A program made the translations under genes and the position numbers. DNA of 64,000 bases from Clostridiales bacterium. Its GTDB lineage: Bacteria; Bacillota; Clostridia; Christensenellales; Pumilibacteraceae. Below, piece by piece: positions 1 through 64,000 of this stretch; position 1 is the stretch's first letter; each line of letters begins with the position of its first letter. Location of the stretch: positions 1-64,000 of the forward strand of contig SVHU01000010.1 in assembly GCA_015055625.1 (NCBI GenBank), given 5' to 3'. The notes below the pieces were generated by a model. That model saw only the letters and a program-made list of their open reading frames with translations, ran no database searches and had not been told where the DNA came from.

Positions 1-1
1 C

Positions 2-175
2 ATACGCATTAAGCACGCGGTAACCTTGCTTGACTACGGCATAGACAGTATTAAAAACGTGGCACTACTTTCAGGCTTTACCGATCCTCTTTATTTTTCT
101 AACGTCTTTAAAGCGCAGATAGGTATTTCACCCACGCAGTACCTGAAAAACAAGAATGAAAAGAAAGACAACTAA
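2..175 (+). CDS. AraC-family regulator, C-terminal end (partial)
   Basis: The window opens inside a gene; 57 codons remain before TAA. The residues read as the second helix-turn-helix of an AraC/XylS DNA-binding domain: a helix with LLDYGIDSIKNVALLSGF, then DPLYFSNVFKAQIGISPTQY, which is the classic family signature. The sensor domain and start codon lie outside the window. The stop is followed by an AT-rich gap and a strong promoter for the next gene, so it is not obviously co-transcribed with it. The family assignment is secure; the ligand and targets are unknown. Confidence 0.85.
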   Translation: MRIKHAVTLLDYGIDSIKNVALLSGFTDPLYFSNVFKAQIGISPTQYLKNKNEKKDN

Positions 176-202
176 AAATTTTTACGATTATAACTTTTGG
201 CA

Positions 203-231
203 TTGACACCTGTTTTTTATTATGATATACT
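203..231 (+). promoter_or_regulatory. Sigma-A type promoter for the HAD gene
   Basis: TTGACA at 203-208 and TATACT at 226-231 with a 17-bp spacer. It lies 30 bp before the HAD start codon and downstream of the AraC stop. Confidence 0.8.
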
Positions 232-261
232 TGCCTAAAACACACTTTGGAGGGCAGATGA

Positions 262-936
262 ATGCAAATTAAAGGCGCAATTTTTGATATGGACGGAACA
301 CTTGTAAACTCACTAATGTGGTGGGACGTGTTTTGGAGTAATTTAGGTAAAAAGTACCTTAATAATCCCCACTTTAAGCCAAGCGAAGAGGACGATAGAA
401 AGGTAAGAACTATGATTTTTTCCGACTGTATGGAATATATTCAAAAAACGTATTGTATCCCAGCCACTCCTCAAGAAATTCTCGATTTTGCGCACGAGGA
501 TATAGAACGCTTTTACGTAGAGGACGTAAAGTGCAAAGAGGGCGCAATAGAGCTTTTAGAAGACTTAAAGAGCAAGGGTATTAAGCTTTGTCTTGCATCA
601 GCTACAAGGCGCGATCACGTCATGCTCTGTCTTAACAATCTCGACCTTACCAAATACTTTGAAGCAGTGCTTTCTTGCGCGGATATTGGAAAAGGCAAGG
701 ACAAACCCGACATCTATCTTCTTGCTCTTGAAAAGCTGGGACTTAAAACGGAAGAGGTTTGCGTTTTCGAAGACTCTTACGTGGCGCTGGAAACATCTAA
801 AAAGATAGGCTGTAAGACAGTGGGAATTTTTGATAAATACAATTTTGGACAGGACAAACTTAAAAACGCGTCTATTTATTACGTAAGCGAGGGCGAATCG
901 CTTGCTACGCTTTGTTCCAAAGTAGAAAAGGCATAA
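262..936 (+). CDS. HAD-family phosphatase, beta-phosphoglucomutase-like
   Basis: Predicted cytosolic haloacid-dehalogenase hydrolase, 224 aa, a usual length for the family. All four HAD motifs are visible: FDMDGT with D9 and D11 (nucleophile and acid/base), S113 in LASAT, K148 in GKDKPD, and E170-D171 in CVFEDS (Mg2+ ligands). A helical cap sits between motif I and motif II (about residues 16-90), as in beta-phosphoglucomutase and sugar-phosphate phosphatases. The start at 262 is preceded by GGAGGG at 249-254 with 7 bases between; an ATG at 258 is out of frame. The SASA esterase follows 93 bp later on the same strand without a terminator, so the two may be co-transcribed. Substrate is inferred only as a small phosphorylated metabolite. 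Confidence 0.85.
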   Translation: MQIKGAIFDMDGTLVNSLMWWDVFWSNLGKKYLNNPHFKPSEEDDRKVRTMIFSDCMEYIQKTYCIPATPQEILDFAHEDIERFYVEDVKCKEGAIELLEDLKSKGIKLCLASATRRDHVMLCLNNLDLTKYFEAVLSCADIGKGKDKPDIYLLALEKLGLKTEEVCVFEDSYVALETSKKIGCKTVGIFDKYNFGQDKLKNASIYYVSEGESLATLCSKVEKA

Positions 937-1029
937 AATGACAATAATCACGCATACGTATACGCAAAAACGTTGCAATCAAGTATCTAATATCAAAATA
1001 TAAAGCTTAATACACTAGGAGAAAATACA

Positions 1030-1821
1030 ATGGAAAAATACGATATTATTATTCAAGGCGGACAATCCAACGCAGAAGGAAGTGGAAGGGGTCCTGTACT
1101 AAAAGCTTATGAGCCAAGCGAAGATATTTGCTATCTTGACGTAGAATACACGCTAGAGAACGTAGAAGGTGGTCATATCGTTCACTATACAGACAAGCCT
1201 TTTACTCTTAAAATAGCAGAAGAACGCCAAACACCAACAGGACTTGCTTCGGACTTTGCGCTCACGTTCGCTAAAAAGTATATCGAAGATGGAAGACTTG
1301 AAAAGGGCAGAAAACTGCTTATTATACGATCGGCTATTGGCGGAACAGGCTATGCTTTTGGACACTGGGGAGTGGGCAGACCTTTGCACGAAAAAATGCT
1401 GGAGATGACCGACTACGCGCTTTCTCTCAACCCTGAAGAAAACCGAATCGTTGCGTTTTTGTGGCATCAGGGCGAACACGAAGCTGTATATGGAACTACT
1501 ACCGACACGTTTAGAACGTTTATGCTAGACACTATAAACTCGGTACGTACTCGCTACGCTCTTCCCTCTCTTCCATTTATTTGCGCGGACTTTGTTCAGC
1601 ATTGGAAAAGACATAATCTTTCTATTTGCGAGCCCATCATCAAAAAGCTACAAGACGTTGTGAAAGAAGTTGGGAACGCAATGTTTATCCGCACCGAAAA
1701 CCTGCCCTCTAACGACAGAAGCTGGAATAACGGCGATACTATCCACTTTAGCCGTCAAGCTTTGTATGAGCTGGGCGAAAGATACTACTTAGCGTATACG
1801 CTTTTGACCGACAAGCAATAA
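1030..1821 (+). CDS. Sialate O-acetylesterase-type (SASA/DUF303) carbohydrate esterase
   Basis: 263 aa, no signal peptide, so probably cytosolic. The N-terminus carries IIQGGQSNAEGSG with nucleophile S13 in the GQSN block, then SAIGGTG (about 101-107) and FLWHQGEHEA (about 144-152), all features of the SASA family of SGNH-like esterases. These enzymes remove acetyl groups from sugars such as sialic acid or hemicellulose acetyls. An AGGAG site precedes the ATG. The gene follows the HAD phosphatase and ends in a shared bidirectional terminator. In a window rich in glycosidases, a deacetylase for imported oligosaccharides is the likely role; the exact sugar cannot be read from the sequence. Confidence 0.8.
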   Translation: MEKYDIIIQGGQSNAEGSGRGPVLKAYEPSEDICYLDVEYTLENVEGGHIVHYTDKPFTLKIAEERQTPTGLASDFALTFAKKYIEDGRLEKGRKLLIIRSAIGGTGYAFGHWGVGRPLHEKMLEMTDYALSLNPEENRIVAFLWHQGEHEAVYGTTTDTFRTFMLDTINSVRTRYALPSLPFICADFVQHWKRHNLSICEPIIKKLQDVVKEVGNAMFIRTENLPSNDRSWNNGDTIHFSRQALYELGERYYLAYTLLTDKQ

Positions 1822-1832
1822 AAAATCACAAT

Positions 1833-1881
1833 AAAAAACCACTACAATGTCACGGTTTGTGTGATACGTAGTGGTTTTTTT
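1833..1881. terminator. Bidirectional intrinsic terminator
   Basis: AAAAAACCACTAC at 1833-1845 pairs with GTAGTGGTTTTTTT at 1868-1881. The A-tract and T-tract let it serve both the esterase (+) and the ABC permease (-), which converge here. Confidence 0.8.
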
Positions 1882-1888
1882 GTTAATT

Positions 1889-3661
1889 TTATTCCACGGT
1901 TTTCAGCGAAGCATTCATATCCGTTTTTATGATATTACGTCTAAGCAAAAGAGTGGATAGGAACACGAAGAACATTGTTGTAACAGGAGTTACTATATAC
2001 GTCCACCAACAAATATCCGACAACGCACCAAACTTTAGCATTTCAAACACGAACTGAACAAGTCCCACTCCGCATGGTATTCCCAAGATTGCGCCAATAA
2101 ATCCCATTATATAGATTTCTCTGAAAATATATCCTGCAACCTCGTTGTTTTTATATCCAAGCACCATAAGTGTTGCGATTTCTCTGCGTCTTTCGCTCAC
2201 GTTGATGTTTGTAAGGTTGTAAATAACAAGCGCGCAAAGCACTGCTGAAAAGGCTATTATCGCAATTGATACAACAACCAAAGAGTCTGCGTTTTTCATT
2301 TGCGAAATACAATTAAGCAAGCCTATTCCTGCAAATACCAACACCGTAGAGCCAACAACGGACACTACCGTCATAATAAATCTGCTCATAAACAAAAATA
2401 CGTTTCTGAGCGTGGATTTATACTTAAAGCTAAGCGGTTTCCACAAGAAGGGAATACGCTCTAAGAATATCTTTTTGCCCATTTTGGGAGCTTTTGGAAG
2501 TAACAACTCCGAGGGCTTAGCTTTTAGCAAGGACAAGCCGTACAAAAGCGTAAGAAGCGTGGTTGCTACAAAGGTTATTGCAAGAGTGGCCAGGAAATAG
2601 CCAAAGCTTATAAGGTTAGGATAAGACGGTAAATCGTACTGCGTGGTAAACGCCATATAAATTATTCTCGTCAGCGCGTCGCCCACAAAATACGCAACCG
2701 CTCCGCCTATGAGCGTTGCAACGCCTACAAACAGCACGTACTTTCTCACTATACCCATTTTGCTGACGCCAAGCGTTCTAAGACACGCCATTTGCGAGCG
2801 CTCCTCGTCAAACAGTCTTGTCATTGCCGAATACGTGATAAGTAGCGTTACAAGCAGGAAGAACACAACGAAAATTATGCCTATTATTCCTATTTTTTCC
2901 GCTGATGAAGCCTGAGCGTACAATCCGAAATTTTCGTACAACGACAATACGGATACGTTATCGCTTCCCAGCAATTGTTCAACTTCTGCCTTTAGCTTGT
3001 TTATGCGCTCTTCATACTCGTCGCTATACGCATCAAATAAATCCCTTTCGATAACCACGTACGCATCGTTCTGAAAAAATCCGCCAGAATTAACGTACAC
3101 AACCGACGATAAAATCCTGTCCTTATCCAAAAAGCTGGGCTCATCGGCTTTTGAAGACAAAAGCGGATTGTACACTACACCGCTTACGGTATACTCTTTA
3201 TTCATAAGCGTTATTTTATCGCCTACGTTATAATCCTTATAATCCGCGGTAGCGCGTTCTACCACTACCTCGTCGCTTTTTTCCGGAAAGTTTCCTTCCA
3301 TAAGCGTAAGGGTATTGATTTTGCTGTCTTTTAGATTATACGAATATACGCGCGTTATTTGCTTGCTGTCTTTATCTTCAAGTTCGTAGCACATAGAAAA
3401 TTCCACGTTGTCTTTGCCGAACTTTTCCTCGATTTTTTGCTTTTCTTCGCTTGAAAAGCCCATTTGGTTTTTACTTTTTATGTACAAATCGGAAATATTA
3501 TACTGTTCGTAGCGTTGGTTTACGGCATAGTTTACCCTGCTTTCAATCTCACCCACGCCCGACATAAAACCAATGCTTACAATAACTATGGCGATAATCG
3601 TAACAAGCCTGGTAAAATGCTTTTTGAACAGTCTTAACGACACTTTGGATGCAGATCTCAT
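1889..3661 (-). CDS. ABC transporter permease, FtsX/MacB-like
   Basis: Integral membrane permease of about 590 aa. One N-terminal transmembrane helix (about residues 12-34) is followed by a roughly 220-residue extracytoplasmic domain, then three helices with the conserved RTLGVSKMGIVRKY coupling loop of an FtsX domain (about 285-300). A second helix set near the C-terminus carries ERRREIATLMVLGYKNNEVAGYI, the same motif again. Two FtsX domains in one chain are typical of MacB/YtrF/BceB-type exporters of lipids, peptides or antibiotics. I place the start at ATG 3661, which overlaps the ATPase stop as TAATG; a GTG at 3667 is also open but has no better support. Transport substrate is unknown. 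Confidence 0.85.
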   Translation of the reverse strand: MRSASKVSLRLFKKHFTRLVTIIAIVIVSIGFMSGVGEIESRVNYAVNQRYEQYNISDLYIKSKNQMGFSSEEKQKIEEKFGKDNVEFSMCYELEDKDSKQITRVYSYNLKDSKINTLTLMEGNFPEKSDEVVVERATADYKDYNVGDKITLMNKEYTVSGVVYNPLLSSKADEPSFLDKDRILSSVVYVNSGGFFQNDAYVVIERDLFDAYSDEYEERINKLKAEVEQLLGSDNVSVLSLYENFGLYAQASSAEKIGIIGIIFVVFFLLVTLLITYSAMTRLFDEERSQMACLRTLGVSKMGIVRKYVLFVGVATLIGGAVAYFVGDALTRIIYMAFTTQYDLPSYPNLISFGYFLATLAITFVATTLLTLLYGLSLLKAKPSELLLPKAPKMGKKIFLERIPFLWKPLSFKYKSTLRNVFLFMSRFIMTVVSVVGSTVLVFAGIGLLNCISQMKNADSLVVVSIAIIAFSAVLCALVIYNLTNINVSERRREIATLMVLGYKNNEVAGYIFREIYIMGFIGAILGIPCGVGLVQFVFEMLKFGALSDICWWTYIVTPVTTMFFVFLSTLLLRRNIIKTDMNASLKTVE

Positions 3662-4395
3662 TACCACTCAATCTCCTCTATCGGCTTGGGATTTTCGTTG
3701 ATAACTACGCTCTCTATCTTGCCGTTTTTAATGCTTATAACCTTGTCCGCCATATCTTTCAGCGCTTGGTTATGAGTTACTATAATAACCAGCTTTTTAT
3801 TATTTTTGCACACGTCGTGAAGCAATCTTAAAATGGTTTTACCCGTGTTATAATCCAGCGCGCCGGTAGGCTCGTCGCAAAGTAAAAGTTTGGGATTTTT
3901 TGCAATCGCTCTTGCAATACTTACTCTTTGCTGTTCTCCACCCGAAAGCTGAGAGGGAAAATTACTCAAACGCTCGCCAAGACCAACTTGTTCTAACGTT
4001 TGCTTAGGATCAAGCGCGTTTTTACAAATCTCGGTCGCAAGCTCTACGTTTTCAAGCGCGGTAAGGTTTGGCATAAGATTGTAAAACTGGAACACAAAGC
4101 CTATATCGTTACGTCTGTAAAGCGTAAGTTCTTTTGTGGAAAACTCCGAAACAACCTTGTTATCCAGAATAATTGTTCCACCCGTAGTACTATCCATTCC
4201 GCCAAGAAGATTAAGTAACGTGGTTTTACCCGCTCCGCTAGGTCCAAGTATTACTACAAACTCACCCTCGCCAAGCGCAAAACTAACGCCATCAATAGCC
4301 TTTACTCCGCCTGCCGTCGTTTTATATTCCTTTGTTACGTTGTCCAGCGACAAAAAATTAGTTACGCTTACCTTGTCTTGCAATACATCACTCAT
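3661..4395 (-). CDS. ABC transporter ATP-binding protein (LolD/MacB type)
   Basis: 244-aa nucleotide-binding subunit partnering the adjacent permease. Visible motifs: Walker [10 protein letters not shown] (about 51-59), Q-loop [11 protein letters not shown] (about 100-110), signature LSGGEQQR (about 150-157), Walker [13 protein letters not shown] (about 170-181) and H-loop IVTHN. The PTGALD and [13 protein letters not shown] signatures place it in the LolD/MacB/YtrE subfamily. The open frame extends upstream, but I choose the ATG at 4395 because the aligned family region begins just after it; the upstream part reads as untranslated AT-rich DNA. The stop overlaps the permease start by one base, implying translational coupling. 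Confidence 0.88.
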
Positions 4396-4505
4396 ACTTA
4401 GCTCTACCTTTTTAAAGAATAATATTATTATAAACTTGTTAAATAAAAAAATCAAGCATAGCGCGCATATATATAGTGAATAATAAATGAAATTTATTAT
4501 ACTAA

Positions 4506-4535
4506 ACGGCTTGTACCAAAAATGACACAAGCCGT
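4506..4535 (-). terminator. Probable terminator of the ADP-ribosylglycohydrolase gene
   Basis: ACGGCTTGT at 4506-4514 pairs with ACAAGCCGT at 4527-4535, a 9-bp perfect stem. On the minus strand only a short T run follows, so termination strength is uncertain. Confidence 0.5.
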
Positions 4536-4564
4536 TGTTTTTTATTTGTATTTTTATTGTGATT

Positions 4565-6073
4565 TTAGCCCATAAGCGGAATATGGATATAACCTCTATA
4601 CACTCTGCCGTCAAACTTAACTTCGATAACTACGTCGTTTACCGCATCAACTTTTTCGCCCGCTTTTATAACGTATTCTTCCGTTGTAACAGCCGAGTGC
4701 GCGCTTCTCCAAGTAGGCAAACACACGAAGTTTTTGCCCGACACGGTAAAACCATCTGGAAGCCACCAACGCAAACTCAAACGATTTGTAATGATACCAA
4801 AAACGTCGCGATTATGTTCAAACTCAATCTTTACTCTTAGTTCGCCGTTTGGTGTAATATCAATACCGTCAACCATAGTTACGTAAGCCTTAGCAAGAAG
4901 CATTTCTACGTTTATGGTGTTAGGGCGCAACTTATCCATAACTTCTTTGCCTCTTACAAACGAGATATAACTCTCTTTCATATTTGCAGGAATTTCGTCC
5001 TCTCCGTCCGTAAATCTAACAAGAACGTACGCGTTTTTATACGCGATACTTCCAACGTTAGAAAAAGTCCAATCCAATCTGCAATTTACAGTCTGTGGGG
5101 CAATCGCTACAACCCGCTCGGTAAGTTCGGTACAAGTTTTTGGATAACTAACCGCTCCCATACCCGTCATAATTGCAATACTTTCGATCTTGTCGCCGAT
5201 ATACTCTACCCAATCCTTAGGAAGACCATTTGTCCCATACAAAATTCCCAGCGTTGCTCCAACAGTAGCTCCCGTACAGTCGGTATCATCGCCACAATTT
5301 ACGGCGTAAAGAATAGACTTTTTGAAGTCGCCCTCGCCGTAAAGCAAGCCAAGAACAGTATAACCCACGTTGGATGGTGCTTCAAACCACCCGTCGCCAA
5401 TGTCTGAGTTCATATTAAGCACGGTATCGCGAGCTTCTCTTCTATCCATTTTGTTTTCGTAACACTCAATAACCTTTCGTATAGTGATTGCAACCCTGCA
5501 ACTTTCGGGAATTTTAGCAAGTGCGATATCAATACAGGTACGGATATCGTCAAACACAAACGCGCACGACTGCATTGTAGCAACAAACGCGGCAGCATAC
5601 GTGCCCTCTCCACTACCGTGATCCACCTGTGCATCTTCTACTGCGTACTCTAGCGCAACGTCGGGACGGCCGGGCTGAAGACACGCCCAAATCTCCGTTC
5701 TTATCCACGCTCCGTTACTATGCTTCCACTCGTTGTGATAATCGCCCGAAAGCGGTGGTAAAATTCCTGCCTTCATATTAGCCTTACCAATACCGTACTC
5801 GTTCCAATACGGGCCGATAAACGAAAGCCAAAACTCACCGAGCGACGTGGAATTTATGCCTTTCATTCCAAGTTTTTCAACAGCGTTAAGCCATACAAGC
5901 TGAAGGTCCAAATCGTCGTTTGCAAGCACTGTGCCTTTGGGCGTAGAAAAGCCTTCTACCGACAAGTATTCTCTACATCCCTCATACGGAGTGCCTATTG
6001 TTCCGCCGATATTCTTGCCTATCCAGCAAGCTTTTACCTTGTCTTTATACTTTTCAAAATTAAGCTTTATCAT
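4565..6073 (-). CDS. ADP-ribosylglycohydrolase-family protein
   Basis: 502 aa, cytosolic. The first 300 residues fit the ADP-ribosylglycohydrolase fold: NDDLDLQ (about 52-58) and GDDTDCTGATVGATLG (about 261-276) supply the acidic residues that bind two Mg2+ ions, with GSGEGTYAAAFVATM (about 153-167) between. The C-terminal 200 residues are predicted beta-rich and are not part of the minimal domain. Members cleave N- or O-glycosidic bonds of ADP-ribose, but many clustered with sugar genes act on other glycosides or nucleosides, which is the better guess here. An AAGGAGG ribosome site lies directly upstream. An AraC regulator is next upstream on the same strand and may control it. Confidence 0.8.
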   Translation of the reverse strand: MIKLNFEKYKDKVKACWIGKNIGGTIGTPYEGCREYLSVEGFSTPKGTVLANDDLDLQLVWLNAVEKLGMKGINSTSLGEFWLSFIGPYWNEYGIGKANMKAGILPPLSGDYHNEWKHSNGAWIRTEIWACLQPGRPDVALEYAVEDAQVDHGSGEGTYAAAFVATMQSCAFVFDDIRTCIDIALAKIPESCRVAITIRKVIECYENKMDRREARDTVLNMNSDIGDGWFEAPSNVGYTVLGLLYGEGDFKKSILYAVNCGDDTDCTGATVGATLGILYGTNGLPKDWVEYIGDKIESIAIMTGMGAVSYPKTCTELTERVVAIAPQTVNCRLDWTFSNVGSIAYKNAYVLVRFTDGEDEIPANMKESYISFVRGKEVMDKLRPNTINVEMLLAKAYVTMVDGIDITPNGELRVKIEFEHNRDVFGIITNRLSLRWWLPDGFTVSGKNFVCLPTWRSAHSAVTTEEYVIKAGEKVDAVNDVVIEVKFDGRVYRGYIHIPLMG

Positions 6074-6110
6074 AAAAAAATCCTCCTTATTAGTGTTTTA
6101 ATTATACCAC

Positions 6111-6165
6111 CTTAAGGAGAATTTTTATATGGGTATTTTTTACTTGCAGTGTAGGGATTTTTTAC
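6111..6165 (-). promoter_or_regulatory. Candidate AraC-controlled promoter of the ADP-ribosylglycohydrolase
   Basis: A TATAAT -10 lies at 6111-6116 (minus strand) with no recognisable -35. In its place are direct repeats of GTAAAAAAT at 6135-6143 and 6157-6165, period 22 bp, about two helical turns. Direct half-sites abutting a missing -35 are typical of AraC-type activation. The distal repeat overlaps the end of the AraC gene. That this neighbour is the activator is inference. Confidence 0.45.
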
Positions 6166-6998
6166 TTTTTCTCCCTACTTTGCGTAGGCGTACAGCCAAA
6201 ACTTTTGGAAAACGCGTGATAAAAAGCGCTTCTGTCGCTATATCCTACCTCTTCCATTATTTTTTCTACCGTCTTATTTGTGTTTTGCAATAAGTTTTTT
6301 GCCTGTTCCATTCTGCGCTCTCTTACGTATTCAGTAACGGATATCCCAAACTTTTGCTTGAACACTCTCGAAAAATAGGACGGGTTGTAAAAACAACGTT
6401 TTGCCAAAGCATCCAGCGTAAGCTCGCCGTCGGGATTGGACGAAATGTATTGTACAAGATTTTCCCAAACGTTAGCAGAACTGAAAATCTCGGGAAGAAG
6501 ACTGCGACGAAGCATATACGAAAAGAGTATGCTAAGATAGTTTTCTATCACTCTGCCATAACCCTCTTTCTTTTCGTCCATTTCCCTTTTCATGCGCTCT
6601 AAAATAAACTCCACATCCTTACTCTCTTGCGTGGAAAAGGAAATTTTTCCGTAGTTGTTTTCCTTTCGTAGCTCGTTAAAAGCAGTGAGCGAAAGCAAGG
6701 CTAAAGCATTATCATCATTTACTACCTTTCCCATAATTTCGGGATTAAAACACACGTTATAATAGCAGTAGTCCTCGCTTCCAATAAACGAATGTTCGCT
6801 ACCGTAATTGATAAAAATCACGTCGCCCTTTTTTACGTTGTACACGTTATCGTCCACTCTTTGCTCAGCTTCTCCACGCTCTACGTAGACTATCTCAATA
6901 AAATCGTGCTTGTGCTTTTCGTAAATTGGGTTTCGCCCTTTGAAAATACCTATGGTTTTGCCTTTTTCTATTAAGTTTTCCGTCTTGAATATTTCCAT
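6162..6998 (-). CDS. AraC-family regulator with N-terminal cupin
   Basis: 278 aa. Residues about 20-90 form a cupin (KHKHDFIEIVYVERGEAEQ, then GDVIFINYGSEHSF), the usual sugar-sensing module. The C-terminal 100 residues are an AraC double helix-turn-helix (LDALAKRCFYNPSYFSRVFKQKFG, then KIMEEVGYSDRSAFYHAFSKSFGCTPTQSR). It lies between the ADP-ribosylglycohydrolase and the GH38 mannosidase, all on the minus strand. The start ATG has no ribosome site; a TATGAT -10 ends only six bases before it, so the mRNA is probably leaderless. It probably activates the downstream glycohydrolase, whose promoter lacks a -35. Confidence 0.88.
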   Translation of the reverse strand: MEIFKTENLIEKGKTIGIFKGRNPIYEKHKHDFIEIVYVERGEAEQRVDDNVYNVKKGDVIFINYGSEHSFIGSEDYCYYNVCFNPEIMGKVVNDDNALALLSLTAFNELRKENNYGKISFSTQESKDVEFILERMKREMDEKKEGYGRVIENYLSILFSYMLRRSLLPEIFSSANVWENLVQYISSNPDGELTLDALAKRCFYNPSYFSRVFKQKFGISVTEYVRERRMEQAKNLLQNTNKTVEKIMEEVGYSDRSAFYHAFSKSFGCTPTQSREKK

Positions 6999-7004
6999 AA
7001 TAAT

Positions 7005-7034
7005 ATCATAACATCAAAAATACGCGCTTGTCAA
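7005..7034 (-). promoter_or_regulatory. Promoter of the AraC gene, leaderless configuration
   Basis: TTGACA at 7029-7034 and TATGAT at 7005-7010 (minus strand, 18-bp spacer). Only ATTATT separates the -10 from the ATG, so transcription should begin at or next to the start codon. Confidence 0.65.
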
Positions 7035-7071
7035 TATGTTTTTATCAAACTTCCAAACGCGTATCTCATTT

Positions 7072-10000
7072 TTATTTTATCTTTATAGTAATAATCTCAA
7101 ACGGCTTATAGGGAAGCGTTATCTTTCCGTCCTTTATCTCAATCTCTTCAAGCTCGTTTTCCAGCATATCGCACAGGTATGCCTTACTTCCAAAACCAAC
7201 GTTCAGCTCTGCTATTCCGCGCTTGCGCATAGGCTCGTACGCACGTATTACAATGCCGTCATTATTTTCCGCAAGCTTGAATGCTTCTACTACAAGTTTG
7301 TCGTCTTTGACGCAAATTGGCGCATACGTATCGGGCAAACTGCCACCACCTACGCAAGGAACAACCTTTGCGGGGTTATTGAGCTCGTACGCTTTTTTGA
7401 GCGTATCACTGTTTGCAAGCGTGCCTGCGTGAGGACAAAGCGCATACTTAATTTCGTGCACTTTCATATCACATTCGGCATCAGGGCTTTTGGGCGAACG
7501 AAGGAGAGTGAGCGTGATATCGTTATCGTAAAGTCCGTGGCCAAACTTGCTCTCGTTGATAAGCGACACGCCGTAGTCGTTTTCGGAAACGTCAACGTAC
7601 TTATGTGCGCAAACTTCGAACTTTGCAGTATCCCACGAGGTATTACGAGTTGTAGTTCTATCCGCATAGCCGTACTGAATTTCGCAACTTGCTTTGTCCG
7701 TTACGATATCAATCGGGAACTCGCGCTTAAGCAATACGTGACTTTCTTTCCAATCAATATTATCGTCAAACTCCACAATATCCTTATCGTCGTACAAGTA
7801 CACGGTGTCGGTAATAATGCTTTCACCAAGTTTTCTTACAGTCTTAATTCCCGCTCCGCAGTTGTCTTTTACAACCTCGCACGAAATCACTTCGTTTACC
7901 GCAAACTCCTTTTCTTTATAGTAGTGAGCAATCTCCCACGCATCATACATATTGGGCAAATCTTCATACGAAACAAAGCGAATACTCTTGCCGTTTTTGA
8001 GTACTTCTCTATTGTTTTTCTTATCGTATACCGATATTATATTCTTGTTTTTGTCAAACGTAAGCTTTATAAATGCGTTTTCTAAAACGTTTTTACTTAC
8101 CTTAACTTTGCTCTTGCTTTCTTTTAGACTAACAACCTTATAGCCCTTTGCAGGAATACCGTTTACCTTATATTTTTTACCCTCATAACTTACCGTTCCG
8201 TTAAGCGTAAACGAGTTGGGGTTATAAACCAAAAATCCGCTCGATTGCACGTTGTTAGCAATACCGTTTAGTAGTTTTTGCTCCGAGCCGTTAATGTAAT
8301 CAAAGATTTTGCCATACATATAATCGCTGTCTTTGTACACTTCGTTTATGGACGAGCCGGGCAAAATATCGTGGAACTGATTGATAAGAATATCCTCCCA
8401 CTTTTTATCGTGCTCCGCCTTGTCAAAGCCGTCTATTCCAAACTTGTTTGCAAGCACGGACAGAGCCTCTACGTTGCACATTCCAAACTCGCTCTTTCTA
8501 TTGTATTTCTTGTTGTTTGCTTGCGACGTATACGTTCCTCTGTGATATTCAAGATACAGCTCTCCAATCCATTTGGGAAGTTCTTTTTCGTTCTTGGCAA
8601 TATTCGCTTTTGCCGTATCTATATACTCTTTTACCGACACAAAACGCGCCGAGGGAAGAGCAGGCAGGGGATTTTTCATACGCTCTACGTATTCTATGTC
8701 GTGCGTAGTAGTTCCTCCACCACCGTCGCCGTAGCCTACCGTCATAAGCGCTTGAGAACTTACCTGTCGCTGTTGATTTCTAAAATACGTTCCATACACC
8801 GACGCAGGCGTAATATGGGAGACATACGTGTTGTGCGCTTTCCAATTAGCGTCGTGTTGTCCCAAAATAAAGTGAGTAATAACCTCGCTTCCGTCGATAC
8901 CTTGCCAACTAAATGTATCGTAAGGCATCGTGTTAGTGTCGTTCCAACTAATCTTGCTCGTTACAAAATCGTCCACTCCACATTTTTTCATAATCTGTGG
9001 AAGAGCCGCGCTATATCCAAACACGTCAGGGAGCCATAAAACCTTGCTATCCACATTAAACTCTTGCTTAAAAAAGCGCTTACCGTACATAAACTGGCGC
9101 ACAAGTCCCTCGCCTCCAGTAATATTACAATCCGCTTCTACGTACATTCCGCCCTCTGCTTCCCACCTGCCTTCCTTTATACGCTCTTTAATCTTTTCGT
9201 AAAGCTCTGGCGCTTCCTTTTTTACTGCCTTGTAAAGAGGAACTTGTGAAGACATAAAGCGATAGGACGGATAACGCTTCATAAGCTCTATAACGGTAGC
9301 AAACGAACGTTGCGACTTTTCGACAGTTTGGCGCAATCTCCAAAGCCACGCAACATCTATATGCGTATGACCAATGCACGCAACCATAGGCTTTTCGCCT
9401 TTGTCTTTTCCATAAAATTCCTTATCAAGATATGCACTGGCTTTAACCGCGCTCTTTATAAACGCTTCGCTTCCCACTTTTCTTAAATCGAGTAGCGAAA
9501 TGGCATTATCCACCACCGAATACACTTTCAAATATTCGTCGCTATTCTTGTTTGTATATCCCAAAATTCCGTAAGGCACGGATAAATCGTAGTATAATTT
9601 TTCTATACGCTCGTCAACGTAGTCTATGCACATCGAGAATGGTAAATAGTCGTTTACCTTTTTGATTACATGATCTCCAGTTCTGGTACAAGCGTATACG
9701 TATACGTCGTGCTCACCTTCTTCTTCAATAAGATAATCAGGGTGATTTACGTCCATTCCCTGCTTTATCTTACCGTCTATATAAAGTATGATTTGTGGAC
9801 AATACCAAGCATCTGCCATCATTGACGAAATACGAAGTAGTCGCTTGTATTCGCTCTTCTTAAAATTCACTCTGGCATAAAACCAAGCGTGTTTTTCTAC
9901 TCCACCACCCCATGTATCGCCATCTGAAAACGGAGTCATATCCGAAATATTAGGCATACCGCCTCCACTCTTAAAGTCGCAAGGCTTGTATAAAATTTTC

Positions 10001-10080
10001 TCAACCTTTTCGCTCTTTACCGTCTTTGCTCCACTAATTTGACCAAGTATCGCCGACGTTCTATCTATTATATCGTACAT
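7072..10080 (-). CDS. Alpha-mannosidase, glycoside hydrolase family 38
   Basis: 1002 aa, usual for bacterial GH38. The catalytic domain shows the family zinc-binding start GHTHIDVAWLWR (about 236-247) and WLPDVFGYS (about 346-354), whose Asp is the nucleophile. A three-helix middle domain with the histidine-containing INQFHDILPGSS (about 568-579) follows, then beta-sandwich domains. These enzymes release alpha-mannose from N-glycan or mannan oligosaccharides. No signal peptide is present, so it acts inside the cell on imported substrate. An AGGAGG site precedes the ATG. An AraC gene is transcribed divergently from the same 160-bp gap and is the likely regulator. Confidence 0.92.
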   Translation of the reverse strand: MYDIIDRTSAILGQISGAKTVKSEKVEKILYKPCDFKSGGGMPNISDMTPFSDGDTWGGGVEKHAWFYARVNFKKSEYKRLLRISSMMADAWYCPQIILYIDGKIKQGMDVNHPDYLIEEEGEHDVYVYACTRTGDHVIKKVNDYLPFSMCIDYVDERIEKLYYDLSVPYGILGYTNKNSDEYLKVYSVVDNAISLLDLRKVGSEAFIKSAVKASAYLDKEFYGKDKGEKPMVACIGHTHIDVAWLWRLRQTVEKSQRSFATVIELMKRYPSYRFMSSQVPLYKAVKKEAPELYEKIKERIKEGRWEAEGGMYVEADCNITGGEGLVRQFMYGKRFFKQEFNVDSKVLWLPDVFGYSAALPQIMKKCGVDDFVTSKISWNDTNTMPYDTFSWQGIDGSEVITHFILGQHDANWKAHNTYVSHITPASVYGTYFRNQQRQVSSQALMTVGYGDGGGGTTTHDIEYVERMKNPLPALPSARFVSVKEYIDTAKANIAKNEKELPKWIGELYLEYHRGTYTSQANNKKYNRKSEFGMCNVEALSVLANKFGIDGFDKAEHDKKWEDILINQFHDILPGSSINEVYKDSDYMYGKIFDYINGSEQKLLNGIANNVQSSGFLVYNPNSFTLNGTVSYEGKKYKVNGIPAKGYKVVSLKESKSKVKVSKNVLENAFIKLTFDKNKNIISVYDKKNNREVLKNGKSIRFVSYEDLPNMYDAWEIAHYYKEKEFAVNEVISCEVVKDNCGAGIKTVRKLGESIITDTVYLYDDKDIVEFDDNIDWKESHVLLKREFPIDIVTDKASCEIQYGYADRTTTRNTSWDTAKFEVCAHKYVDVSENDYGVSLINESKFGHGLYDNDITLTLLRSPKSPDAECDMKVHEIKYALCPHAGTLANSDTLKKAYELNNPAKVVPCVGGGSLPDTYAPICVKDDKLVVEAFKLAENNDGIVIRAYEPMRKRGIAELNVGFGSKAYLCDMLENELEEIEIKDGKITLPYKPFEIITIKIK

Positions 10081-10106
10081 ACTATTTTCCTCCTAGTTAT
10101 ACTACA

Positions 10107-10135
10107 ATTATATTTTACAACAACTTGCTTGATAA
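10107..10135 (-). promoter_or_regulatory. Probable promoter of the GH38 gene
   Basis: TTATCA at 10130-10135 and TATAAT at 10107-10112 on the minus strand, 17-bp spacer. The weak -35 would suit activation by the divergent AraC regulator. Confidence 0.5.
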
Positions 10136-10190
10136 TTTCTATCGATAACGTATCTGAAAATAGTGATTTTATTAAATTTTTCATTATTTG

Positions 10191-10219
10191 TTGACAAAAT
10201 CGTTGTTTTTTAGTATGAT
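10191..10219 (+). promoter_or_regulatory. Promoter of the divergent AraC gene
   Basis: TTGACA at 10191-10196 and TATGAT at 10214-10219, 17-bp spacer, followed by a GAGAGGAGG ribosome site at 10228-10236. Confidence 0.75.
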
Positions 10220-10244
10220 AAAACTAAGAGAGGAGGAAAAACTA

Positions 10245-11108
10245 ATGGCTATTACAAGAAAATACAACGTCGCAGAAAGATCTGACTATGCGGATATAAA
10301 CTGCCATTTATGGCAAGGAACGAACGTTAAATCGCACGCTCACGACGATTATTTTGAAATAAACGTTTTTACCGAGGGCGAGGCTATCACTCGTCTTAAC
10401 AATCAAGAGTTTTCAGTAAAAAGGGGCGACGTTATAATAATGGCACCGCTCACTTTTCACGAAATTAATTCTGTGGGAATAAGCGCGCATTACAACATTG
10501 CTATCCGCGCGGAATATTTTACAGCCATTCTTTCGTCCAAGCCATTTTTACAAAACGAACTAAAAGACGGGTTTATGGTTTTTTCGCTCTCATCCCCCAC
10601 GCTTGCCTTTATTTTATCCAAGATTCCGCTCGTTGATAACGAACAAACTTCCTCGTCCATAACCTTATGTGAGGCGATAATATACGCCGTTTTATCCGAC
10701 GCTATTCAGCACGTTTCGGGCGAAAACGGTAACAAAAACAAGATAACGTATTACGTAAAAGATGCAATAAGCAAGATTGATAATGGAAAATACGTGGACA
10801 AAACAGTTTCTCAAATTATTATCACCTACCCCGTTTCTCCACCCTCGTTTATATTCTATTTCAAGAAAATTACAAACAAAACGCCCAAGGACTATCTTAC
10901 CGAAAAAAAGCTTACTCACGCTAAAAATTTACTGCTCACAACGTCTATGTCTATACTCGAAATTTCGCTAGCCGTAGGGTTTGAGAGCATGAGCCACTTT
11001 ATTAAGGTGTTCAAATCAAAGTATGATTTTACTCCACTTGCACTAAGAAAAAACGCAGAAAAGAATGGTAAAATCTTCGCTAAGGATATTATAGTAACGT
11101 CAATATAA
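10245..11108 (+). CDS. AraC-family regulator with N-terminal cupin
   Basis: 287 aa. The N-terminal cupin (KSHAHDDYFEINVFTEGEAITRL, then GDVIIMAPLTFHEIN) precedes an AraC DNA-binding domain at the C-terminus (SILEISLAVGFESMSHFIKVFKSKYDFTP). The first helix-turn-helix is less canonical (VSQIIITYPVSPPSFIFYFKKITNKTPKDYL). The frame is open from 10188, but the AGGAGG at 10231-10236 and the promoter -10 at 10214-10219 fix the start at ATG 10245. Divergent from the GH38 mannosidase, it is a candidate local activator of mannose-oligosaccharide use; the inducer is not known. Confidence 0.88.
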   Translation: MAITRKYNVAERSDYADINCHLWQGTNVKSHAHDDYFEINVFTEGEAITRLNNQEFSVKRGDVIIMAPLTFHEINSVGISAHYNIAIRAEYFTAILSSKPFLQNELKDGFMVFSLSSPTLAFILSKIPLVDNEQTSSSITLCEAIIYAVLSDAIQHVSGENGNKNKITYYVKDAISKIDNGKYVDKTVSQIIITYPVSPPSFIFYFKKITNKTPKDYLTEKKLTHAKNLLLTTSMSILEISLAVGFESMSHFIKVFKSKYDFTPLALRKNAEKNGKIFAKDIIVTSI

Positions 11109-11118
11109 AATTTAATTA

Positions 11119-11147
11119 TTGACAAATTGTATAGATCGTGGTACAAT
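11119..11147 (+). promoter_or_regulatory. Promoter of the GNAT-like gene
   Basis: TTGACA at 11119-11124 and TACAAT at 11142-11147, 17-bp spacer, about 90 bp before the chosen start codon. Confidence 0.75.
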
Positions 11148-11239
11148 ATATAGGTTGGGTTAAAAATTTTTTATATTGTTTATATTCATTTTTTTTAATG
11201 TTTAGCATACACTTAAAACAAAAGAAAAGGGAGAAATTT

Positions 11240-12373
11240 ATGATTGAAGTAAAACAGGTAACGTCTAAAAAAGATTGGAAAATCTTTGCTACATTTGCAA
11301 TAAACTTGTACAAGGACAATCCTCACTACGTTCCAGTTTTTATCTCTGACGACAAAAACATAGCAAACCCCAAGAAAAATCCTAGCGCTCAAAACACTAT
11401 TGTAAAGGCGTTTTTAGCATATAAAGACGGAAAAGTTGTGGGCAGAATTGCAGGCGTTATACTAAAGGACAGTCCCTTAGAAGAAGATAAAAAGCTTGTG
11501 CGCTTTTCACGTTTTGACGTTATTGACGATTTCGAGGTTACAAAGGCTTTGTTTAACAAGCTCGAAGAATTTGCTAAGGAAAACGGCAAAGAGGGAATTC
11601 ACGGACCGTGGGGCTTTAACGATACGGACAGAGAGGGATTGCTTACCAGCGGATTTGACGAGGACGGCTCTTACGCTACCATTTACAACCACGCCTACTA
11701 CAACGAGCATTTGATAAAAATGGGCTACGAAAAAGAATCGGGCTGGATTGAAACCGAAGTTAAACTTCCAGGAAAAGGCGAGCATAATTACGATCGTTAC
11801 GTAAAGCTTGGTTCTTACGTTAAAAAACGTTATAAGCTCACGGAAGCGTGCGAAAAAATGCCGCTTAAAAAGGTTATAAAAACGTACGGCGACTCATTCT
11901 TCGAGTGCTACAACGAAGCATATAATGCCCTTGATATGTTTGTCGAGATTAATCCCGACACCAAAAAACAGGTACTTGCCCAGTTTGCCGTTATGATTAA
12001 CAAGGAATACTTTTCGGTAATTTTGGACGAAAACGAGAAAGTTGTTGCGTTTTGTGTGCTTCTTCCCTCGTTTGGAAAACTTCTTAAAAAACACGGCGGA
12101 AAAATGTCGCTTCCGTTTATTCTAGAGCTAGCTAAGTACCTCAAAAAGCCGGACGTATTAGAGCTTACGCTAATAGCAGTACGCCCTGAGTTTTTGAAAA
12201 TGGGCTACACCGCTGCTTGTATTAAAAGAATTATGGAAAACGTTGACAAAAACAAAGTAAAAAAGATTGTTTGTCTACCTACGCTTGAGTCTAATACCGC
12301 GGTTCGCTCGCAATGGAGCGCTTTAGAGCACAAAGACACAAAAACAAGACAAACGTATATTAAAAAGATATAA
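11240..12373 (+). CDS. GNAT-superfamily acetyltransferase-like protein (YghO-like)
   Basis: 377 aa, cytosolic. The sequence resembles the large GNAT-like proteins annotated as YghO or N-acetyltransferase: an N-terminal DWKIFATFAINLYKDNPHYVPVF, a central HGPWGFNDTDREGLLTSGFD block (about 117-136), and a C-terminal GNAT-type half with ELTLIAVRPEFLKMGYTAACIKRI. No acetyl acceptor can be inferred. The start is set by AGGGAG at 11229-11234 before ATG 11240, although the frame is open from 11138. Its stop codon forms part of the 8-bp target duplication of an adjoining MITE, which separates the gene from its terminator. Confidence 0.7.
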   Translation: MIEVKQVTSKKDWKIFATFAINLYKDNPHYVPVFISDDKNIANPKKNPSAQNTIVKAFLAYKDGKVVGRIAGVILKDSPLEEDKKLVRFSRFDVIDDFEVTKALFNKLEEFAKENGKEGIHGPWGFNDTDREGLLTSGFDEDGSYATIYNHAYYNEHLIKMGYEKESGWIETEVKLPGKGEHNYDRYVKLGSYVKKRYKLTEACEKMPLKKVIKTYGDSFFECYNEAYNALDMFVEINPDTKKQVLAQFAVMINKEYFSVILDENEKVVAFCVLLPSFGKLLKKHGGKMSLPFILELAKYLKKPDVLELTLIAVRPEFLKMGYTAACIKRIMENVDKNKVKKIVCLPTLESNTAVRSQWSALEHKDTKTRQTYIKKI

Positions 12374-12378
12374 CAAAA

Positions 12379-12454
12379 GGCTATGTCGCAAAATATGGTT
12401 GATTAGCCATAAGGCGATTTGACGAAAAAATCAACCGTAGATTGGGACAGAGCC
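12379..12454. mobile_element. Short MITE copy (76 bp) with 8-bp target duplication
   Basis: The ends are GGCTATGTC and GACAGAGCC, imperfect inverted repeats. TAACAAAA occurs immediately on both sides (12371-12378 and 12455-12462), an exact 8-bp target-site duplication that includes the stop codon of the preceding gene. Compared with the copy at 39373, the centre is missing 97 bp, with one copy of AAAATCA left at the junction. It has no coding capacity and must be moved by a transposase encoded elsewhere. Confidence 0.8.
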
Positions 12455-12460
12455 TAACAA

Positions 12461-12496
12461 AAAACAAGCCTTATCCTAACCGATTTGGCTTGTTTT
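12461..12496. terminator. Terminator displaced downstream of a MITE
   Basis: AAAACAAGCC at 12461-12470 pairs with GGCTTGTTTT at 12487-12496. It is probably the original terminator of the GNAT-like gene, now separated from it by the 76-bp insertion. Confidence 0.65.
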
Positions 12497-12587
12497 CTTG
12501 TATACGTATGTTAGTTTTATAGCTAGCGATAACTGTTTATTATCATTACTTAAAACACAACATATCGGGTGTGCGCCTGCGCACCAA

Positions 12588-14552
12588 TTATTCAAAATCT
12601 ATAACCGCTAATTCCGCGCAGGAGAAGGAGGGAACAACGTACTTTACTACGCCGTTTTCCTGACAAAAGCTAAGCTCTTTTCCGCTTGGAGCAAGGTATA
12701 CTTTCTTTACCTTTTTATCAAGTTTTACACTACACTCAACATCGCCGGTATACGGTAAATCCTCGATAACTTCCACGCCGTCGCCCCTTACTTTTGCAAT
12801 GCCGTAAACAAGGTGCTGAACAATTCTGTTCTTGTCTTTTTGACTAAACAGCGAGGTTATACCGCACGAGGGAAGATTGCACTTGAGCGTCTTGTCAAGC
12901 ATTTTATCTATAACAAACGTAATAATCGAGCGAACGTGCGCGCTACCGTGGCGAGCGTATTCGGCAAAAATATCATAACCAATATACGCTACGTTTTTTG
13001 TTATCACTACCGCATCCGACGTTTTCTCTCTATCGTACGGAGTGTGGCGGTGCGAGCAATAATGCTCTATACTGCGATTAAAGTATGGATCTACACGCTT
13101 TGCTACAACCTCTCCATCAAAGTTATTATCTACGGTTATGGAGTACGCGTCGCAATAGGTTACGTAATCGGCAATTCCATTGGGAGCAAGGTCGAACGCG
13201 GGACGAATATACGAGGGTACGTAGTCGCTTTTTCCCACATACGTTACGCCAAAATCGAGCGCGAACTTGCCACTCTCGTCAAGTCCTGACGAGCCCGAAA
13301 GCAGTACTTTTCCGCCCTTTTTAATAAAGTTGGCTATCTTTGCTTTAAGCTTGCCAACAAGCGGAACACAGTCGGGCAAAATAACGAGCTTATACTTGTC
13401 TAAATCCTCGTTTTCATCCACTATATTATATAGATAATGCCCCTCCAGCATTACGCGGTTTGAGCCCGTATCGCTAGCGTTGTTCTTATGCAAACACTTT
13501 AGCGCCTCTAAAGAAAACAGCGCGATATCGGGGATATACTCACCACCCAGCCACTCTTCCTTTTGTTCAATCTCGCCATAAGCGCTACCTATCAGACGGT
13601 ATGTTGCCTCATCGAACTCGCCGTCGGGATGAAGCTGATCGCCAATAGAACATCTTGCGCCACAAGCAACGGATAACGCGGTTTCGTAACGTAAAGCATT
13701 AGGGTGCTTATATCCGCCAAACTCACCCCAACTGCGGTGGAACTTACCCGTCATTCCGAGGAATTTTCTGCCCAGCGTTCTTGCGTACGCCGCAGCTTTC
13801 GGGAAGTGATCATAACCCCATCCGCCCGTGGGCAACGATTCTAACTCGAAGTGTCCGCGGTTACAAAAAGCTATATCTCTGCCTTGGAAAATAGCTCCGC
13901 CGTCGTTGTGAATAATGGGCATATTTTTATCGTACTTATCCACGGTTTTACGTATCGCGTCAACGTACTTAAAGTACACTTTTTTCGCATACGTTCTCGC
14001 GTTTTCGGGATTATTTACGTCGTAGCCAAGCTTCAACATCCCCTTGACACATTCTTGACAATAACACTCGCCAATGCCCACGATATCCAAAAACAGTCCG
14101 TCCATGCGCTTACCGAACAAACGCATAACCTCGTCCACCTCTTTTGTCAGTTGTAAAAGGTAGCGCTTGTTGTTAAAACAAATTCTGTGGAATCCAGCTT
14201 CCCAAAGAGGTTTAGGACCGTTTTTGCCTGTGCGCAAACACTCAGAGTGCGCGTAAACGTACTTTTCGTCAAGCCCTGCGGAAACATAGATCTCTTTTCT
14301 TACGCCTAATTTTTCGCAAACGTCAAGCTGGGCGGAAAGCAAATCGAAATCAAGCCCGGGATGTGTTTTGCCCACTTTGCTGGGATAGTACATCCAGCCA
14401 TGGTGACATTTTGCAAACAAAGTAATAGAATTTACGTGTCCGATTTTTAGCGCATTTTCAAAATTTTCCGCGCTAAATCGCGATCCTATCCCACTGATTT
14501 TCTCACTTGTATGAAAGTCCAAATGTACTTGTCTATACGAAAAGTTTGACAT
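12588..14552 (-). CDS. GHL6/GH151-like glycoside hydrolase, possible alpha-L-fucosidase
   Basis: 654 aa without a signal peptide. The N-terminal TIM-barrel region resembles hypothetical glycosyl hydrolase 6: LDFHTSEKISGIGSRF (about 10-25), AKCHHGWMYYPSKVG (about 48-62), EIYVSAGLDE (about 97-106) and GLFLDIVG (about 153-160). The middle part reads like a beta-galactosidase trimerisation domain (YKLVILPDCVPLVGKLKAKI and FIKKGGKVLLSG, about 390-430), and a small beta domain closes the chain. Proteins with this arrangement include GH151 alpha-L-fucosidases, so a fucose- or galactose-releasing role is plausible. The RBS AAGGGGG precedes the ATG. Family call is good; substrate is a guess. Confidence 0.75.
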   Translation of the reverse strand: MSNFSYRQVHLDFHTSEKISGIGSRFSAENFENALKIGHVNSITLFAKCHHGWMYYPSKVGKTHPGLDFDLLSAQLDVCEKLGVRKEIYVSAGLDEKYVYAHSECLRTGKNGPKPLWEAGFHRICFNNKRYLLQLTKEVDEVMRLFGKRMDGLFLDIVGIGECYCQECVKGMLKLGYDVNNPENARTYAKKVYFKYVDAIRKTVDKYDKNMPIIHNDGGAIFQGRDIAFCNRGHFELESLPTGGWGYDHFPKAAAYARTLGRKFLGMTGKFHRSWGEFGGYKHPNALRYETALSVACGARCSIGDQLHPDGEFDEATYRLIGSAYGEIEQKEEWLGGEYIPDIALFSLEALKCLHKNNASDTGSNRVMLEGHYLYNIVDENEDLDKYKLVILPDCVPLVGKLKAKIANFIKKGGKVLLSGSSGLDESGKFALDFGVTYVGKSDYVPSYIRPAFDLAPNGIADYVTYCDAYSITVDNNFDGEVVAKRVDPYFNRSIEHYCSHRHTPYDREKTSDAVVITKNVAYIGYDIFAEYARHGSAHVRSIITFVIDKMLDKTLKCNLPSCGITSLFSQKDKNRIVQHLVYGIAKVRGDGVEVIEDLPYTGDVECSVKLDKKVKKVYLAPSGKELSFCQENGVVKYVVPSFSCAELAVIDFE

Positions 14553-14659
14553 AGTGTCCCCCTTTATTCATTTTAGTTTTTTACAATTATATCACAAGTT
14601 TTTTTTAATTACTAGAATTATCCTGGAAAAAATTATAACGATAGTTACTTTTACGCTAA

Positions 14660-15165
14660 GACTTCACAAGTAATCCGCGCGGTGGGCAGACCCACGGTCA
14701 ATATAGTGGGCGATTCGTGAATCGCCCCTACATTATGTTAAAAAACAACTACGCGTTATTTCTTGATTTACTCAAAGCACCCATATCGGGTGTGCGCCTC
14801 CGCACCGATTCGTGAATCGGTGGACAGGTCCACTCCCGACATGAAAAACTAACGGTTTCTAATTGTTTGCTTTGCTAAAACACAACATTTCGGATCCAAC
14901 GTCTACGTTTTCTTGATTGTTAAACAGCCACAACTTGATTAACCTGCTGTAATTATTCAGCTTCTTTACTCGAATTACCATATTGGATCCAACGTCTACG
15001 TTGGTGTGAGGGCGCACTCCCAATATGGGGTTTTATCATATTTCGGGCGATTCGTGAATCGCCCCTACAATTGGTTTGTTATTCGGGCGATTCGGCTGTC
15101 GCCTACCTACATGTGGTTTGTTATTCGGGCGATTCGTGAATCGCCCCTACGGTTGGTTTCGTTTA
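14660..15165. repeat. Block of interspersed hairpin repeats
   Basis: This gene-free stretch is mostly modular palindromes: GTGGGCAGACCCAC (about 14681), GGCGATTCGTGAATCGCC units (about 14709, 15047 and 15125), GTGCGCCTCCGCAC (about 14791), GTGGACAGGTCCAC (about 14821) and CAACGTCTACGTTG (about 14989). Two linkers recur: an AAAGCACAACAT-like stretch before a hairpin and CCCCTAC after one. I see no gene in it. Confidence 0.85.
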
Positions 15166-15169
15166 CGAA

Positions 15170-15682
15170 TTAGTCACGTTGGTAAATTTTTTTATACAGC
15201 ACGTTCCTGACTTTTTCAAAGCCGTTTCTATCCAGTTTTTTACTGCACATAATCCTAAGCTCAACCTCTTCTCTCTCTTTTTCTAAGGGAGGCTGAACGT
15301 AATAATAATCGTGGAAAAACAAGCCGTTTTTCTCATAAAACGCAATACGTTTGCGAGTTTTTTCGTCAACAGGCGGTTCTACCTCTAATACGATAGGCGC
15401 GCAAATACGGGCTTTTAGCTCGCGTAAAATCTCACTGCCCACACCCTTTCCCCTATGCTCTTTGCTCACCGCAAAATGCTCGACAAAGACAAAATCGTCA
15501 AGATCCCATACGCCAATAAAGCCTATTATTTCTGCGTTTTCTTGCTTTATAAAAAGCGAATAATTTTGCTCTTTGAGCAATGCGTTTTGCCCCTTATAAC
15601 TACGTATTTCGTTTTGAGGAAAACTGTCTTGCATAATCTTATAGACGGCGTCGAACCCGTCGTTTGTTATTTTCTTTATCAT
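15170..15682 (-). CDS. GNAT-family N-acetyltransferase
   Basis: 170 aa, a typical small cytosolic acetyltransferase. Motif A, which binds acetyl-CoA pyrophosphate, is clear: HFAVSKEHRGKGVGSEIL (about 69-86) with R77-G78-K79-G80-V81-G82. Motif B lies around FYEKNGLFFHDYYYVQPP. The acceptor substrate is unknown. There is no ribosome-binding site; the promoter -10 ends six bases before the ATG, suggesting a leaderless message. The gene is flanked by a repeat block downstream and a divergent SGNH hydrolase upstream. Confidence 0.85.
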   Translation of the reverse strand: MIKKITNDGFDAVYKIMQDSFPQNEIRSYKGQNALLKEQNYSLFIKQENAEIIGFIGVWDLDDFVFVEHFAVSKEHRGKGVGSEILRELKARICAPIVLEVEPPVDEKTRKRIAFYEKNGLFFHDYYYVQPPLEKEREEVELRIMCSKKLDRNGFEKVRNVLYKKIYQRD

Positions 15683-15688
15683 AATAAT

Positions 15689-15717
15689 ATTGTACTGTAT
15701 ATTAGGCTTTTAGTCAA
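15689..15717 (-). promoter_or_regulatory. Leaderless-type promoter of the GNAT gene
   Basis: TTGACT at 15712-15717 and TACAAT at 15689-15694, 17-bp spacer, minus strand. The spacer to ATG is ATTATT, as in the AraC gene at 6998. Confidence 0.65.
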
Positions 15718-15759
15718 TGCAAATTTGTTATTTTAAGCAACTAAATTTAATAGAATCTA

Positions 15760-15788
15760 TTGCTTTATCAAGTAAAGCGTGTTATAAT
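15760..15788 (+). promoter_or_regulatory. Promoter of the SGNH hydrolase gene
   Basis: TTGCTT at 15760-15765 and TATAAT at 15783-15788 with a 17-bp spacer, followed by AGGAG at 15804-15808. Confidence 0.7.
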
Positions 15789-15817
15789 AAACTAAATTGC
15801 ATCAGGAGAAAACGGTT

Positions 15818-16495
15818 ATGATGAAAATTTTAGAAAAAATCAAGCAAAATAAACGCAACCAAGTAGTTTTAGCTTCCTTTGGCGACAGTGTAACGCAAGG
15901 CTGTTTCGAAGCTTATGCCTCAGAGCGCGATAAGTGCTACGGCGAGAGAATGAAACAAATTCTCAATATGCTCTACCCCGAAACGCCGGTAGTTTTTGTA
16001 AACGGCGGACTGGGCGGAGATACCGCGCACGGCTCGCTTAACAGAATTAACGACGTACTTCGCCACTCTCCCGACCTTACTATCGTTTCATTTGGGCTTA
16101 ACGATTGCGGTGGCGGATTTGAAAAAATAGACGAGTACGAAAACGCTCTCGATAGCATTTTCACCCAGCTTGAAAACGTGGGTAGCGAAATTATTTTCCT
16201 CACTCAAAACACTACAAACTCATCCGTTCATCCCCTTACCGCACCCATTCATTTAGAAGCTGCAAAAGCAATCGCAGGTCATAAGGAAAAGGGATATCTT
16301 AAGGCGTACTTTGAGCGCGCGAGAAAGGTTTGTCAAAAACATAACGTAAAGATTTGCGACCTTCACCCCATTTGGGAGAAAATGGAAGAAGCAGGCGTTG
16401 ACGTATTTAACCTGCTTTCCAACAAAATCAACCATCCCATTCGCGAATACCACTACTATATTGCGTTAAAGCTTATTGAAACAGCTTTAGATTAG
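15818..16495 (+). CDS. SGNH/GDSL hydrolase
   Basis: 225 aa, no signal peptide. Block I is FGDSVTQG with nucleophile S24, block II has GGLGGDTAHG, block III is FGLNDCGGG, and block V is probably INHPIREYHYYIA, whose His completes the triad. Family members are esterases or lipases and, in sugar clusters, often acetylxylan esterases. The start ATG at 15818 is chosen because AGGAG at 15804-15808 lies nine bases before it; the upstream in-frame codons overlap the ribosome site. The gene stands alone and shares a terminator with the convergent decarboxylase. Confidence 0.82.
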   Translation: MMKILEKIKQNKRNQVVLASFGDSVTQGCFEAYASERDKCYGERMKQILNMLYPETPVVFVNGGLGGDTAHGSLNRINDVLRHSPDLTIVSFGLNDCGGGFEKIDEYENALDSIFTQLENVGSEIIFLTQNTTNSSVHPLTAPIHLEAAKAIAGHKEKGYLKAYFERARKVCQKHNVKICDLHPIWEKMEEAGVDVFNLLSNKINHPIREYHYYIALKLIETALD

Positions 16496-16542
16496 CCAAG
16501 TTTTATTTTTGTTCATTTACTTTTATTCTATATCTTATACAA

Positions 16543-16579
16543 AAATCACATACTACGGTTATTTCGTAGCATGTGATTT
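16543..16579. terminator. Bidirectional intrinsic terminator
   Basis: AAATCACATACTACG at 16543-16557 pairs with CGTAGCATGTGATTT at 16565-16579. It lies between the convergent SGNH hydrolase and decarboxylase genes. Confidence 0.75.
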
Positions 16580-16585
16580 CTTATT

Positions 16586-17911
16586 TTATTCTTTTACGAC
16601 CTCTATCGTGTCTATTCCATAGCGTGCAAAAAGCGCTATGCTTTGAGCAGAAATTCGCTCGCCACTTACAACAATTGGAATTGCTGGCGGACAGGAAACG
16701 GAGGGGGACGCACACACGCGGTTTAGCGAAGCTGTTACGCTTACGGTTTCGCTTTCGCTCATTATTGCCTCACGCACACTCATAACACGCTCAGGCTTTG
16801 AAAACTCTATCGTCAAAATCGGTTTTCGTTCCGTTTTTTGAACGCTTAGCAATGTGTTTTGCACGTGCCTAAAATCGCTATCTTTAGACGCCGTACTAAA
16901 CATAAACACTGCATATTCGTTGTCTATCATTTCACATTCTATGCCGTTTTGGCCAAGCACGTATGCAAGATTTTTGGACAAAACGTTGGATTTTACTAGG
17001 TCTAACGTAAGTTTGAAAGGCTCGTTGCCCACGCAAACATATCCGTTGTTTTCCAGCTCAGTTCTGATTTTTTCAACTCGTTCTTTTATCTCTTCAAACC
17101 GATTTAAGTTTTTTTCAACATCCGCGTTTACCAAGTCTAAAGACTGTAAAATAAGGTAAGACGGCGATGTGGAAGCAAACAGCGATAGCGCGCTCATTGC
17201 GCTATTTTGATACTGCTTACCCTTTTCGCTTATATGCAAATACGCTCCACCGGTAAGAGAAGAAAGTGTTTTGTGGCTAGAGTCACAACACATTGTTGCG
17301 CCCTTTTTTATCGGGTGCACACTATCTTTCATAAACGCCAAATACGCTCCGTGAGCATTATCCACAATAAGCGGTACGTCGTACCTGTCGCATACCTTTA
17401 CAATGCTTTCTATATCTAAAACGTTACCAAGATAATCGGGCGAAGTTATGTACACAGCGCAAGGCTTTTCGTCAAGCAATTTAAGCTCTTCGTCTATATC
17501 GTACGCGCTCACGTTACATTCACACAAATGCCCGCTGTTTTCAGGATATACCCATATAGGCTCTATACCAAGTAGCGCGCATCCGTAAACAAATGTTTTG
17601 TGAGCATTACGAAGCGCCAAAACAGTGGGATTACGCTTGCCTTTGCTTACAAGATAAAGCATAGCTTTTATGCAAAGCGACGAGCCTTCGGTGGAGTAAA
17701 AAGTAGAATACGTATCAAACAACTTAGTAGCATTATCCTGACTTTGCTTGATTATTCCGCTAGCGTTATAAAGCACGTCAGCGCCCGAAATTTCGGTTAT
17801 ATCGTACTTTTCCGTTCCAGTAAAAGATTTTCCCTTATGCCCTGGCATGTGCGCTCTGACGCCGTTTTTATCGGCGTATTTTTTAACAAAATCTATAATA
17901 GGCGTTTGCAT
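16586..17911 (-). CDS. Orn/Lys/Arg decarboxylase family, PLP-dependent
   Basis: 441 aa, the short clostridial/bacillar form (SpeA/YaaO-like) without the N-terminal wing domain of enterobacterial enzymes. PLP site residues are visible: K214 in CDSSHKTLSSLTGG forms the Schiff base, D184 in IVDNAHGAY binds the pyridine nitrogen, and HMPGHKGK (21-28) is the family N-terminal motif. It decarboxylates a basic amino acid to a polyamine precursor; arginine is the commonest substrate in this group. Its ATG overlaps the stop of the SCIFF maturase gene by one base (TAATG), so the two are translationally coupled, an unexpected pairing. It ends at a bidirectional terminator. Confidence 0.88.
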   Translation of the reverse strand: MQTPIIDFVKKYADKNGVRAHMPGHKGKSFTGTEKYDITEISGADVLYNASGIIKQSQDNATKLFDTYSTFYSTEGSSLCIKAMLYLVSKGKRNPTVLALRNAHKTFVYGCALLGIEPIWVYPENSGHLCECNVSAYDIDEELKLLDEKPCAVYITSPDYLGNVLDIESIVKVCDRYDVPLIVDNAHGAYLAFMKDSVHPIKKGATMCCDSSHKTLSSLTGGAYLHISEKGKQYQNSAMSALSLFASTSPSYLILQSLDLVNADVEKNLNRFEEIKERVEKIRTELENNGYVCVGNEPFKLTLDLVKSNVLSKNLAYVLGQNGIECEMIDNEYAVFMFSTASKDSDFRHVQNTLLSVQKTERKPILTIEFSKPERVMSVREAIMSESETVSVTASLNRVCASPSVSCPPAIPIVVSGERISAQSIALFARYGIDTIEVVKE

Positions 17912-19290
17912 TATTCTTCGTCCGAGTTTTCTGCAACCTTAATCATTACCGCGCACTCGATACGCTTTTTGAAAAGCTCGCAACCGTACTTGTAAACGCC
18001 GTTTACCTTACCTGTTGCGTGATAGCCGTTTGCAGGACAGCCACCCGAACAATACAGCTTTGCCCAGCAGTCCTTACACTCCTCTTTAGCGTACGCGTTA
18101 CAAGAACGGAACTCGTCCTGAACTTCCACGTTTACAACGCCGTCCCAAACGTTACCGAGCTTATATTTTTCGTCGCCGACAAACTGATGACAGGGATACA
18201 AATCACCCCAAGGCGTAACAGCCATATATTCCGTTCCGCTACCGCAACCCGTGATACGCTTATAAATACAAGGGCCGTGCGTTAAGTCTAGCATATAGTG
18301 ATAGAAGGTAAAGCCTCTTCCTTCCTTTTTGCGCTTTATCATCTCTTTTGCAAGTAGCTCGTACTGCTCGAAAAGAATGGGCAAGTCCTCTTGTGTGAGA
18401 GCGTAAGGATCGGAGGGCGGACAAACCACTGGCTCCATACTAAGCTCGCTAAAGCCCATATCCGCCATGTGTATAATATCCTTGAAAAAGTCCACGTTGT
18501 TATGCGTATAAGTTCCGCGCATATAGTAGTCCTTATTACCACGCTTTTCCACCAAACGCTTGAACTTGGGCAAAATCACGTCGTAAGAACCTTTTCCTGC
18601 ATAGTCCTTTCTAAAGTGGTCGTGAACTTCCTTTCTTCCGTCTAAAGACAGAACGACGTTGCTCATTTCCTTATTAAGATAGTCCATAACTTCTTCGTCA
18701 AGCAGTACGCCGTTTGTGGTAAAAGTAAAGCGGAAATTCTTATTGTGCTGTTTTTCGATGCTACGCGCGTAGGCAACAAGCTGTTTTACAACGTCGAAGT
18801 TAAGCATTGGCTCTCCGCCGAAAAAGTCAACCTCTAAGTTTCTACGCGTTCCCGAAGCTTTGATAAGATAGTCAAAAGCCTGTTTTCCTACCTCGAAAGT
18901 CATAAGCGCTCTATCGCCCTGATATTTTCCCTGGCTTGCAAAGCAGTACGAGCAGTTAAGATTACAAGAGTGAGCAACGTGCAAGCAAAGCGCTTTTACC
19001 ACCTTGCTGTTGTTCTTATAATCGTATGCAAGATTTTCGTAGATGTCCTTAGAGAAAAGCTTTCCGCTCTCTTTTAGCGCCTTTATATCACCCAAGCACT
19101 CCAAAACCTCTTCCCTAGTAACGTCGGGAAGATGCGCGTATTTTTTTAGAATTATATCTACTATTTCGTCTTGAGTTTTTTGCTCGTAAAGCGAAATAAT
19201 ATCGTAGGCTACCTCGTCTACCGTATGTACCGAACCACTACAAGTGTCAAGCACAATATTATATCCGTTAAGTTTATATTGATGTACCAT
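17911..19290 (-). CDS. scfB: Radical SAM/SPASM SCIFF maturase
   Basis: 459 aa. The enzyme installs thioether crosslinks in the SCIFF (ranthipeptide) precursor. It starts with a peptide-recognition (RRE-like) region (about 1-90), then the radical SAM cluster motif C109-x3-C113-x2-C116 in HSCNLNCSYCFAS. The C-terminal SPASM region carries cysteine groups CGSGTEYMAVTPWGDLYPC (about 345-363) and CKDCWAKLYCSGGCPANG, binding auxiliary Fe-S clusters. The precursor gene scfA lies 357 bp upstream on the same strand, the classical arrangement, but here a tandem repeat and a terminator hairpin intervene. It overlaps the following decarboxylase gene. Confidence 0.92.
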   Translation of the reverse strand: MVHQYKLNGYNIVLDTCSGSVHTVDEVAYDIISLYEQKTQDEIVDIILKKYAHLPDVTREEVLECLGDIKALKESGKLFSKDIYENLAYDYKNNSKVVKALCLHVAHSCNLNCSYCFASQGKYQGDRALMTFEVGKQAFDYLIKASGTRRNLEVDFFGGEPMLNFDVVKQLVAYARSIEKQHNKNFRFTFTTNGVLLDEEVMDYLNKEMSNVVLSLDGRKEVHDHFRKDYAGKGSYDVILPKFKRLVEKRGNKDYYMRGTYTHNNVDFFKDIIHMADMGFSELSMEPVVCPPSDPYALTQEDLPILFEQYELLAKEMIKRKKEGRGFTFYHYMLDLTHGPCIYKRITGCGSGTEYMAVTPWGDLYPCHQFVGDEKYKLGNVWDGVVNVEVQDEFRSCNAYAKEECKDCWAKLYCSGGCPANGYHATGKVNGVYKYGCELFKKRIECAVMIKVAENSDEE

Positions 19291-19340
19291 TTGTTTTTCC
19301 TTGTTTTTGTCTTTATTAATTTGCTAAAAAGCAATTATCT

Positions 19341-19590
19341 TGCCCACAAAAAATGCCATAATCGCGTTTTAGCTAAAGCACCTTGTTATCTTATTAAATA
19401 AACTCTCGTCTAATGACAATATTGACAGTGGGTCTGCCCACAATATTGACAGTGGGTCTGCCCACAAAAAATGCCATAATCGCGTTTTAGCTAAAGCACC
19501 TTGTTATCTTATTAAATAAACTCTCGTCTAATGACAATATTGACAGTGGGTCTGCCCACAATAACAATATTGACAGTGGGTCTGCCCACA
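19341..19590. repeat. Tandem 118-bp duplication between scfA and scfB
   Basis: The stretch beginning TGCCCACAAAAAATGCCATA recurs at 19341 and 19459, a 118-bp period. Each unit holds copies of AATATTGACAGTGGG and the palindrome GTGGGTCTGCCCAC, four of which occur in 19430-19590. The copies look almost identical, so the duplication is recent. Confidence 0.85.
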
Positions 19591-19626
19591 AAAAATGCTG
19601 TCTTAAAAGCAAGACAGCATTTTTTC
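19590..19626 (-). terminator. Terminator or attenuator after scfA
   Basis: AAAAAATGCTGTCTT and AAGACAGCATTTTTT form a perfect long stem with A/T tails. On the minus strand it lies directly after scfA, which would lower scfB expression relative to the peptide gene. Confidence 0.8.
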
Positions 19627-19647
19627 TCTTTGATTTGCTAAGCGTAA

Positions 19648-19800
19648 TTATTTAGCCTGCTTATTGCTTTCGCATTTCTGGTTAGCAACGCCACAAGAAG
19701 TTTTGCATGCGGACTGGCAAGAAGTCTGACATTCTCCGCAACCACCGGTCTTAACGGTCTTTGCAATATCCTTAGTTTCGATAGTCTTAATTCTGGTCAT
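19648..19800 (-). CDS. scfA: SCIFF peptide precursor (six cysteines in about forty-five residues)
   Basis: A 50-aa ribosomally made peptide, the substrate of the scfB maturase. It begins MTRIKTIETKDIAKTVKTGG (leader) and has cysteines at 21, 24, 28, 32, 36 and 43, the diagnostic SCIFF spacing, ending in a lysine-rich tail. Expected modification is thioether (sactionine/ranthionine-type) crosslinking of the Cys residues to upstream Thr, Ser or other residues. GGAGGG lies seven bases before the ATG and a strong promoter is about 40 bp upstream. Its role in clostridia is still debated (signalling or quorum sensing has been suggested). Confidence 0.93.
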   Translation of the reverse strand: MTRIKTIETKDIAKTVKTGGCGECQTSCQSACKTSCGVANQKCESNKQAK

Positions 19801-19838
19801 AGGTGTACCCTCCATAAGTTTATTAAAATATTAAATTT

Positions 19839-19867
19839 ATTCTATCACAACGAAAGTGCGTTGTCAA
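19839..19867 (-). promoter_or_regulatory. Promoter of scfA
   Basis: TTGACA at 19862-19867 and TAGAAT at 19839-19844 on the minus strand, 17-bp spacer, followed by GGAGGG at 19808-19813. Confidence 0.8.
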
Positions 19868-19902
19868 TAGTTTTTTGATTTTTGTGCGCTCTTTAAGTAA
19901 AA

Positions 19903-20532
19903 TTAAGCGTTAAGTCCGATCATAAAATTATAAAGAGAAGTCGTATTTGCACTAATCTTGAACACTGCAAAACCTGCAAACTCAGTTTCTTCGTTCTGGT
20001 TCTCAAACTCGGTGCTATCCCAAGCAATACACGTAACCTCTCTAATTTCGCCGTAAGTGTTTGCTACAAGCATTTCTACGGTATCAAAAGTATAAGATTT
20101 GCTACCAATCTTTGCTTCCTTAACTTCGCTAAACTCAAGTCTAAGCTTAGGAAGAGTTTGATCATACTTCTCATAAAGACCTTTGCCTTCCCCAGTAAGC
20201 TCGGTTTGAGTAAACTTTACAACTTCGCCATTTTCGTAGTAAGTCTTGTTATCGGTATCCGTTCTACCAGAGAAAATGGATTGCATAAGGCTGTAAGAAT
20301 TTTCCTTCAAAAGCTTTTTGAGCTTATCATAATTTTTACCTTGCTGTCCAGGAAGATCTTTTGCAATATGATATCCGTTAGCGTTAGCATCTTCGTATAC
20401 AATTGCTTTTCTGAAATCTGCAAGATTTTCTAATGGCTTGGTATTAACAAGGCTGAACACCAATACTAATACAACAACTGCAACAAGCAATACGGCTCCG
20501 ATAGAAATTCCAATTTTAGCTCTTTTTTTCAT
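19903..20532 (-). CDS. Membrane-anchored hypothetical protein downstream of ftsH
   Basis: 209 aa. A single N-terminal hydrophobic segment (about residues 9-29) preceded by KKRAK predicts a signal anchor with the remaining 180 residues outside the cytoplasm. The rest alternates charged and beta-prone stretches and has no motif I recognise. The AGGAG ribosome site is good, and the gene follows ftsH by only 23 bp on the same strand, so the two are almost certainly one operon. A role in envelope quality control with FtsH is possible but is inference from position only. Confidence 0.75.
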   Translation of the reverse strand: MKKRAKIGISIGAVLLVAVVVLVLVFSLVNTKPLENLADFRKAIVYEDANANGYHIAKDLPGQQGKNYDKLKKLLKENSYSLMQSIFSGRTDTDNKTYYENGEVVKFTQTELTGEGKGLYEKYDQTLPKLRLEFSEVKEAKIGSKSYTFDTVEMLVANTYGEIREVTCIAWDSTEFENQNEETEFAGFAVFKISANTTSLYNFMIGLNA

Positions 20533-20555
20533 AAATTTCTCCTAAAAAATTTTTT

Positions 20556-22508
20556 TTATTTTGTTGCAGTGTTTTCATCTGCACTCTTTTTGTCGTTAGA
20601 TACAGGCTTTTGAGCCTCATTCAATCTTTTGTTAAGAGCAGTTTCTACCTCTTGGGCAGACGCTCCACTCATAAGCATCTCAATTTCTGGCGTGTAGATA
20701 GTTTCGCAAGCAAGCAAAACTCTTGCCATATTATCGAGAACGCTTTGTTTTTCTACAAGTATATCATAAGCGGTTTTGTGCGCTTCGTCAAGTATTTTCT
20801 TGACTTCTTGGTCAATTTTTTGCGAAGTTCCCTCAGAATAGGGCTGAACCTGACCGTAATCACGTCCAACGAACACCTCTTGACCTCCACCATAGTATAC
20901 AGTTCCAATCTCTTCGGACATACCCCACTCGGTAACCATCTTTCTTGCAATACGCGTTGCCGACTGAATATCGCCCACAGCGCCTGCGGAAATATCCTGA
21001 GTAATAATCTCTTCAGCTGCTCTTCCGCCCATCGTCATTGCCAGACGACTTTTTAGCTGAGATAACATAATATGTTCGTCGTCGTTGTCAGGACGAGTAA
21101 GCGTATAACCTGCCGCCTGACCACGAGGAATAATTGTAACTTCCTGAACCTGCTCTCCGTTTTCGAACGATGCGGAAACGATTGCGTGGCCTGCTTCGTG
21201 GTATGCGGTAATGCGCTTATCAACTTCGGTAACAAGTCTGGACTTCTTTTTCGGTCCCATCAACTCTTTGTTGATACCCTCGCAGATATCTTCCATTGTA
21301 ATAACCTTACGTCCGTCTTTTGCACACATAATTGCAGCCTCGTTAAGAGTGTTTGCAATCTCCGCGCCCGAAAAACCGCTCGTCATTCTTGCAAGCTTCT
21401 TAAAGTCCACATCAGAACCGATTGGCTTGTTTCTTGCGTGAACCTTGTATATAGCCTCTCTTCCTCTAACGTCGGGAAGCTGAACGTATACTTGTCTGTC
21501 AAATCTTCCCGGACGTAAGAGCGCGGGATCGAGAACGTCGGCTCTATTTGTCGCCGCCATAACAATAATTCCGTCGTTAGTCTTAAATCCGTCCATAAGA
21601 ACAAGTAGCTGGTTAAGCGTTTGCTCTCTTTCGTCGTTTCCTCCGCCAAGACCTGCTCCACGTTGACGACCTACCGCGTCGATTTCGTCGATAAATACGA
21701 TACAGGGCTGATGCTGTTTAGCCTTTTCGAACAAATCTCTAACACGCGATGCTCCCACACCTACGTACATTTCCACAAAATCAGAACCAGATACCGAGAA
21801 GAAAGGAACGTTTGCTTCGCCAGCAATAGCTCGAGCAAGCAATGTTTTACCTGTTCCGGGAGGTCCTACCATAAGTATACCTCTGGGGATACGAGCGCCA
21901 ACCGCCGTGAACTTTTGAGGATTTTTGAGGAATTCTACAACCTCTTTAACCTCTTCCTTTTCTTCGTCAGCGCCTGCTACGTCAGAAAAACGAACTTTAA
22001 TGTTGTTTTCCTTTTCTGCCTTGCTTTGAGCAAACATCGTTGCTTGTTTATTTTGCCCGCCAATGCTTCGAATTATGCTAATGATAAGTATAATACCAAT
22101 TATACCCATAAGCACGTAAAATACTATGTTCCAAATATTGGCTTCATCGCGATTATTATAAGTTAGGGTTATCTTTTTATCGGGTGCGTTGTCAATGTTA
22201 AATCTTTGAATCCACTCAGAAAGCTTTAAATTTCCCACGTCAACCACATCGCCATTTGCGTCCGTATATTTATAGAAAACCTCAAACTCTTCTAAATGAA
22301 TATACGCCAAGTATTCTTTACCTTTATGCTTATACACAACTTCGTCGTTGTTAATGTCAACAGCCGTAACTTCGCCTTTTTCTAAACGATCCATTAATTC
22401 TGATGCATTAGACCCCTGAGGCGCTGTAAGGGTGTTCCATAAAACAACTGCAACAATGGCAAGCACAACCATTACAAGCACGGCAATTAATATATTTCTC
22501 TTTTTCAA
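20556..22508 (-). CDS. ftsH: ATP-dependent zinc metalloprotease FtsH
   Basis: 650 aa. Two membrane helices (about 5-25 and 127-147) enclose a small extracytoplasmic domain. The AAA module has Walker A GPPGTGKT (215-222), Walker [11 protein letters not shown] (271-280) and the second region of homology (about 317-340). The zinc site is H437-E438-A-G-H441. It degrades misassembled membrane proteins and short-lived regulators. The start codon is TTG at 22508 with GGAGG just upstream; no nearby ATG fits the family N-terminus. The last 30 residues are charged and probably disordered. Confidence 0.97.
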
Positions 22509-22555
22509 TCTAAACCTCCGTATTTATATACGGTTATAAACCGCATACATAGATT

Positions 22556-22585
22556 ATTATATCACATTTCCTTTTATTATATCAA
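22556..22585 (-). promoter_or_regulatory. Promoter of ftsH
   Basis: TTGATA at 22580-22585 and TATAAT at 22556-22561 on the minus strand, 18-bp spacer, about 48 bp before the TTG start. Confidence 0.7.
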
Positions 22586-22659
22586 GCATTTTTGTATAGT
22601 TTGTGTTAAAAGAGTAATAATATCTTTCGACAAAAGAGGTAAAAGACGCCCTTGGAGCG

Positions 22660-23090
22660 AATGATAACTCACTTTACTTAAAGCACAACATATCAGGTCA
22701 ATCTATAAGATTGTGGATTGCCACGGTGGGCAGACCCACGGTCAATATATTGGGAGATTCGTGAATCGGTGGACAGGTCCACTCCCGATATGGGGGTAGT
22801 TATAATTCGGGCGATTCGTGAATCGCCCCTACATAATAACTAACTACACTTAATTACTTGCTTTGTTAAAGCACAACATTTCGGATGCAACGTCCACGTT
22901 GGTGCGCCTTCGCACCGTCTACGGATTGGCTTTATCATAGTGGGCGATTCGTGAATCGCCCCTACATAATAACTAAAAACTCAATTACTAGCTTTACTTA
23001 ATGTACAACATATTGGCTCCAACGTTTACGTTGGCATATCAGGTCAAGCTTTAAGCTTGCTCGCAATGATGGTGGGGATATACATTGGTG
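22660..23090. repeat. Block of interspersed hairpin repeats
   Basis: The ftsH-parB gap holds GTGGGCAGACCCAC (about 22727), GTGGACAGGTCCAC (about 22768), two GGCGATTCGTGAATCGCC units (about 22809 and 22944), CAACGTCCACGTTG joined directly to GTGCGCCTTCGCAC (about 22888-22914), CAACGTTTACGTTG (about 23019) and CAAGCTTTAAGCTTG (about 23043). No gene is visible; the parB promoter starts at 23121. Confidence 0.85.
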
Positions 23091-23120
23091 GTTTTTATCT
23101 TAACAATATTATAATTATGC

Positions 23121-23149
23121 TTGCAATTATTCGAAAAAATATGTATAAT
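23121..23149 (+). promoter_or_regulatory. Promoter of parB
   Basis: TTGCAA at 23121-23126 and TATAAT at 23144-23149, 17-bp spacer; AAGGAG lies before the ATG at 23188. Confidence 0.75.
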
Positions 23150-23187
23150 TATAAAGTAAATAACAACTAGCGCAACAAGGAGAAGAT

Positions 23188-24078
23188 ATGGCAAAAGGAT
23201 TAGGCAAAGGCTTGAGCGCATTGCTCAGCAATTCCGAAGAGGAATACGATATTAAAGGAATTGACGCCGTTACACCCGAAGAGGCGTCGTCAACAAAAGA
23301 ATTACCAATAACTCAGATTTTTCCAAACGTTAATCAGCCACGTAAAGTTTTTGACGAGGTTGCATTAAACGAGCTTGCTAACAGCATACGTCTACACGGC
23401 GTTATTTCGCCCATTATCGTTGTAAAACAAGACGGCGGATATATGATTATTGCGGGTGAAAGAAGATGGAGAGCGTCTAAAAAGGCGGGACTTTTTACCA
23501 TTCCTGCAATCGTAAGAGATTATACTCCCAAGCAAGTTAAAGAGATTTCTCTTATCGAGAACTTACAGCGCGAAGACCTTAACCCCATTGAAACGGCGGT
23601 TGCTATCCGTCAGCTTATGGACGATTATAAGTACACTCAAGAAGAGGTTGCCGACCGTATTGGCAAGAGTCGTCCTGCGGTAGCTAATACCTTGCGCCTT
23701 CTTACTCTTTCGTCCTACGTTACATCGCTTGTGTCTAGCGGAAAGCTTTCTGCAGGTCATGCAAGATGTCTTGTTGTAGTGGACAGCGAAGAATCCCAAG
23801 CTCAGCTTGCCGATAAATGCATAAAAGACTCGCTTAGCGTTAGAGATTTCGAAAAGCTCGTTAAAAACTTCCTTAAGCCCAAAGAGAAAAAGGAAGAAAA
23901 GAAAGAACAAAGTTTAGAGCTTATCGACCTCGTTCAACGTCTTCAGCGTACGTTTGCAACCAAGGTTTCAGCTATCGGTAACGACAATAAGGGTAGAATT
24001 TATATCGACTACTACACTCGCGACGATTTGGATAGAATAGTAGAGCTTTTGACAAAACTTGAACACAAAAAGGACTAG
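23188..24078 (+). CDS. parB: Chromosome partitioning protein ParB/Spo0J
   Basis: 296 aa. The N-terminal GKGLGKGLSALL is the usual ParA-stimulating start. The CTPase/ParB domain shows PNVNQPRKVFDEVALNELANSI and the GERRWRA arginine box (about 92-98), followed by IENLQREDLNPIETA and a helix-turn-helix with QEEVADRIGKSRPAVANTLRLL that reads parS. A short C-terminal dimerisation region ends the protein. It loads at parS and recruits ParA and condensin. Three matching parS sites lie at 41.5-42.1 kb. Unusually, no parA precedes it; the gene has its own promoter and terminator and is flanked by repeats. Confidence 0.96.
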   Translation: MAKGLGKGLSALLSNSEEEYDIKGIDAVTPEEASSTKELPITQIFPNVNQPRKVFDEVALNELANSIRLHGVISPIIVVKQDGGYMIIAGERRWRASKKAGLFTIPAIVRDYTPKQVKEISLIENLQREDLNPIETAVAIRQLMDDYKYTQEEVADRIGKSRPAVANTLRLLTLSSYVTSLVSSGKLSAGHARCLVVVDSEESQAQLADKCIKDSLSVRDFEKLVKNFLKPKEKKEEKKEQSLELIDLVQRLQRTFATKVSAIGNDNKGRIYIDYYTRDDLDRIVELLTKLEHKKD

Positions 24079-24099
24079 ACGCATACAGGAAAATACAAC

Positions 24100-24132
24100 A
24101 AAAGCAACTCTTAAGTTAAGGGTTGCTTTTTT
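24100..24132 (+). terminator. Terminator of parB
   Basis: AAAAGCAACTCTTAA and TTAAGGGTTGCTTTTTT form a stem with a T-tract directly after the parB stop. Confidence 0.8.
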
Positions 24133-24149
24133 ATTGCAAAATAAATGAT

Positions 24150-24885
24150 AATTGGCTGTACTTATATCGCTCGGTGAGCAGACCAATAATCGATATGGGG
24201 GCGCGCTGAGATTGCCACGCTTCGCTCGCAATGACAGGGAAAAGAATTGACGATAGGTAATTTTCTTACTTTACTTATTGTATTACGCCTCCGCACCGTC
24301 CACGGATTAGCTTTATCATAGTGGGCGATTCGTGAATCGCCCCTACATTATGTAAAAAAACAACTACGCTTTATTTCTTGATTTACTCAAAGTACAATCT
24401 ATTGGGAGTGCGCTTGTGCACCGGGATTGCCACGCTTCGCTCGCAATGACGTCGTGAGGGTGTATTGGGAGTGCGCCTTCACTCTAAAAACTTGTAAATT
24501 CAAAGAACTAATTGCTCTCATTTATAAATAATATGCTAAAGGACTTATATTGGGTGTGCGCCTCCGCACCGATTCGTGAATCGCCCCTACATTATGTTAA
24601 AAAACAACTACGCTTTATTTCTTGATTTACTCAAAGTACAATCTATTGGGTGTGCGCCTCCGCACCGATTCGTGAATCGGTGGACAGGTCCACTCCCGAT
24701 ATGAAAACTAACGGTTTATAATTGTTTGCTTTGCTAAAACACTCATATTGGATGCAACGTCACGTTGCTTCGGGCGATTCGTGAATCGCCCCTACATAAA
24801 AACTTATGTTGTTGATTACTTGCTTTAGTTAAAGCACGATAATAGGTCAAGCTTTAAGCTTGCTTACAATGACATAAGGTAGGGT
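24150..24885. repeat. Block of interspersed hairpin repeats
   Basis: The gap between parB and the giant gene is filled with the same modules: ATTGCCACGCTTCGCTCGCAAT (twice), GGCGATTCGTGAATCGCC (about 24324 and 24776), GTGCGCTTGTGCAC and GTGCGCCTCCGCAC loops, GTGGACAGGTCCAC, CAAGCTTTAAGCTTG, and at least two long shared segments around TTACTCAAAGTACAATCTAT. No coding sequence is seen. Confidence 0.85.
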
Positions 24886-24892
24886 ATATTAT

Positions 24893-24944
24893 AACACAGC
24901 AAAACACCCGCGCAAAATAATTTGCGTGGGTGTTTTGCTGTGTT
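24893..24944. terminator. Long hairpin, probable terminator of the giant gene
   Basis: The arms 24893-24916 and 24921-24944 form a 24-bp stem with one G-T pair and a 4-nt loop, near AACACAGC/GCTGTGTT ends. It lies 120 bp beyond the giant gene's stop codon. No clear T-tract follows on the minus strand, so the hairpin may instead stabilise the transcript end. Confidence 0.55.
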
Positions 24945-25063
24945 TTGTAGAATACGTTGCGCACAAAATCGGTACATGCTCTTAAATAGGAGGGAAAGAG
25001 CGGTAGCGATTTGCGCTGTGTACGTATTCCGTATTTGGTTAGTTAATTGGCTTTTATTCCTTA

Positions 25064-28000
25064 TTACGCCTGCTTAACGCTAAGGTTTCTTACCTGAACT
25101 TTACCGTTATTATCGTGGAAGAATGGTACTCCTACAATAACATTGCCGTCATCTGCAAAGTTAGGCGTTGCGTTCTTAAGATCATCTAACGTGCAGGTGC
25201 CTTGTAAAGCGCCGGTATATCCTGTGTAATAACTGTAAATATCGTCAATCACATAGTTAACGTTGCTGTCGTCAAACGTTGCATTAACCGCGCCGATCCA
25301 GATCTTAACAGTCTTACCGTTAACAACCTGCATCTGGAAGTCAAGCTCTCTTGCTCCAAACGTTGTAGCAACCGTTGCATAATCCGCCTGATAGAATGCT
25401 ACGCTGTGCGTAACTGCATTTTTAGCTGCAGGTGCGTTTACTCTTAATCCCCATCCGTCGTTTGTATTTCTTGCGGAAATCATGGGAGCGCTTGTGGTAT
25501 TGTAGTTTGTAGCGATCTTCAAGATCTTGCCGGTAGAAGGCTGAATAAGCTGGAATCCAACACCTTGAGGTTTACCGTTTTTGTCCGCCCATACGGAGTA
25601 TGTTGCACGCATGGTAAGAGTTCCCTTGTTAAGGTCATAAGCCTTGCCAGTAAGGTACTGAGGAGTCTCTCCGGTCATATATCCACGTCCGTTTCCGCTA
25701 TCCGTCATAGTAATAGCAGATGCGCCACCAATCTTGCGTCCGTCTACAACCGAAGGATAAATTCTGGTGTAACCTGTAATCTTGGAGCCTGCAGTGTATG
25801 CAAACTTACCGTCGGTGTTGTAGTAGTAGCCCGAGCTATCGCCAAACGACGATGCGGTCTTACCCTCTACAAGAGTATCGATAACGGTACCCCACTTAGC
25901 GCTAACCGTGCCGTAGCCTGCAATCATTACATCATAATCCTTGTTGGTAAGAAGTACGGGAGCTGCGATCTTTTCGATTGCGCCGATAGTAGCGGTAAGA
26001 GAAGCGCCCTCTACTGCCTCGTATGCGTTGATTGCTTCGATTGCAGTAGCCTTGTTAGCGTCGTAATACTCTTTACCTGCGGGGGAAAGCTTAGCGGTAT
26101 CGATTGCGTTAATCTTTGCAATAGCGGAAGCCTTAGCGTCAGCAATAGCCTGAGTATTGTCGGTTGCGATTGCAACAGGCGTTACTTTGAAGTGGTTTGC
26201 TGCGTACGCGTTAGAGTAGATGTAGGTTTCGTGGTTTGCAAGATAACCAAACTGAACTGCAGTAGACTTGGTAGGAATCTTAGAAGAGGTGTTTGCATAA
26301 GCCGAGTTTTCGTTGTTTGTCGTGTAGTTGGTCATAAGAACTTCGTAGTCAGCGGAGAATGCAAGAACGTCGTCTACGTATACGTTAACGTCAGTTCCTT
26401 CAATTTCCCACTTAGCATGGAAGCTAGCGGACTGGAAGTTACCCTGCCACAATCCTACTTGCTCTAAAGCCTGCTGATTGTAGTAATTTACGCCCTTAAG
26501 CGAAGAAGTTACGTTCCAGCATCTCTGAGTCCAGCCGTTTGTTATACCAAACTGCATTGCAATTTTGTTTTCCTTAAAGCCAAGCACAAACTGATTGGTT
26601 CCGTTGCTGATCAAAAGTCCGGAAGTCTGGTGAGGATGATCGGTTCCAAGCATAAGGTCGCTCTCTACTACAACACGGTTGGTTGTCATATCATACTTTT
26701 CGGGAGTATAAACCTTAGAGGAGTTGGTTGCACCGCTAAAGCGAGTGCTAGAACCAGTTTCTGCACCTTCGTTAGCGAACGTTCCCCAAAGCGCGTAAGA
26801 GCCGTCTACAAGCTTCATTCCAGAACCCCAAGATCCGCCAATATAAGTGCCGATATTTCCGGTAACTTCGGAGGGAGCTACCTTCTTAGCGTTGAATATG
26901 CTGAAGTCATAAGTAAGCTGTGCGGAAGTGGAATATCCAAAGCAGAAGGTTGTGCCGGTGTTTGTAGCAGCGATGTTTTCGGTAGCCATAAGTACCCAGC
27001 CTGCTCCACCGCCGTGCTTACCGTACATTTTGAGAGTTCCCTCTTCACGTACGAACGCATAGTCGTAAACCTTTCCTGTAAAGTTGTTAATTGTAATATC
27101 CTTAGGTCCGCCAAAGTCGAACAACGTATTGTTTGCAGAAGAATCCCAGTTTGACTTACCTGTTCCCATGGAGCTAATTCCAAGATTGTCAACGTTGCCG
27201 TACTTAAACTTCATGTTGGGATCTCTGTCAGACTGCTGTCTTTCGTTCCACTTAAAGGAAAGCGTGATTGCTTCGCCAACAGCAAGGTTGGTATCAAGCC
27301 ACTGGTTGTATCTCTTTTCGCCATAATAGTTGTAAGAAAGCTTAGAGGTATCAATGGTGGAAGCAAGATCGTTAGCATTAAGAGTGTTTCCGTCAATCGC
27401 AAGCTCTCCGCCATTGCCGTCCAAAGCAAACGTCCAAGGCATCACTGCATTGTCAAGAGCGGTTGTAGCAGTCTTCTTATCTGTGTAAGAAATTGCCTTT
27501 CCAAAATGGAATTTCTTAGCAAAAGTTATGGAAGTAGAAGTACCAACAGCTACGTCAAACGAGAACGAACCGTCCTCTGCGGTTGTGGTTTCGGCAATAA
27601 CGTCACCTTCTTTTCCTGCAACTACTGCCTTTACGCTTACGCCCGAAAGAACGTTGCCACGCTCATCAACAGCCTTACCCGTAAGAGCGTAAGAAGTCTT
27701 GTTTTCAAAGTTTGCCTTTACGGAAACTTCTTCTACAACGTTAGCGTCAGAGGTTGCCCAGCCTGTAAATACGTTATAGCTGTACGCGTCTGCTTCCTTT
27801 TCGGGAACGATAAGAGAAGCGGTATCGATAGAGGAAAGAACAGTACCGTACTTTACGGAAAGCGCATCGTTACCCTCAAAGGTTACTGCAATATTTGCTT
27901 CTACCTTTGTTTTAACAGCGTTAAGAGAAGCAAGAATAGCATCAGCTTCTGCTTGCGCGGTTGCTTCGTCCAAAGTAGCGATTGCTTCGATATCTGCAAG

Positions 28001-31000
28001 AGCGTCAGCTTTTGCGGTATTAAACTCGCTAGCGCCGTATGCAGTTGTATCCGCAACCTCAATACCGTTTGCGGTATTGAGTGCGGTTGTCTTAATTGCG
28101 TTTACTTTTTCTACTGAATCAGTATTTGCAGTATAGGTAATCTTACCGTTGGTAAGAGTGGTTTGGTTATCCGTTCCGCCACCATGGTAGAACGCGGTAA
28201 ATCCAATAGCGATATCAGATCCTGTTCCCTGATACTTTCCGTCGGAAGTTTCGCCTGCATAGAGGGGGAATTTTTTAACACCCTCATCGCTCCATACGTA
28301 TCCACCACCGTGTCCGTTAGTGAGATCACGGAACTTAGAGTAGATATCCTTAATATAGAACGTAGGATTGTTAAGGTCGATAGTGCTTGCATCTTTACCG
28401 TACCAAAGCTTGATAGAATATCCGTCAACCTCAGCTCTTACGTAGTAGGTAACCTCACTTCCGTCAGCAGTGAACGCAATAGCATTTTCTCCTGTTGGAA
28501 CATTGTACGCGTCTACGTTGGAAGCGTTAAGAATAATTCTTCCATCCCATCCATCGCCTGTTGGATTAACGGATGCCATAAGCTCGGTAGAGTTTGTCTT
28601 GTTGTTTCCTAAAGCAAAGGTAATAACCTTACCGGTAGAAAGCTGAGTAATTCTAATACCACCACCCTGGTGAGTTTTGCCGTTGTATTTAACGGTAAGG
28701 AATCCCTCTGCCTCAAATACGCCGTTTTCTGCATCACCAACGGTCTTAGTGTAGATCATATGCTCGTTTACGTTGAAGTTACCGTTTTCGTTACCACACG
28801 TTGCGGTAAGAGCACCATTTTCGCCAGAAAGTCCATTTGCGGTAAATACGCCCTTAGGATTGATAGTCGTATCAGTAGTTACAACAGCACCCTCTGCATA
28901 ATCCCAAGCAGTTGCGTAGGTATAACCTGCGTCTGTACTCATATTTACAAGCTTAACCCCGTCAAGATTGTCTGCAACAAGAGCTCCGTATCTTACTTCT
29001 TGCGCGTCGTTGCCATAGAAAGTAAGAGAAACGTTGCTGTCAACTACTGCTTTTGCATCGGTTGCAACTTTAAGCGCGCCCTCAATAATTTCTGAAGCCT
29101 CAGCCTCGTCAAGCGTAGTAATTCCGTTTACGGTTGCTTTTGCGGTTGCTTTTGCATTGTCAAGATAGGTCTGACCGTATGCGGTAACTCCACTTTCCGC
29201 AACAACTGCATCAATATCTGCAAGCGCCTGAGTCTTAAGAGCTTCTACTGCAAGTCTTGCGCCTTCGTTATTGTCATAATCTACCTTAGCCTTAGCTTCG
29301 ACAATAACCTCTTCAAGCTTGTTATAGTCTACCATTGCGTCAATAATAGCAATTCCGCCGTCGAGCTTGGTAAAGCCGTTTTCGTCTGCGTATGCGCTAA
29401 GCTGAGCCTTTGCGTATCTCTTTGCAACGCTAAGCTTTGAAGCGTTTACGATTGCAAGAGCTTCTTCGTCATAGTCTGCACCTACCTTATGAGCGTAGGA
29501 AGTAATGGGTGCAAGGTCAGCCTCGGTTGCTTCGGTATTCAAAGACGCTGCGTACTCGTTAACTTCTGCGGTTGCGTCCGTTTTAACCTTTGCAACAAGC
29601 TCGTCGTCGGTGTTGTACGTAACCTTAAAGTTCTTAACTCTTGCTCTGTCGGTACCAAATCCGTTTTCGTGGTTGAAGTACATACCTACGTAAACGTCGG
29701 AAGTGGGATACTTGTTGTTATATCCTTCTGCTGCATTTGCATCAAGCGCAGTCTTGATAAACTCGGTAAGGTTCTCAACCGAGAAGAACTTAATTCCGTC
29801 ATAGTATACGGTAAGAGTATTGTTATCGAATACGTATTTAAGGTGAATGTTCTTCTCTTGAGCGCTATGCCACTCTTTTACCATATCGGTATTGTATACG
29901 GTAGAGTTTGCATTGCTCTTAAGCTTATCCAAGCCGTTCCAAGTTCTTGCTCCGTTACAGTTACCGTCGTTAAGACCGAAGATAACCTGCTTGCCGTTAG
30001 AACGCATAAGCACGCTGAGCTTTCTTGAAGTGCTTGCACTGTCACGAAGAGTAATACCGAATGCTGCACCGCCTGCGCGTCCCTGAACAACTGTGAAGTC
30101 ACCCTCTACAACAAGTCTACCGGTTCCAAACTTGTAAGTCTTGGAGTTGTCGTAAATCAAACCGTACGTACCGTCGCCACCCGTATCTGAAGCGCAGTTA
30201 CCGTTACCGGAAATATTGAGCTCGTACTCATATCCGTTAGTTTCGTTATCCCAAGCGGCAGAAGCGTTGGTTGCAGTGAAGGTGTACGCATCAACCTTTG
30301 CGCCTGCGGGAAGATTGGTTTCGGTATCGATTGCACCGTACTCAATACCCTCCAAGGTCCAGTTGTGAGCAAATTCTCCAGAACGTGTTCCCATTGTAAA
30401 GGTGATCCAGTCGCCTGCAACGGTTCCGTCGCCGAGTTTTACCCAATCACTGTCAGAGTTGGTAAGCTTTCCGTAAATGTCTACGTGATTATCAGTAGTC
30501 TTTACGTACATAATATCCATATCGGGCTTATCGTAGTCTGCAAGTACTCTGCCAATAGAACCAGCGCCTCTGAACGAGTTTTCGAACAATCCGCTGAAGG
30601 GATTCGTGGTAGTTCTGCTAAACTGACTGGTTGCATTTGCATCAGCAGCGTCAGTAACGTAGTCCTGACACCACTGGTCGCAAGCAAGAACGTTACCGTT
30701 ATTACCGTTAATCTTGATTGCTTTTTTACCAACGATCATCTTAAGACCGATGTCTGCAAACTGATTAGAAGCGTTGGTGTACTTGCCACTATTGTGAATG
30801 TTATGAGCGGGATTTCCGTCACTGCCGTCGTGGAAGTTTACTGTAAATTTATAATACGTGTTCTCTTTAAGAACCGCACCCGTTCTGAATGCAGGATTGA
30901 GAATATATCCGTTTACGTCGTAGGAAAGTCCTTCTACGCTCGCGTCGCTCAAATCATCGCTATAAGTTCCGCTTGCAACAACGGTTTTGTTAGAGGAAGA

Positions 31001-34000
31001 CCAACCGTATGCAAGAGCTACGTCAACAGTCTTAACTGCATCCTTAACGCTTACGTCAGCATCAATCTTTGCGGTTCTTGCATAAACGTACGTTTTATTA
31101 ATATCTGCAAATCTGGAAGCTGTATCCAAAATTTCGGGAGTAGACCAGGTAATATCGGAAGCGCCAAGCAAAACTTCGATAGAGTAAGCACCGTTTTCGT
31201 CGGTTACTCCTGTATAAACCGCTCCGCTTTCATGTTTAATGGACACTTCTACGCCTGCAAGTTTAGCACCTGCATAATCAACAGCCGTTCCGCTAATAGT
31301 TACTGCGTAGTAGTTATAAATGAACTCTGCTTCTACATTTGTAACCTCAGCGGTTGCAACTGCGTCGTCAGCTACTGCCCACTTATCAAACTCGTAAGTA
31401 CCGATTCCACCCTTGTCGTCTTCCTTAGTAGGAGCGGTGAAAGTGGAAACGTCGATAGAAGAGATAAGAGTTCCATACTTAACGGTTACTTCGTTATCGC
31501 CAAATGCTACGACAACCTCGCCCGTTACCTGAGCAATCTTGTCTTTTACCGCCTTAACAGCACCGTCTGCGGTAGCCTGAGCTCCGTCTACCGAGTCAAT
31601 AGCGTTAATCGTTGCCTTAGACTCTGCAACGGTTGCGTCAAGATCTTCAATACCCTTAGCGGTTAACGTGTCCTTGTCAACCCCTGCATAAGCGGTATCA
31701 ATTTCAGTAATTGCATTATCAACAATTGCAAGAAGTCCTTCTGCATCTTCGGGATGTGAAGCGAAGAAGTCTACAACCTGCTTAGCCGCGTCAAGTGCCG
31801 AAGAAATACCGTCAATAGAGGTTACTGCGTCAATCTTAGACGTCATAGCCTCAACAACAGCTACACCCTTGCTCTCAGCATAGATAGCAAGCTCTTTCTT
31901 TGCCTCTGCCTTTGCATCGTTAAGAAGATCAGCACTAGTCTTGTAAGTTGCCTTAAAGTCGGTTACAACAACTCTGTCGATGCCTCTTCCACCCTCGTGG
32001 TTGAAGTAGATACCTGCGTTAACTGCAGAGTTGGGCATTCTGTTAGCAATTGCGGAAGCCGCATTATTGAGAGTATCGAACTGAGTTTCAACAAGCTTAA
32101 CAAGATCGGTTACCGTAAAGAGCCAGTTTTCTTCGGTTGCCTCGGGCATACCCTCTGTACTGATGTAGTAAGAGATCTTGTTGCCCTCAAACACACCCTT
32201 AAGGTAGAAGTCTTTTGCGTTACCGTTATTCCAGGTAGGAAGCTTATCCTTATTTATAGAGAAGTACTCGCAAGCCTTGTTCTGAAGATGGAAGATTCTC
32301 CAACCGCTTCCGTTACCGTTTGCAAATGCAAGACCTACGCCACCGTTGGACTTAACGCCAAGGTAGTAGAATCTGCCCGTTTCGTTAGCATCCTGAATGT
32401 AGAAGCCTGTAAGCGCGCCACCAGTATGTCCGTCCTGAGCGTTGAACTTTCCTTCCAAGGTAAGAATTCCGTCGTTGAGATAGTCATAAGAATCCTTAAT
32501 GCTGTACGCCTTAGCAAACTGTCCATTTCCGCCTCTTGCAAGCTGGTTCCAACCGTCGTTTGTAACTTCTGCATAACCTGTAAGGTCAAGAACGTAAGTT
32601 TCCTTACCCTCTGCATCTCTTACTACGGATGCATTGTCGGTGTTATATAAGTATTCGTCAATCTTTTCGCCTGCAGGAAGTCCCGTTTCTACGTCAATCG
32701 CACCGCTTTCGATATTCTTAACGGTTTCGTTGATGTACCACTCGTTGCTACGTGTAGACTGAGCGATAATAAGGTTCTTACCCGCGATAGCAGTCTTGCT
32801 CTCTGCCATAAGCACCCAACCGTGAACAGATCCACCAAGTCTGCCGTAAAGCTTAACCTTGCCCTCAGCGTCTTTTACGTACATCATATCGTATTCGATG
32901 TCGTAGTTGGGATTGTACTTGCTTGTATCCTCAACAAAGGTACGGTATGCTTTCTCGTAGAACGCCTCGAACGGAGAATCGTTTACGATATTGAACTGTC
33001 TGTCTGCAGGAATAGAAGCCTGAGAGCTATAACCGTAGAACCTCTTATCGGATGTCATAGCCTCACCGCCCTGTCCGTTAACCTTTACCGTATGTCCGCC
33101 CTGATCGAAAGTTCCGCCTACGCCCATCTTGAACGCAACGTCTGCAAAAATGTAGTTATCAACAACCTGACCTACCGTTGTACCTGCGCCTGCGTTGCTT
33201 CCGGTAAGAGTCTTTTTAACGGTTGTATAATACTTGTTTGTGTTAACGTTAATACCGTGAGCAAGTTTACCCTCGCTTGCGCCGTTAAATTTAGTTGTGA
33301 ATTTATAATATGTGTTCTTGTCAAGAACGTCAGCCGTTTCGTATACAAAGCCACTAGAAGCAGATGCGAAATCAAGCTGAAGGTTATTTACAACAGCGGA
33401 AGCAAGATCGTCGGTATATTCGTAAGAAGCCTTCATAGCTTTTTCTGCGCTATGCTCAATAACACCATTTGCAATAGCCATTACGCCGATTGCAATTTCG
33501 CCGTCCTTCTTGTCAACGCCGTTAGTAACAGCAGTTGTTCTTGCAAGATAACCTGCCTTAGAAATCTCTACGCTAATATCGCCAAGGCTTGCTTCAATTG
33601 AGTAAGCACCACTTTCGTCGGTTACGCCCTCATAAGTTGCGCCTTCTGCGTTAGTAATAACAACGCTTGCTCCTGCAATGGCATTACCCTTATCGTCTAC
33701 CGCGCTACCACTAATAGTTAAGTTATAGTAGTTGTATGTGTACTCGGGAGTAATTTCAAGATTGCTTCCAACAACTCCGTCCTCGGTTTCGTACGACCAA
33801 GACTTGAATACGTATTCGCCAAGTCCGCCCTTGTCATCCTCTTTTGCGGAAGCTACCTTGCCCTCAAGCAAGCTTGCAACTTCGGTACCGAATAATACAT
33901 CCTTGATCTCTTCTGCAACTTCACCCTTTGCATCCAAAATGCTTACGGTGAACTTTTGCTGAACAGCTTCGCAAATCTGATCGGTCCACTGTTTACCTGT

Positions 34001-37000
34001 TGCAATGTCTTCGTCAATAGTTTCAATATTGTAAAGAGCATCAAGATACGTTATAGCCTGAACTTCAAACGCGTCAAGCATATTCTTTGCGTAATCGGTA
34101 ATGCCCTTTTCCTTGGTTGAAGCAATAGCATCAGCAACGTAATTCTTAGCCTCAGCTACTTTTGCAGTAATACCAAGAATAGAGCCGTCATTCTCTTTCT
34201 CTGCATCGATAAGAGCTATTGCCTTTGCTGTATTTGCGTCAACTTCGTCCTTGGTTGCGCTATCGCTTATAAGAGCCTTAATGTAAGCATCCTCTTCTGC
34301 AGAAAGCTCAACACCATTAGTTGCTGCGTACGCCAATACGTTTGCAATAGCGTCAGCCTTGTAGTCGGCAAAGAAGATAAGAGCTTTTGCTTCCTCAATT
34401 GCCTCAGCCTTTGCCTTGTAGCTTACCATATTGTTTATGGGAGCAAGCTCAACGTCGGTAAGTTCGAAGTTAAGAGAAGTTGCGTATGACTCAATTTCTT
34501 CGGTTGCTTCATTCTTAGCAATAGCGGTAATGTCCGCATTGGATACGTAGTTGATAGAACCGTTGCTTATAATAGTTCCGCCTGCTGTGCCTGCGTCGCC
34601 AAAGCTTACGTAACCCATACATACGTTACCTGCGCTCCAAGCATCAGAGCCTTCTGCCTTATACTTGCCGTCAGCAGTGTCTGCAATGAAGGGGAATCTA
34701 GGCTCTCTGTTCTTGGCCGCATTGGAGTTTCCGCTCCACTGAGATCCGCTTCCGTGTCCACCGGGAGCTGTGGATAGATGCGCGTACATATCAACTTCCC
34801 AAGTGGGTTTACTAAAGTCGATAGTGGACTCGTCTTTTCCGATCCAGATCTTCCATACGTAACCTTCAACTTCCGCTCTCATATAGTATTTAGCAGGATT
34901 TGCCTTAGAAGCAACTGCTTCGGTTTGGAAGGATATTGCGTTTACGCCTGTGGGAGCATTTATAGCTCCAAGAGTTGCTCTGGTATTCCAACCGTTACCT
35001 TCGGAAACCTGAATCAAAAGCTCACTATTGGTCTGGTAGGAAGGCTCGATGGTGATCATCTTACCGGTAGCCATTTGCTTAAGTACGAAGCCTGCGCCCT
35101 GATGACGCTTCCATTCGTTATTAGCGTTATATCCACCCCAAGCAGTGAAGTTACCTTCGATAAAGAACTTACCGTCGGTTACGTCGCCGATAGTAGAAGT
35201 ATCCCAAAGAATAAAGTCGCCGTTTTGTTCGTGAGTGATAGTACCACCCGTCAAAGATACAAGCTCGCCATCGCCGTTAACGGTTGCAGTTCCGCTGGTT
35301 CCGTTGAACAAGCAGTCGCCAACAATCAACTTTTCAACCATAAGCTTGATGTCTTCTTGAGCGTCTTTCTTAAGATCAAAGTCTTTATAAGTAATATTTA
35401 ACTGATGTCCGCCACGCGCTGAGTAAATAAGCGATATTGCAAGCTCTTCGTCGCCAAACGCGAAGTTGCTTTCAGATACGAGCGTGTACTCTTCGTCCGT
35501 AGCAAGTTTTGCAAACATATAAACCTTTCCGTCTACACGCGCGTACATTATATTATATTCGATATCATATCTGTCAGGATCCGTCATATCGATGTAAGCG
35601 CCTTCAATTCCCTTAATAGAGAATGTGGGAGGATTGTAAATCTTAGCGCCGTTACCAATACCGGCACCCTTAGAAGACAAGCCCATCTGCTTTCCGCCGA
35701 CCTCGTTCCAGAAATACATATCGGAGGGAGCTCCAACAAAATCAGGAGCTACGTCGGGACGAAGGTAAGTATCTTCACCCGCGTACAAATCACCAGCCTT
35801 GAGACCCATATACAAAGCGTGTCCGTCTTCGAACTTCATGGTGTAGGAAATAATTTCGCCGTCGCCAAGCTTTTCGCCAAGGTTATATTTTTCCCAAGCA
35901 CCGTTATGATATCCGCTTCTGGTTACCTTAAACGTAGACGCTACGTCTTCAGCTGAAGAATCAACACTGTACTCGATTTTACAATTTTCAGAAGTTACAC
36001 CCGTCCAGTTTGTTCCCCAAATGTTCTGAGCTAGCTCTACTTCTACCAAAACAGGCTGGTCAACAACGATAAACTCTTGAACTTTACCAAATATGTTGCC
36101 GGAAGTTAAAACTTCGATATAATACTCACCTGCAGGCAAATCAATGCTTCCATTATAATCTTCTACGGTAGAAGTTACGGAAGTATATACAAGATTTCCG
36201 TTTGCTTTGTAAACATTAAACTCTATGCCGTTTGCAAGTGCGCCGTCTTCGGTTACAATTGCAAACTTACTGTTATATCTACCTTCTTTTGCTTTTACCT
36301 TTACTTCAAACTTATAGCTTGCGCCCTTTTCGGGAGTAAAGGTATATTTATAGTTTTCGTTATCTACGTAAACAACTTTATCGGTTACGTCAACACCCTC
36401 GTCGGTTACGCCCTCTTTTGTGGTGTAGATAACGAGAGATTCAACGTCTTTAGGCTGGAAGAAACGTCCGAATACAACCGTTACGTCCTTGCCTATCATA
36501 AAGTAATCGTTAAGGTCAATATTTACGCCCTTCATTGCGTTTGCGCCGTCTACAACGTTAAGATCGCCAACGTAAACGGATGCGGTTGCCTGTCTTAAAG
36601 TTGCATCGCTCTTATCAATTGCAATTTCAACGGAACCATACTCGTTGTAAGTAGCAATTACGTCAGCGTCGGTAGTGAACGAAGCGTTAGTTAAAAGATA
36701 GGGAACGTACTTTTCACCACCCATTGTTACGTATTGTCCTACTTTTAAGGTTTCGGTAGAAATAATCTTTGCTACCTTTTCGCCAATGATTGCGTTTTGA
36801 GCATCAGTAAGAGTAACGTCGGTTGTTACGGAAATAAAGCCTTCTTCGGTAAGAACGAACTCCATATTGCCGTCAATATAGAAGTACAACGCGTCGCCCT
36901 TCTTCATAAGATCTAACTTAAGACCGGCGCCGTTAGTAGCTTCATAAATACTCTGAGCGGAGAATGCGTGACCGGTAAAGATGGGATCCCAGCCGTTCTT

Positions 37001-38779
37001 CATTCCGTCGTATGCAATCATAATGTTATTATCAAGAAGCATTACGTTAAGATAGGTGTTGTTGCCCATCTCAAATGCCCAGCCATATCCGGGAGAAGGC
37101 TCTCTTTCAACGTCTTCGGGCATTCTGTCCCAATCGTTTTGAACGGTATAAGAAGCTCTGAACGTTTCAACGTCTTGGGGTAAATCGTTAAAGAACGCGA
37201 TCTTCTGCTTAAGTCCATTAATCTGTCCGTCAGCGGTATTAGTAAGACCTTCCATATCAAAGTATCCAAGATATACGTCGTCTAAAGCAACGTCCTCCTG
37301 TCCTGCTTCGATAACAACGTTCTCGGTGTGGTAAACAACGTCGTTTACTACAAACTCAATCTTGTGCTCACCAGATTTTAGGGAAAGCTTAATATTTGCA
37401 AGATCGGTATAATCAACAATTTCGTCGTTCACTTTAAGAACAACGTCAGTTTCAGATTCAATAATAGCAAAATCTGCGTCCTTGTTTACAACGTAAGCAG
37501 AAACGCCAACTTCGTATGTATTTTGTTCTATACCCTCTGCGGTAATAACGATATCAGCACCCTTTGTTCCTCCAAGAACTTCAAAGGTATATACGTTTTC
37601 TACCGCCTCAACAGCTTCGCCGTTTACCAAAATGGTATAATCAGCGCTTCTGTTATAATCAGCCTCAAGCGCAATAGTAAAGCTTACGCTCTCACCCTTA
37701 GCGTAGGTTTGTTGGGGATTAGTAATAGTAAAGGTTGCGCCCTCAATTTCTTCGATTACCTTATAAGAATACGTATTTTCAGTAAACGTGGGCTTTAATG
37801 TTACGTTGCCCGAAATTGCGCCAACGTCGCTATTGTCAAGATTTACCCACTTATCAAAAGTATAGTAGGTTTCGCCATTGTCATCCTTGGTTGTAACAAT
37901 GCCGTCAAGATCGGGAACAGCGCCGTACTTAACGCCTGTAACAGGAGTTAAAATGGGTTCGTTAGCTTCGTTTACAAAAGATACGGTATAGGTTTCTCTT
38001 ACGTAGTGAGCAGTTACATCGTCGCCATTAGCCTCAAACTTGTCAAGTACAAATCCATCGATTGTATGAGTAAACTCACTCTTGTCCGCTTCGCCCTTAA
38101 AGCCCCATTCAACGTCTTCTCCGTCGCTATACTCGGAATTGTTCACGTTTTCAAGCTTGATTTTAACGTTTGTGGTCCAATCGTTATCTTCAATCTTAGC
38201 ATAAAGCGTAAAGTCTTCATCCCTTTCTGTCGGTGTATACGCTACGTTAAAGCTCGGATCCATATACCAGCCTACAAACTTCTTTTGTTTGGGAAGAGTG
38301 GGAGCTGCGGGAGCTGGAATGAAAGAGTTCTCTTCATAAACGTCTTCAAGCTCGGTCTCAACGCCTTCAACGTTTAAAGTAACGTTTACTGTTACGGGCT
38401 TGTAAACGTTTACCTTAAAGGTATGAGCGGACTTGTGGTCCTTGTCTTTGCCCTCTTTGAATACAACAATCCAGAAATCATTGTTGCCTTCTACGAGTTC
38501 CAATCCTTCTTGGTCTTGCAAATCGGTAAGAGCCTCATCTGCATAAACCTCCATCTCAAAGCCGTTCTTTACAGTGAAGTCCTGCAAGAAGTTGTACGTT
38601 GCGTTATCATAATTCTTGTCTGACCAGCCAATGTTGATAACCTGTTCGTCGCTGTACTTCTCGTCAAGATACTTCAAAGCGTCTTTAGCTTTGGGATCTG
38701 AGCTTCCGCCACATGCCGTAGCCATTGTTGCGGCTGCGAGCATCATGACAAATACTGCTACTAATTGCTTTTTTTTCAT
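25064..38779 (-). CDS. Giant modular surface lipoprotein (4571 aa)
   Basis: A lipoprotein signal peptide (KKK, hydrophobic core, then ATMATAC with C23) implies membrane anchoring outside the cell. The rest is modular. Two InlB-like beta repeats with FVGWYMD and FDKWVNL lie at about 130-195 and 263-326. From about 505 to the end come at least ten concanavalin/LamG-like beta-sandwich units, recognisable by FYIDG, RADVE/RAEVEGY-K-WIG and similar strands. They are interspersed with five alanine- and lysine-rich helical FIVAR-like segments (about 1450-1600, 2290-2413, 3067-3240, 3557-3630, 4207-4270), each followed by a short beta repeat with the motif KYGT. Carboxypeptidase-regulatory-like units (SGSAVDDKGNAIAGASV and relatives) follow at about 1690, 2490 and 3690. 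No catalytic motif or sortase signal was found. AGGAGGG precedes the ATG. Glycan binding or adhesion is the likely role; it is inferred. Confidence 0.85.
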   Translation of the reverse strand: MKKKQLVAVFVMMLAAATMATACGGSSDPKAKDALKYLDEKYSDEQVINIGWSDKNYDNATYNFLQDFTVKNGFEMEVYADEALTDLQDQEGLELVEGNNDFWIVVFKEGKDKDHKSAHTFKVNVYKPVTVNVTLNVEGVETELEDVYEENSFIPAPAAPTLPKQKKFVGWYMDPSFNVAYTPTERDEDFTLYAKIEDNDWTTNVKIKLENVNNSEYSDGEDVEWGFKGEADKSEFTHTIDGFVLDKFEANGDDVTAHYVRETYTVSFVNEANEPILTPVTGVKYGAVPDLDGIVTTKDDNGETYYTFDKWVNLDNSDVGAISGNVTLKPTFTENTYSYKVIEEIEGATFTITNPQQTYAKGESVSFTIALEADYNRSADYTILVNGEAVEAVENVYTFEVLGGTKGADIVITAEGIEQNTYEVGVSAYVVNKDADFAIIESETDVVLKVNDEIVDYTDLANIKLSLKSGEHKIEFVVNDVVYHTENVVIEAGQEDVALDDVYLGYFDMEGLTNTADGQINGLKQKIAFFNDLPQDVETFRASYTVQNDWDRMPEDVEREPSPGYGWAFEMGNNTYLNVMLLDNNIMIAYDGMKNGWDPIFTGHAFSAQSIYEATNGAGLKLDLMKKGDALYFYIDGNMEFVLTEEGFISVTTDVTLTDAQNAIIGEKVAKIISTETLKVGQYVTMGGEKYVPYLLTNASFTTDADVIATYNEYGSVEIAIDKSDATLRQATASVYVGDLNVVDGANAMKGVNIDLNDYFMIGKDVTVVFGRFFQPKDVESLVIYTTKEGVTDEGVDVTDKVVYVDNENYKYTFTPEKGASYKFEVKVKAKEGRYNSKFAIVTEDGALANGIEFNVYKANGNLVYTSVTSTVEDYNGSIDLPAGEYYIEVLTSGNIFGKVQEFIVVDQPVLVEVELAQNIWGTNWTGVTSENCKIEYSVDSSAEDVASTFKVTRSGYHNGAWEKYNLGEKLGDGEIISYTMKFEDGHALYMGLKAGDLYAGEDTYLRPDVAPDFVGAPSDMYFWNEVGGKQMGLSSKGAGIGNGAKIYNPPTFSIKGIEGAYIDMTDPDRYDIEYNIMYARVDGKVYMFAKLATDEEYTLVSESNFAFGDEELAISLIYSARGGHQLNITYKDFDLKKDAQEDIKLMVEKLIVGDCLFNGTSGTATVNGDGELVSLTGGTITHEQNGDFILWDTSTIGDVTDGKFFIEGNFTAWGGYNANNEWKRHQGAGFVLKQMATGKMITIEPSYQTNSELLIQVSEGNGWNTRATLGAINAPTGVNAISFQTEAVASKANPAKYYMRAEVEGYVWKIWIGKDESTIDFSKPTWEVDMYAHLSTAPGGHGSGSQWSGNSNAAKNREPRFPFIADTADGKYKAEGSDAWSAGNVCMGYVSFGDAGTAGGTIISNGSINYVSNADITAIAKNEATEEIESYATSLNFELTDVELAPINNMVSYKAKAEAIEEAKALIFFADYKADAIANVLAYAATNGVELSAEEDAYIKALISDSATKDEVDANTAKAIALIDAEKENDGSILGITAKVAEAKNYVADAIASTKEKGITDYAKNMLDAFEVQAITYLDALYNIETIDEDIATGKQWTDQICEAVQQKFTVSILDAKGEVAEEIKDVLFGTEVASLLEGKVASAKEDDKGGLGEYVFKSWSYETEDGVVGSNLEITPEYTYNYYNLTISGSAVDDKGNAIAGASVVITNAEGATYEGVTDESGAYSIEASLGDISVEISKAGYLARTTAVTNGVDKKDGEIAIGVMAIANGVIEHSAEKAMKASYEYTDDLASAVVNNLQLDFASASSGFVYETADVLDKNTYYKFTTKFNGASEGKLAHGINVNTNKYYTTVKKTLTGSNAGAGTTVGQVVDNYIFADVAFKMGVGGTFDQGGHTVKVNGQGGEAMTSDKRFYGYSSQASIPADRQFNIVNDSPFEAFYEKAYRTFVEDTSKYNPNYDIEYDMMYVKDAEGKVKLYGRLGGSVHGWVLMAESKTAIAGKNLIIAQSTRSNEWYINETVKNIESGAIDVETGLPAGEKIDEYLYNTDNASVVRDAEGKETYVLDLTGYAEVTNDGWNQLARGGNGQFAKAYSIKDSYDYLNDGILTLEGKFNAQDGHTGGALTGFYIQDANETGRFYYLGVKSNGGVGLAFANGNGSGWRIFHLQNKACEYFSINKDKLPTWNNGNAKDFYLKGVFEGNKISYYISTEGMPEATEENWLFTVTDLVKLVETQFDTLNNAASAIANRMPNSAVNAGIYFNHEGGRGIDRVVVTDFKATYKTSADLLNDAKAEAKKELAIYAESKGVAVVEAMTSKIDAVTSIDGISSALDAAKQVVDFFASHPEDAEGLLAIVDNAITEIDTAYAGVDKDTLTAKGIEDLDATVAESKATINAIDSVDGAQATADGAVKAVKDKIAQVTGEVVVAFGDNEVTVKYGTLISSIDVSTFTAPTKEDDKGGIGTYEFDKWAVADDAVATAEVTNVEAEFIYNYYAVTISGTAVDYAGAKLAGVEVSIKHESGAVYTGVTDENGAYSIEVLLGASDITWSTPEILDTASRFADINKTYVYARTAKIDADVSVKDAVKTVDVALAYGWSSSNKTVVASGTYSDDLSDASVEGLSYDVNGYILNPAFRTGAVLKENTYYKFTVNFHDGSDGNPAHNIHNSGKYTNASNQFADIGLKMIVGKKAIKINGNNGNVLACDQWCQDYVTDAADANATSQFSRTTTNPFSGLFENSFRGAGSIGRVLADYDKPDMDIMYVKTTDNHVDIYGKLTNSDSDWVKLGDGTVAGDWITFTMGTRSGEFAHNWTLEGIEYGAIDTETNLPAGAKVDAYTFTATNASAAWDNETNGYEYELNISGNGNCASDTGGDGTYGLIYDNSKTYKFGTGRLVVEGDFTVVQGRAGGAAFGITLRDSASTSRKLSVLMRSNGKQVIFGLNDGNCNGARTWNGLDKLKSNANSTVYNTDMVKEWHSAQEKNIHLKYVFDNNTLTVYYDGIKFFSVENLTEFIKTALDANAAEGYNNKYPTSDVYVGMYFNHENGFGTDRARVKNFKVTYNTDDELVAKVKTDATAEVNEYAASLNTEATEADLAPITSYAHKVGADYDEEALAIVNASKLSVAKRYAKAQLSAYADENGFTKLDGGIAIIDAMVDYNKLEEVIVEAKAKVDYDNNEGARLAVEALKTQALADIDAVVAESGVTAYGQTYLDNAKATAKATVNGITTLDEAEASEIIEGALKVATDAKAVVDSNVSLTFYGNDAQEVRYGALVADNLDGVKLVNMSTDAGYTYATAWDYAEGAVVTTDTTINPKGVFTANGLSGENGALTATCGNENGNFNVNEHMIYTKTVGDAENGVFEAEGFLTVKYNGKTHQGGGIRITQLSTGKVITFALGNNKTNSTELMASVNPTGDGWDGRIILNASNVDAYNVPTGENAIAFTADGSEVTYYVRAEVDGYSIKLWYGKDASTIDLNNPTFYIKDIYSKFRDLTNGHGGGYVWSDEGVKKFPLYAGETSDGKYQGTGSDIAIGFTAFYHGGGTDNQTTLTNGKITYTANTDSVEKVNAIKTTALNTANGIEVADTTAYGASEFNTAKADALADIEAIATLDEATAQAEADAILASLNAVKTKVEANIAVTFEGNDALSVKYGTVLSSIDTASLIVPEKEADAYSYNVFTGWATSDANVVEEVSVKANFENKTSYALTGKAVDERGNVLSGVSVKAVVAGKEGDVIAETTTAEDGSFSFDVAVGTSTSITFAKKFHFGKAISYTDKKTATTALDNAVMPWTFALDGNGGELAIDGNTLNANDLASTIDTSKLSYNYYGEKRYNQWLDTNLAVGEAITLSFKWNERQQSDRDPNMKFKYGNVDNLGISSMGTGKSNWDSSANNTLFDFGGPKDITINNFTGKVYDYAFVREEGTLKMYGKHGGGAGWVLMATENIAATNTGTTFCFGYSTSAQLTYDFSIFNAKKVAPSEVTGNIGTYIGGSWGSGMKLVDGSYALWGTFANEGAETGSSTRFSGATNSSKVYTPEKYDMTTNRVVVESDLMLGTDHPHQTSGLLISNGTNQFVLGFKENKIAMQFGITNGWTQRCWNVTSSLKGVNYYNQQALEQVGLWQGNFQSASFHAKWEIEGTDVNVYVDDVLAFSADYEVLMTNYTTNNENSAYANTSSKIPTKSTAVQFGYLANHETYIYSNAYAANHFKVTPVAIATDNTQAIADAKASAIAKINAIDTAKLSPAGKEYYDANKATAIEAINAYEAVEGASLTATIGAIEKIAAPVLLTNKDYDVMIAGYGTVSAKWGTVIDTLVEGKTASSFGDSSGYYYNTDGKFAYTAGSKITGYTRIYPSVVDGRKIGGASAITMTDSGNGRGYMTGETPQYLTGKAYDLNKGTLTMRATYSVWADKNGKPQGVGFQLIQPSTGKILKIATNYNTTSAPMISARNTNDGWGLRVNAPAAKNAVTHSVAFYQADYATVATTFGARELDFQMQVVNGKTVKIWIGAVNATFDDSNVNYVIDDIYSYYTGYTGALQGTCTLDDLKNATPNFADDGNVIVGVPFFHDNNGKVQVRNLSVKQA

Positions 38780-39372
38780 AATCCCTCCTATGAATTATAA
38801 ATATTTTTTTCAAATTATTAAAGATACGGACGCTTTTTAATAAGATAAAAAGCCATTAAACTACAAAACAAGTGGAAAAATGCAAAAATATCGAATCTTA
38901 GTTCGATTTAACCGCATTTTCCCGCAATGCAACAAAGATTTTCCGTATCACTAGCTTTCGGCGTAATAATAAATTTCACGCCAACTCAAACTATTTTTAT
39001 ATCCTATTAAAGTCATATAGTTTTTTTATACTTATATTATAAAATAAAACACATGTTAATTACAAGATAAAATTTGTTATTTTATAGCCATTTTTTGTCT
39101 TATTCGCCAAAACTAAGCAAATTTTCATAAAAACCTAGCCACACTCGCTAAAAACTAATAATTACGTCATTAATTTTAACCACAATTAGCCTTTAATAAA
39201 GATAGAACACAAAAGCTCTTATATTCACACTAAGGCTGTGCAATACGCCAACTTATACGCTATATTCGATATGTGTTATTTATCTAATATTAAACGTTAA
39301 TTATTACGATTACTTTAAAAAAAGTTATCTATCGCGACAATACCTTTCGTAACTATTGAGGATAATTTTATT
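38780..39372. other. AT-rich upstream region of the giant gene
   Basis: No gene is apparent. It should contain the promoter for the giant lipoprotein; a TATAAT on the minus strand at 39036-39041 is the best -10, with only a weak -35 (TGTAAT at 39059-39064), which would give a leader of about 250 nt. Confidence 0.4.
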
Positions 39373-39545
39373 GGCTATGTCACAAAATATGGTTGATTAG
39401 CCATAAGGCGATTTGACGAGAAAATCACAAGAAAGACAAGTATATTTACGAAGGCGCGTACCTGCAGGGTACGTAACTGAGTAAATTACGCAGTATTTCG
39501 TAGTGGGCTTTCCGTCCAAAATCAACCGTAGATTGGGACATAGCC
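39373..39545. mobile_element. Full-length MITE (173 bp) with 8-bp target duplication
   Basis: Ends GGCTATGTC and GACATAGCC are perfect inverted repeats; the extended ends match over about 26 bp with four mismatches. ATTTTATT flanks both sides (39365-39372 and 39546-39553). The centre contains GCGTACCTGCAGGGTACG and no open frame. The 76-bp element at 12379 is an internally deleted relative. Eight-base duplications are known for ISL3, IS256 and other families, so the parent transposase cannot be named. Confidence 0.82.
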
Positions 39546-39553
39546 ATTTTATT

Positions 39554-40239
39554 TAACGTCTACACTTCGCACTGCCACCTTACACAAAATTATAATAAAA
39601 TTCTACTTCATTTTAAATATAACACATGACAGCGATACTTTTCAAGTGTTTATTTTACTTGCATTGCTCGATATTTTACTGCGGTTGCTCTTTTTCCAGT
39701 TTTAGCAAAAACACCAACACCCCTATTCACTATAATTAGTAGTCTTGTTTTTATTTCGGCAGATAAAACCTACACACTCACACAAGCCGATCCACTAGCC
39801 TTAAAATATAATCGCCACTTATGACTAGATATATCGGCTTTTTAAGAACAAGGGCAAAATCAATTCGTAACAACCTTACACAAGAATAATTAAGATAGCA
39901 CGTGCAGAAAAGGTGTATTTCGTTATATCGTACTTTTATTTTATCCCGCAATTATAATATAAGCAGATTAAATTTTCATAATCTGCCTACTTGCCAAGTT
40001 TGACTACCTTTTTCATGTGTTTAATACACATTATTATGCAAGATTTGAAACCAACCTCAAAAACAGCTATTATCTATATTATACCATAACCGTTTAAGGT
40101 AAATCAAGAAAATATGTCATTTTTTGTGAAATTTATGTATTTTTCAATTAAAAAACAAATATTTCTAAACTTTTTAATACACTTTTCTATTATTGTATAT
40201 TATCGCTTTGTTGTTCTAATATAATTCCAGCAATAAAAA
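39554..40239. other. Gene-free AT-rich DNA
   Basis: No open frame with a ribosome site, no repeat family and no RNA gene was recognised in this interval. C already exceeds G on the top strand. Confidence 0.5.
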
Positions 40240-41475
40240 GCCGATTTATACAAATTTTCTACAATTAATAAAAATTCTACAAAAATAAAACTAACAAACA
40301 CAACCATAAGACAAAAATTGAAGACACGTTACTCGGCAAAATCCTGTATTGTCTAATAAAGTCCTTAACACAAATTAAATAAGCAAATGCAAAAAACCAA
40401 TAGAAAATTTAAGTAATTTAAAATCGTGGAACATTCACAGAAATTTAATCTCATCAAAAAAATTTATACATACAGATTATAGACAAACTAAAAAGCTTTC
40501 ACAAAACAAACTTGGCTACATTTCAATTCTACTTCAAACATATAAATTTCTCACCGCAAATGACTGCGCAATAGGTAAAAAGATTAATTTCATTATCTTT
40601 ACAAACCTACACAAACACAAAATCAACAACACCCCATATAATGCATTAAATTATTTAATCCAAACCATTTATAATTTCAAGTAATCACACCATATACTCA
40701 TCACCCACTTAAAAGTTATAACATTATCAAAAACAACGTAAACTTCTGTTAGATCCAAACCACACCACCCACAACGGCAATAAACACAATTACAAAGCGC
40801 AACCCACAAAATTCTAATTACTTCACACGCCACCCAATAGCACTTAAACAGAAGATAGATCATCAAAACGCAACAACTAAAACAAAAACAACCGCTTAAA
40901 AAGCCCAAACAAAACCTATCACTCTACCTATAAACCATATTTCTCCACACGCATGAAACTATACTGCACACCAAACAAAACATATCTACACAAACAATCA
41001 CAAATCAAAACTTTATAATGCAAACACAGCAACTCAATCAACCAACACAGTTCAACATAGCACATAGCACCAAAAAGACAACACGCCAAAAAACATTTAA
41101 TCCGCGAATAAACCCATTATAATCTACTAGTCTAGCAAAACACAACTAGCACACACCTCAAACCAAGCCCGCCTAATCGCCCCCAAACCACCAACAACCC
41201 CATGTTTAGCCAAACAAAGCTACACAACGGCAACAAAATTAAAACCCAAACAACATCTCCACCAAAAACATTAAACAACAGCCAGCAAAATAACAAACCA
41301 ATCCCTAACCAAACAACACACCCCTATAACCACGCCATTCAACCACATTTCACTACAAACACAGCCCCATTACGCCACAAACGCCACTATCACCACTCCC
41401 AACCGCAGTCATTAAAAGCATTTTAACTAAAACCCAACCCCGATAAAAAACCTAGAACAACCTTAAACCACACAA
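40240..41475. other. G-poor, A/C-rich noncoding stretch
   Basis: The top strand is strikingly poor in G and T. In 41221-41280 and 41341-41400 together I count 45 C against 5 G, and in the first of these 33 A against 7 T. Open frames here on both strands have biased composition (Cys/Trp-rich on one strand, Thr/Pro/Gln/Asn-rich on the other), no ribosome sites and no family resemblance. The segment ends at the first parS site. I read it as noncoding DNA shaped by replication-strand mutation bias. Confidence 0.7.
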
Positions 41476-41495
41476 AAAAACAAACACTTTCAAAA

Positions 41496-41511
41496 TGTTT
41501 CACGTGAAACT
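41496..41511. other. parS: parS site 1
   Basis: TGTTTCACGTGAAACT matches the Firmicutes parS palindrome TGTTTCACGTGAAACA at 15 of 16 positions. ParB encoded at 23.2 kb should bind it. Confidence 0.9.
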
Positions 41512-41539
41512 TTGCAAATCATCTCATGTAAAACCAATT

Positions 41540-41555
41540 TGTTTCACGTGAAACA
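41540..41555. other. parS: parS site 2 (perfect)
   Basis: TGTTTCACGTGAAACA, identical to the consensus, 44 bp from site 1. A decayed half-match (CATCTCATGTAAAACC) lies between the two sites. Confidence 0.95.
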
Positions 41556-42111
41556 AATATTTTTGTCATAGTATTGTTATTATTTCATAACCTTTCAAGT
41601 TTTAATCAACCACATACTCGTGCCTGTTTTTAAGCATTTATTTGATTATGATTTAATAACTATTGTATTGTTGGTATTTTTTCGTAATTTATCTGCAATG
41701 TTGCCATTTATCCTTTTTGCATGTTGCATAAATAAAAGAGCAAGGAAATTTTTAATTCTGGTTTTCCCATTTCATAAAATCGACCGTGTGTATTCAGTGA
41801 GCAACAAGCAATTTCTTCTTTCTTTGCTGGTTATAAGGAAAACAAAAGTTTAGCTAAACAGTTAAACGCATCACCTCAACACCCTTAATGCCATTGTAAA
41901 GTCGCACGAACGATCAAACGGATAAAGATTCCTAACCAGATGCTCCAGACTAAACAGCAAAAAAACCAAACGTTGAAATATGCCAATGCCGCCCGCATCA
42001 AAAGAATCCCAAACAGCCAAAACTCCCAATCCCTTTCAGATAAAACTAACCAAATATTTATCACTAAATTCATTCCAACTTTTCATTTAGCTAAATAACG
42101 ATTAAAATCCG

Positions 42112-42127
42112 TGTTTCACGTGGAACA
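42112..42127. other. parS: parS site 3
   Basis: TGTTTCACGTGGAACA, one mismatch to consensus. It sits beyond the 3' end of the AraC gene at 42199. Confidence 0.88.
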
Positions 42128-42198
42128 GGGTGTAAATTGGAGGGGCGCAAACAAAAAAAACACCCCAATATGGGCGTTTTTAATGTAAATTTATAAAA

Positions 42199-43002
42199 TT
42201 ATAAGTTGGTTTTTCGCTGGGAACTGATTAACAAAGCATACTTTTTAGGCGTAATTCCAACATTCTTTTTGAAGATTCTGATAAAGTGAAACTCGTTGGA
42301 ATAACCACACTTTTGAGCAACATCAAGTATCGCAATATTACGGTTTTGAGATAGCAAACGCTTGGCTTGATCCATGCGCGCCATAATCAAATCCTGGTTA
42401 GGCGTAGTCTTGAATATAGCTTTATATAGAACGTAGAAACGAGATTCGCTCAAGCTTACAATTTCCGCCATGTGAGAGATTGACCAATCACGCTCTAAGT
42501 TAGAAAAAACCATCATTCTGAGGTTCTTAAACTCAGATTCGGTCTTATAGTCAATAACGAACCCCTCTGGACGCTTATTGAGAGATCTAGACACTAGCGC
42601 AAAGAGAATTCTGAGATAATTTTGGGATACATCATCACAAAATTTATCATTTTCAAAGGTTTCCGCCTCTATTTTACGCACAATATCGGTAATAAAACCA
42701 CAGTTTTGTGGATAATACACAACGTTTGGTTGAAGCTGAAAATCAAGCAAAATATTAGGTAAATTATCGTCTTTAATGTGTATATAATCGTGTATAAGAT
42801 CGTGGTTTTCACATAAAATTCTATTAGAAGAGCACTTATCTATAATAATAACCGCGTTTGGTTCGGTTATATACACGTTGCCATCCACCGTAAGCTCAAC
42901 TGGTTGCCAAAAATGGATAAAAATATATTCACCCGAACAATCTTTTCTATCTAGTACAAATCCTTTTTTCTCAGGCCAGGCATGCCTTACTCTACCAATC
43001 AC
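42199..43002 (-). CDS. AraC-family regulator
   Basis: 267 aa. The C-terminal AraC domain is clear: ISHMAEIVSLSESRFYVLYKAIFKTTPNQDLI, then ILDVAQKCGYSNEFHFIRIFKKNVGITPKKY. The N-terminal 150 residues are a divergent cupin-like sensor (IFIHFWQPVELTVDG and AVIIIDKCSSNRI). Translation starts at GTG 43002 with GGAGG eight bases upstream. The gene is isolated in an otherwise gene-free region with parS downstream, so its targets are not nearby. The coding strand contains a perfect DnaA box (TGTGGATAA at 42708-42716), probably by chance. Confidence 0.87.
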   Translation of the reverse strand: MIGRVRHAWPEKKGFVLDRKDCSGEYIFIHFWQPVELTVDGNVYITEPNAVIIIDKCSSNRILCENHDLIHDYIHIKDDNLPNILLDFQLQPNVVYYPQNCGFITDIVRKIEAETFENDKFCDDVSQNYLRILFALVSRSLNKRPEGFVIDYKTESEFKNLRMMVFSNLERDWSISHMAEIVSLSESRFYVLYKAIFKTTPNQDLIMARMDQAKRLLSQNRNIAILDVAQKCGYSNEFHFIRIFKKNVGITPKKYALLISSQRKTNL

Positions 43003-44628
43003 TAAAGTTATCCTCCAAACTTCTTTGACAACTTAAATTATATACTAACACAAGAGAATTTGTCAATATTTTTAGTAAATTTTACGAAAAAAATTTAAAC
43101 GAAAAACAACACAAATTCCAAGCGAAACTCGCATTCCCACCTCAAAAACAAGCTCACGTTAGAATAATATTAAAATTTAGACTAATACAAACACAAATTT
43201 AATTAATGTCCTGAAAGATAAAAAAGAGAAGAAAAAACAGCTAAAAAACAGCAATTTTTTTCTCAAGAAAATGGGTTATTTTTTGCTATTTTATATATTT
43301 AGTTATGATTTCATAATGCGTATTTTTTGCTATTTTGATCATAGTTCAAGCTAAAAGAAAAAAGAACGGCGCAAAAGAGAACTATTTTAACGTTCTTTAT
43401 AAAACGCAACCTTAAACTAGTGTTTTTCAAAGTCCAAAAGGGAAAATTGAGTTTTACTGCACAAAATATCTGGTAAAAATTAGGAAAATTATGCTAAAAA
43501 AGTAACAAAATGTCGCATACGTAGCGCGAAAACGTGTATTTTTCACATAATTTGACTGATTATTCAATAAAAGAATAATTAATTAAGATATACACCATAC
43601 ACGCGCAAAACAACCCACATATCAATGCGAAACGTTGAAAAGCACATAAAATTCATAAACACTAGCCGTTTGTTTGAAAGTTTGAATATAAATCAAGAAA
43701 AACGAGGAAAAACTGGACAAAAAGTGCCAAAATTACGAAAAAACAATGATTTTTACCTCAAAACAAGTCAATATTGAATTAAAAAAGCGATAATTTTAAT
43801 GGTAATAGTATAAAAACAAAGAAATTTGTCAATTTTTCACTGTTTTATATATAAAACTCAGTCAAAACAACCAAAAAAACAAGTAAATGGGCTTAAAAAC
43901 AGGTAAAATTTGCTAAAATCGAGTTAAAAATGCTCAAAATACATAAATTTAGCACCAAAATGCCCCCAAAATGCAAATTTTTGCACCAATTTAGCCTTTT
44001 TATCCTAAATTTCGCCTGTTTTAATATGAATAACCTCTACCGAATAAAAGAAGCAAAAACGCTCTGAGGTTCATGATTAATATCTAAAAAAAACCAATAA
44101 AATATAGTTTTTTTGTAATATAAAATATATGAAAAACAGTATGAAATCAAATACATATAGCATATTTTTCATTTTATACATTTTACTAATATATACAATT
44201 TATACAATAAATATAATATTAGAAAAGTCGCCAAATAATAGTATAGAAATAAAAAGGGGTGACGTAATTAATTGGGTTCTTATATATAAACTACGGTAAA
44301 AAGATTTAATTGCTTATTATTGTTGCCTACCAACAACCCCTTATCCACACTCCACCTAAACTTTTTAATGTTTTGCCGTTTCGAAACTTAATTTGATAAA
44401 AATTGTAAAACCTCTACATAATAGTTGAAATTTTTTCTCTTTTGTAGTAAAATATATATTAAGTACGTTAGCTGTGTATTAGCTATTTTATCATTACAAA
44501 TTTATATTGTTTTGAAAAAGATTGTATAATGATGGCTTATGTTGTCAAAAACACAAGCTTTTCCACTCGTTATAAAAACACTAAAAACAGCAATATGTCA
44601 CGAAAAATCAAACACGTATGAGGTTTTT
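43003..44628. other. AT-rich gene-free region before the NSS transporter
   Basis: The AraC promoter (TTGACA 43061-43066, TATAAT 43037-43042, minus strand, 18-bp spacer) lies at its left end. The remainder is AT-rich with C>G on the top strand and no credible gene. One DnaA box TTATCCACA occurs at 44341-44349. A TATAAT at 44525-44530 is the probable -10 for the transporter, with no convincing -35. Confidence 0.5.
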
Positions 44629-46050
44629 ATGGAAAATCAAGGTGAAAAAACATTAGCACCTGGCGCAAAAAGAGAACGTCTTGGCTCTAGACTAGGATTT
44701 ATTCTCCTTAGCGCAGGTTGTGCAATCGGCGTAGGCAACGTATGGAAATTCCCATACCTTGCAGGACAAAACGGTGGTGGTTTGTTTGTTTTGTTCTACT
44801 TTATATTCCTTATTATAATGGGTATTCCCGTTATGACTATGGAATTTTCTTTAGGTAGAGCGTCGCAAAAGAGCCCGACAGCAATGTATAAAGCATTGGA
44901 AAAGCCCGGACACAAGTGGCATTTACACGGATATTTAGCGCTTGCTGGAAATTATATCCTTCTTATGTTCTATACTTGCGTTGCAGGTTGGATTTTATTA
45001 TACTTCTTCTATTTCCTTATCGGAAAGTTCGACGGAGTTACAGATCCAACTGTTATCGCTGGTACTTTTAGCGAAATGCTCGCAAATCCCTGGCTTATGT
45101 TTGGGTTTACTGCAATTAATATAGCTATTGCAGTTGTCGTATGTATGCTAAAGATGGAAAAAGGACTAGAGCGCGTTACAAAAATAATGATGATTGCTCT
45201 TCTTGCTCTTATCATTATACTTATCGTTAATAGCTTTACGTTGTCAGGTGTTGGCAAAGGTCTTGAGTACTATCTTGTTCCAAACTGGGATAGAGTTGCC
45301 AAGTCTGGTGGATTTTTCTCTATAATCATCAACGCAATGAACCAAGCATTCTTTACACTAAGCTTAGGAATTGGTTCGATGGCAATTTTTGGAAGCTTTA
45401 TTAATAAGGATAGAGCGCTACTTGGAGAAAGCGTAAATATTGCTATTCTTGATACCTTTGTAGCAATTTCATCTGGTCTTATTATCTTCCCTGCAATATT
45501 CACATTTAATATTGACCCCACAGCAGGCCCACCTCTACTATTTATTACCCTCCCTCAAGTATTTGCTCACATGCCAGGCGGAAGAATTTGGGGTATTTTG
45601 TTCTTCTTGTTTATGAGTTTTGCAGCTCTTTCTACCGTGCTTGCAGTTTTCCAAAACATCGTTTCTTGCACACAAGATCTCAACAAAACCACTCAAAAAA
45701 TAAAGAAATGGAAAATCAGCCTTGTTTCTGGCATAATTTTGCTTGTTCTTTCCATTCCTTGTATCCTTGGATTTAACGTTTGGGCGTTTACCTCTCCAAT
45801 TGGCGACATTCAAGGAATCGAAGACTATATCGTAAGCAATATTCTTCTCCCAGTTGGCTCGTTTATTTTCGTATTGTTCTGTAACCACAAAATTGGTTGG
45901 GGCTCGGACAACTTCTTGCTCGAAGCTAACACAGGTAAAGGTCTTAAGGTTAAAAAATGGATGATATTCTATTTCAAGTGGATACTTCCAGTTATACTCG
46001 GAATATTTATTGTTATTTCAATTATCAACCCATTCGTTAAACTTGTTTAG
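44629..46050 (+). CDS. Sodium-dependent transporter, NSS/SNF family
   Basis: 473 aa integral membrane protein with about twelve predicted helices. The first helix holds GSRLGFILLSAGCAIGVGNVWKFPYLAGQNGGG, the conserved Na+ and substrate site of LeuT/TnaT-type transporters, and NQAFFTLSLGIGSMAIFGS further on matches the helix-6 region. Members import amino acids or related amines with Na+. The frame is open from 44539, but GAGG before the ATG at 44629 and the family N-terminus favour the later start; since transcription should begin near 44537, a leaderless start at 44539 cannot be excluded. A strong terminator follows, so it is monocistronic. Confidence 0.9.
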   Translation: MENQGEKTLAPGAKRERLGSRLGFILLSAGCAIGVGNVWKFPYLAGQNGGGLFVLFYFIFLIIMGIPVMTMEFSLGRASQKSPTAMYKALEKPGHKWHLHGYLALAGNYILLMFYTCVAGWILLYFFYFLIGKFDGVTDPTVIAGTFSEMLANPWLMFGFTAINIAIAVVVCMLKMEKGLERVTKIMMIALLALIIILIVNSFTLSGVGKGLEYYLVPNWDRVAKSGGFFSIIINAMNQAFFTLSLGIGSMAIFGSFINKDRALLGESVNIAILDTFVAISSGLIIFPAIFTFNIDPTAGPPLLFITLPQVFAHMPGGRIWGILFFLFMSFAALSTVLAVFQNIVSCTQDLNKTTQKIKKWKISLVSGIILLVLSIPCILGFNVWAFTSPIGDIQGIEDYIVSNILLPVGSFIFVLFCNHKIGWGSDNFLLEANTGKGLKVKKWMIFYFKWILPVILGIFIVISIINPFVKLV

Positions 46051-46061
46051 TATCAAAACTC

Positions 46062-46099
46062 AAAGCATTGGCGTGGCTTTACGTCAATGCTTTTTTTAT
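46062..46099 (+). terminator. Terminator of the NSS transporter
   Basis: AAAGCATTGGCGT and ACGTCAATGCTTTTTTTA pair around a GGCTTT loop, with a T-tract. Confidence 0.85.
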
Positions 46100-46254
46100 A
46101 GTTTTACCAAGAAAACACACACGTATGCGACTTTTTAGGTAAAACTGACAAACTTTAATCACTAAAAATATGCTCAAACACTCAATTTACTATCATTCAC
46201 GTCAGGCATTATCTCGAGCTATAAATTTACACTAAAGCACTTACATCCAACCAA

Positions 46255-47330
46255 TTTTAACATTTGTCAAATAACACAATATTGGACCGATATGTTGTGA
46301 TTTGAGTAAAAGAAAGTAAATAGCAATCGTTAGTTATTATGTAGGAGCGATTCTCACTCGGTGCGATGGCGCACCAACGTGGACGGTGCGATGGCGCACC
46401 AACGTGGACGGTGGATCCGATATATTGTGCTTTAACAAAGCAAGTAATTAAGTGTAGTTGGTTTCTTAACTTGCTGTAAGGGCGATTCACGAATCGGTGC
46501 GGAGGCGCACACCCGATATTATAAAGCAATCCACACCGGAAGGATTGGATAAAACAACTAGTTATCCTTTCGCAATAAAATCCCTCAGACAAAACTAAAA
46601 GTTTTGCCAGCTCCCTTTACAAAGGAGCCTTTATAAGGCTAATTCGTAAACGATATAGATGTAGGGGAGAGGTTTAACTCCTTCCAAAAATACTATGCAA
46701 TAAATAAAAATCGGGTCGCCTTTTAGACTTCCCCTACAATAATAGGATAACGAATCAACCTCTCAACGTCATTGCGAGCGAAGCGTGGCAATCCCGGTGC
46801 GGAGGCGCACACCAACGTAGACGTTGGATCCTATATGTTGTGCTTTAACAAAGCAAGTAATTAAGTGTAGTTGGTTTCTTAACTTGCTGTAAGGGCGATT
46901 CACGAATCGGTGCGGAGGCGCACACCCAATATTATAAAGCAATCCACACCGGAAGGATTGGATAAAACAACTAATTATCTTTTCGCAATAAAATCCCTCA
47001 GACAAAACTGATAGTTTTGCCAGCTCCCTTTACAAAGGAGCCCTTATAAAGCTAATTCGTAAACGATATAGATGTAGGGGAGAGGTTTAACTTCTCCCGA
47101 AAATACCACACAATATCTAAAAATCGGGACGCCTAATAGACGTCCCCTACAATAATAGTACAACGAATCAACCTCTCAACGTCATTGCGAGCGAAGCGTG
47201 GCAATCCCTATTGTTAAACCTATCCTAAGAGATTGCCACAGTCACTTATGCTCCTTCGCAATGACATAAAGCCAAATCCACAAACGTAATAGAGCTATTT
47301 AACTCCCGCAATATTAATCTGCACCCAATA
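46255..47330. repeat. Composite repeat block
   Basis: This 1.1-kb gap contains at least three interspersed families: the GATTCGTGAATC/GTGCG-hairpin modules, the element around CTCCCTTTACAAAGGAGCC, and ATTGCGAGCGAAGCGTGGCAAT. A 25-bp hairpin unit beginning GGTGCGATGGCGCACC is duplicated head-to-tail at 46360-46384 and 46385-46409. No gene is seen. Confidence 0.85.
46384..47208. repeat. Tandem duplication of a 412-413 bp segment
   Basis: The sequence from about 46384 to 46795 recurs from 46796 to 47208 with only scattered substitutions; for example TTTAACAAAGCAAGTAATTA occurs at 46431 and 46844. Each unit carries one of each repeat family. The two copies have diverged slightly, so this is older than the 19.4-kb duplication. 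Confidence 0.9.
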
Positions 47331-47448
47331 TGAATGCTTTGAGTTTTTAGTTTCTCTTTATAATAAGTCAATTTTTTTAATATTATAAAGGATAAGTCAA
47401 TTTTTATGAAATTTCATTAAATTTTATAAAAAAATGTTAAAAAAAGGG

Positions 47449-47477
47449 TTGCATTCGTATTTTTATTAATGTATAAT
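47449..47477 (+). promoter_or_regulatory. Promoter of the DUF4965 gene
   Basis: TTGCAT at 47449-47454 and TATAAT at 47472-47477, 17-bp spacer, with GGAGG at 47503-47507. Confidence 0.75.
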
Positions 47478-47512
47478 GGATACAGTTAATAATTATTTTC
47501 ATGGAGGAAAAT

Positions 47513-49675
47513 ATGTTAAAATTCACTAAAAAGAATCCAAAAGGTCAACTTTTACCTGCATATCCTTTATTTGTAAAAGATCCTTTCTTCTCGATTTGGT
47601 CGGGAAGCGACAAACTCAACGAAGACAACACGATGTTCTGGACAGGCGCTAGCAAGAAAATGTACGGTTACGTTTTCTGTGAGGACAAGACCTATATTTT
47701 TATGGGTGTAAACTCCAAGGCTATCAAGCTCGAACAAACATACGTAGATCTTACAGCATTTGACACAAAGTACGGCTTCTCGTGCGATGATTTTGACTTA
47801 GAAGTAACATTTACTTCTCCTCTTAATCCCGACGATATGGAACTTCTTTCCTGCCCCGTATGCTATTTCAGATACACCATTATCCCCAAGCGCGAACTTG
47901 GCGCAACTAAGGTTGTTCTTGCTATGGATGAAGAGCTTTGCTATGACAAGTATGCAATGCCTGTTCGTGGTGGAAAACACATTCTTAACAACGGCAAAGA
48001 GCTTGCTTGGTTTGGCTTAAAGAAACAGCTTCTTATGTCACAATCTTATGATGACAGCTCAGCTGAATGGGGCTACTTCTATATGAGCGGAGATAAGGCA
48101 ATGTGCGTTTCTCAATCCGCTATCGACATGTTTGTAGCAAGCGGAGATCTTTGCTTTGCATATGAGCCTATGCATAGAAAATATATCGTTTCCTGCGATA
48201 CGTATGAGAGTATTTGCGACATGACGTTCGGTATGATGACTGTTGCGTATGACGATACTTGTTCTATTCACTACTTTGGTGATTGGCTTAGAGGCTACTA
48301 TTTCGAAAAGACCGGCAAGACTATTATTGAAGCTATTGAGGAATCTATAAACTTCTCTGACAGAGTATTCAGAAAGTGCAATGCTTTTGATGCAAAGCTT
48401 AAGAAAATGACTAAACCTTATGGCGAGGACTATTTGCTTGTTCTTTACGGCGGACTTCGTCAGGCAGTTGGCGCACACAAGCTTGTTATGGACAGAAAGG
48501 GCAACCCCTTGTTCCTTTCTAAGGAAAGCCACTCTAACGGATGTATTGCAACCGTTGACGTAAGCTATCCCTCTATTCCCCTTTTCCTTCTCTTTAACCC
48601 CACACTCGTTCGCGCAATGTGCGAGCCTATCTTTAAGTTTGCAAGAATGGACGTTTGGGACTACGACTTTGCTCCCCACGATGCAGGAACGTATCCTTAC
48701 TGCTGTGGTCAGATTTACGGAATGAAGTATAGAAAGGGTAAGAGCACCTACAACCCCAACGCTTCCGCAACCATTTCCTTAGAAGAAATGTGCGCAGACG
48801 GTGGAATTTGGGCAGCAGGCGACGAGCTTGACACTCCTTATACCTATCCTCTTTATTACGCATTCCCAAAAAATCACGATTTGTATCTCTTTGATAAGCA
48901 AATGCCCGTTGAAGAGTGCGGAAATATGCTCGTTATGGTAGCTGCAGCTCTTCTTGCTGACGGCAACAAGAAAATGGCTAAGGATAACTGGGATCTTCTT
49001 ACTCAGTGGGTTCAGTACCTTATTAAGTACGGTCTTATGCCCGGAAATCAGCTTTGTACCGACGACTTTGCAGGACATCTTGACAAGAATATCAACCTTT
49101 CCGTAAAGGCTATCGTGGGTATCGAGTCTTATGCAATTATCGCAGACAAGCTCGGCTATGCAGAAATTGGTGAACAGTACCATGCAAAAGCTAAGGAATA
49201 CGCAACCGAGTGGAAGAAGATGTGCTATAAAGACGGCAAAACTCCGCTTGTATTCGACGACGAAAACGATTCGTTCTCGCTCAAGTACAATATGGCGTTC
49301 GACGTAATCTTCGGTTCTAACCTCTTTGACGAGGAAATCAGAGAAAACGAAGTTGACAGATATATTTCTCTTAACAACGAGTATGGCGTACCCCTTGATT
49401 CCCGTTCTTCTTACACCAAGTCCGACTGGATTTTATGGGCAACAACACTTACTTCGGATATTGAAAAGAGAAAGGCTCTTATCTCTCCCCTCGCTAAATT
49501 CTTGAAAGAATCTCCCTCCCGTTATCCCTTTACCGACTGGTACTATACAGATAAAGGAACTATTGTTGGATCTCGTAATAAGTGGGGCAGAATGACAGGC
49601 TTTAAGAACAGAACCGTACAAGGCGGATTGTTCATTGCTCTTCTTGCAGACTCCGGTATTTGCAAAAACAAGTAA
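47513..49675 (+). CDS. GtaA-like glutaminase-family protein (DUF4964/5127/4965/1793)
   Basis: 720 aa, no signal peptide. The N-terminus LLPAYPLFVKDPFFSIWS...FWTGASKKMYGY fits DUF4964. The centre LFLSKESHSNGCIATVDVSYPSIPLFL...FAPHDAGTYPYCCG fits DUF4965, and the C-terminus with LTQWVQYLIKYGLMPGNQLCTDDFAGHLDKNINLSVKAIVG and SDWILWATTL fits DUF1793, a helical six-hairpin-like fold. Fungal homologues are called glutaminase A, but the bacterial ones are probably glycoside hydrolases; the reaction is unproven. An ATG at 47501 overlaps the ribosome site GGAGG, so 47513 is the start. Promoter and terminator make it monocistronic. Confidence 0.85.
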   Translation: MLKFTKKNPKGQLLPAYPLFVKDPFFSIWSGSDKLNEDNTMFWTGASKKMYGYVFCEDKTYIFMGVNSKAIKLEQTYVDLTAFDTKYGFSCDDFDLEVTFTSPLNPDDMELLSCPVCYFRYTIIPKRELGATKVVLAMDEELCYDKYAMPVRGGKHILNNGKELAWFGLKKQLLMSQSYDDSSAEWGYFYMSGDKAMCVSQSAIDMFVASGDLCFAYEPMHRKYIVSCDTYESICDMTFGMMTVAYDDTCSIHYFGDWLRGYYFEKTGKTIIEAIEESINFSDRVFRKCNAFDAKLKKMTKPYGEDYLLVLYGGLRQAVGAHKLVMDRKGNPLFLSKESHSNGCIATVDVSYPSIPLFLLFNPTLVRAMCEPIFKFARMDVWDYDFAPHDAGTYPYCCGQIYGMKYRKGKSTYNPNASATISLEEMCADGGIWAAGDELDTPYTYPLYYAFPKNHDLYLFDKQMPVEECGNMLVMVAAALLADGNKKMAKDNWDLLTQWVQYLIKYGLMPGNQLCTDDFAGHLDKNINLSVKAIVGIESYAIIADKLGYAEIGEQYHAKAKEYATEWKKMCYKDGKTPLVFDDENDSFSLKYNMAFDVIFGSNLFDEEIRENEVDRYISLNNEYGVPLDSRSSYTKSDWILWATTLTSDIEKRKALISPLAKFLKESPSRYPFTDWYYTDKGTIVGSRNKWGRMTGFKNRTVQGGLFIALLADSGICKNK

Positions 49676-49679
49676 TTAC

Positions 49680-49718
49680 AAAAAAAGATTGGGCTAAATT
49701 TGCTCAATCTTTTTTTAT
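49680..49718 (+). terminator. Terminator of the DUF4965 gene
   Basis: AAAAAAAGATTGGGC and GCTCAATCTTTTTTTA pair just after the stop codon. Confidence 0.85.
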
Positions 49719-49754
49719 TTATGCAATGTTTTGTGTTAAAAAGTCGTATACGTA

Positions 49755-49900
49755 TATGAGTTTTTGTGTGCCAACGTGGACTTTGAATCCGATATGGTGT
49801 ACTTTGAGTAAAAGCTAGTAATAGAGTGTGGTTGGTCCTTCATATTGGGAGTGCGCCTCCGCATCGTATCAATCCCTGTGCGAAGATGTCTTAAATTTCC
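49755..49900. repeat. Degenerate hairpin-repeat remnants
   Basis: Fragments of the dispersed family (CCAACGTGGAC, TTTGAGTAAAAGCTAGTAAT, GGGAGTGCGCCTCCGCATCG) lie between the DUF4965 terminator and the AraC gene. They are more diverged than the copies elsewhere. Confidence 0.6.
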
Positions 49901-49925
49901 CCTGGCGATTTATAAAATTCCCTCT

Positions 49926-50783
49926 TTATGATTGTCGGAAGGCGCTTGGGGATAGGTTTGTATATTTTTTGAATAACTTATTAAAGTTTACGGTATTGTT
50001 AAAACCGCACTCTAAAGCAATATCCAGTAGGTTTTTATCGGTAGTTTTAATAAGGTTAAGAGCGCACTCTATTCTCTTTATGCAAAGATAATCCCACAGC
50101 GACATTCCCATACATTTTTTGAAAGTGGAAGAAAAGTAGCAACGGCTATAATTAACCTTTTCGCATAATAAATCGAGCGTTACTTCCTGTTTGAAATTAT
50201 TGTCGATATAATCAATCGCGGTTAAAATTTTTTTATAGCTTTGTTTTTCCTTATGCGAAAAGATTGCGTCCTTGTAAACTCTAGAAAAAAGAATAAGAAT
50301 GGTAGAAATATTGTTTATTACAACGGTAAGATAGTCGCTACTTCTTGTCTGCATCTCGTTTTTAATGGATAAAAACAAGGATTTTATCTCGTTCATTATT
50401 TCTTGATCTAATGTATCGTTTATCTTATTACTAAGCAGTGAAAAAGCGGATGAAAGAATTTTTACGTAGTTACTATTCAGCGCATTTTGAAAGTTCGTAT
50501 AAAGGTAGTAGGGAGAAATATGAATATTAAGTAATTTCATGCCGTTTTCCTCAATATCCGTTATACAATGAGCCTCGTTTGGGCGAAAAAAGAACACGTC
50601 GCCCTCATTTATTGTATGTGTTTTTCCATTAATCTTATAAATTCCTCTACCCTCTAGTATAAGCGAAATTTCTATAAGCGAATGATAGTGTATTCTAAGA
50701 TTATTCTTTCTTGCACTGGCATCAGACGTAAAAAGGCGGAGCGCGGGAAAATTATTTACTTGTATTTCGTTGATTATTTCCAT
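49926..50783 (-). CDS. AraC-family regulator of the adjacent sugar operon
   Basis: 285 aa. The N-terminal cupin contains IHYHSLIEISLILEGRGIYKI and GDVFFFRPNEAHCI (about 31-72). The C-terminal domain has LDLLCEKVNYSRCYFSSTFKKCMGMSLWDYL and LLDIALECGFNNTVNFNKLFKKYTNLSPSAFR, a clear AraC pair of helix-turn-helices. It is divergent from the 50.9-58.9 kb operon with 147 bp between, and two direct repeats next to the operon promoter make a good operator. The inducer is presumably an intermediate of the operon's pathway. Confidence 0.9.
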   Translation of the reverse strand: MEIINEIQVNNFPALRLFTSDASARKNNLRIHYHSLIEISLILEGRGIYKINGKTHTINEGDVFFFRPNEAHCITDIEENGMKLLNIHISPYYLYTNFQNALNSNYVKILSSAFSLLSNKINDTLDQEIMNEIKSLFLSIKNEMQTRSSDYLTVVINNISTILILFSRVYKDAIFSHKEKQSYKKILTAIDYIDNNFKQEVTLDLLCEKVNYSRCYFSSTFKKCMGMSLWDYLCIKRIECALNLIKTTDKNLLDIALECGFNNTVNFNKLFKKYTNLSPSAFRQS

Positions 50784-50836
50784 ATATAAATTATGTCAAA
50801 AGAGATTGTTTTTGTCAAGCTCATTTATAAAAAATC

Positions 50837-50899
50837 GAAATATTGTTTATAAATAAAGAAATATTGTTGTTTTCCTTTGTTTTTCTCTTATGTTATAAT
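50837..50899 (+). promoter_or_regulatory. AraC operator and operon promoter
   Basis: GAAATATTGTT occurs at 50837-50847 and again at 50858-50868, exactly 21 bp apart (two helical turns). TATAAT lies at 50894-50899 and no good -35 is present at the expected distance. This is the arrangement of activator-dependent AraC promoters. Transcription would run into the enolase-superfamily gene. Confidence 0.65.
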
Positions 50900-50930
50900 G
50901 TTATCATAAGAAATTTTTAAGGAGATTAAA

Positions 50931-52247
50931 ATGAAAGCAAGTGAACTGAAAATCACTGACGTTAGGGTTGCCGACATTGATGGGTTACCTAAACACATGA
51001 TATTATTAAAGGTTTACACCAACGATCCTGATATTGTAGGATATGGAGAGGTACGCGACGCGTCTAGCTCTACGTACGCAAAAATGTTAAAAAGCCGTAT
51101 TGTTGGCGAAAATCCTCTTAACGTTGAAAAACTGTTTAACAGAATTAAGCAGTTTGGCGGACATTCTCGTCAAGGCGGTGGCGTATCGGGTATCGAGATT
51201 GCTCTTTTTGATATTATCGGAAAGTTTTACAAAATTCCTGTCTATCAGCTTATTGGCGGAAAGTACCGCGACAAGGTACGCATTTACTGCGACACAGACG
51301 TGGACGGAAAGCACACGGGTACGGATATGGGCAAAGCGTTGAAAAAGCGTATGGAAGACGGTTTTACTTTCCTAAAAATGGATCTTGGTATTGAACTTTT
51401 GTACGACGAGCCCGGGACTTTGAACGCTCCTGTTGGTATGCTTGAAGATATGCAAAAGTATTCGATGAAGGCTATTTGTCATCAATCGGGATCTATTGAT
51501 AAATCTTTGATGTTTGGCAAAAACTACGATATTTTCACTATTCCTCACTACGCAACCGGTATTCATATCACCGAAAAGGGGCTTGATTATCTCGAAAACT
51601 ACGTAAAACAGGTGCGCGACGTTATTGGATACGAAGTTCCTCTTGCTATCGACCACTTTGGACACGTTGCAATAGAGGACGCTATACGTTTTGCAAAGAG
51701 GTTGGAAAAATATAATATTGCCTGGATGGAAGACCTTGCGCCCTGGCACATGACCAACCACTTAAAGAAGTTTGCGGATAATTCTTGCGTTCCGCTTTGT
51801 ACCGGCGAAGATATCTATCTTTCCGAAAACTTCGAGCCTGTTCTTAGCGCAGGCGTTAACGTTGTTCACCCCGACCTTCTCACCGTAGGCGGAATGCAGG
51901 AAATGAAAAAGCTTGGACATCTTTGCGAAAAATACGGGTCGGCTCTTGCTATTCATATGGCAGAAAGCCCTATTGCTTTTATGGCAGCTGTTCATTGCGC
52001 CGCTTCTCTAAAAAACGTGCTTGCCGTTGAGTTTCACTCTGTTGACCACCCCGAATGGTTTAACCTTATAAAGCCTGCTATCAAGCTTGACAACGGATTT
52101 ATGAGTGTTCCAGACGCTCCTGGACTTGGTATTGAAGCTCTTAACGAAGAACTTATCGAAAAATTCAAAAAAGCGGACTGCGACGAGCCTTGGAAGGATA
52201 CAACCGAGTGGGATAACGAATGGGCAAACGACAGAGAGTGGTCGTGA
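50931..52247 (+). CDS. Enolase-superfamily acid-sugar dehydratase (mandelate racemase type)
   Basis: 438 aa, cytosolic. The N-terminal capping domain (1-120) is followed by the barrel with metal ligands D241 (AIDHFG), E267 (WMEDLAPW) and E293 (CTGEDIY), and the catalytic H342 in AIHMAESP. A Lys on the second strand appears as K149 in FLKMDLG. The HPDLLTVGG strand and ligand pattern resemble mannonate/galactonate/rhamnonate dehydratases. The reaction would remove water from an aldonate to give a 2-keto-3-deoxy acid. AAGGAG precedes the ATG. It is the first gene of the operon, under the divergent AraC gene. Confidence 0.85.
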   Translation: MKASELKITDVRVADIDGLPKHMILLKVYTNDPDIVGYGEVRDASSSTYAKMLKSRIVGENPLNVEKLFNRIKQFGGHSRQGGGVSGIEIALFDIIGKFYKIPVYQLIGGKYRDKVRIYCDTDVDGKHTGTDMGKALKKRMEDGFTFLKMDLGIELLYDEPGTLNAPVGMLEDMQKYSMKAICHQSGSIDKSLMFGKNYDIFTIPHYATGIHITEKGLDYLENYVKQVRDVIGYEVPLAIDHFGHVAIEDAIRFAKRLEKYNIAWMEDLAPWHMTNHLKKFADNSCVPLCTGEDIYLSENFEPVLSAGVNVVHPDLLTVGGMQEMKKLGHLCEKYGSALAIHMAESPIAFMAAVHCAASLKNVLAVEFHSVDHPEWFNLIKPAIKLDNGFMSVPDAPGLGIEALNEELIEKFKKADCDEPWKDTTEWDNEWANDREWS

Positions 52248-52338
52248 GAAACAACTAAAAAACGGCGTAAAAAGCGGCTAAAAAACGCTTGAAAAAAATA
52301 TAACAAAATTAAAAGAATTATAACAAAGAGGTAAAAAA

Positions 52339-53634
52339 ATGGCATACGATATCAACGAACTTATTATAACGGACGAAGGAACGGACGAGAGAATCAAAGA
52401 GGGAATCGAAAAAAACCGCAAGGGAAATTTTTCGGTAAAAACAGGGTTGAAAGCGGGCGAAAAAGTTAGTGTAAAGTTGAAGAACCATAAATTCCGTTTC
52501 GGTTGCAATATGTTTATGTTGGACGAAATTCCCGACGACCAACGCAAAAACGAACTTTACAAAGAGAAACTTGCCGCGCTTTTTAATATGGCTACCGTTC
52601 CGTTTTATTGGGACGCTACCGAGCCGACAGAAGGGCATACGAGATACGATAAAAATTCCGAAAAGATCTATCGCAGACCGCCTACGGATTTATGCGTGGA
52701 ATTTTGCGAAAAGAACGGCATCGAACCTCGCGAACATGCGCTTTGCTACGATGGTTTCTTCCCCAAATGGCTGAAAGGAAAGAGCGACGTAGAGGTGAAG
52801 GCGCACCTTGAAAAGCGTATGAAGGAAATTTCCGAACGGTACGCGGATAAAATTCATACCATCGAGGTAACCAACGAGATGTTTTGGGGGGACGGTTGGG
52901 TGACCGATTTTTATCTCGCCCCCGATTTCATGGAATGGTGCTATAAAAAAACGGCGGAATATTTCCCGAATAACCAACTTTGTATCAACGAATGGACGTG
53001 GGGGATTTGGAACACCCGCGCCTGCGCTTACGACGCATACTATATGATGATCGAAAACCTTTTGATGAAAGGTTGCAAAATAGACGCGATCGGCGCTCAG
53101 TATCATATGTTCCATCGTGCGGAAAAATATTTCGACGAGACTCGTAGATTTTACAATTTACCCCACCTTTTCGAGGCGTTGGATAATTACGGCCGCTTCA
53201 AAAAGCCGATCGAAATCACGGAGGTTACGATTCCTGCGTTTACGGTGGAAGAGGCGGACGAGGAATCGCAGGCGGACGTAATCGAACGGTTGTATTCCGT
53301 GTGGTTCTCTCACGAAAACGTTTCGCAGATCATCTATTGGAATTTAGCGGACGGCTACGCGGCGTTCACTACTCCGGGGAATATGAAGGAAGGCGAAAAT
53401 TATTATCGCGGCGGACTGCTCCGTTTCGATATGAGCGAAAAGCCCGCCTACAAACGTTTGCGCCACCTTATTAAAGAGGTATGGACTACGAACGAAGAGC
53501 TTACGGCAGACGAAAAGGGCGAGGTTAAATTCAGAGGATTTTACGGCGACTATGAAATTATCGTAAAGGACGAAAGTGGAGAGCGTGTAATTGACGCTAA
53601 ACTTTACGAAAACAACGATAGCGTGGAGATTTAG
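52339..53634 (+). CDS. GH10 glycoside hydrolase (xylanase-like), copy 1
   Basis: 431 aa, no signal peptide, so an intracellular enzyme. The GH10 catalytic pair is E180 in EVTNEMFW (acid/base) and E295 in IEITEVTIP (nucleophile); the substrate-site stretch FRFGCNMFML and the VPFYWDATEPTEG block are typical. The N-terminal 50 residues form a small additional beta region. Substrate is probably a beta-1,4-xylo-oligosaccharide. Base composition differs from the neighbours: 31 of 60 bases are G or C in 52861-52920 compared with 23 of 60 in 54121-54180 of the second copy, and GC-rich codons are common. Its last 35 codons are nearly identical to those of copy 2, unlike the rest. Confidence 0.88.
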   Translation: MAYDINELIITDEGTDERIKEGIEKNRKGNFSVKTGLKAGEKVSVKLKNHKFRFGCNMFMLDEIPDDQRKNELYKEKLAALFNMATVPFYWDATEPTEGHTRYDKNSEKIYRRPPTDLCVEFCEKNGIEPREHALCYDGFFPKWLKGKSDVEVKAHLEKRMKEISERYADKIHTIEVTNEMFWGDGWVTDFYLAPDFMEWCYKKTAEYFPNNQLCINEWTWGIWNTRACAYDAYYMMIENLLMKGCKIDAIGAQYHMFHRAEKYFDETRRFYNLPHLFEALDNYGRFKKPIEITEVTIPAFTVEEADEESQADVIERLYSVWFSHENVSQIIYWNLADGYAAFTTPGNMKEGENYYRGGLLRFDMSEKPAYKRLRHLIKEVWTTNEELTADEKGEVKFRGFYGDYEIIVKDESGERVIDAKLYENNDSVEI

Positions 53635-53635
53635 T

Positions 53636-54940
53636 ATGAACAGAGATTTAGTTTTAGAGAGTTTTATTAAAAATAAAGAGCTTTTAGATAAGCGAAATAG
53701 CGAAGGTATCGAAAAGTATAGAAAGGGTGATTTTACCTTAAAATTCGATAACGTATGCGCCAAAACGGTAACAATTAGACAAAAGAAACATAAATTTTTG
53801 TTTGGTTGTACAGCCTTTATGCTTAACTCTTTTGAAAAGGAAGAGAAAGAACCTATCTTTAAGGAAAAGTTTGCAAACCTTTTCAATCAGGCTGTCGTTC
53901 CTTTTTATTGGAGCGATTTAGAGCCAACGGAAGGAAAGGTGAGATTTAGAAAGGACAGCGAAAATATTTATCGTCGTCCTGCTCCCGATATCGTGCTTGA
54001 ATTTTGTAAAGAATACGGTATTGAACCTAAGGGTCATTGCTTAACCTGGAACGGTTTTGTTCCTGATTGGCTTGCTAAGTATAATCCCGAAGAAAGAAAA
54101 AAGATACTAGAGCGTAGATTTAAGGAAATAGCAGACGAGTACGCTGATAAAATTCCGTCGTTTGACATTGTAAACGAATCCGCAAGCAATTATAACAGAG
54201 GAAGAAAGGTCTTGTTTGAAAACTACGACGAGATAGGTCTTTCTCTTGGCGGTAAATATTTCCCCAACAATATCAAAATACTAAATGAAACAAACGAAGC
54301 TATTTGGCGCGATTATAAAACCGAAGGCAAATATATGGCTTTTAATATGCAACTTAAGGAATTCGTTGCAAAAAATCTTCCTATTGACGAGATTGGACTT
54401 CAGTATCATATCTTTAGAAGAAGCGAAGAAATGGAAAACGATATTGACGTAAGAAAAGCTTTTCTTGATATTCCTTCTATGCTTGAAATTTTGGATATTT
54501 TCGATGCTTACAATTTCCCAATGCATATATCAGAAATTACTATACCAGGTAGCGGACAAAAGGAAGAGAACGAAGAAGTTCAAGCATATCTCGTGGAACA
54601 GCTTTACAAAACCTGGTTTGCAACACGCAACATGAAGAGTATTGTTTGGTGGAATATGGTGGACGGCTACGCTGCATACGCTCCGCTTGGAACAAATGAG
54701 GGAGAAAACAGATGCGGTGGCGGTCTTATGCGTTTTGATATGAGCGAAAAGCCTGCGTATAAAGTTTTGGACAGACTTATAAATAAAGAATGGAAAACTG
54801 AGCTTGAAGTAAAAGTAAGCGACAACGAATATACATTCAGGGGCTTTTATGGCGACTATGAAATTGTTGTAAAGGACGAAAGCGGAGAGCGTGTAATTGA
54901 CGCTAAGCTTTACGAAAATAACGATACCGTGGAGATTTAG
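53636..54940 (+). CDS. GH10 glycoside hydrolase (xylanase-like), copy 2
   Basis: 434 aa, no signal peptide. The catalytic acid/base is E181 in FDIVNESASN and the nucleophile is E300 in MHISEITIPG. It is a paralogue of the previous protein, clearly divergent except for the C-terminal tail. The start at ATG 53636 follows the previous stop by one base (GGAGATTTAGTATG), which also supplies the ribosome site; an upstream open frame from 53591 overlaps the first gene and is not used. Two cytosolic GH10 proteins in one operon suggest processing of different chain ends or side-chain patterns of imported xylan fragments. Confidence 0.88.
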   Translation: MNRDLVLESFIKNKELLDKRNSEGIEKYRKGDFTLKFDNVCAKTVTIRQKKHKFLFGCTAFMLNSFEKEEKEPIFKEKFANLFNQAVVPFYWSDLEPTEGKVRFRKDSENIYRRPAPDIVLEFCKEYGIEPKGHCLTWNGFVPDWLAKYNPEERKKILERRFKEIADEYADKIPSFDIVNESASNYNRGRKVLFENYDEIGLSLGGKYFPNNIKILNETNEAIWRDYKTEGKYMAFNMQLKEFVAKNLPIDEIGLQYHIFRRSEEMENDIDVRKAFLDIPSMLEILDIFDAYNFPMHISEITIPGSGQKEENEEVQAYLVEQLYKTWFATRNMKSIVWWNMVDGYAAYAPLGTNEGENRCGGGLMRFDMSEKPAYKVLDRLINKEWKTELEVKVSDNEYTFRGFYGDYEIVVKDESGERVIDAKLYENNDTVEI

Positions 54941-54941
54941 T

Positions 54942-55655
54942 ATGAAGAGAGTTTTAGTTACGGGATCAACCCAAGGAATAGGCAAAGCAATAGCTAGCGA
55001 GTTTGTAAAAAACGGTTATGAAGTTATTGTTCATTGTAGCAAAGATATCAAAAAAGCCGAATACGTATGCAAGGAAATTGGTGCAAAAAGCGCTGTAACT
55101 TGCGATTTAGCGGATATTAATGAAGTTAATACTTTAGTTGAAAAAACAGGCGAAGTTGATATTTTAATTCTTAACGCTTCAATTCAGTTTAAGGAAAAAT
55201 GGAATGATATAAGCGAAGAGAGTATGGACAAACAATATACCGTAAACGTAAAAAGCACACTTAAGCTTATTCAGTCTTATCTTCCTTTTATGGTGGAAAA
55301 AAAGGTGGGTAGAATTGTTACTATCGGTAGCGTAAACCAATACCGTCAGCATCCCGAACTAATATTTTATTCTGCTACAAAATGCGCAGTTATGAGTATT
55401 ATTAAAAACATAGCAAAACAGGTTGCTCCGTTTGGCGTAACGTTAAACAACGTTTCACCTGGAGCAATTGCAACTCCTAGAAACGAAAGTATTTATAACG
55501 ATGAAGAAAAACGTAAAGCAGTAGAAAGCGTAATACCTATGGGAAGGTTTGGACAACCTTTTGACTGTGTGGGAGCTGTTATGCTTCTTTGTAGCGAGCA
55601 AGGCTGTTATATAACCGGCTCTGATATTGTTATAGACGGCGGTATGAGATTATAA
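54942..55655 (+). CDS. SDR-family NAD(P)-dependent oxidoreductase
   Basis: 237 aa, FabG-like short-chain dehydrogenase. The Rossmann motif is TGSTQGIG (7-14), NAS lies near 78-80, and the catalytic triad is S130, Y143 and K147 in GSVNQY...YSATK. The C-terminal GSDIVIDGGMRL is the usual end. In this operon it would oxidise a sugar to a lactone or interconvert a keto acid. Start ATG 54942 follows the GH10 stop by one base with GGAG as ribosome site, identical in layout to the junction between the two GH10 genes. Substrate not determined. Confidence 0.88.
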   Translation: MKRVLVTGSTQGIGKAIASEFVKNGYEVIVHCSKDIKKAEYVCKEIGAKSAVTCDLADINEVNTLVEKTGEVDILILNASIQFKEKWNDISEESMDKQYTVNVKSTLKLIQSYLPFMVEKKVGRIVTIGSVNQYRQHPELIFYSATKCAVMSIIKNIAKQVAPFGVTLNNVSPGAIATPRNESIYNDEEKRKAVESVIPMGRFGQPFDCVGAVMLLCSEQGCYITGSDIVIDGGMRL

Positions 55656-55730
55656 TTTACCAAAAACTCATATACGTTATCGATTTTTTGTTACAAATTT
55701 GTTTTTTTAGATAATTTTAAGGAGTAAATT

Positions 55731-56639
55731 ATGAATTTTAACGTAAAAGAAGAAATTATAGCTCTTACACCTCAATGGAAGGGAGAAAGATTGCCTGACG
55801 GCAGACCAAAAGTAGACGAAAAATACCTAAAGGCTCTTAAAACTCTTACCTTAGAAGAAGTATGGAAACCAATCTTTGTAAAAGGTTATGAAAGTCAGTT
55901 CGAAGGTCGTTTTCAAACTCTTCACGACGACGGAAGAAAATTAATAGGAAGAGCTGTTACCGCTACTTACTGTCCGTTCCGACCGGATTTAGACGAGGTT
56001 GTAAAAGACACGGGAAGAAGAGAAAACAGAAAGGGTACTTATAATCAATGGGTTATTGATAATCTTTTAGAGTACGACGTTCCCGTTATTGATATGTACG
56101 ACAAAATCTACAAGGGTACTTTTATAGGTGGAAACTTAACTACTGCAATAAAGAACAAAACCAAAAATGAGAACGGCGGAGCTGTTATATGGGGTGGAGT
56201 ACGAGATGTTGAACAAATGAAAAAGATTGATAATATTCAAGCTTATTATCGCGGTATAGATCCCACTCCCATTCGTGATTTTATTATGATAGGTTATAAC
56301 ACTCCCACAAAAATAGGTAACGCTATTTGTATGCCCGGCGACGTTGTTTTTGGCGCAGGCGGTGGAGTTTTGTTTATTCCCGCTCATCTTGTAGAAGAGG
56401 TTGTAGGAGGCGCAGCTAAAACTCAGGTTAAGGACTTGTTTGGTTTTGAAATGATTTCTCTAAACAAATTTACTTCCGCTCAGATTGATAAAAATACCTG
56501 GACAAAAGAAATGCTAGACTTACTTATGGACTTTATAGAAAAGGACGACAGAGCCGAGCAATACCGCGGGCTTGATTGGTCGCTTGAATACGATCTTGCT
56601 ATTAACGGTGATCCTAACGATACGCAGTCGGCTTTGTAG
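55731..56639 (+). CDS. RraA-family protein (HMG/CHA aldolase-like)
   Basis: 302 aa. The core matches the RraA/4-hydroxy-4-methyl-2-oxoglutarate aldolase fold: FIGGNL (131-136), GGAVIWGGVRDVEQM (149-163) with R158-D159 as the metal/substrate pair, and ICMPGDVVFGAGGGVLFIP. It is longer than the usual 160-230 aa because of an N-terminal region of about 60 residues and a C-terminal helix. True RraA modulates RNase E, but that enzyme type and this length do not fit; in this operon it may cleave or decarboxylate a 2-keto-3-deoxy acid. A GGAG ribosome site precedes the ATG. Confidence 0.8.
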   Translation: MNFNVKEEIIALTPQWKGERLPDGRPKVDEKYLKALKTLTLEEVWKPIFVKGYESQFEGRFQTLHDDGRKLIGRAVTATYCPFRPDLDEVVKDTGRRENRKGTYNQWVIDNLLEYDVPVIDMYDKIYKGTFIGGNLTTAIKNKTKNENGGAVIWGGVRDVEQMKKIDNIQAYYRGIDPTPIRDFIMIGYNTPTKIGNAICMPGDVVFGAGGGVLFIPAHLVEEVVGGAAKTQVKDLFGFEMISLNKFTSAQIDKNTWTKEMLDLLMDFIEKDDRAEQYRGLDWSLEYDLAINGDPNDTQSAL

Positions 56640-56729
56640 TGATAAATCTTACCCATTATATTTATTATTCAGTTTAGTATAAAATTTAGTTTTATATAAA
56701 TTTTTAAGTTTATTATAAAGGAGTTAAGT

Positions 56730-57983
56730 ATGGATAAAAATAAACTTATTATTTATCAAATAAACCCTAGAATGTTTACTCATATGGGAAATTTAAGAGA
56801 AGCGAAAAAATTACTTCCCCATATAAAAAGTGTAGGAGCAAACGTTGCTTATCTTTTTGCTATTTGTAAAGAAGACGATTCTAAAGACAGAAAATTTTGG
56901 AGTAAAAGACAAAAAAAGAGTAAGTTAAATAACCCCAAAAATCCATATAGAATTTCAGATTATTTTAGCATAGATGAAGAATTTGGTGGAAATGAACAAT
57001 TAAAAGAATTTATAGACGAAGCTCATAAACTTGGTTTATACGTAATGATGGATCTTGTTTATTTTCACTGCTCCCCAAACGCAAAAATAATCAACGAAGT
57101 TCCTGACAGCGTTGTAAGAAAAGAAAACGGTGAAATTGATTTAGGAGAATGGAATTTTCCTAAATTAAATTATAAAAGCAGAGCTTTAAGAGATTATCTG
57201 ATTAAAAATATGCTTTATTATATACTTGAATACGGAGTAGACGGATACCGTTGTGACGTTGGAGATATTGTTCCTCTTGATTTTTGGCAAGAAGCTGTTT
57301 TTGAAATAAAAAAAATTAAACCTGACGTTATTATGTTAAATGAAGGCAGTAATCCTGATTACGTACAAAGTGGAACTTTTGATTTTAATTATTATTGGAA
57401 ACCCTTCGTTTTAGCAACAAAACCTTATTCACAGTTTTTTAAAACTCATCACTCTAACTTTGAACAAACAACCAAAGAAAAAGGAATATATTTTGTGGAA
57501 AATCACGATTCCGTAACAGATGACGGGCGTGCTGAAACTATTTTTAATTCCCTTTTATGCGATTTGTTTTACGTTTATTTATTTACCGTTAACGGAACTC
57601 CTCTTATATACTGTGGCGAAGAAATAGCGGATAAAAACGAACATAATATGTTCGCTAATAAAGATCATAACAAAGGTTATGGAATAGACTGGTCAAACTC
57701 TCTTTTACCCCATGGAAAACGCAGACTTTCTTTAATAAAAAAACTTTCTTATCTTAGAAAAACGGAAGATTGTCTTGCTTACGGTGATTTTTCTTGGCTA
57801 GACGTTGATGATGAAATTCTAAGCTTCGAAAGAATTTATAAAAACGAAAAAATTACGGTTTTTATTAACTTTTCAACTATTATAAAAAATATAAATAAAT
57901 GTGGCTCTTCTATTTTATCACGTAATTATAAGAACGGAAAATTAAGTAAATACGGATTTATTATATTTAAGGAAATATTATGA
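56730..57983 (+). CDS. GH13 alpha-amylase-family glycosidase
   Basis: 417 aa, no signal peptide. Barrel landmarks: IYQINPRMF (8-16), MMDLVYFHCS (106-115), the nucleophile D176 in YRCDVGD, acid/base E205 in MLNEGSN, and transition-state Asp D260 in FVENHDS. The GH13 B-domain is short and the C-terminal beta domain is minimal, which fits small intracellular maltodextrin or oligosaccharide hydrolases. Coding is very AT-rich compared with GH10 copy 1. It overlaps the next gene by four bases (ATGA). AAGGAG precedes the ATG. Substrate in this xylan-like context is open. Confidence 0.86.
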   Translation: MDKNKLIIYQINPRMFTHMGNLREAKKLLPHIKSVGANVAYLFAICKEDDSKDRKFWSKRQKKSKLNNPKNPYRISDYFSIDEEFGGNEQLKEFIDEAHKLGLYVMMDLVYFHCSPNAKIINEVPDSVVRKENGEIDLGEWNFPKLNYKSRALRDYLIKNMLYYILEYGVDGYRCDVGDIVPLDFWQEAVFEIKKIKPDVIMLNEGSNPDYVQSGTFDFNYYWKPFVLATKPYSQFFKTHHSNFEQTTKEKGIYFVENHDSVTDDGRAETIFNSLLCDLFYVYLFTVNGTPLIYCGEEIADKNEHNMFANKDHNKGYGIDWSNSLLPHGKRRLSLIKKLSYLRKTEDCLAYGDFSWLDVDDEILSFERIYKNEKITVFINFSTIIKNINKCGSSILSRNYKNGKLSKYGFIIFKEIL

Positions 57984-58915
57984 TTTATATTTTATCTTGT
58001 ACCGATATTCAAAACGGCGGTGGAATTTACTCGTTTTCTTTATCTGAAAAAGAAATGAAACAAACCGGATATTTTCCATGCGACAGACCTATGTATTCAA
58101 TTAAGTCCGATACTCGTATTTGTACGCTTTTGCGAGCACCGTTTGAAGAAAATCCTGACAGCGGATACTTTTTTTGCGATGAAAAACTGGAAAATTCCAC
58201 TTTAATAATTTCAACTAAAGGCGTTGTTGCGTGCCATTTAGACGTAATAAAAAACGACGTTTACGCTGTAAATTATCTTAGCGGAAATATTGTTAAAAAC
58301 GGCGATATTATTGCTAAAAGACAAGGAAAAAGCATACACCCAACGCGTCAAAGCGAACCTCATACTCACTTTGTAAAACAAACGCACGACGGATATTTGG
58401 CTGTTTGCGACTTAGGTACGGACACTCTTGCTTTTTATGATAAAAACCTAAATCTTTACAGTGAAGAAAAAGTAAATCCCGGTTATGGAATAAGACATCT
58501 TTCTTTTTCTTTAGATAATAAATTTATCTATTCTATAAACGAACTTATACCATCAGTTAGCGTCTTTTCTTATACTGACGGTAAAGCAAAGCTTTTATCT
58601 ACTTTTAATATAAAAACAACTAACCCAAAAGCAAACGGAGCAGGTATAAGAATTTCTGATGACGGAAAATTATTATACGTTTCTCTTCGTGAAGAAAACG
58701 TTATTTGCGTATTTTCTATCGATAACGAAAAAATTACCTTATTACAAAAAGTAGATTGTAAAGGTAATTCTCCGCGTGATTTTAATATTTTCAATAACTT
58801 GCTTGTTTGCACAAACGAACTTAGTAACTCAGTTACAGTTTTCTCTCTTGATAAAGGTCTTATAAAAGAGTATTTATATTCTTATAATATAAACTCACCA
58901 TTATGTGTATTTTAA
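57980..58915 (+). CDS. Lactonase-family beta-propeller protein
   Basis: 311 aa, cytosolic. Blade repeats such as VFSYTDGKAKLLSTFNI, GAGIRISDDGKLLYVSLREENVICVFSID and GNSPRDFNIFNNLLVCTNELSNSVTVFSLD match the YbhE/6-phosphogluconolactonase seven-bladed propeller. HPTRQSEPHTHF is the conserved metal or substrate loop with histidines. Such enzymes open sugar lactones to aldonates, which fits the SDR and dehydratase of the operon. The ATG overlaps the GH13 stop by four bases, implying coupled translation. It is the last gene of the operon, with a terminator close behind. Confidence 0.85.
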   Translation: MIYILSCTDIQNGGGIYSFSLSEKEMKQTGYFPCDRPMYSIKSDTRICTLLRAPFEENPDSGYFFCDEKLENSTLIISTKGVVACHLDVIKNDVYAVNYLSGNIVKNGDIIAKRQGKSIHPTRQSEPHTHFVKQTHDGYLAVCDLGTDTLAFYDKNLNLYSEEKVNPGYGIRHLSFSLDNKFIYSINELIPSVSVFSYTDGKAKLLSTFNIKTTNPKANGAGIRISDDGKLLYVSLREENVICVFSIDNEKITLLQKVDCKGNSPRDFNIFNNLLVCTNELSNSVTVFSLDKGLIKEYLYSYNINSPLCVF

Positions 58916-58958
58916 TAGAAGTTGAATAAAATTTACTAAAAACTCATATACGTATATA

Positions 58959-58992
58959 AAAAACTCCGACATTTATCGGAGTTTTCATTTTT
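58959..58992 (+). terminator. Terminator of the sugar operon
   Basis: AAAACTCCGA and TCGGAGTTTT pair around CATTTA, with CATTTTT following. Confidence 0.8.
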
Positions 58993-59022
58993 AATATTTA
59001 CTTTTCAATAAATAAACTTCGT

Positions 59023-59048
59023 ACGGGCGATTCATGAATCGCCCCTAC
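59023..59048. repeat. Isolated hairpin module
   Basis: GGGCGATTCATGAATCGCCC followed by CTACAT, one copy of the dispersed family, with the loop GTGA replaced by ATGA. Confidence 0.8.
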
Positions 59049-59080
59049 ATATAATAAATTTTAATATTTTATTCAATCAC

Positions 59081-60469
59081 TTATTTTAACTGTGGTTCTT
59101 CCAACTTAGGAGTTTTTTCTAAGGATTTTTCGATTTCGGCATCGGTAGGAACATAGTCTGTCATAATTCCGTCGTGGAACTTTTCATACGACATCATATC
59201 AAAATATCCGGTTCCCGTAAGACCAAACACGATAGTCTTTTCTTCGCCTGTTTCAATACACTTTTTAGCCTCGTCGATAGCAACCTTTATTGCGTGAGCG
59301 GACTCGGGCGCAGGAAGAATACCTTCTACCCTTGCAAACTCTTCAGCAGCAGCAAAAACTTCAGTTTGTTTAACAGTTCTTGCTTCCATAATACCCTGAT
59401 CATAAAGCTCGGAAAGAGTGGAGCTCATACCGTGATATCTAAGACCTCCTGCGTGCGTTGCTGCGGGCATAAATCCACTACCTAAAGTATACATTTTAGA
59501 AAGAGGACAAACTCTACCAGTATCGCAATAATCGTATACGTATTTACCGCGAGAAAGCGAAGGACAGCTTTCGGGCTCTACGGCAATAAACTGGTACTTA
59601 TTTTCTCCTCTTAGCTGTTCTCCAACAAATGGCGAAATAAGACCGCCAAGGTTAGATCCACCTCCTGCGCATCCTATAATAACGTCAGGCTTAATACCAT
59701 ACTTATCAAGCGCAGTTTTAGTTTCTAATCCTATAACTGTTTGATGAAGAAGAACCTGATTAAGAACGCTACCTAAAACGTATCTATAATCCTCTCTTTC
59801 GCTAGCACACTCAACAGCTTCGCTTATAGCACAACCAAGTGAACCAGTAGTTCCGGGATATTCCTCATTAATTTGTCTACCAATCTTAGTTTCCATAGAA
59901 GGAGAAGGGGTAACAGAAGCGCCGTACGTACGCATAACTTCACGTCTAAAGGGCTTAAGCTCATAAGAAGACTTTACCATATAAACCTTACATTCTAATC
60001 CAAAATAAGAACAAGCCATAGAAAGAGCAGTTCCCCACTGTCCTGCTCCTGTTTCGGTAGTTACTCCCTTAAGTCCTTGCTGTTTAGCATAGTATGCCTG
60101 AGCAATAGAAGAATTAAGCTTGTGAGATCCTGAGGTGTTGTTTCCTTCGAACTTATAATATATTTTTGCAGGAGTTCCCAATTTTTTCTCTAAGCAGTAC
60201 GCTCTTACCAAAGGAGATGGACGGTACATCTTATAAAAATCCAAAATTTCCTGAGGAATAGCTATAAATCTATCAGTTTCGTTAAGTTCTTGCTTTACAA
60301 GCTCTCTACAAAAAACCTCAGAAAGCTCATCTTCAGTTATTGGTTTCATTGTTTTAGGATTAAGAAGAGGCGCGGGCTTTTTCTTCATATCCGCTTTAAC
60401 ATTATACCAATACTTTGGCATCTCGTTTTCTTCAAGATAAATTTTGTAAGGAATTACTTTTTCTTCCAT
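59081..60469 (-). CDS. trpB: Tryptophan synthase beta-like enzyme (TrpB2)
   Basis: 462 aa, the longer TrpB2 form. PLP lysine K117 lies in NNTSGSHKLNSS; the phosphate loop is GCAGGGSNLGG (about 263-273), and GAGQWGTALSMA is conserved. TrpB2 usually works without TrpA, condensing indole and serine to tryptophan. A T-box with a UGG specifier precedes it, so expression rises when tRNA-Trp is uncharged; this supports a real role in tryptophan supply. No other trp genes are in the window, so indole may come from outside. It starts at ATG 60469 with GGAGG. Confidence 0.9.
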   Translation of the reverse strand: MEEKVIPYKIYLEENEMPKYWYNVKADMKKKPAPLLNPKTMKPITEDELSEVFCRELVKQELNETDRFIAIPQEILDFYKMYRPSPLVRAYCLEKKLGTPAKIYYKFEGNNTSGSHKLNSSIAQAYYAKQQGLKGVTTETGAGQWGTALSMACSYFGLECKVYMVKSSYELKPFRREVMRTYGASVTPSPSMETKIGRQINEEYPGTTGSLGCAISEAVECASEREDYRYVLGSVLNQVLLHQTVIGLETKTALDKYGIKPDVIIGCAGGGSNLGGLISPFVGEQLRGENKYQFIAVEPESCPSLSRGKYVYDYCDTGRVCPLSKMYTLGSGFMPAATHAGGLRYHGMSSTLSELYDQGIMEARTVKQTEVFAAAEEFARVEGILPAPESAHAIKVAIDEAKKCIETGEEKTIVFGLTGTGYFDMMSYEKFHDGIMTDYVPTDAEIEKSLEKTPKLEEPQLK

Positions 60470-60529
60470 TTTTATATACCTCCATATATATAAGGTTATT
60501 TCACCTAATTTTTTCTCTATTTAGTATTT

Positions 60530-60813
60530 GCATAAAAAAACCGAGAACGCTTTTTTTACGCTCTCGGGACGATTTCTAACCGCGGTACCACCCGTATTGA
60601 TGCATAACACATCCACTTTTTTACGTACTATCATACGCTCCTGCTTTTTACGAGTTAGGTTCTCGTCGATTGCTACTTGTCTTTTAGACTTTCGTTCGCC
60701 CTCATAAGTCCATTCGCCGAAATCCATCCACAGCGTCGCACCTACCCGCTGTTCTCTGTAAGGACCTTAAAATTACGGTTACTACTCTTAATCAAAGGTT
60801 TATTTATTAACTT
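60530..60813 (-). ncRNA. T-box riboswitch, Trp specifier
   Basis: On the minus strand the leader has AGAGTAGTAACCG, then GGTGCGACGCTG, the specifier loop GAATGGACTT with TGG (Trp) at 60710-60712, and the T-box core GGGTGGTACCGCGG at about 60580-60593. It ends in a terminator hairpin (GAGAGCGT/GCGTTCTC, T7 at 60534-60540). Uncharged tRNA-Trp should pair with the specifier and antiterminator to switch on trpB. The predicted promoter at 60820-60848 sets the start near 60813. Confidence 0.92.
60534..60568 (-). terminator. T-box terminator hairpin
   Basis: CCCGAGAGCG and GCGTTCTCGG (minus strand) with TTTTTTT after it; competes with the antiterminator helix built on the T-box core. Confidence 0.88.
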
Positions 60814-60819
60814 GCGATA

Positions 60820-60848
60820 ATTTTATCACTAATAACCTTTATTGTCAA
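60820..60848 (-). promoter_or_regulatory. Promoter of the T-box-trpB transcript
   Basis: TTGACA at 60843-60848 and TAAAAT at 60820-60825, minus strand, 17-bp spacer. It lies inside the short gap after rsmG. Confidence 0.8.
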
Positions 60849-60919
60849 CCTTTTTTTGAAAATTTAACAAAATTTTATTCTATAATATATCAAAAATATA
60901 ATTACTTTTGCTATATTAT

Positions 60920-61594
60920 TTATACTAAAGGTTTCGTTTTGGGTAAATTCTTTCCTCTTGGATATTTATTAGGGGTTTCCTTTATCTTTTTAATAAATAC
61001 TAACTTTCTTACAATATCGGTTTCGGGAATTTCAATTTCCTTAACCTCTTCTATTTTTCCGCCAAGAATTTCTATCGCTTTTTCACTGTTTTTTAATTCT
61101 TCGTCAATATCTTTAGATTTATACGCAATAAAATATCCGCCCACTTTAACAAACGGTAAACAATACTCACTCAGAGTATTAAGCGAAGCAACGGCGCGGG
61201 ATAAAGCATAGTCATACTTTATGTTTTTATTCAAATCTTCCGCTCTTGAGTGCAGAGTTTTTACTTTATTTAATGAAAGCTGATTTATAACCTCATTTAA
61301 GAATATCAAACGCTTATTCAAGCAGTCGTTTAACGTAAGGGAAATATCCTCTCTTACTATCTTTATGGGAAGAGAGGGAAATCCTGCTCCCGTTCCTATA
61401 TCTATAACGGTAGCATCTTTTTTTATAAACTCTTCACCAATCAAAGAATCAACAAAGTGTTTAGTAAAAACTTCGTCATGTTCTGTAATTGCAGTAAGGT
61501 TCATTTTCTCATTCCATTCTACAAGAAGTGAACAATATTTTTCGAACTGTGTATAAAATTCGCTGTATTTATTTTTTATGTACAAGTTATCCAT
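60920..61594 (-). CDS. rsmG: 16S rRNA (guanine(527)-N7)-methyltransferase RsmG
   Basis: 224 aa. SAM-binding motif I is VIDIGTGAGFPSLP (63-76), preceded by EWNEKMNLTAITEHDEVFTKHFVDSL, the GidB hallmark; the later RAVASL and VGGYFIAYK strands match the family. It methylates G527 of 16S rRNA. In many Firmicutes it lies beside mnmG/mnmE near oriC; here it is close to mnmE but on the opposite strand, with a DnaA-box cluster between. The ATG has no ribosome site and a TATAAT ends six bases before it, implying a leaderless mRNA. Confidence 0.95.
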   Translation of the reverse strand: MDNLYIKNKYSEFYTQFEKYCSLLVEWNEKMNLTAITEHDEVFTKHFVDSLIGEEFIKKDATVIDIGTGAGFPSLPIKIVREDISLTLNDCLNKRLIFLNEVINQLSLNKVKTLHSRAEDLNKNIKYDYALSRAVASLNTLSEYCLPFVKVGGYFIAYKSKDIDEELKNSEKAIEILGGKIEEVKEIEIPETDIVRKLVFIKKIKETPNKYPRGKNLPKTKPLV

Positions 61595-62002
61595 AGTCTT
61601 ATTATAATAAAAAACTCACTTTCTTGTCAATCACTCTTCCATTGTTTTTCACGTTGTTATATTATATAATTTAAATATTAGTTATTATATTGAAGATTAT
61701 CTCGGTGGAAAAGTGGATAATTGTGAAACATGCGATTTTAGGCTGAGAAACATTGAAAAACATCTAAAATAAGCCTAAAATATAGAGATTTTTATCAACA
61801 TTTAAATTGTTGATACGATATTGAAAGTATATGTATAAACGAATGGAGAAGTTAATAAGTTGTGTGGATAAAAAAATTAGAAAATCAATTTATAAAAGAT
61901 AAAAATACTTAAAATAAAGTTATCCACAAAAGTTATCAACACTGTGGATAACTTATATACATATACGTTGAATAATTGTGGAAATCATTATTTGATTAAA
62001 GA
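61587..62002. other. oriC: Candidate replication origin: DnaA-box cluster
   Basis: Perfect DnaA boxes (TTATCCACA or its complement) lie at 61863-61871, 61920-61928 and 61943-61951. One-mismatch copies are TTATCCATA 61587-61595, AGTGGATAA 61712-61720, TTATCAACA 61792-61800 and 61933-61941. The gap is AT-rich, divergently flanked by rsmG (-) and a membrane gene (+), and next to mnmE. The run 61920-61951 holds three boxes in alternating orientation. AT-rich DNA right of it could unwind. dnaA itself is not in the window. Confidence 0.75.
61601..61630 (-). promoter_or_regulatory. Leaderless promoter of rsmG
   Basis: TTGACA at 61625-61630 and TATAAT at 61601-61606, minus strand, 18-bp spacer, with AAGACT before ATG at 61594. 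Confidence 0.7.
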
Positions 62003-62031
62003 TTGACAATAAACGAATAATAATATATACT
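62003..62031 (+). promoter_or_regulatory. Promoter of the DUF975-like gene
   Basis: TTGACA at 62003-62008 and TATACT at 62026-62031, 17-bp spacer, ahead of AAGGAG and the ATG at 62088. Confidence 0.8.
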
Positions 62032-62087
62032 AAATATAGAAAATAAGGACTATAATTTATAAATAAGTAAAGAAAAGGAGTAAAGTA

Positions 62088-63095
62088 ATGTTACCTTATA
62101 AAAAAGTAGTATCCAAGTCGTTTGGGGCTTTTAAGGATAAGAGAAATTATCTGACAGCTCTTATAATAGCTGTTCCGATGATATTTTATACGATAGTGTC
62201 GTCTATTTTGTTAAGTGATTTTAATACGCAGATAACTAATATTTTTAACAGCTTTTTAGATTTATTAAACGATCCGCAAAGCGTAATTACAAGCACTACT
62301 ATAAATGTTTTAATATCTTCTATAATAGACGTAGTAATAGAAAATTTACATCTTATAATAATAGATATTATAATAAGTTTAGTTGCTAGTTTTATAACTT
62401 TATTGCTAACGTACGTAGTTTATTATATGGCGTATAAGATAATAAATAAACAACAAACTGATGCAAAAATTTTGTTTTCCGGCTTATTTGGAGGAGTTTG
62501 TCTTACTCTTTTATATTTAGTAAAACTCTTTTTGTGGGGATTGTTGTTTATAATACCTGCAATAGTTAAGTCTTATTCGTACAGCTTATGCTTTTTAATA
62601 AAGGTTGAAAATCCCGAAATGAAAGCAAGCGAGTGTATTAAAAAGAGTTGTGCTCTTATGAAGGGAAGACGCGAAAGATTGTTTATTCAATATTTGTTCT
62701 ATACTTTATTTATTATAGTAGCAGGATTTGTCGTTGGAAATATAACAATGATATTTGCTTTAATGCCTGGCGCAGGAACTGTTATAACAGGATTGATAAG
62801 TAATTACGTAACGGGTATAACCACACTTTTCTGGGCTTATAACGTAACGGTTTATTATGAAGAAGTAAAGGAAGACGAAAAGTATTTATCACTTCACCCT
62901 GAACTTAGAGAAAAAGGTATTACGGGTGTTATGAGAAACGAAAAACCGCGTATAAGAATTGTGTACGGACCTTATAACACTATGGGTGATCCTTATAATA
63001 ATCAAGAAAGAAGATTTAACGATCCTTATCAAAATAATCCGTTCAAAAATAATAATAATTCTGCTCCAAAAAATGACGATCCTTTTGAGGATTGA
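62088..63095 (+). CDS. DUF975-like integral membrane protein
   Basis: 335 aa. Six predicted membrane helices lie between residues 20 and 260; the central AIVKSYSYSLCFLIKVENPEMKASECIKKSCALMKGRRERLF resembles the DUF975 family signature (an amphipathic loop after an IPAIVK helix). The C-terminal 70 residues are hydrophilic, rich in Asn, Pro, Arg and Asp, and probably disordered in the cytoplasm. Function is unknown. It leads the mnmE gene by 48 bp and may be co-transcribed; its strong promoter reads out of the candidate origin. Confidence 0.75.
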   Translation: MLPYKKVVSKSFGAFKDKRNYLTALIIAVPMIFYTIVSSILLSDFNTQITNIFNSFLDLLNDPQSVITSTTINVLISSIIDVVIENLHLIIIDIIISLVASFITLLLTYVVYYMAYKIINKQQTDAKILFSGLFGGVCLTLLYLVKLFLWGLLFIIPAIVKSYSYSLCFLIKVENPEMKASECIKKSCALMKGRRERLFIQYLFYTLFIIVAGFVVGNITMIFALMPGAGTVITGLISNYVTGITTLFWAYNVTVYYEEVKEDEKYLSLHPELREKGITGVMRNEKPRIRIVYGPYNTMGDPYNNQERRFNDPYQNNPFKNNNNSAPKNDDPFED

Positions 63096-63143
63096 CACAA
63101 AAAGTACAATACGTTGTTAAAAAAAACGTAAAAGGAAGAATAA

Positions 63144-64000
63144 ATGGAAACAATAATAGCGCTTTCTACTCCGCCTACATTGTCGGCTATTGCAATAATT
63201 AGACTTAGCGGAAAGGAAAGTTTGGAATTAGTAAAAAAGGTTTTTTCCGGATTTAAGAAGGAAGTTCAGCCAAGATACATGTATTATGGAATTTTGGATA
63301 CCGGGAAAATTAAAGATGATTGTATGTGCGTTTATTTTCGTGCGCCTAATTCATATACCGGTGAGGATATGGTGGAAATAAACTGCCATGGATCGGTAGC
63401 TGTTACCGAAAGCATTATAGAATATTTTATCGAACAAGGCGCTGTAATGGCGGAAAAGGGAGAGTTTACTAAAAAGGCGTTTATAAACGGTAAGATGGAC
63501 CTTACGCAAAGCGAGGCTGTAATAGATCTTATAAATGCGCAAAGTGAGGCTCAGGCAAGAAGCGCTTATTCTCAGCTTAGCGGTACTTTATATAATCGCA
63601 TTAGTGATCTTCAAAAACGTATAGTAACAGCGATTGCAAAGATTGAAGTTTCTTTAGACTATCCCGAAGAGGAGATAGAAGAAACAACAAAAGAAGAAAG
63701 CAGAGAAGAAATTAATTCAATAAAGGACGAAATTCTTGCTCTTAAAAACACTTATAACAGCGGAAAAATTTTAAGAGAGGGAGTAAAAATCGCGATAGTA
63801 GGAAAGCCTAACGTGGGAAAAAGCAGGCTCTTAAACAGCTTGCTTGGATATGAAAGGGCGATAGTTACCGATATTGAGGGAACGACGCGCGATACGCTTA
63901 GCGAAAGCTATCAATATAACGGAATTAAGTTTACTCTCGTCGATACTGCAGGTATCAGAAATACTGACGATACTGTGGAAAAGATAGGAGTTTCCCTTGC
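63144..64000 (+). CDS. mnmE: tRNA modification GTPase MnmE, N-terminal part
   Basis: Only the first 285 codons are inside the window. The N-terminal [23 protein letters not shown] and CHGS-type motif ([12 protein letters not shown], about 73-84) bind 5-formyl-THF. The GTPase domain begins with the P-loop [12 protein letters not shown] (about 221-232) and continues with [12 protein letters not shown] and LVDTAGIR, the G2/G3 motifs with MnmE's TTRD. With MnmG it modifies wobble uridine of several tRNAs. An AAGGAAG site precedes the ATG. The frame is intact to the window edge. Confidence 0.95.

Follow-up and report, generated by a model that had tools for sequence, protein, structure and literature searches.

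The 64,000-nucleotide window (the whole stretch of contig SVHU01000010.1 that was analysed) carries on its minus strand one very large gene, the product of which we favour, with some reserve, as a secreted, most likely lipid-anchored multi-lectin fibre for multivalent glycan capture or adhesion. The gene is a single open reading frame at 25064–38779, extending from an ATG at 38779 to a stop at 25064, 4571 codons with no internal stop, while the plus-strand reading of the same positions contains many stops. The encoded protein is rich in Ala, Gly, Thr, Val, Asp and Asn, with Cys at 0.3%, and its internal repeats are significant (self-BLAST E to 1e-42).

Results

Module organisation of the giant protein

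Self-comparison identified three recurrent unit types and about 11 units in all, A to K, located as follows.

38783–38789, minus: Shine-Dalgarno AGGAGGG, read just 5' of the giant-gene ATG; inside the homology to the C9 paralogue
38711–38779, minus: signal peptide (residues 1–22) and candidate lipobox A-T-A-C, Cys23; pattern match, identical in the C9 paralogue and both G002 copies
38195–38383, minus: List_Bact/InlB B-repeat, residues 133–195; Pfam PF09479, 31.4 bits, cut-off 27
37763–37930, minus: InlB-like beta repeat, residues 284–339; C33-paralogue repeat profile E 9e-5, best of 20 shuffles 0.022
36605–37267, minus: beta unit A, residues 505–725; residues 573–712 match the tip domain of GH43-linked lipoproteins, E 4e-9
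35270–35992, minus: beta unit B, residues 930–1170; residues 1069–1119 match the second domain of GH43-linked family proteins, E 2e-6
34550–35227, minus: putative type-1 ConA-like unit C, residues 1185–1410; alignment A1, hhalign to type 2 probability 87, E 4e-6
33920–34552, minus: helical segment 1; AlphaFold helices, first ~120 model residues at pLDDT about 74–94
33512–33718, minus: CarboxypepD_reg domain 1, residues 1688–1756; PF13620, 44.5 bits, cut-off 32.3
32660–33451, minus: type-3 beta unit D, residues 1777–2040; homologous to F, weak link to the GH43-linked family
31844–32662, minus: predicted type-2 ConA-like unit E, residues 2040–2312; AlphaFold beta sandwich, Foldseek matches
31460–31843, minus: helical segment 2; AlphaFold helix at its start, alignment A7
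31136–31300, minus: CarboxypepD_reg domain 2, residues 2494–2548; PF13620, 31.1 bits, E 3e-7
30290–30997, minus: type-3 beta unit F; homologous to D
29525–30292, minus: putative type-2 ConA-like unit G; homologous to E
29006–29527, minus: helical segment 3; homologous to the other helical segments
28139–28789, minus: putative type-1 ConA-like unit H; homologous to C
27860–28117, minus: helical segment 4; alignment of helical segments
27524–27685, minus: CarboxypepD_reg domain 3, residues 3699–3752; PF13620, 24.3 bits, E 4e-5
26810–27457, minus: type-3 beta unit I; weak matches to the D/F profile (E 1e-3) and to the GH43-linked family (E 2e-3)
26075–26812, minus: putative type-2 ConA-like unit J; aligned with units E and G; match to the GH43-linked tip domain at E 3e-6
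25910–26077, minus: helical segment 5, short; alignment of helical segments
25067–25747, minus: putative type-1 ConA-like unit K, C-terminal end; self-comparison, no wall anchor (LPxTG, SLH or other) after K

Starting at the N-terminus, the signal, Cys23 and the InlB repeats come first and A, B and C next, followed by helix-beta-CarbD-D-E, helix-beta-CarbD-F-G, helix-beta-H, helix-beta-CarbD-I-J and helix-beta-K. The recurring block is thus helix-beta followed either by CarbD-type 3-type 2 or by type 1, and the recurring order given in the original prediction is upheld both by self-comparison and by its conservation in two species. The three carboxypeptidase-regulatory-like units also predicted correspond to three stretches matched by PF13620 (69.2 bits over the whole protein), the first copy alone scoring above the cut-off. 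Two of the predicted InlB-like beta repeats are supported, residues 133–195 by Pfam and 284–339 by the paralogue profile, and about five more were seen by eye only; the beta segments preceding CarboxypepD_reg scored no better than shuffles against the C33-paralogue InlB profile.

Predicted fold of the beta and helical units

The beta units had been described as at least ten LamG-like units. Ten slices of the giant protein produced no LamG match in Pfam, nor was one detected in NCBIfam, and profile searches of the three unit types and the helical segments against PDB sequences returned nothing. Structure prediction was performed on residues 1410–2320 (AlphaFold model 1, 7-row alignment), in which the first ~120 residues form confident helices and unit E a moderately confident beta sandwich. 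Foldseek matched this model to laminin LG, PL7 lyases, ERGIC-53, legume lectins and GH43-containing structures, with E 5e-6 for laminin-111 and 3o12. Unit E is therefore predicted to be a concanavalin A-like two-sheet sandwich; the query ranges of the Foldseek matches were not printed, and they are assigned to unit E because the confident beta region lies there. Profile links and homology are predicted to carry the same fold to most of the ~11 units, since hhalign connects type 1 with type 2 (probability 87, E 4e-6) and since matches to a family of 1.9-kaa lipoproteins were obtained for A and J (tip domain; E 4e-9 and 3e-6) and for B (second domain; E 2e-6), against a best shuffle of about 0.01. 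No link from the type-3 profile to type 2 was obtained by hhalign. Thus, the lectin-like character of the units is retained as a predicted ConA-like fold, outside the LamG profile families. The AlphaFold model of units A–C was too poor (pLDDT 38.5) and the Foldseek matches obtained from it were discarded. Of the five segments predicted as helical and FIVAR-like, segment 1 is helical in the confident part of the AlphaFold model and segment 2 at its start, and the others align with them. FIVAR gave no profile match in the giant protein and GA reached 15.9 bits, below the cut-off of 24; the segments are referred to here as helical bundles only.

Modules in common with GH43-linked lipoproteins

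The same genome encodes nine lipoproteins of 1.8–1.96 kaa (contigs C7, C31 with two, C5, C33 with four, and C12) and one shorter protein of 0.86 kaa (C36). Each of these approximately ten genes is located 14–19 bp behind a GH43 gene (L014, L095 and L097–L101), and most GH43 proteins of the tandem pairs are predicted lipoproteins too. Identity among the nine is 78% at the N-terminus and declines progressively to 28% at the tip. These List_Bact-repeat proteins share with the giant protein a putative lipoprotein signal, InlB repeats and predicted ConA-like tip domains, whereas the giant has about 2.4 times their length, carries added helical and further CarboxypepD_reg modules, and is encoded alone, without GH43. 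A further predicted lipoprotein of 1621 aa (L102:5047–9912) carries a MAC/perforin domain and, after it, ten List_Bact/InlB repeats.

From the predicted fold, and from the modules in common with GH43-linked proteins, we infer that the giant protein binds glycans; no glycan-binding residues were identified in it. ConA-like and laminin-G folds are associated with protein binding as well as sugar binding, and the giant might instead be a fibrous adhesin or cell-cell contact protein in which the ConA-like units bind proteins or act as spacers, with no glycan role. Laminin LG is indeed among the Foldseek matches, and the neighbours of the giant gene are parB, ftsH and an AraC regulator, with no adjoining GH gene, although the 64-kb window also holds GH10, amylase-like and GH42-like genes. 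We regard this alternative as rather unlikely, since modules A, B and J are common to lipoproteins encoded behind GH43 genes. The long fibre with many glycan-binding heads of the original prediction thus retains its length, its repetitive nature, its recurring order and many predicted lectin-fold heads, with glycan binding as their putative role.

Probable membrane anchor

The giant protein is likely lipid-anchored. The A-T-A-C at Cys23 satisfies a PROSITE-like lipobox pattern but fails the strict consensus, which has [LVI] at −3 (PMC5817068), as A occupies this position. The lipobox cysteine originally predicted is consequently supported by the looser pattern and by its invariance in four gene copies, in which it precedes a linker-like stretch, but not by the strict consensus. 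A-T-A at −3 to −1 also fits AxA, the signal peptidase I motif, and the protein could accordingly be secreted without a lipid, the fibre being shed or held non-covalently. This is improbable, given the invariant Cys23 and the linker-like stretch, the lack of any wall-binding domain to retain the protein, and the other large surface proteins examined in this genome (864–1959 aa), which are also predicted lipoproteins conforming to the lipobox pattern, in nine cases with VVAC, LVAC or VIAC.

LspA is encoded in the same genome (108 bits, C9:28056–28523), while no sortase, SLH or Omp85 was found in it at 94.7% completeness. The absence of Omp85 suggests that the cell is probably monoderm. Sortase was detected in 18 of the 101 genomes searched, all 18 from other families, and in none of the searched members of the window's family. 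With LspA present and both sortase and SLH absent, a lipid anchor is the expected choice in this lineage, and most of the oddity originally perceived in lipid anchoring of so long a protein disappears.

Conservation of the reading frame

A syntenic orthologue occurs in a second species of the same genus (G002; MAG RGIG8643, water deer cecum), 85.4% identical over 11.7 kb to the contig end and with the same module order; flanking genes are 77–91% identical in DNA. Comparison of 3868 codons (Nei-Gojobori) gave dN 0.106, dS 0.427 and dN/dS ~0.25, with omega at 0.06–0.32 in all 200-codon blocks. The syntenic copy, combined with this ratio, leads us to conclude from sequence comparison that the giant frame is translated and that its module order is real. 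The original claim of a single uninterrupted 4571-codon frame is therefore exact in its coordinates, lies on the minus strand, and has an orthologue under purifying selection. An assembly chimera or a decaying gene is very improbable: both G002 copies are broken (C29 by one stop and one frame break, C36 by one frame break), the breaks having been kept uncorrected and possibly representing MAG errors or decay, and two further partial copies in the window's own genome (G000) end at contig ends, but the window copy is intact across 13.7 kb, omega is low throughout, and an independent metagenome shows the identical order.

Distribution and mosaic evolution

The giant family was detected in two of 61 relatives searched, both genomes belonging to one genus, and the type-1 profile, searched in 396 genomes of the order, matched a single one, that from which the window comes. 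Between the window and G002 copies, dS is about 0.6–2.1 at residues 1–1600 and 0.04–0.30 at residues 1600–3900; such low distal and high proximal values, between flanks of 77–91% identity, suggest that the distal half may have been recently exchanged between species. The two G002 paralogues exhibit 88–95% DNA identity in the first ~320 codons and 50–62% beyond, and between the two G000 copies identity is 97% across the 278 bp available, homology to the C9 paralogue starting about 37 nt 5' of the ATG. The simplest reading would be that the membrane-proximal base has been homogenised by gene conversion. The C9 end and C33 start were considered as one split gene, and no overlap between them was found.

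Chromosomal surroundings

Three parS sites (41496–41511, 41540–41555 and 42112–42127; 0–1 mismatches, 0.04 expected by chance) lie upstream of the giant gene, with parB (23188–24078) about 17 kb from the trio, and a parS trio, likewise including a 44-bp pair, occupies the syntenic position in G002. Beside parS, the roughly 1.2 kb at 40280–41500 are non-coding and extremely biased between strands (A near 0.45, C near 0.3, G near 0.06); a shorter stretch of the same bias occupies the same place in G002, with no sequence similarity detected. A DnaA-box cluster at 61500–61960 adjoins rsmG/gidB (60920–61594) and is likely the chromosome origin, in which case the giant gene is co-directional with replication. 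Two intergenic 300-nt direct repeats, 95% identical, are present at 46394–47106, other short repeats recur near the C9 and C33 gene ends, and a T-box leader (60562–60804) lies 5' of a gene for a PLP-dependent enzyme.

Discussion

In the favoured reading, the N-terminal cysteine of the giant would be acylated and tether the protein to the cytoplasmic membrane, on its outer face, with the InlB-like repeats as the base of the fibre. Sandwiches of the ConA-like type, helical bundles and CarboxypepD_reg domains would make up a rod that extends through the wall and may reach beyond it, where about eleven putatively glycan-binding heads of lectin fold would meet plant glycans, host glycans or other cells. 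The giant would thereby work as a multivalent tether beside the pairs of GH43 and 1.9-kaa lipoproteins with common modules. More tentatively, giant ConA-lectin fibres and the approximately ten GH43/1.9-kaa pairs could possibly constitute a surface system made of lipoproteins only, with which a Bacillota lineage lacking sortase and SLH captures fibre glycans. Such a system would be a monoderm counterpart of the Bacteroidota surface glycan-binding lipoproteins, diversified by base conversion and tip exchange.

The giant protein illustrates a way in which very long surface fibres may be built by a gut lineage of Gram-positive type that lacks sortase and SLH anchors, and the common modules tie these fibres to an expanded set of glycosidase-linked lipoproteins. 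This tie provides a testable model of fibre attachment in uncultured herbivore-gut Clostridia, with C, E and J as defined modules.

Bacteroidota SusD/SGBP surface lipoproteins are lipid-tethered and perform multi-domain glycan capture beside glycosidases. The same combination is proposed for the giant, but no SusC/SusD homology is claimed, the cell is probably monoderm and the folds differ. Giant adhesins of the Ebh/Embp type, which combine LPXTG with FIVAR/GA modules, are very long, have helical modules and form a surface stalk. The giant would resemble them in all three respects but has no FIVAR/GA match above cut-off, a genome without sortase, and predicted ConA-like heads. Literature searches yielded nothing direct on giants with a lipid anchor or on Christensenellales that lack sortase. 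Closest among published kinds are the giant extracellular proteins from Apilactobacillus kunkeei, Giant1–5 (PMC12863079), which are likewise repetitive, come from a small Bacillota genome, carry an N-terminal signal peptide and have several paralogues, at 3,000–8,000 aa. Giant1–5 have Sec/SPI signals and a C-terminal DUF5776, with no recent gene conversion seen between paralogues (PMC12863079), whereas the giant has a putative lipoprotein-type signal, ConA/CarboxypepD_reg/InlB modules and apparent homogenisation of its N-terminus, and its last slices have no DUF5776 match in Pfam. Since signals, C-terminal domains and modules all differ, the giant is not a member of the A. kunkeei kind. Giant modular surface proteins are thus already known, and the variant described here is so far found in one genus.
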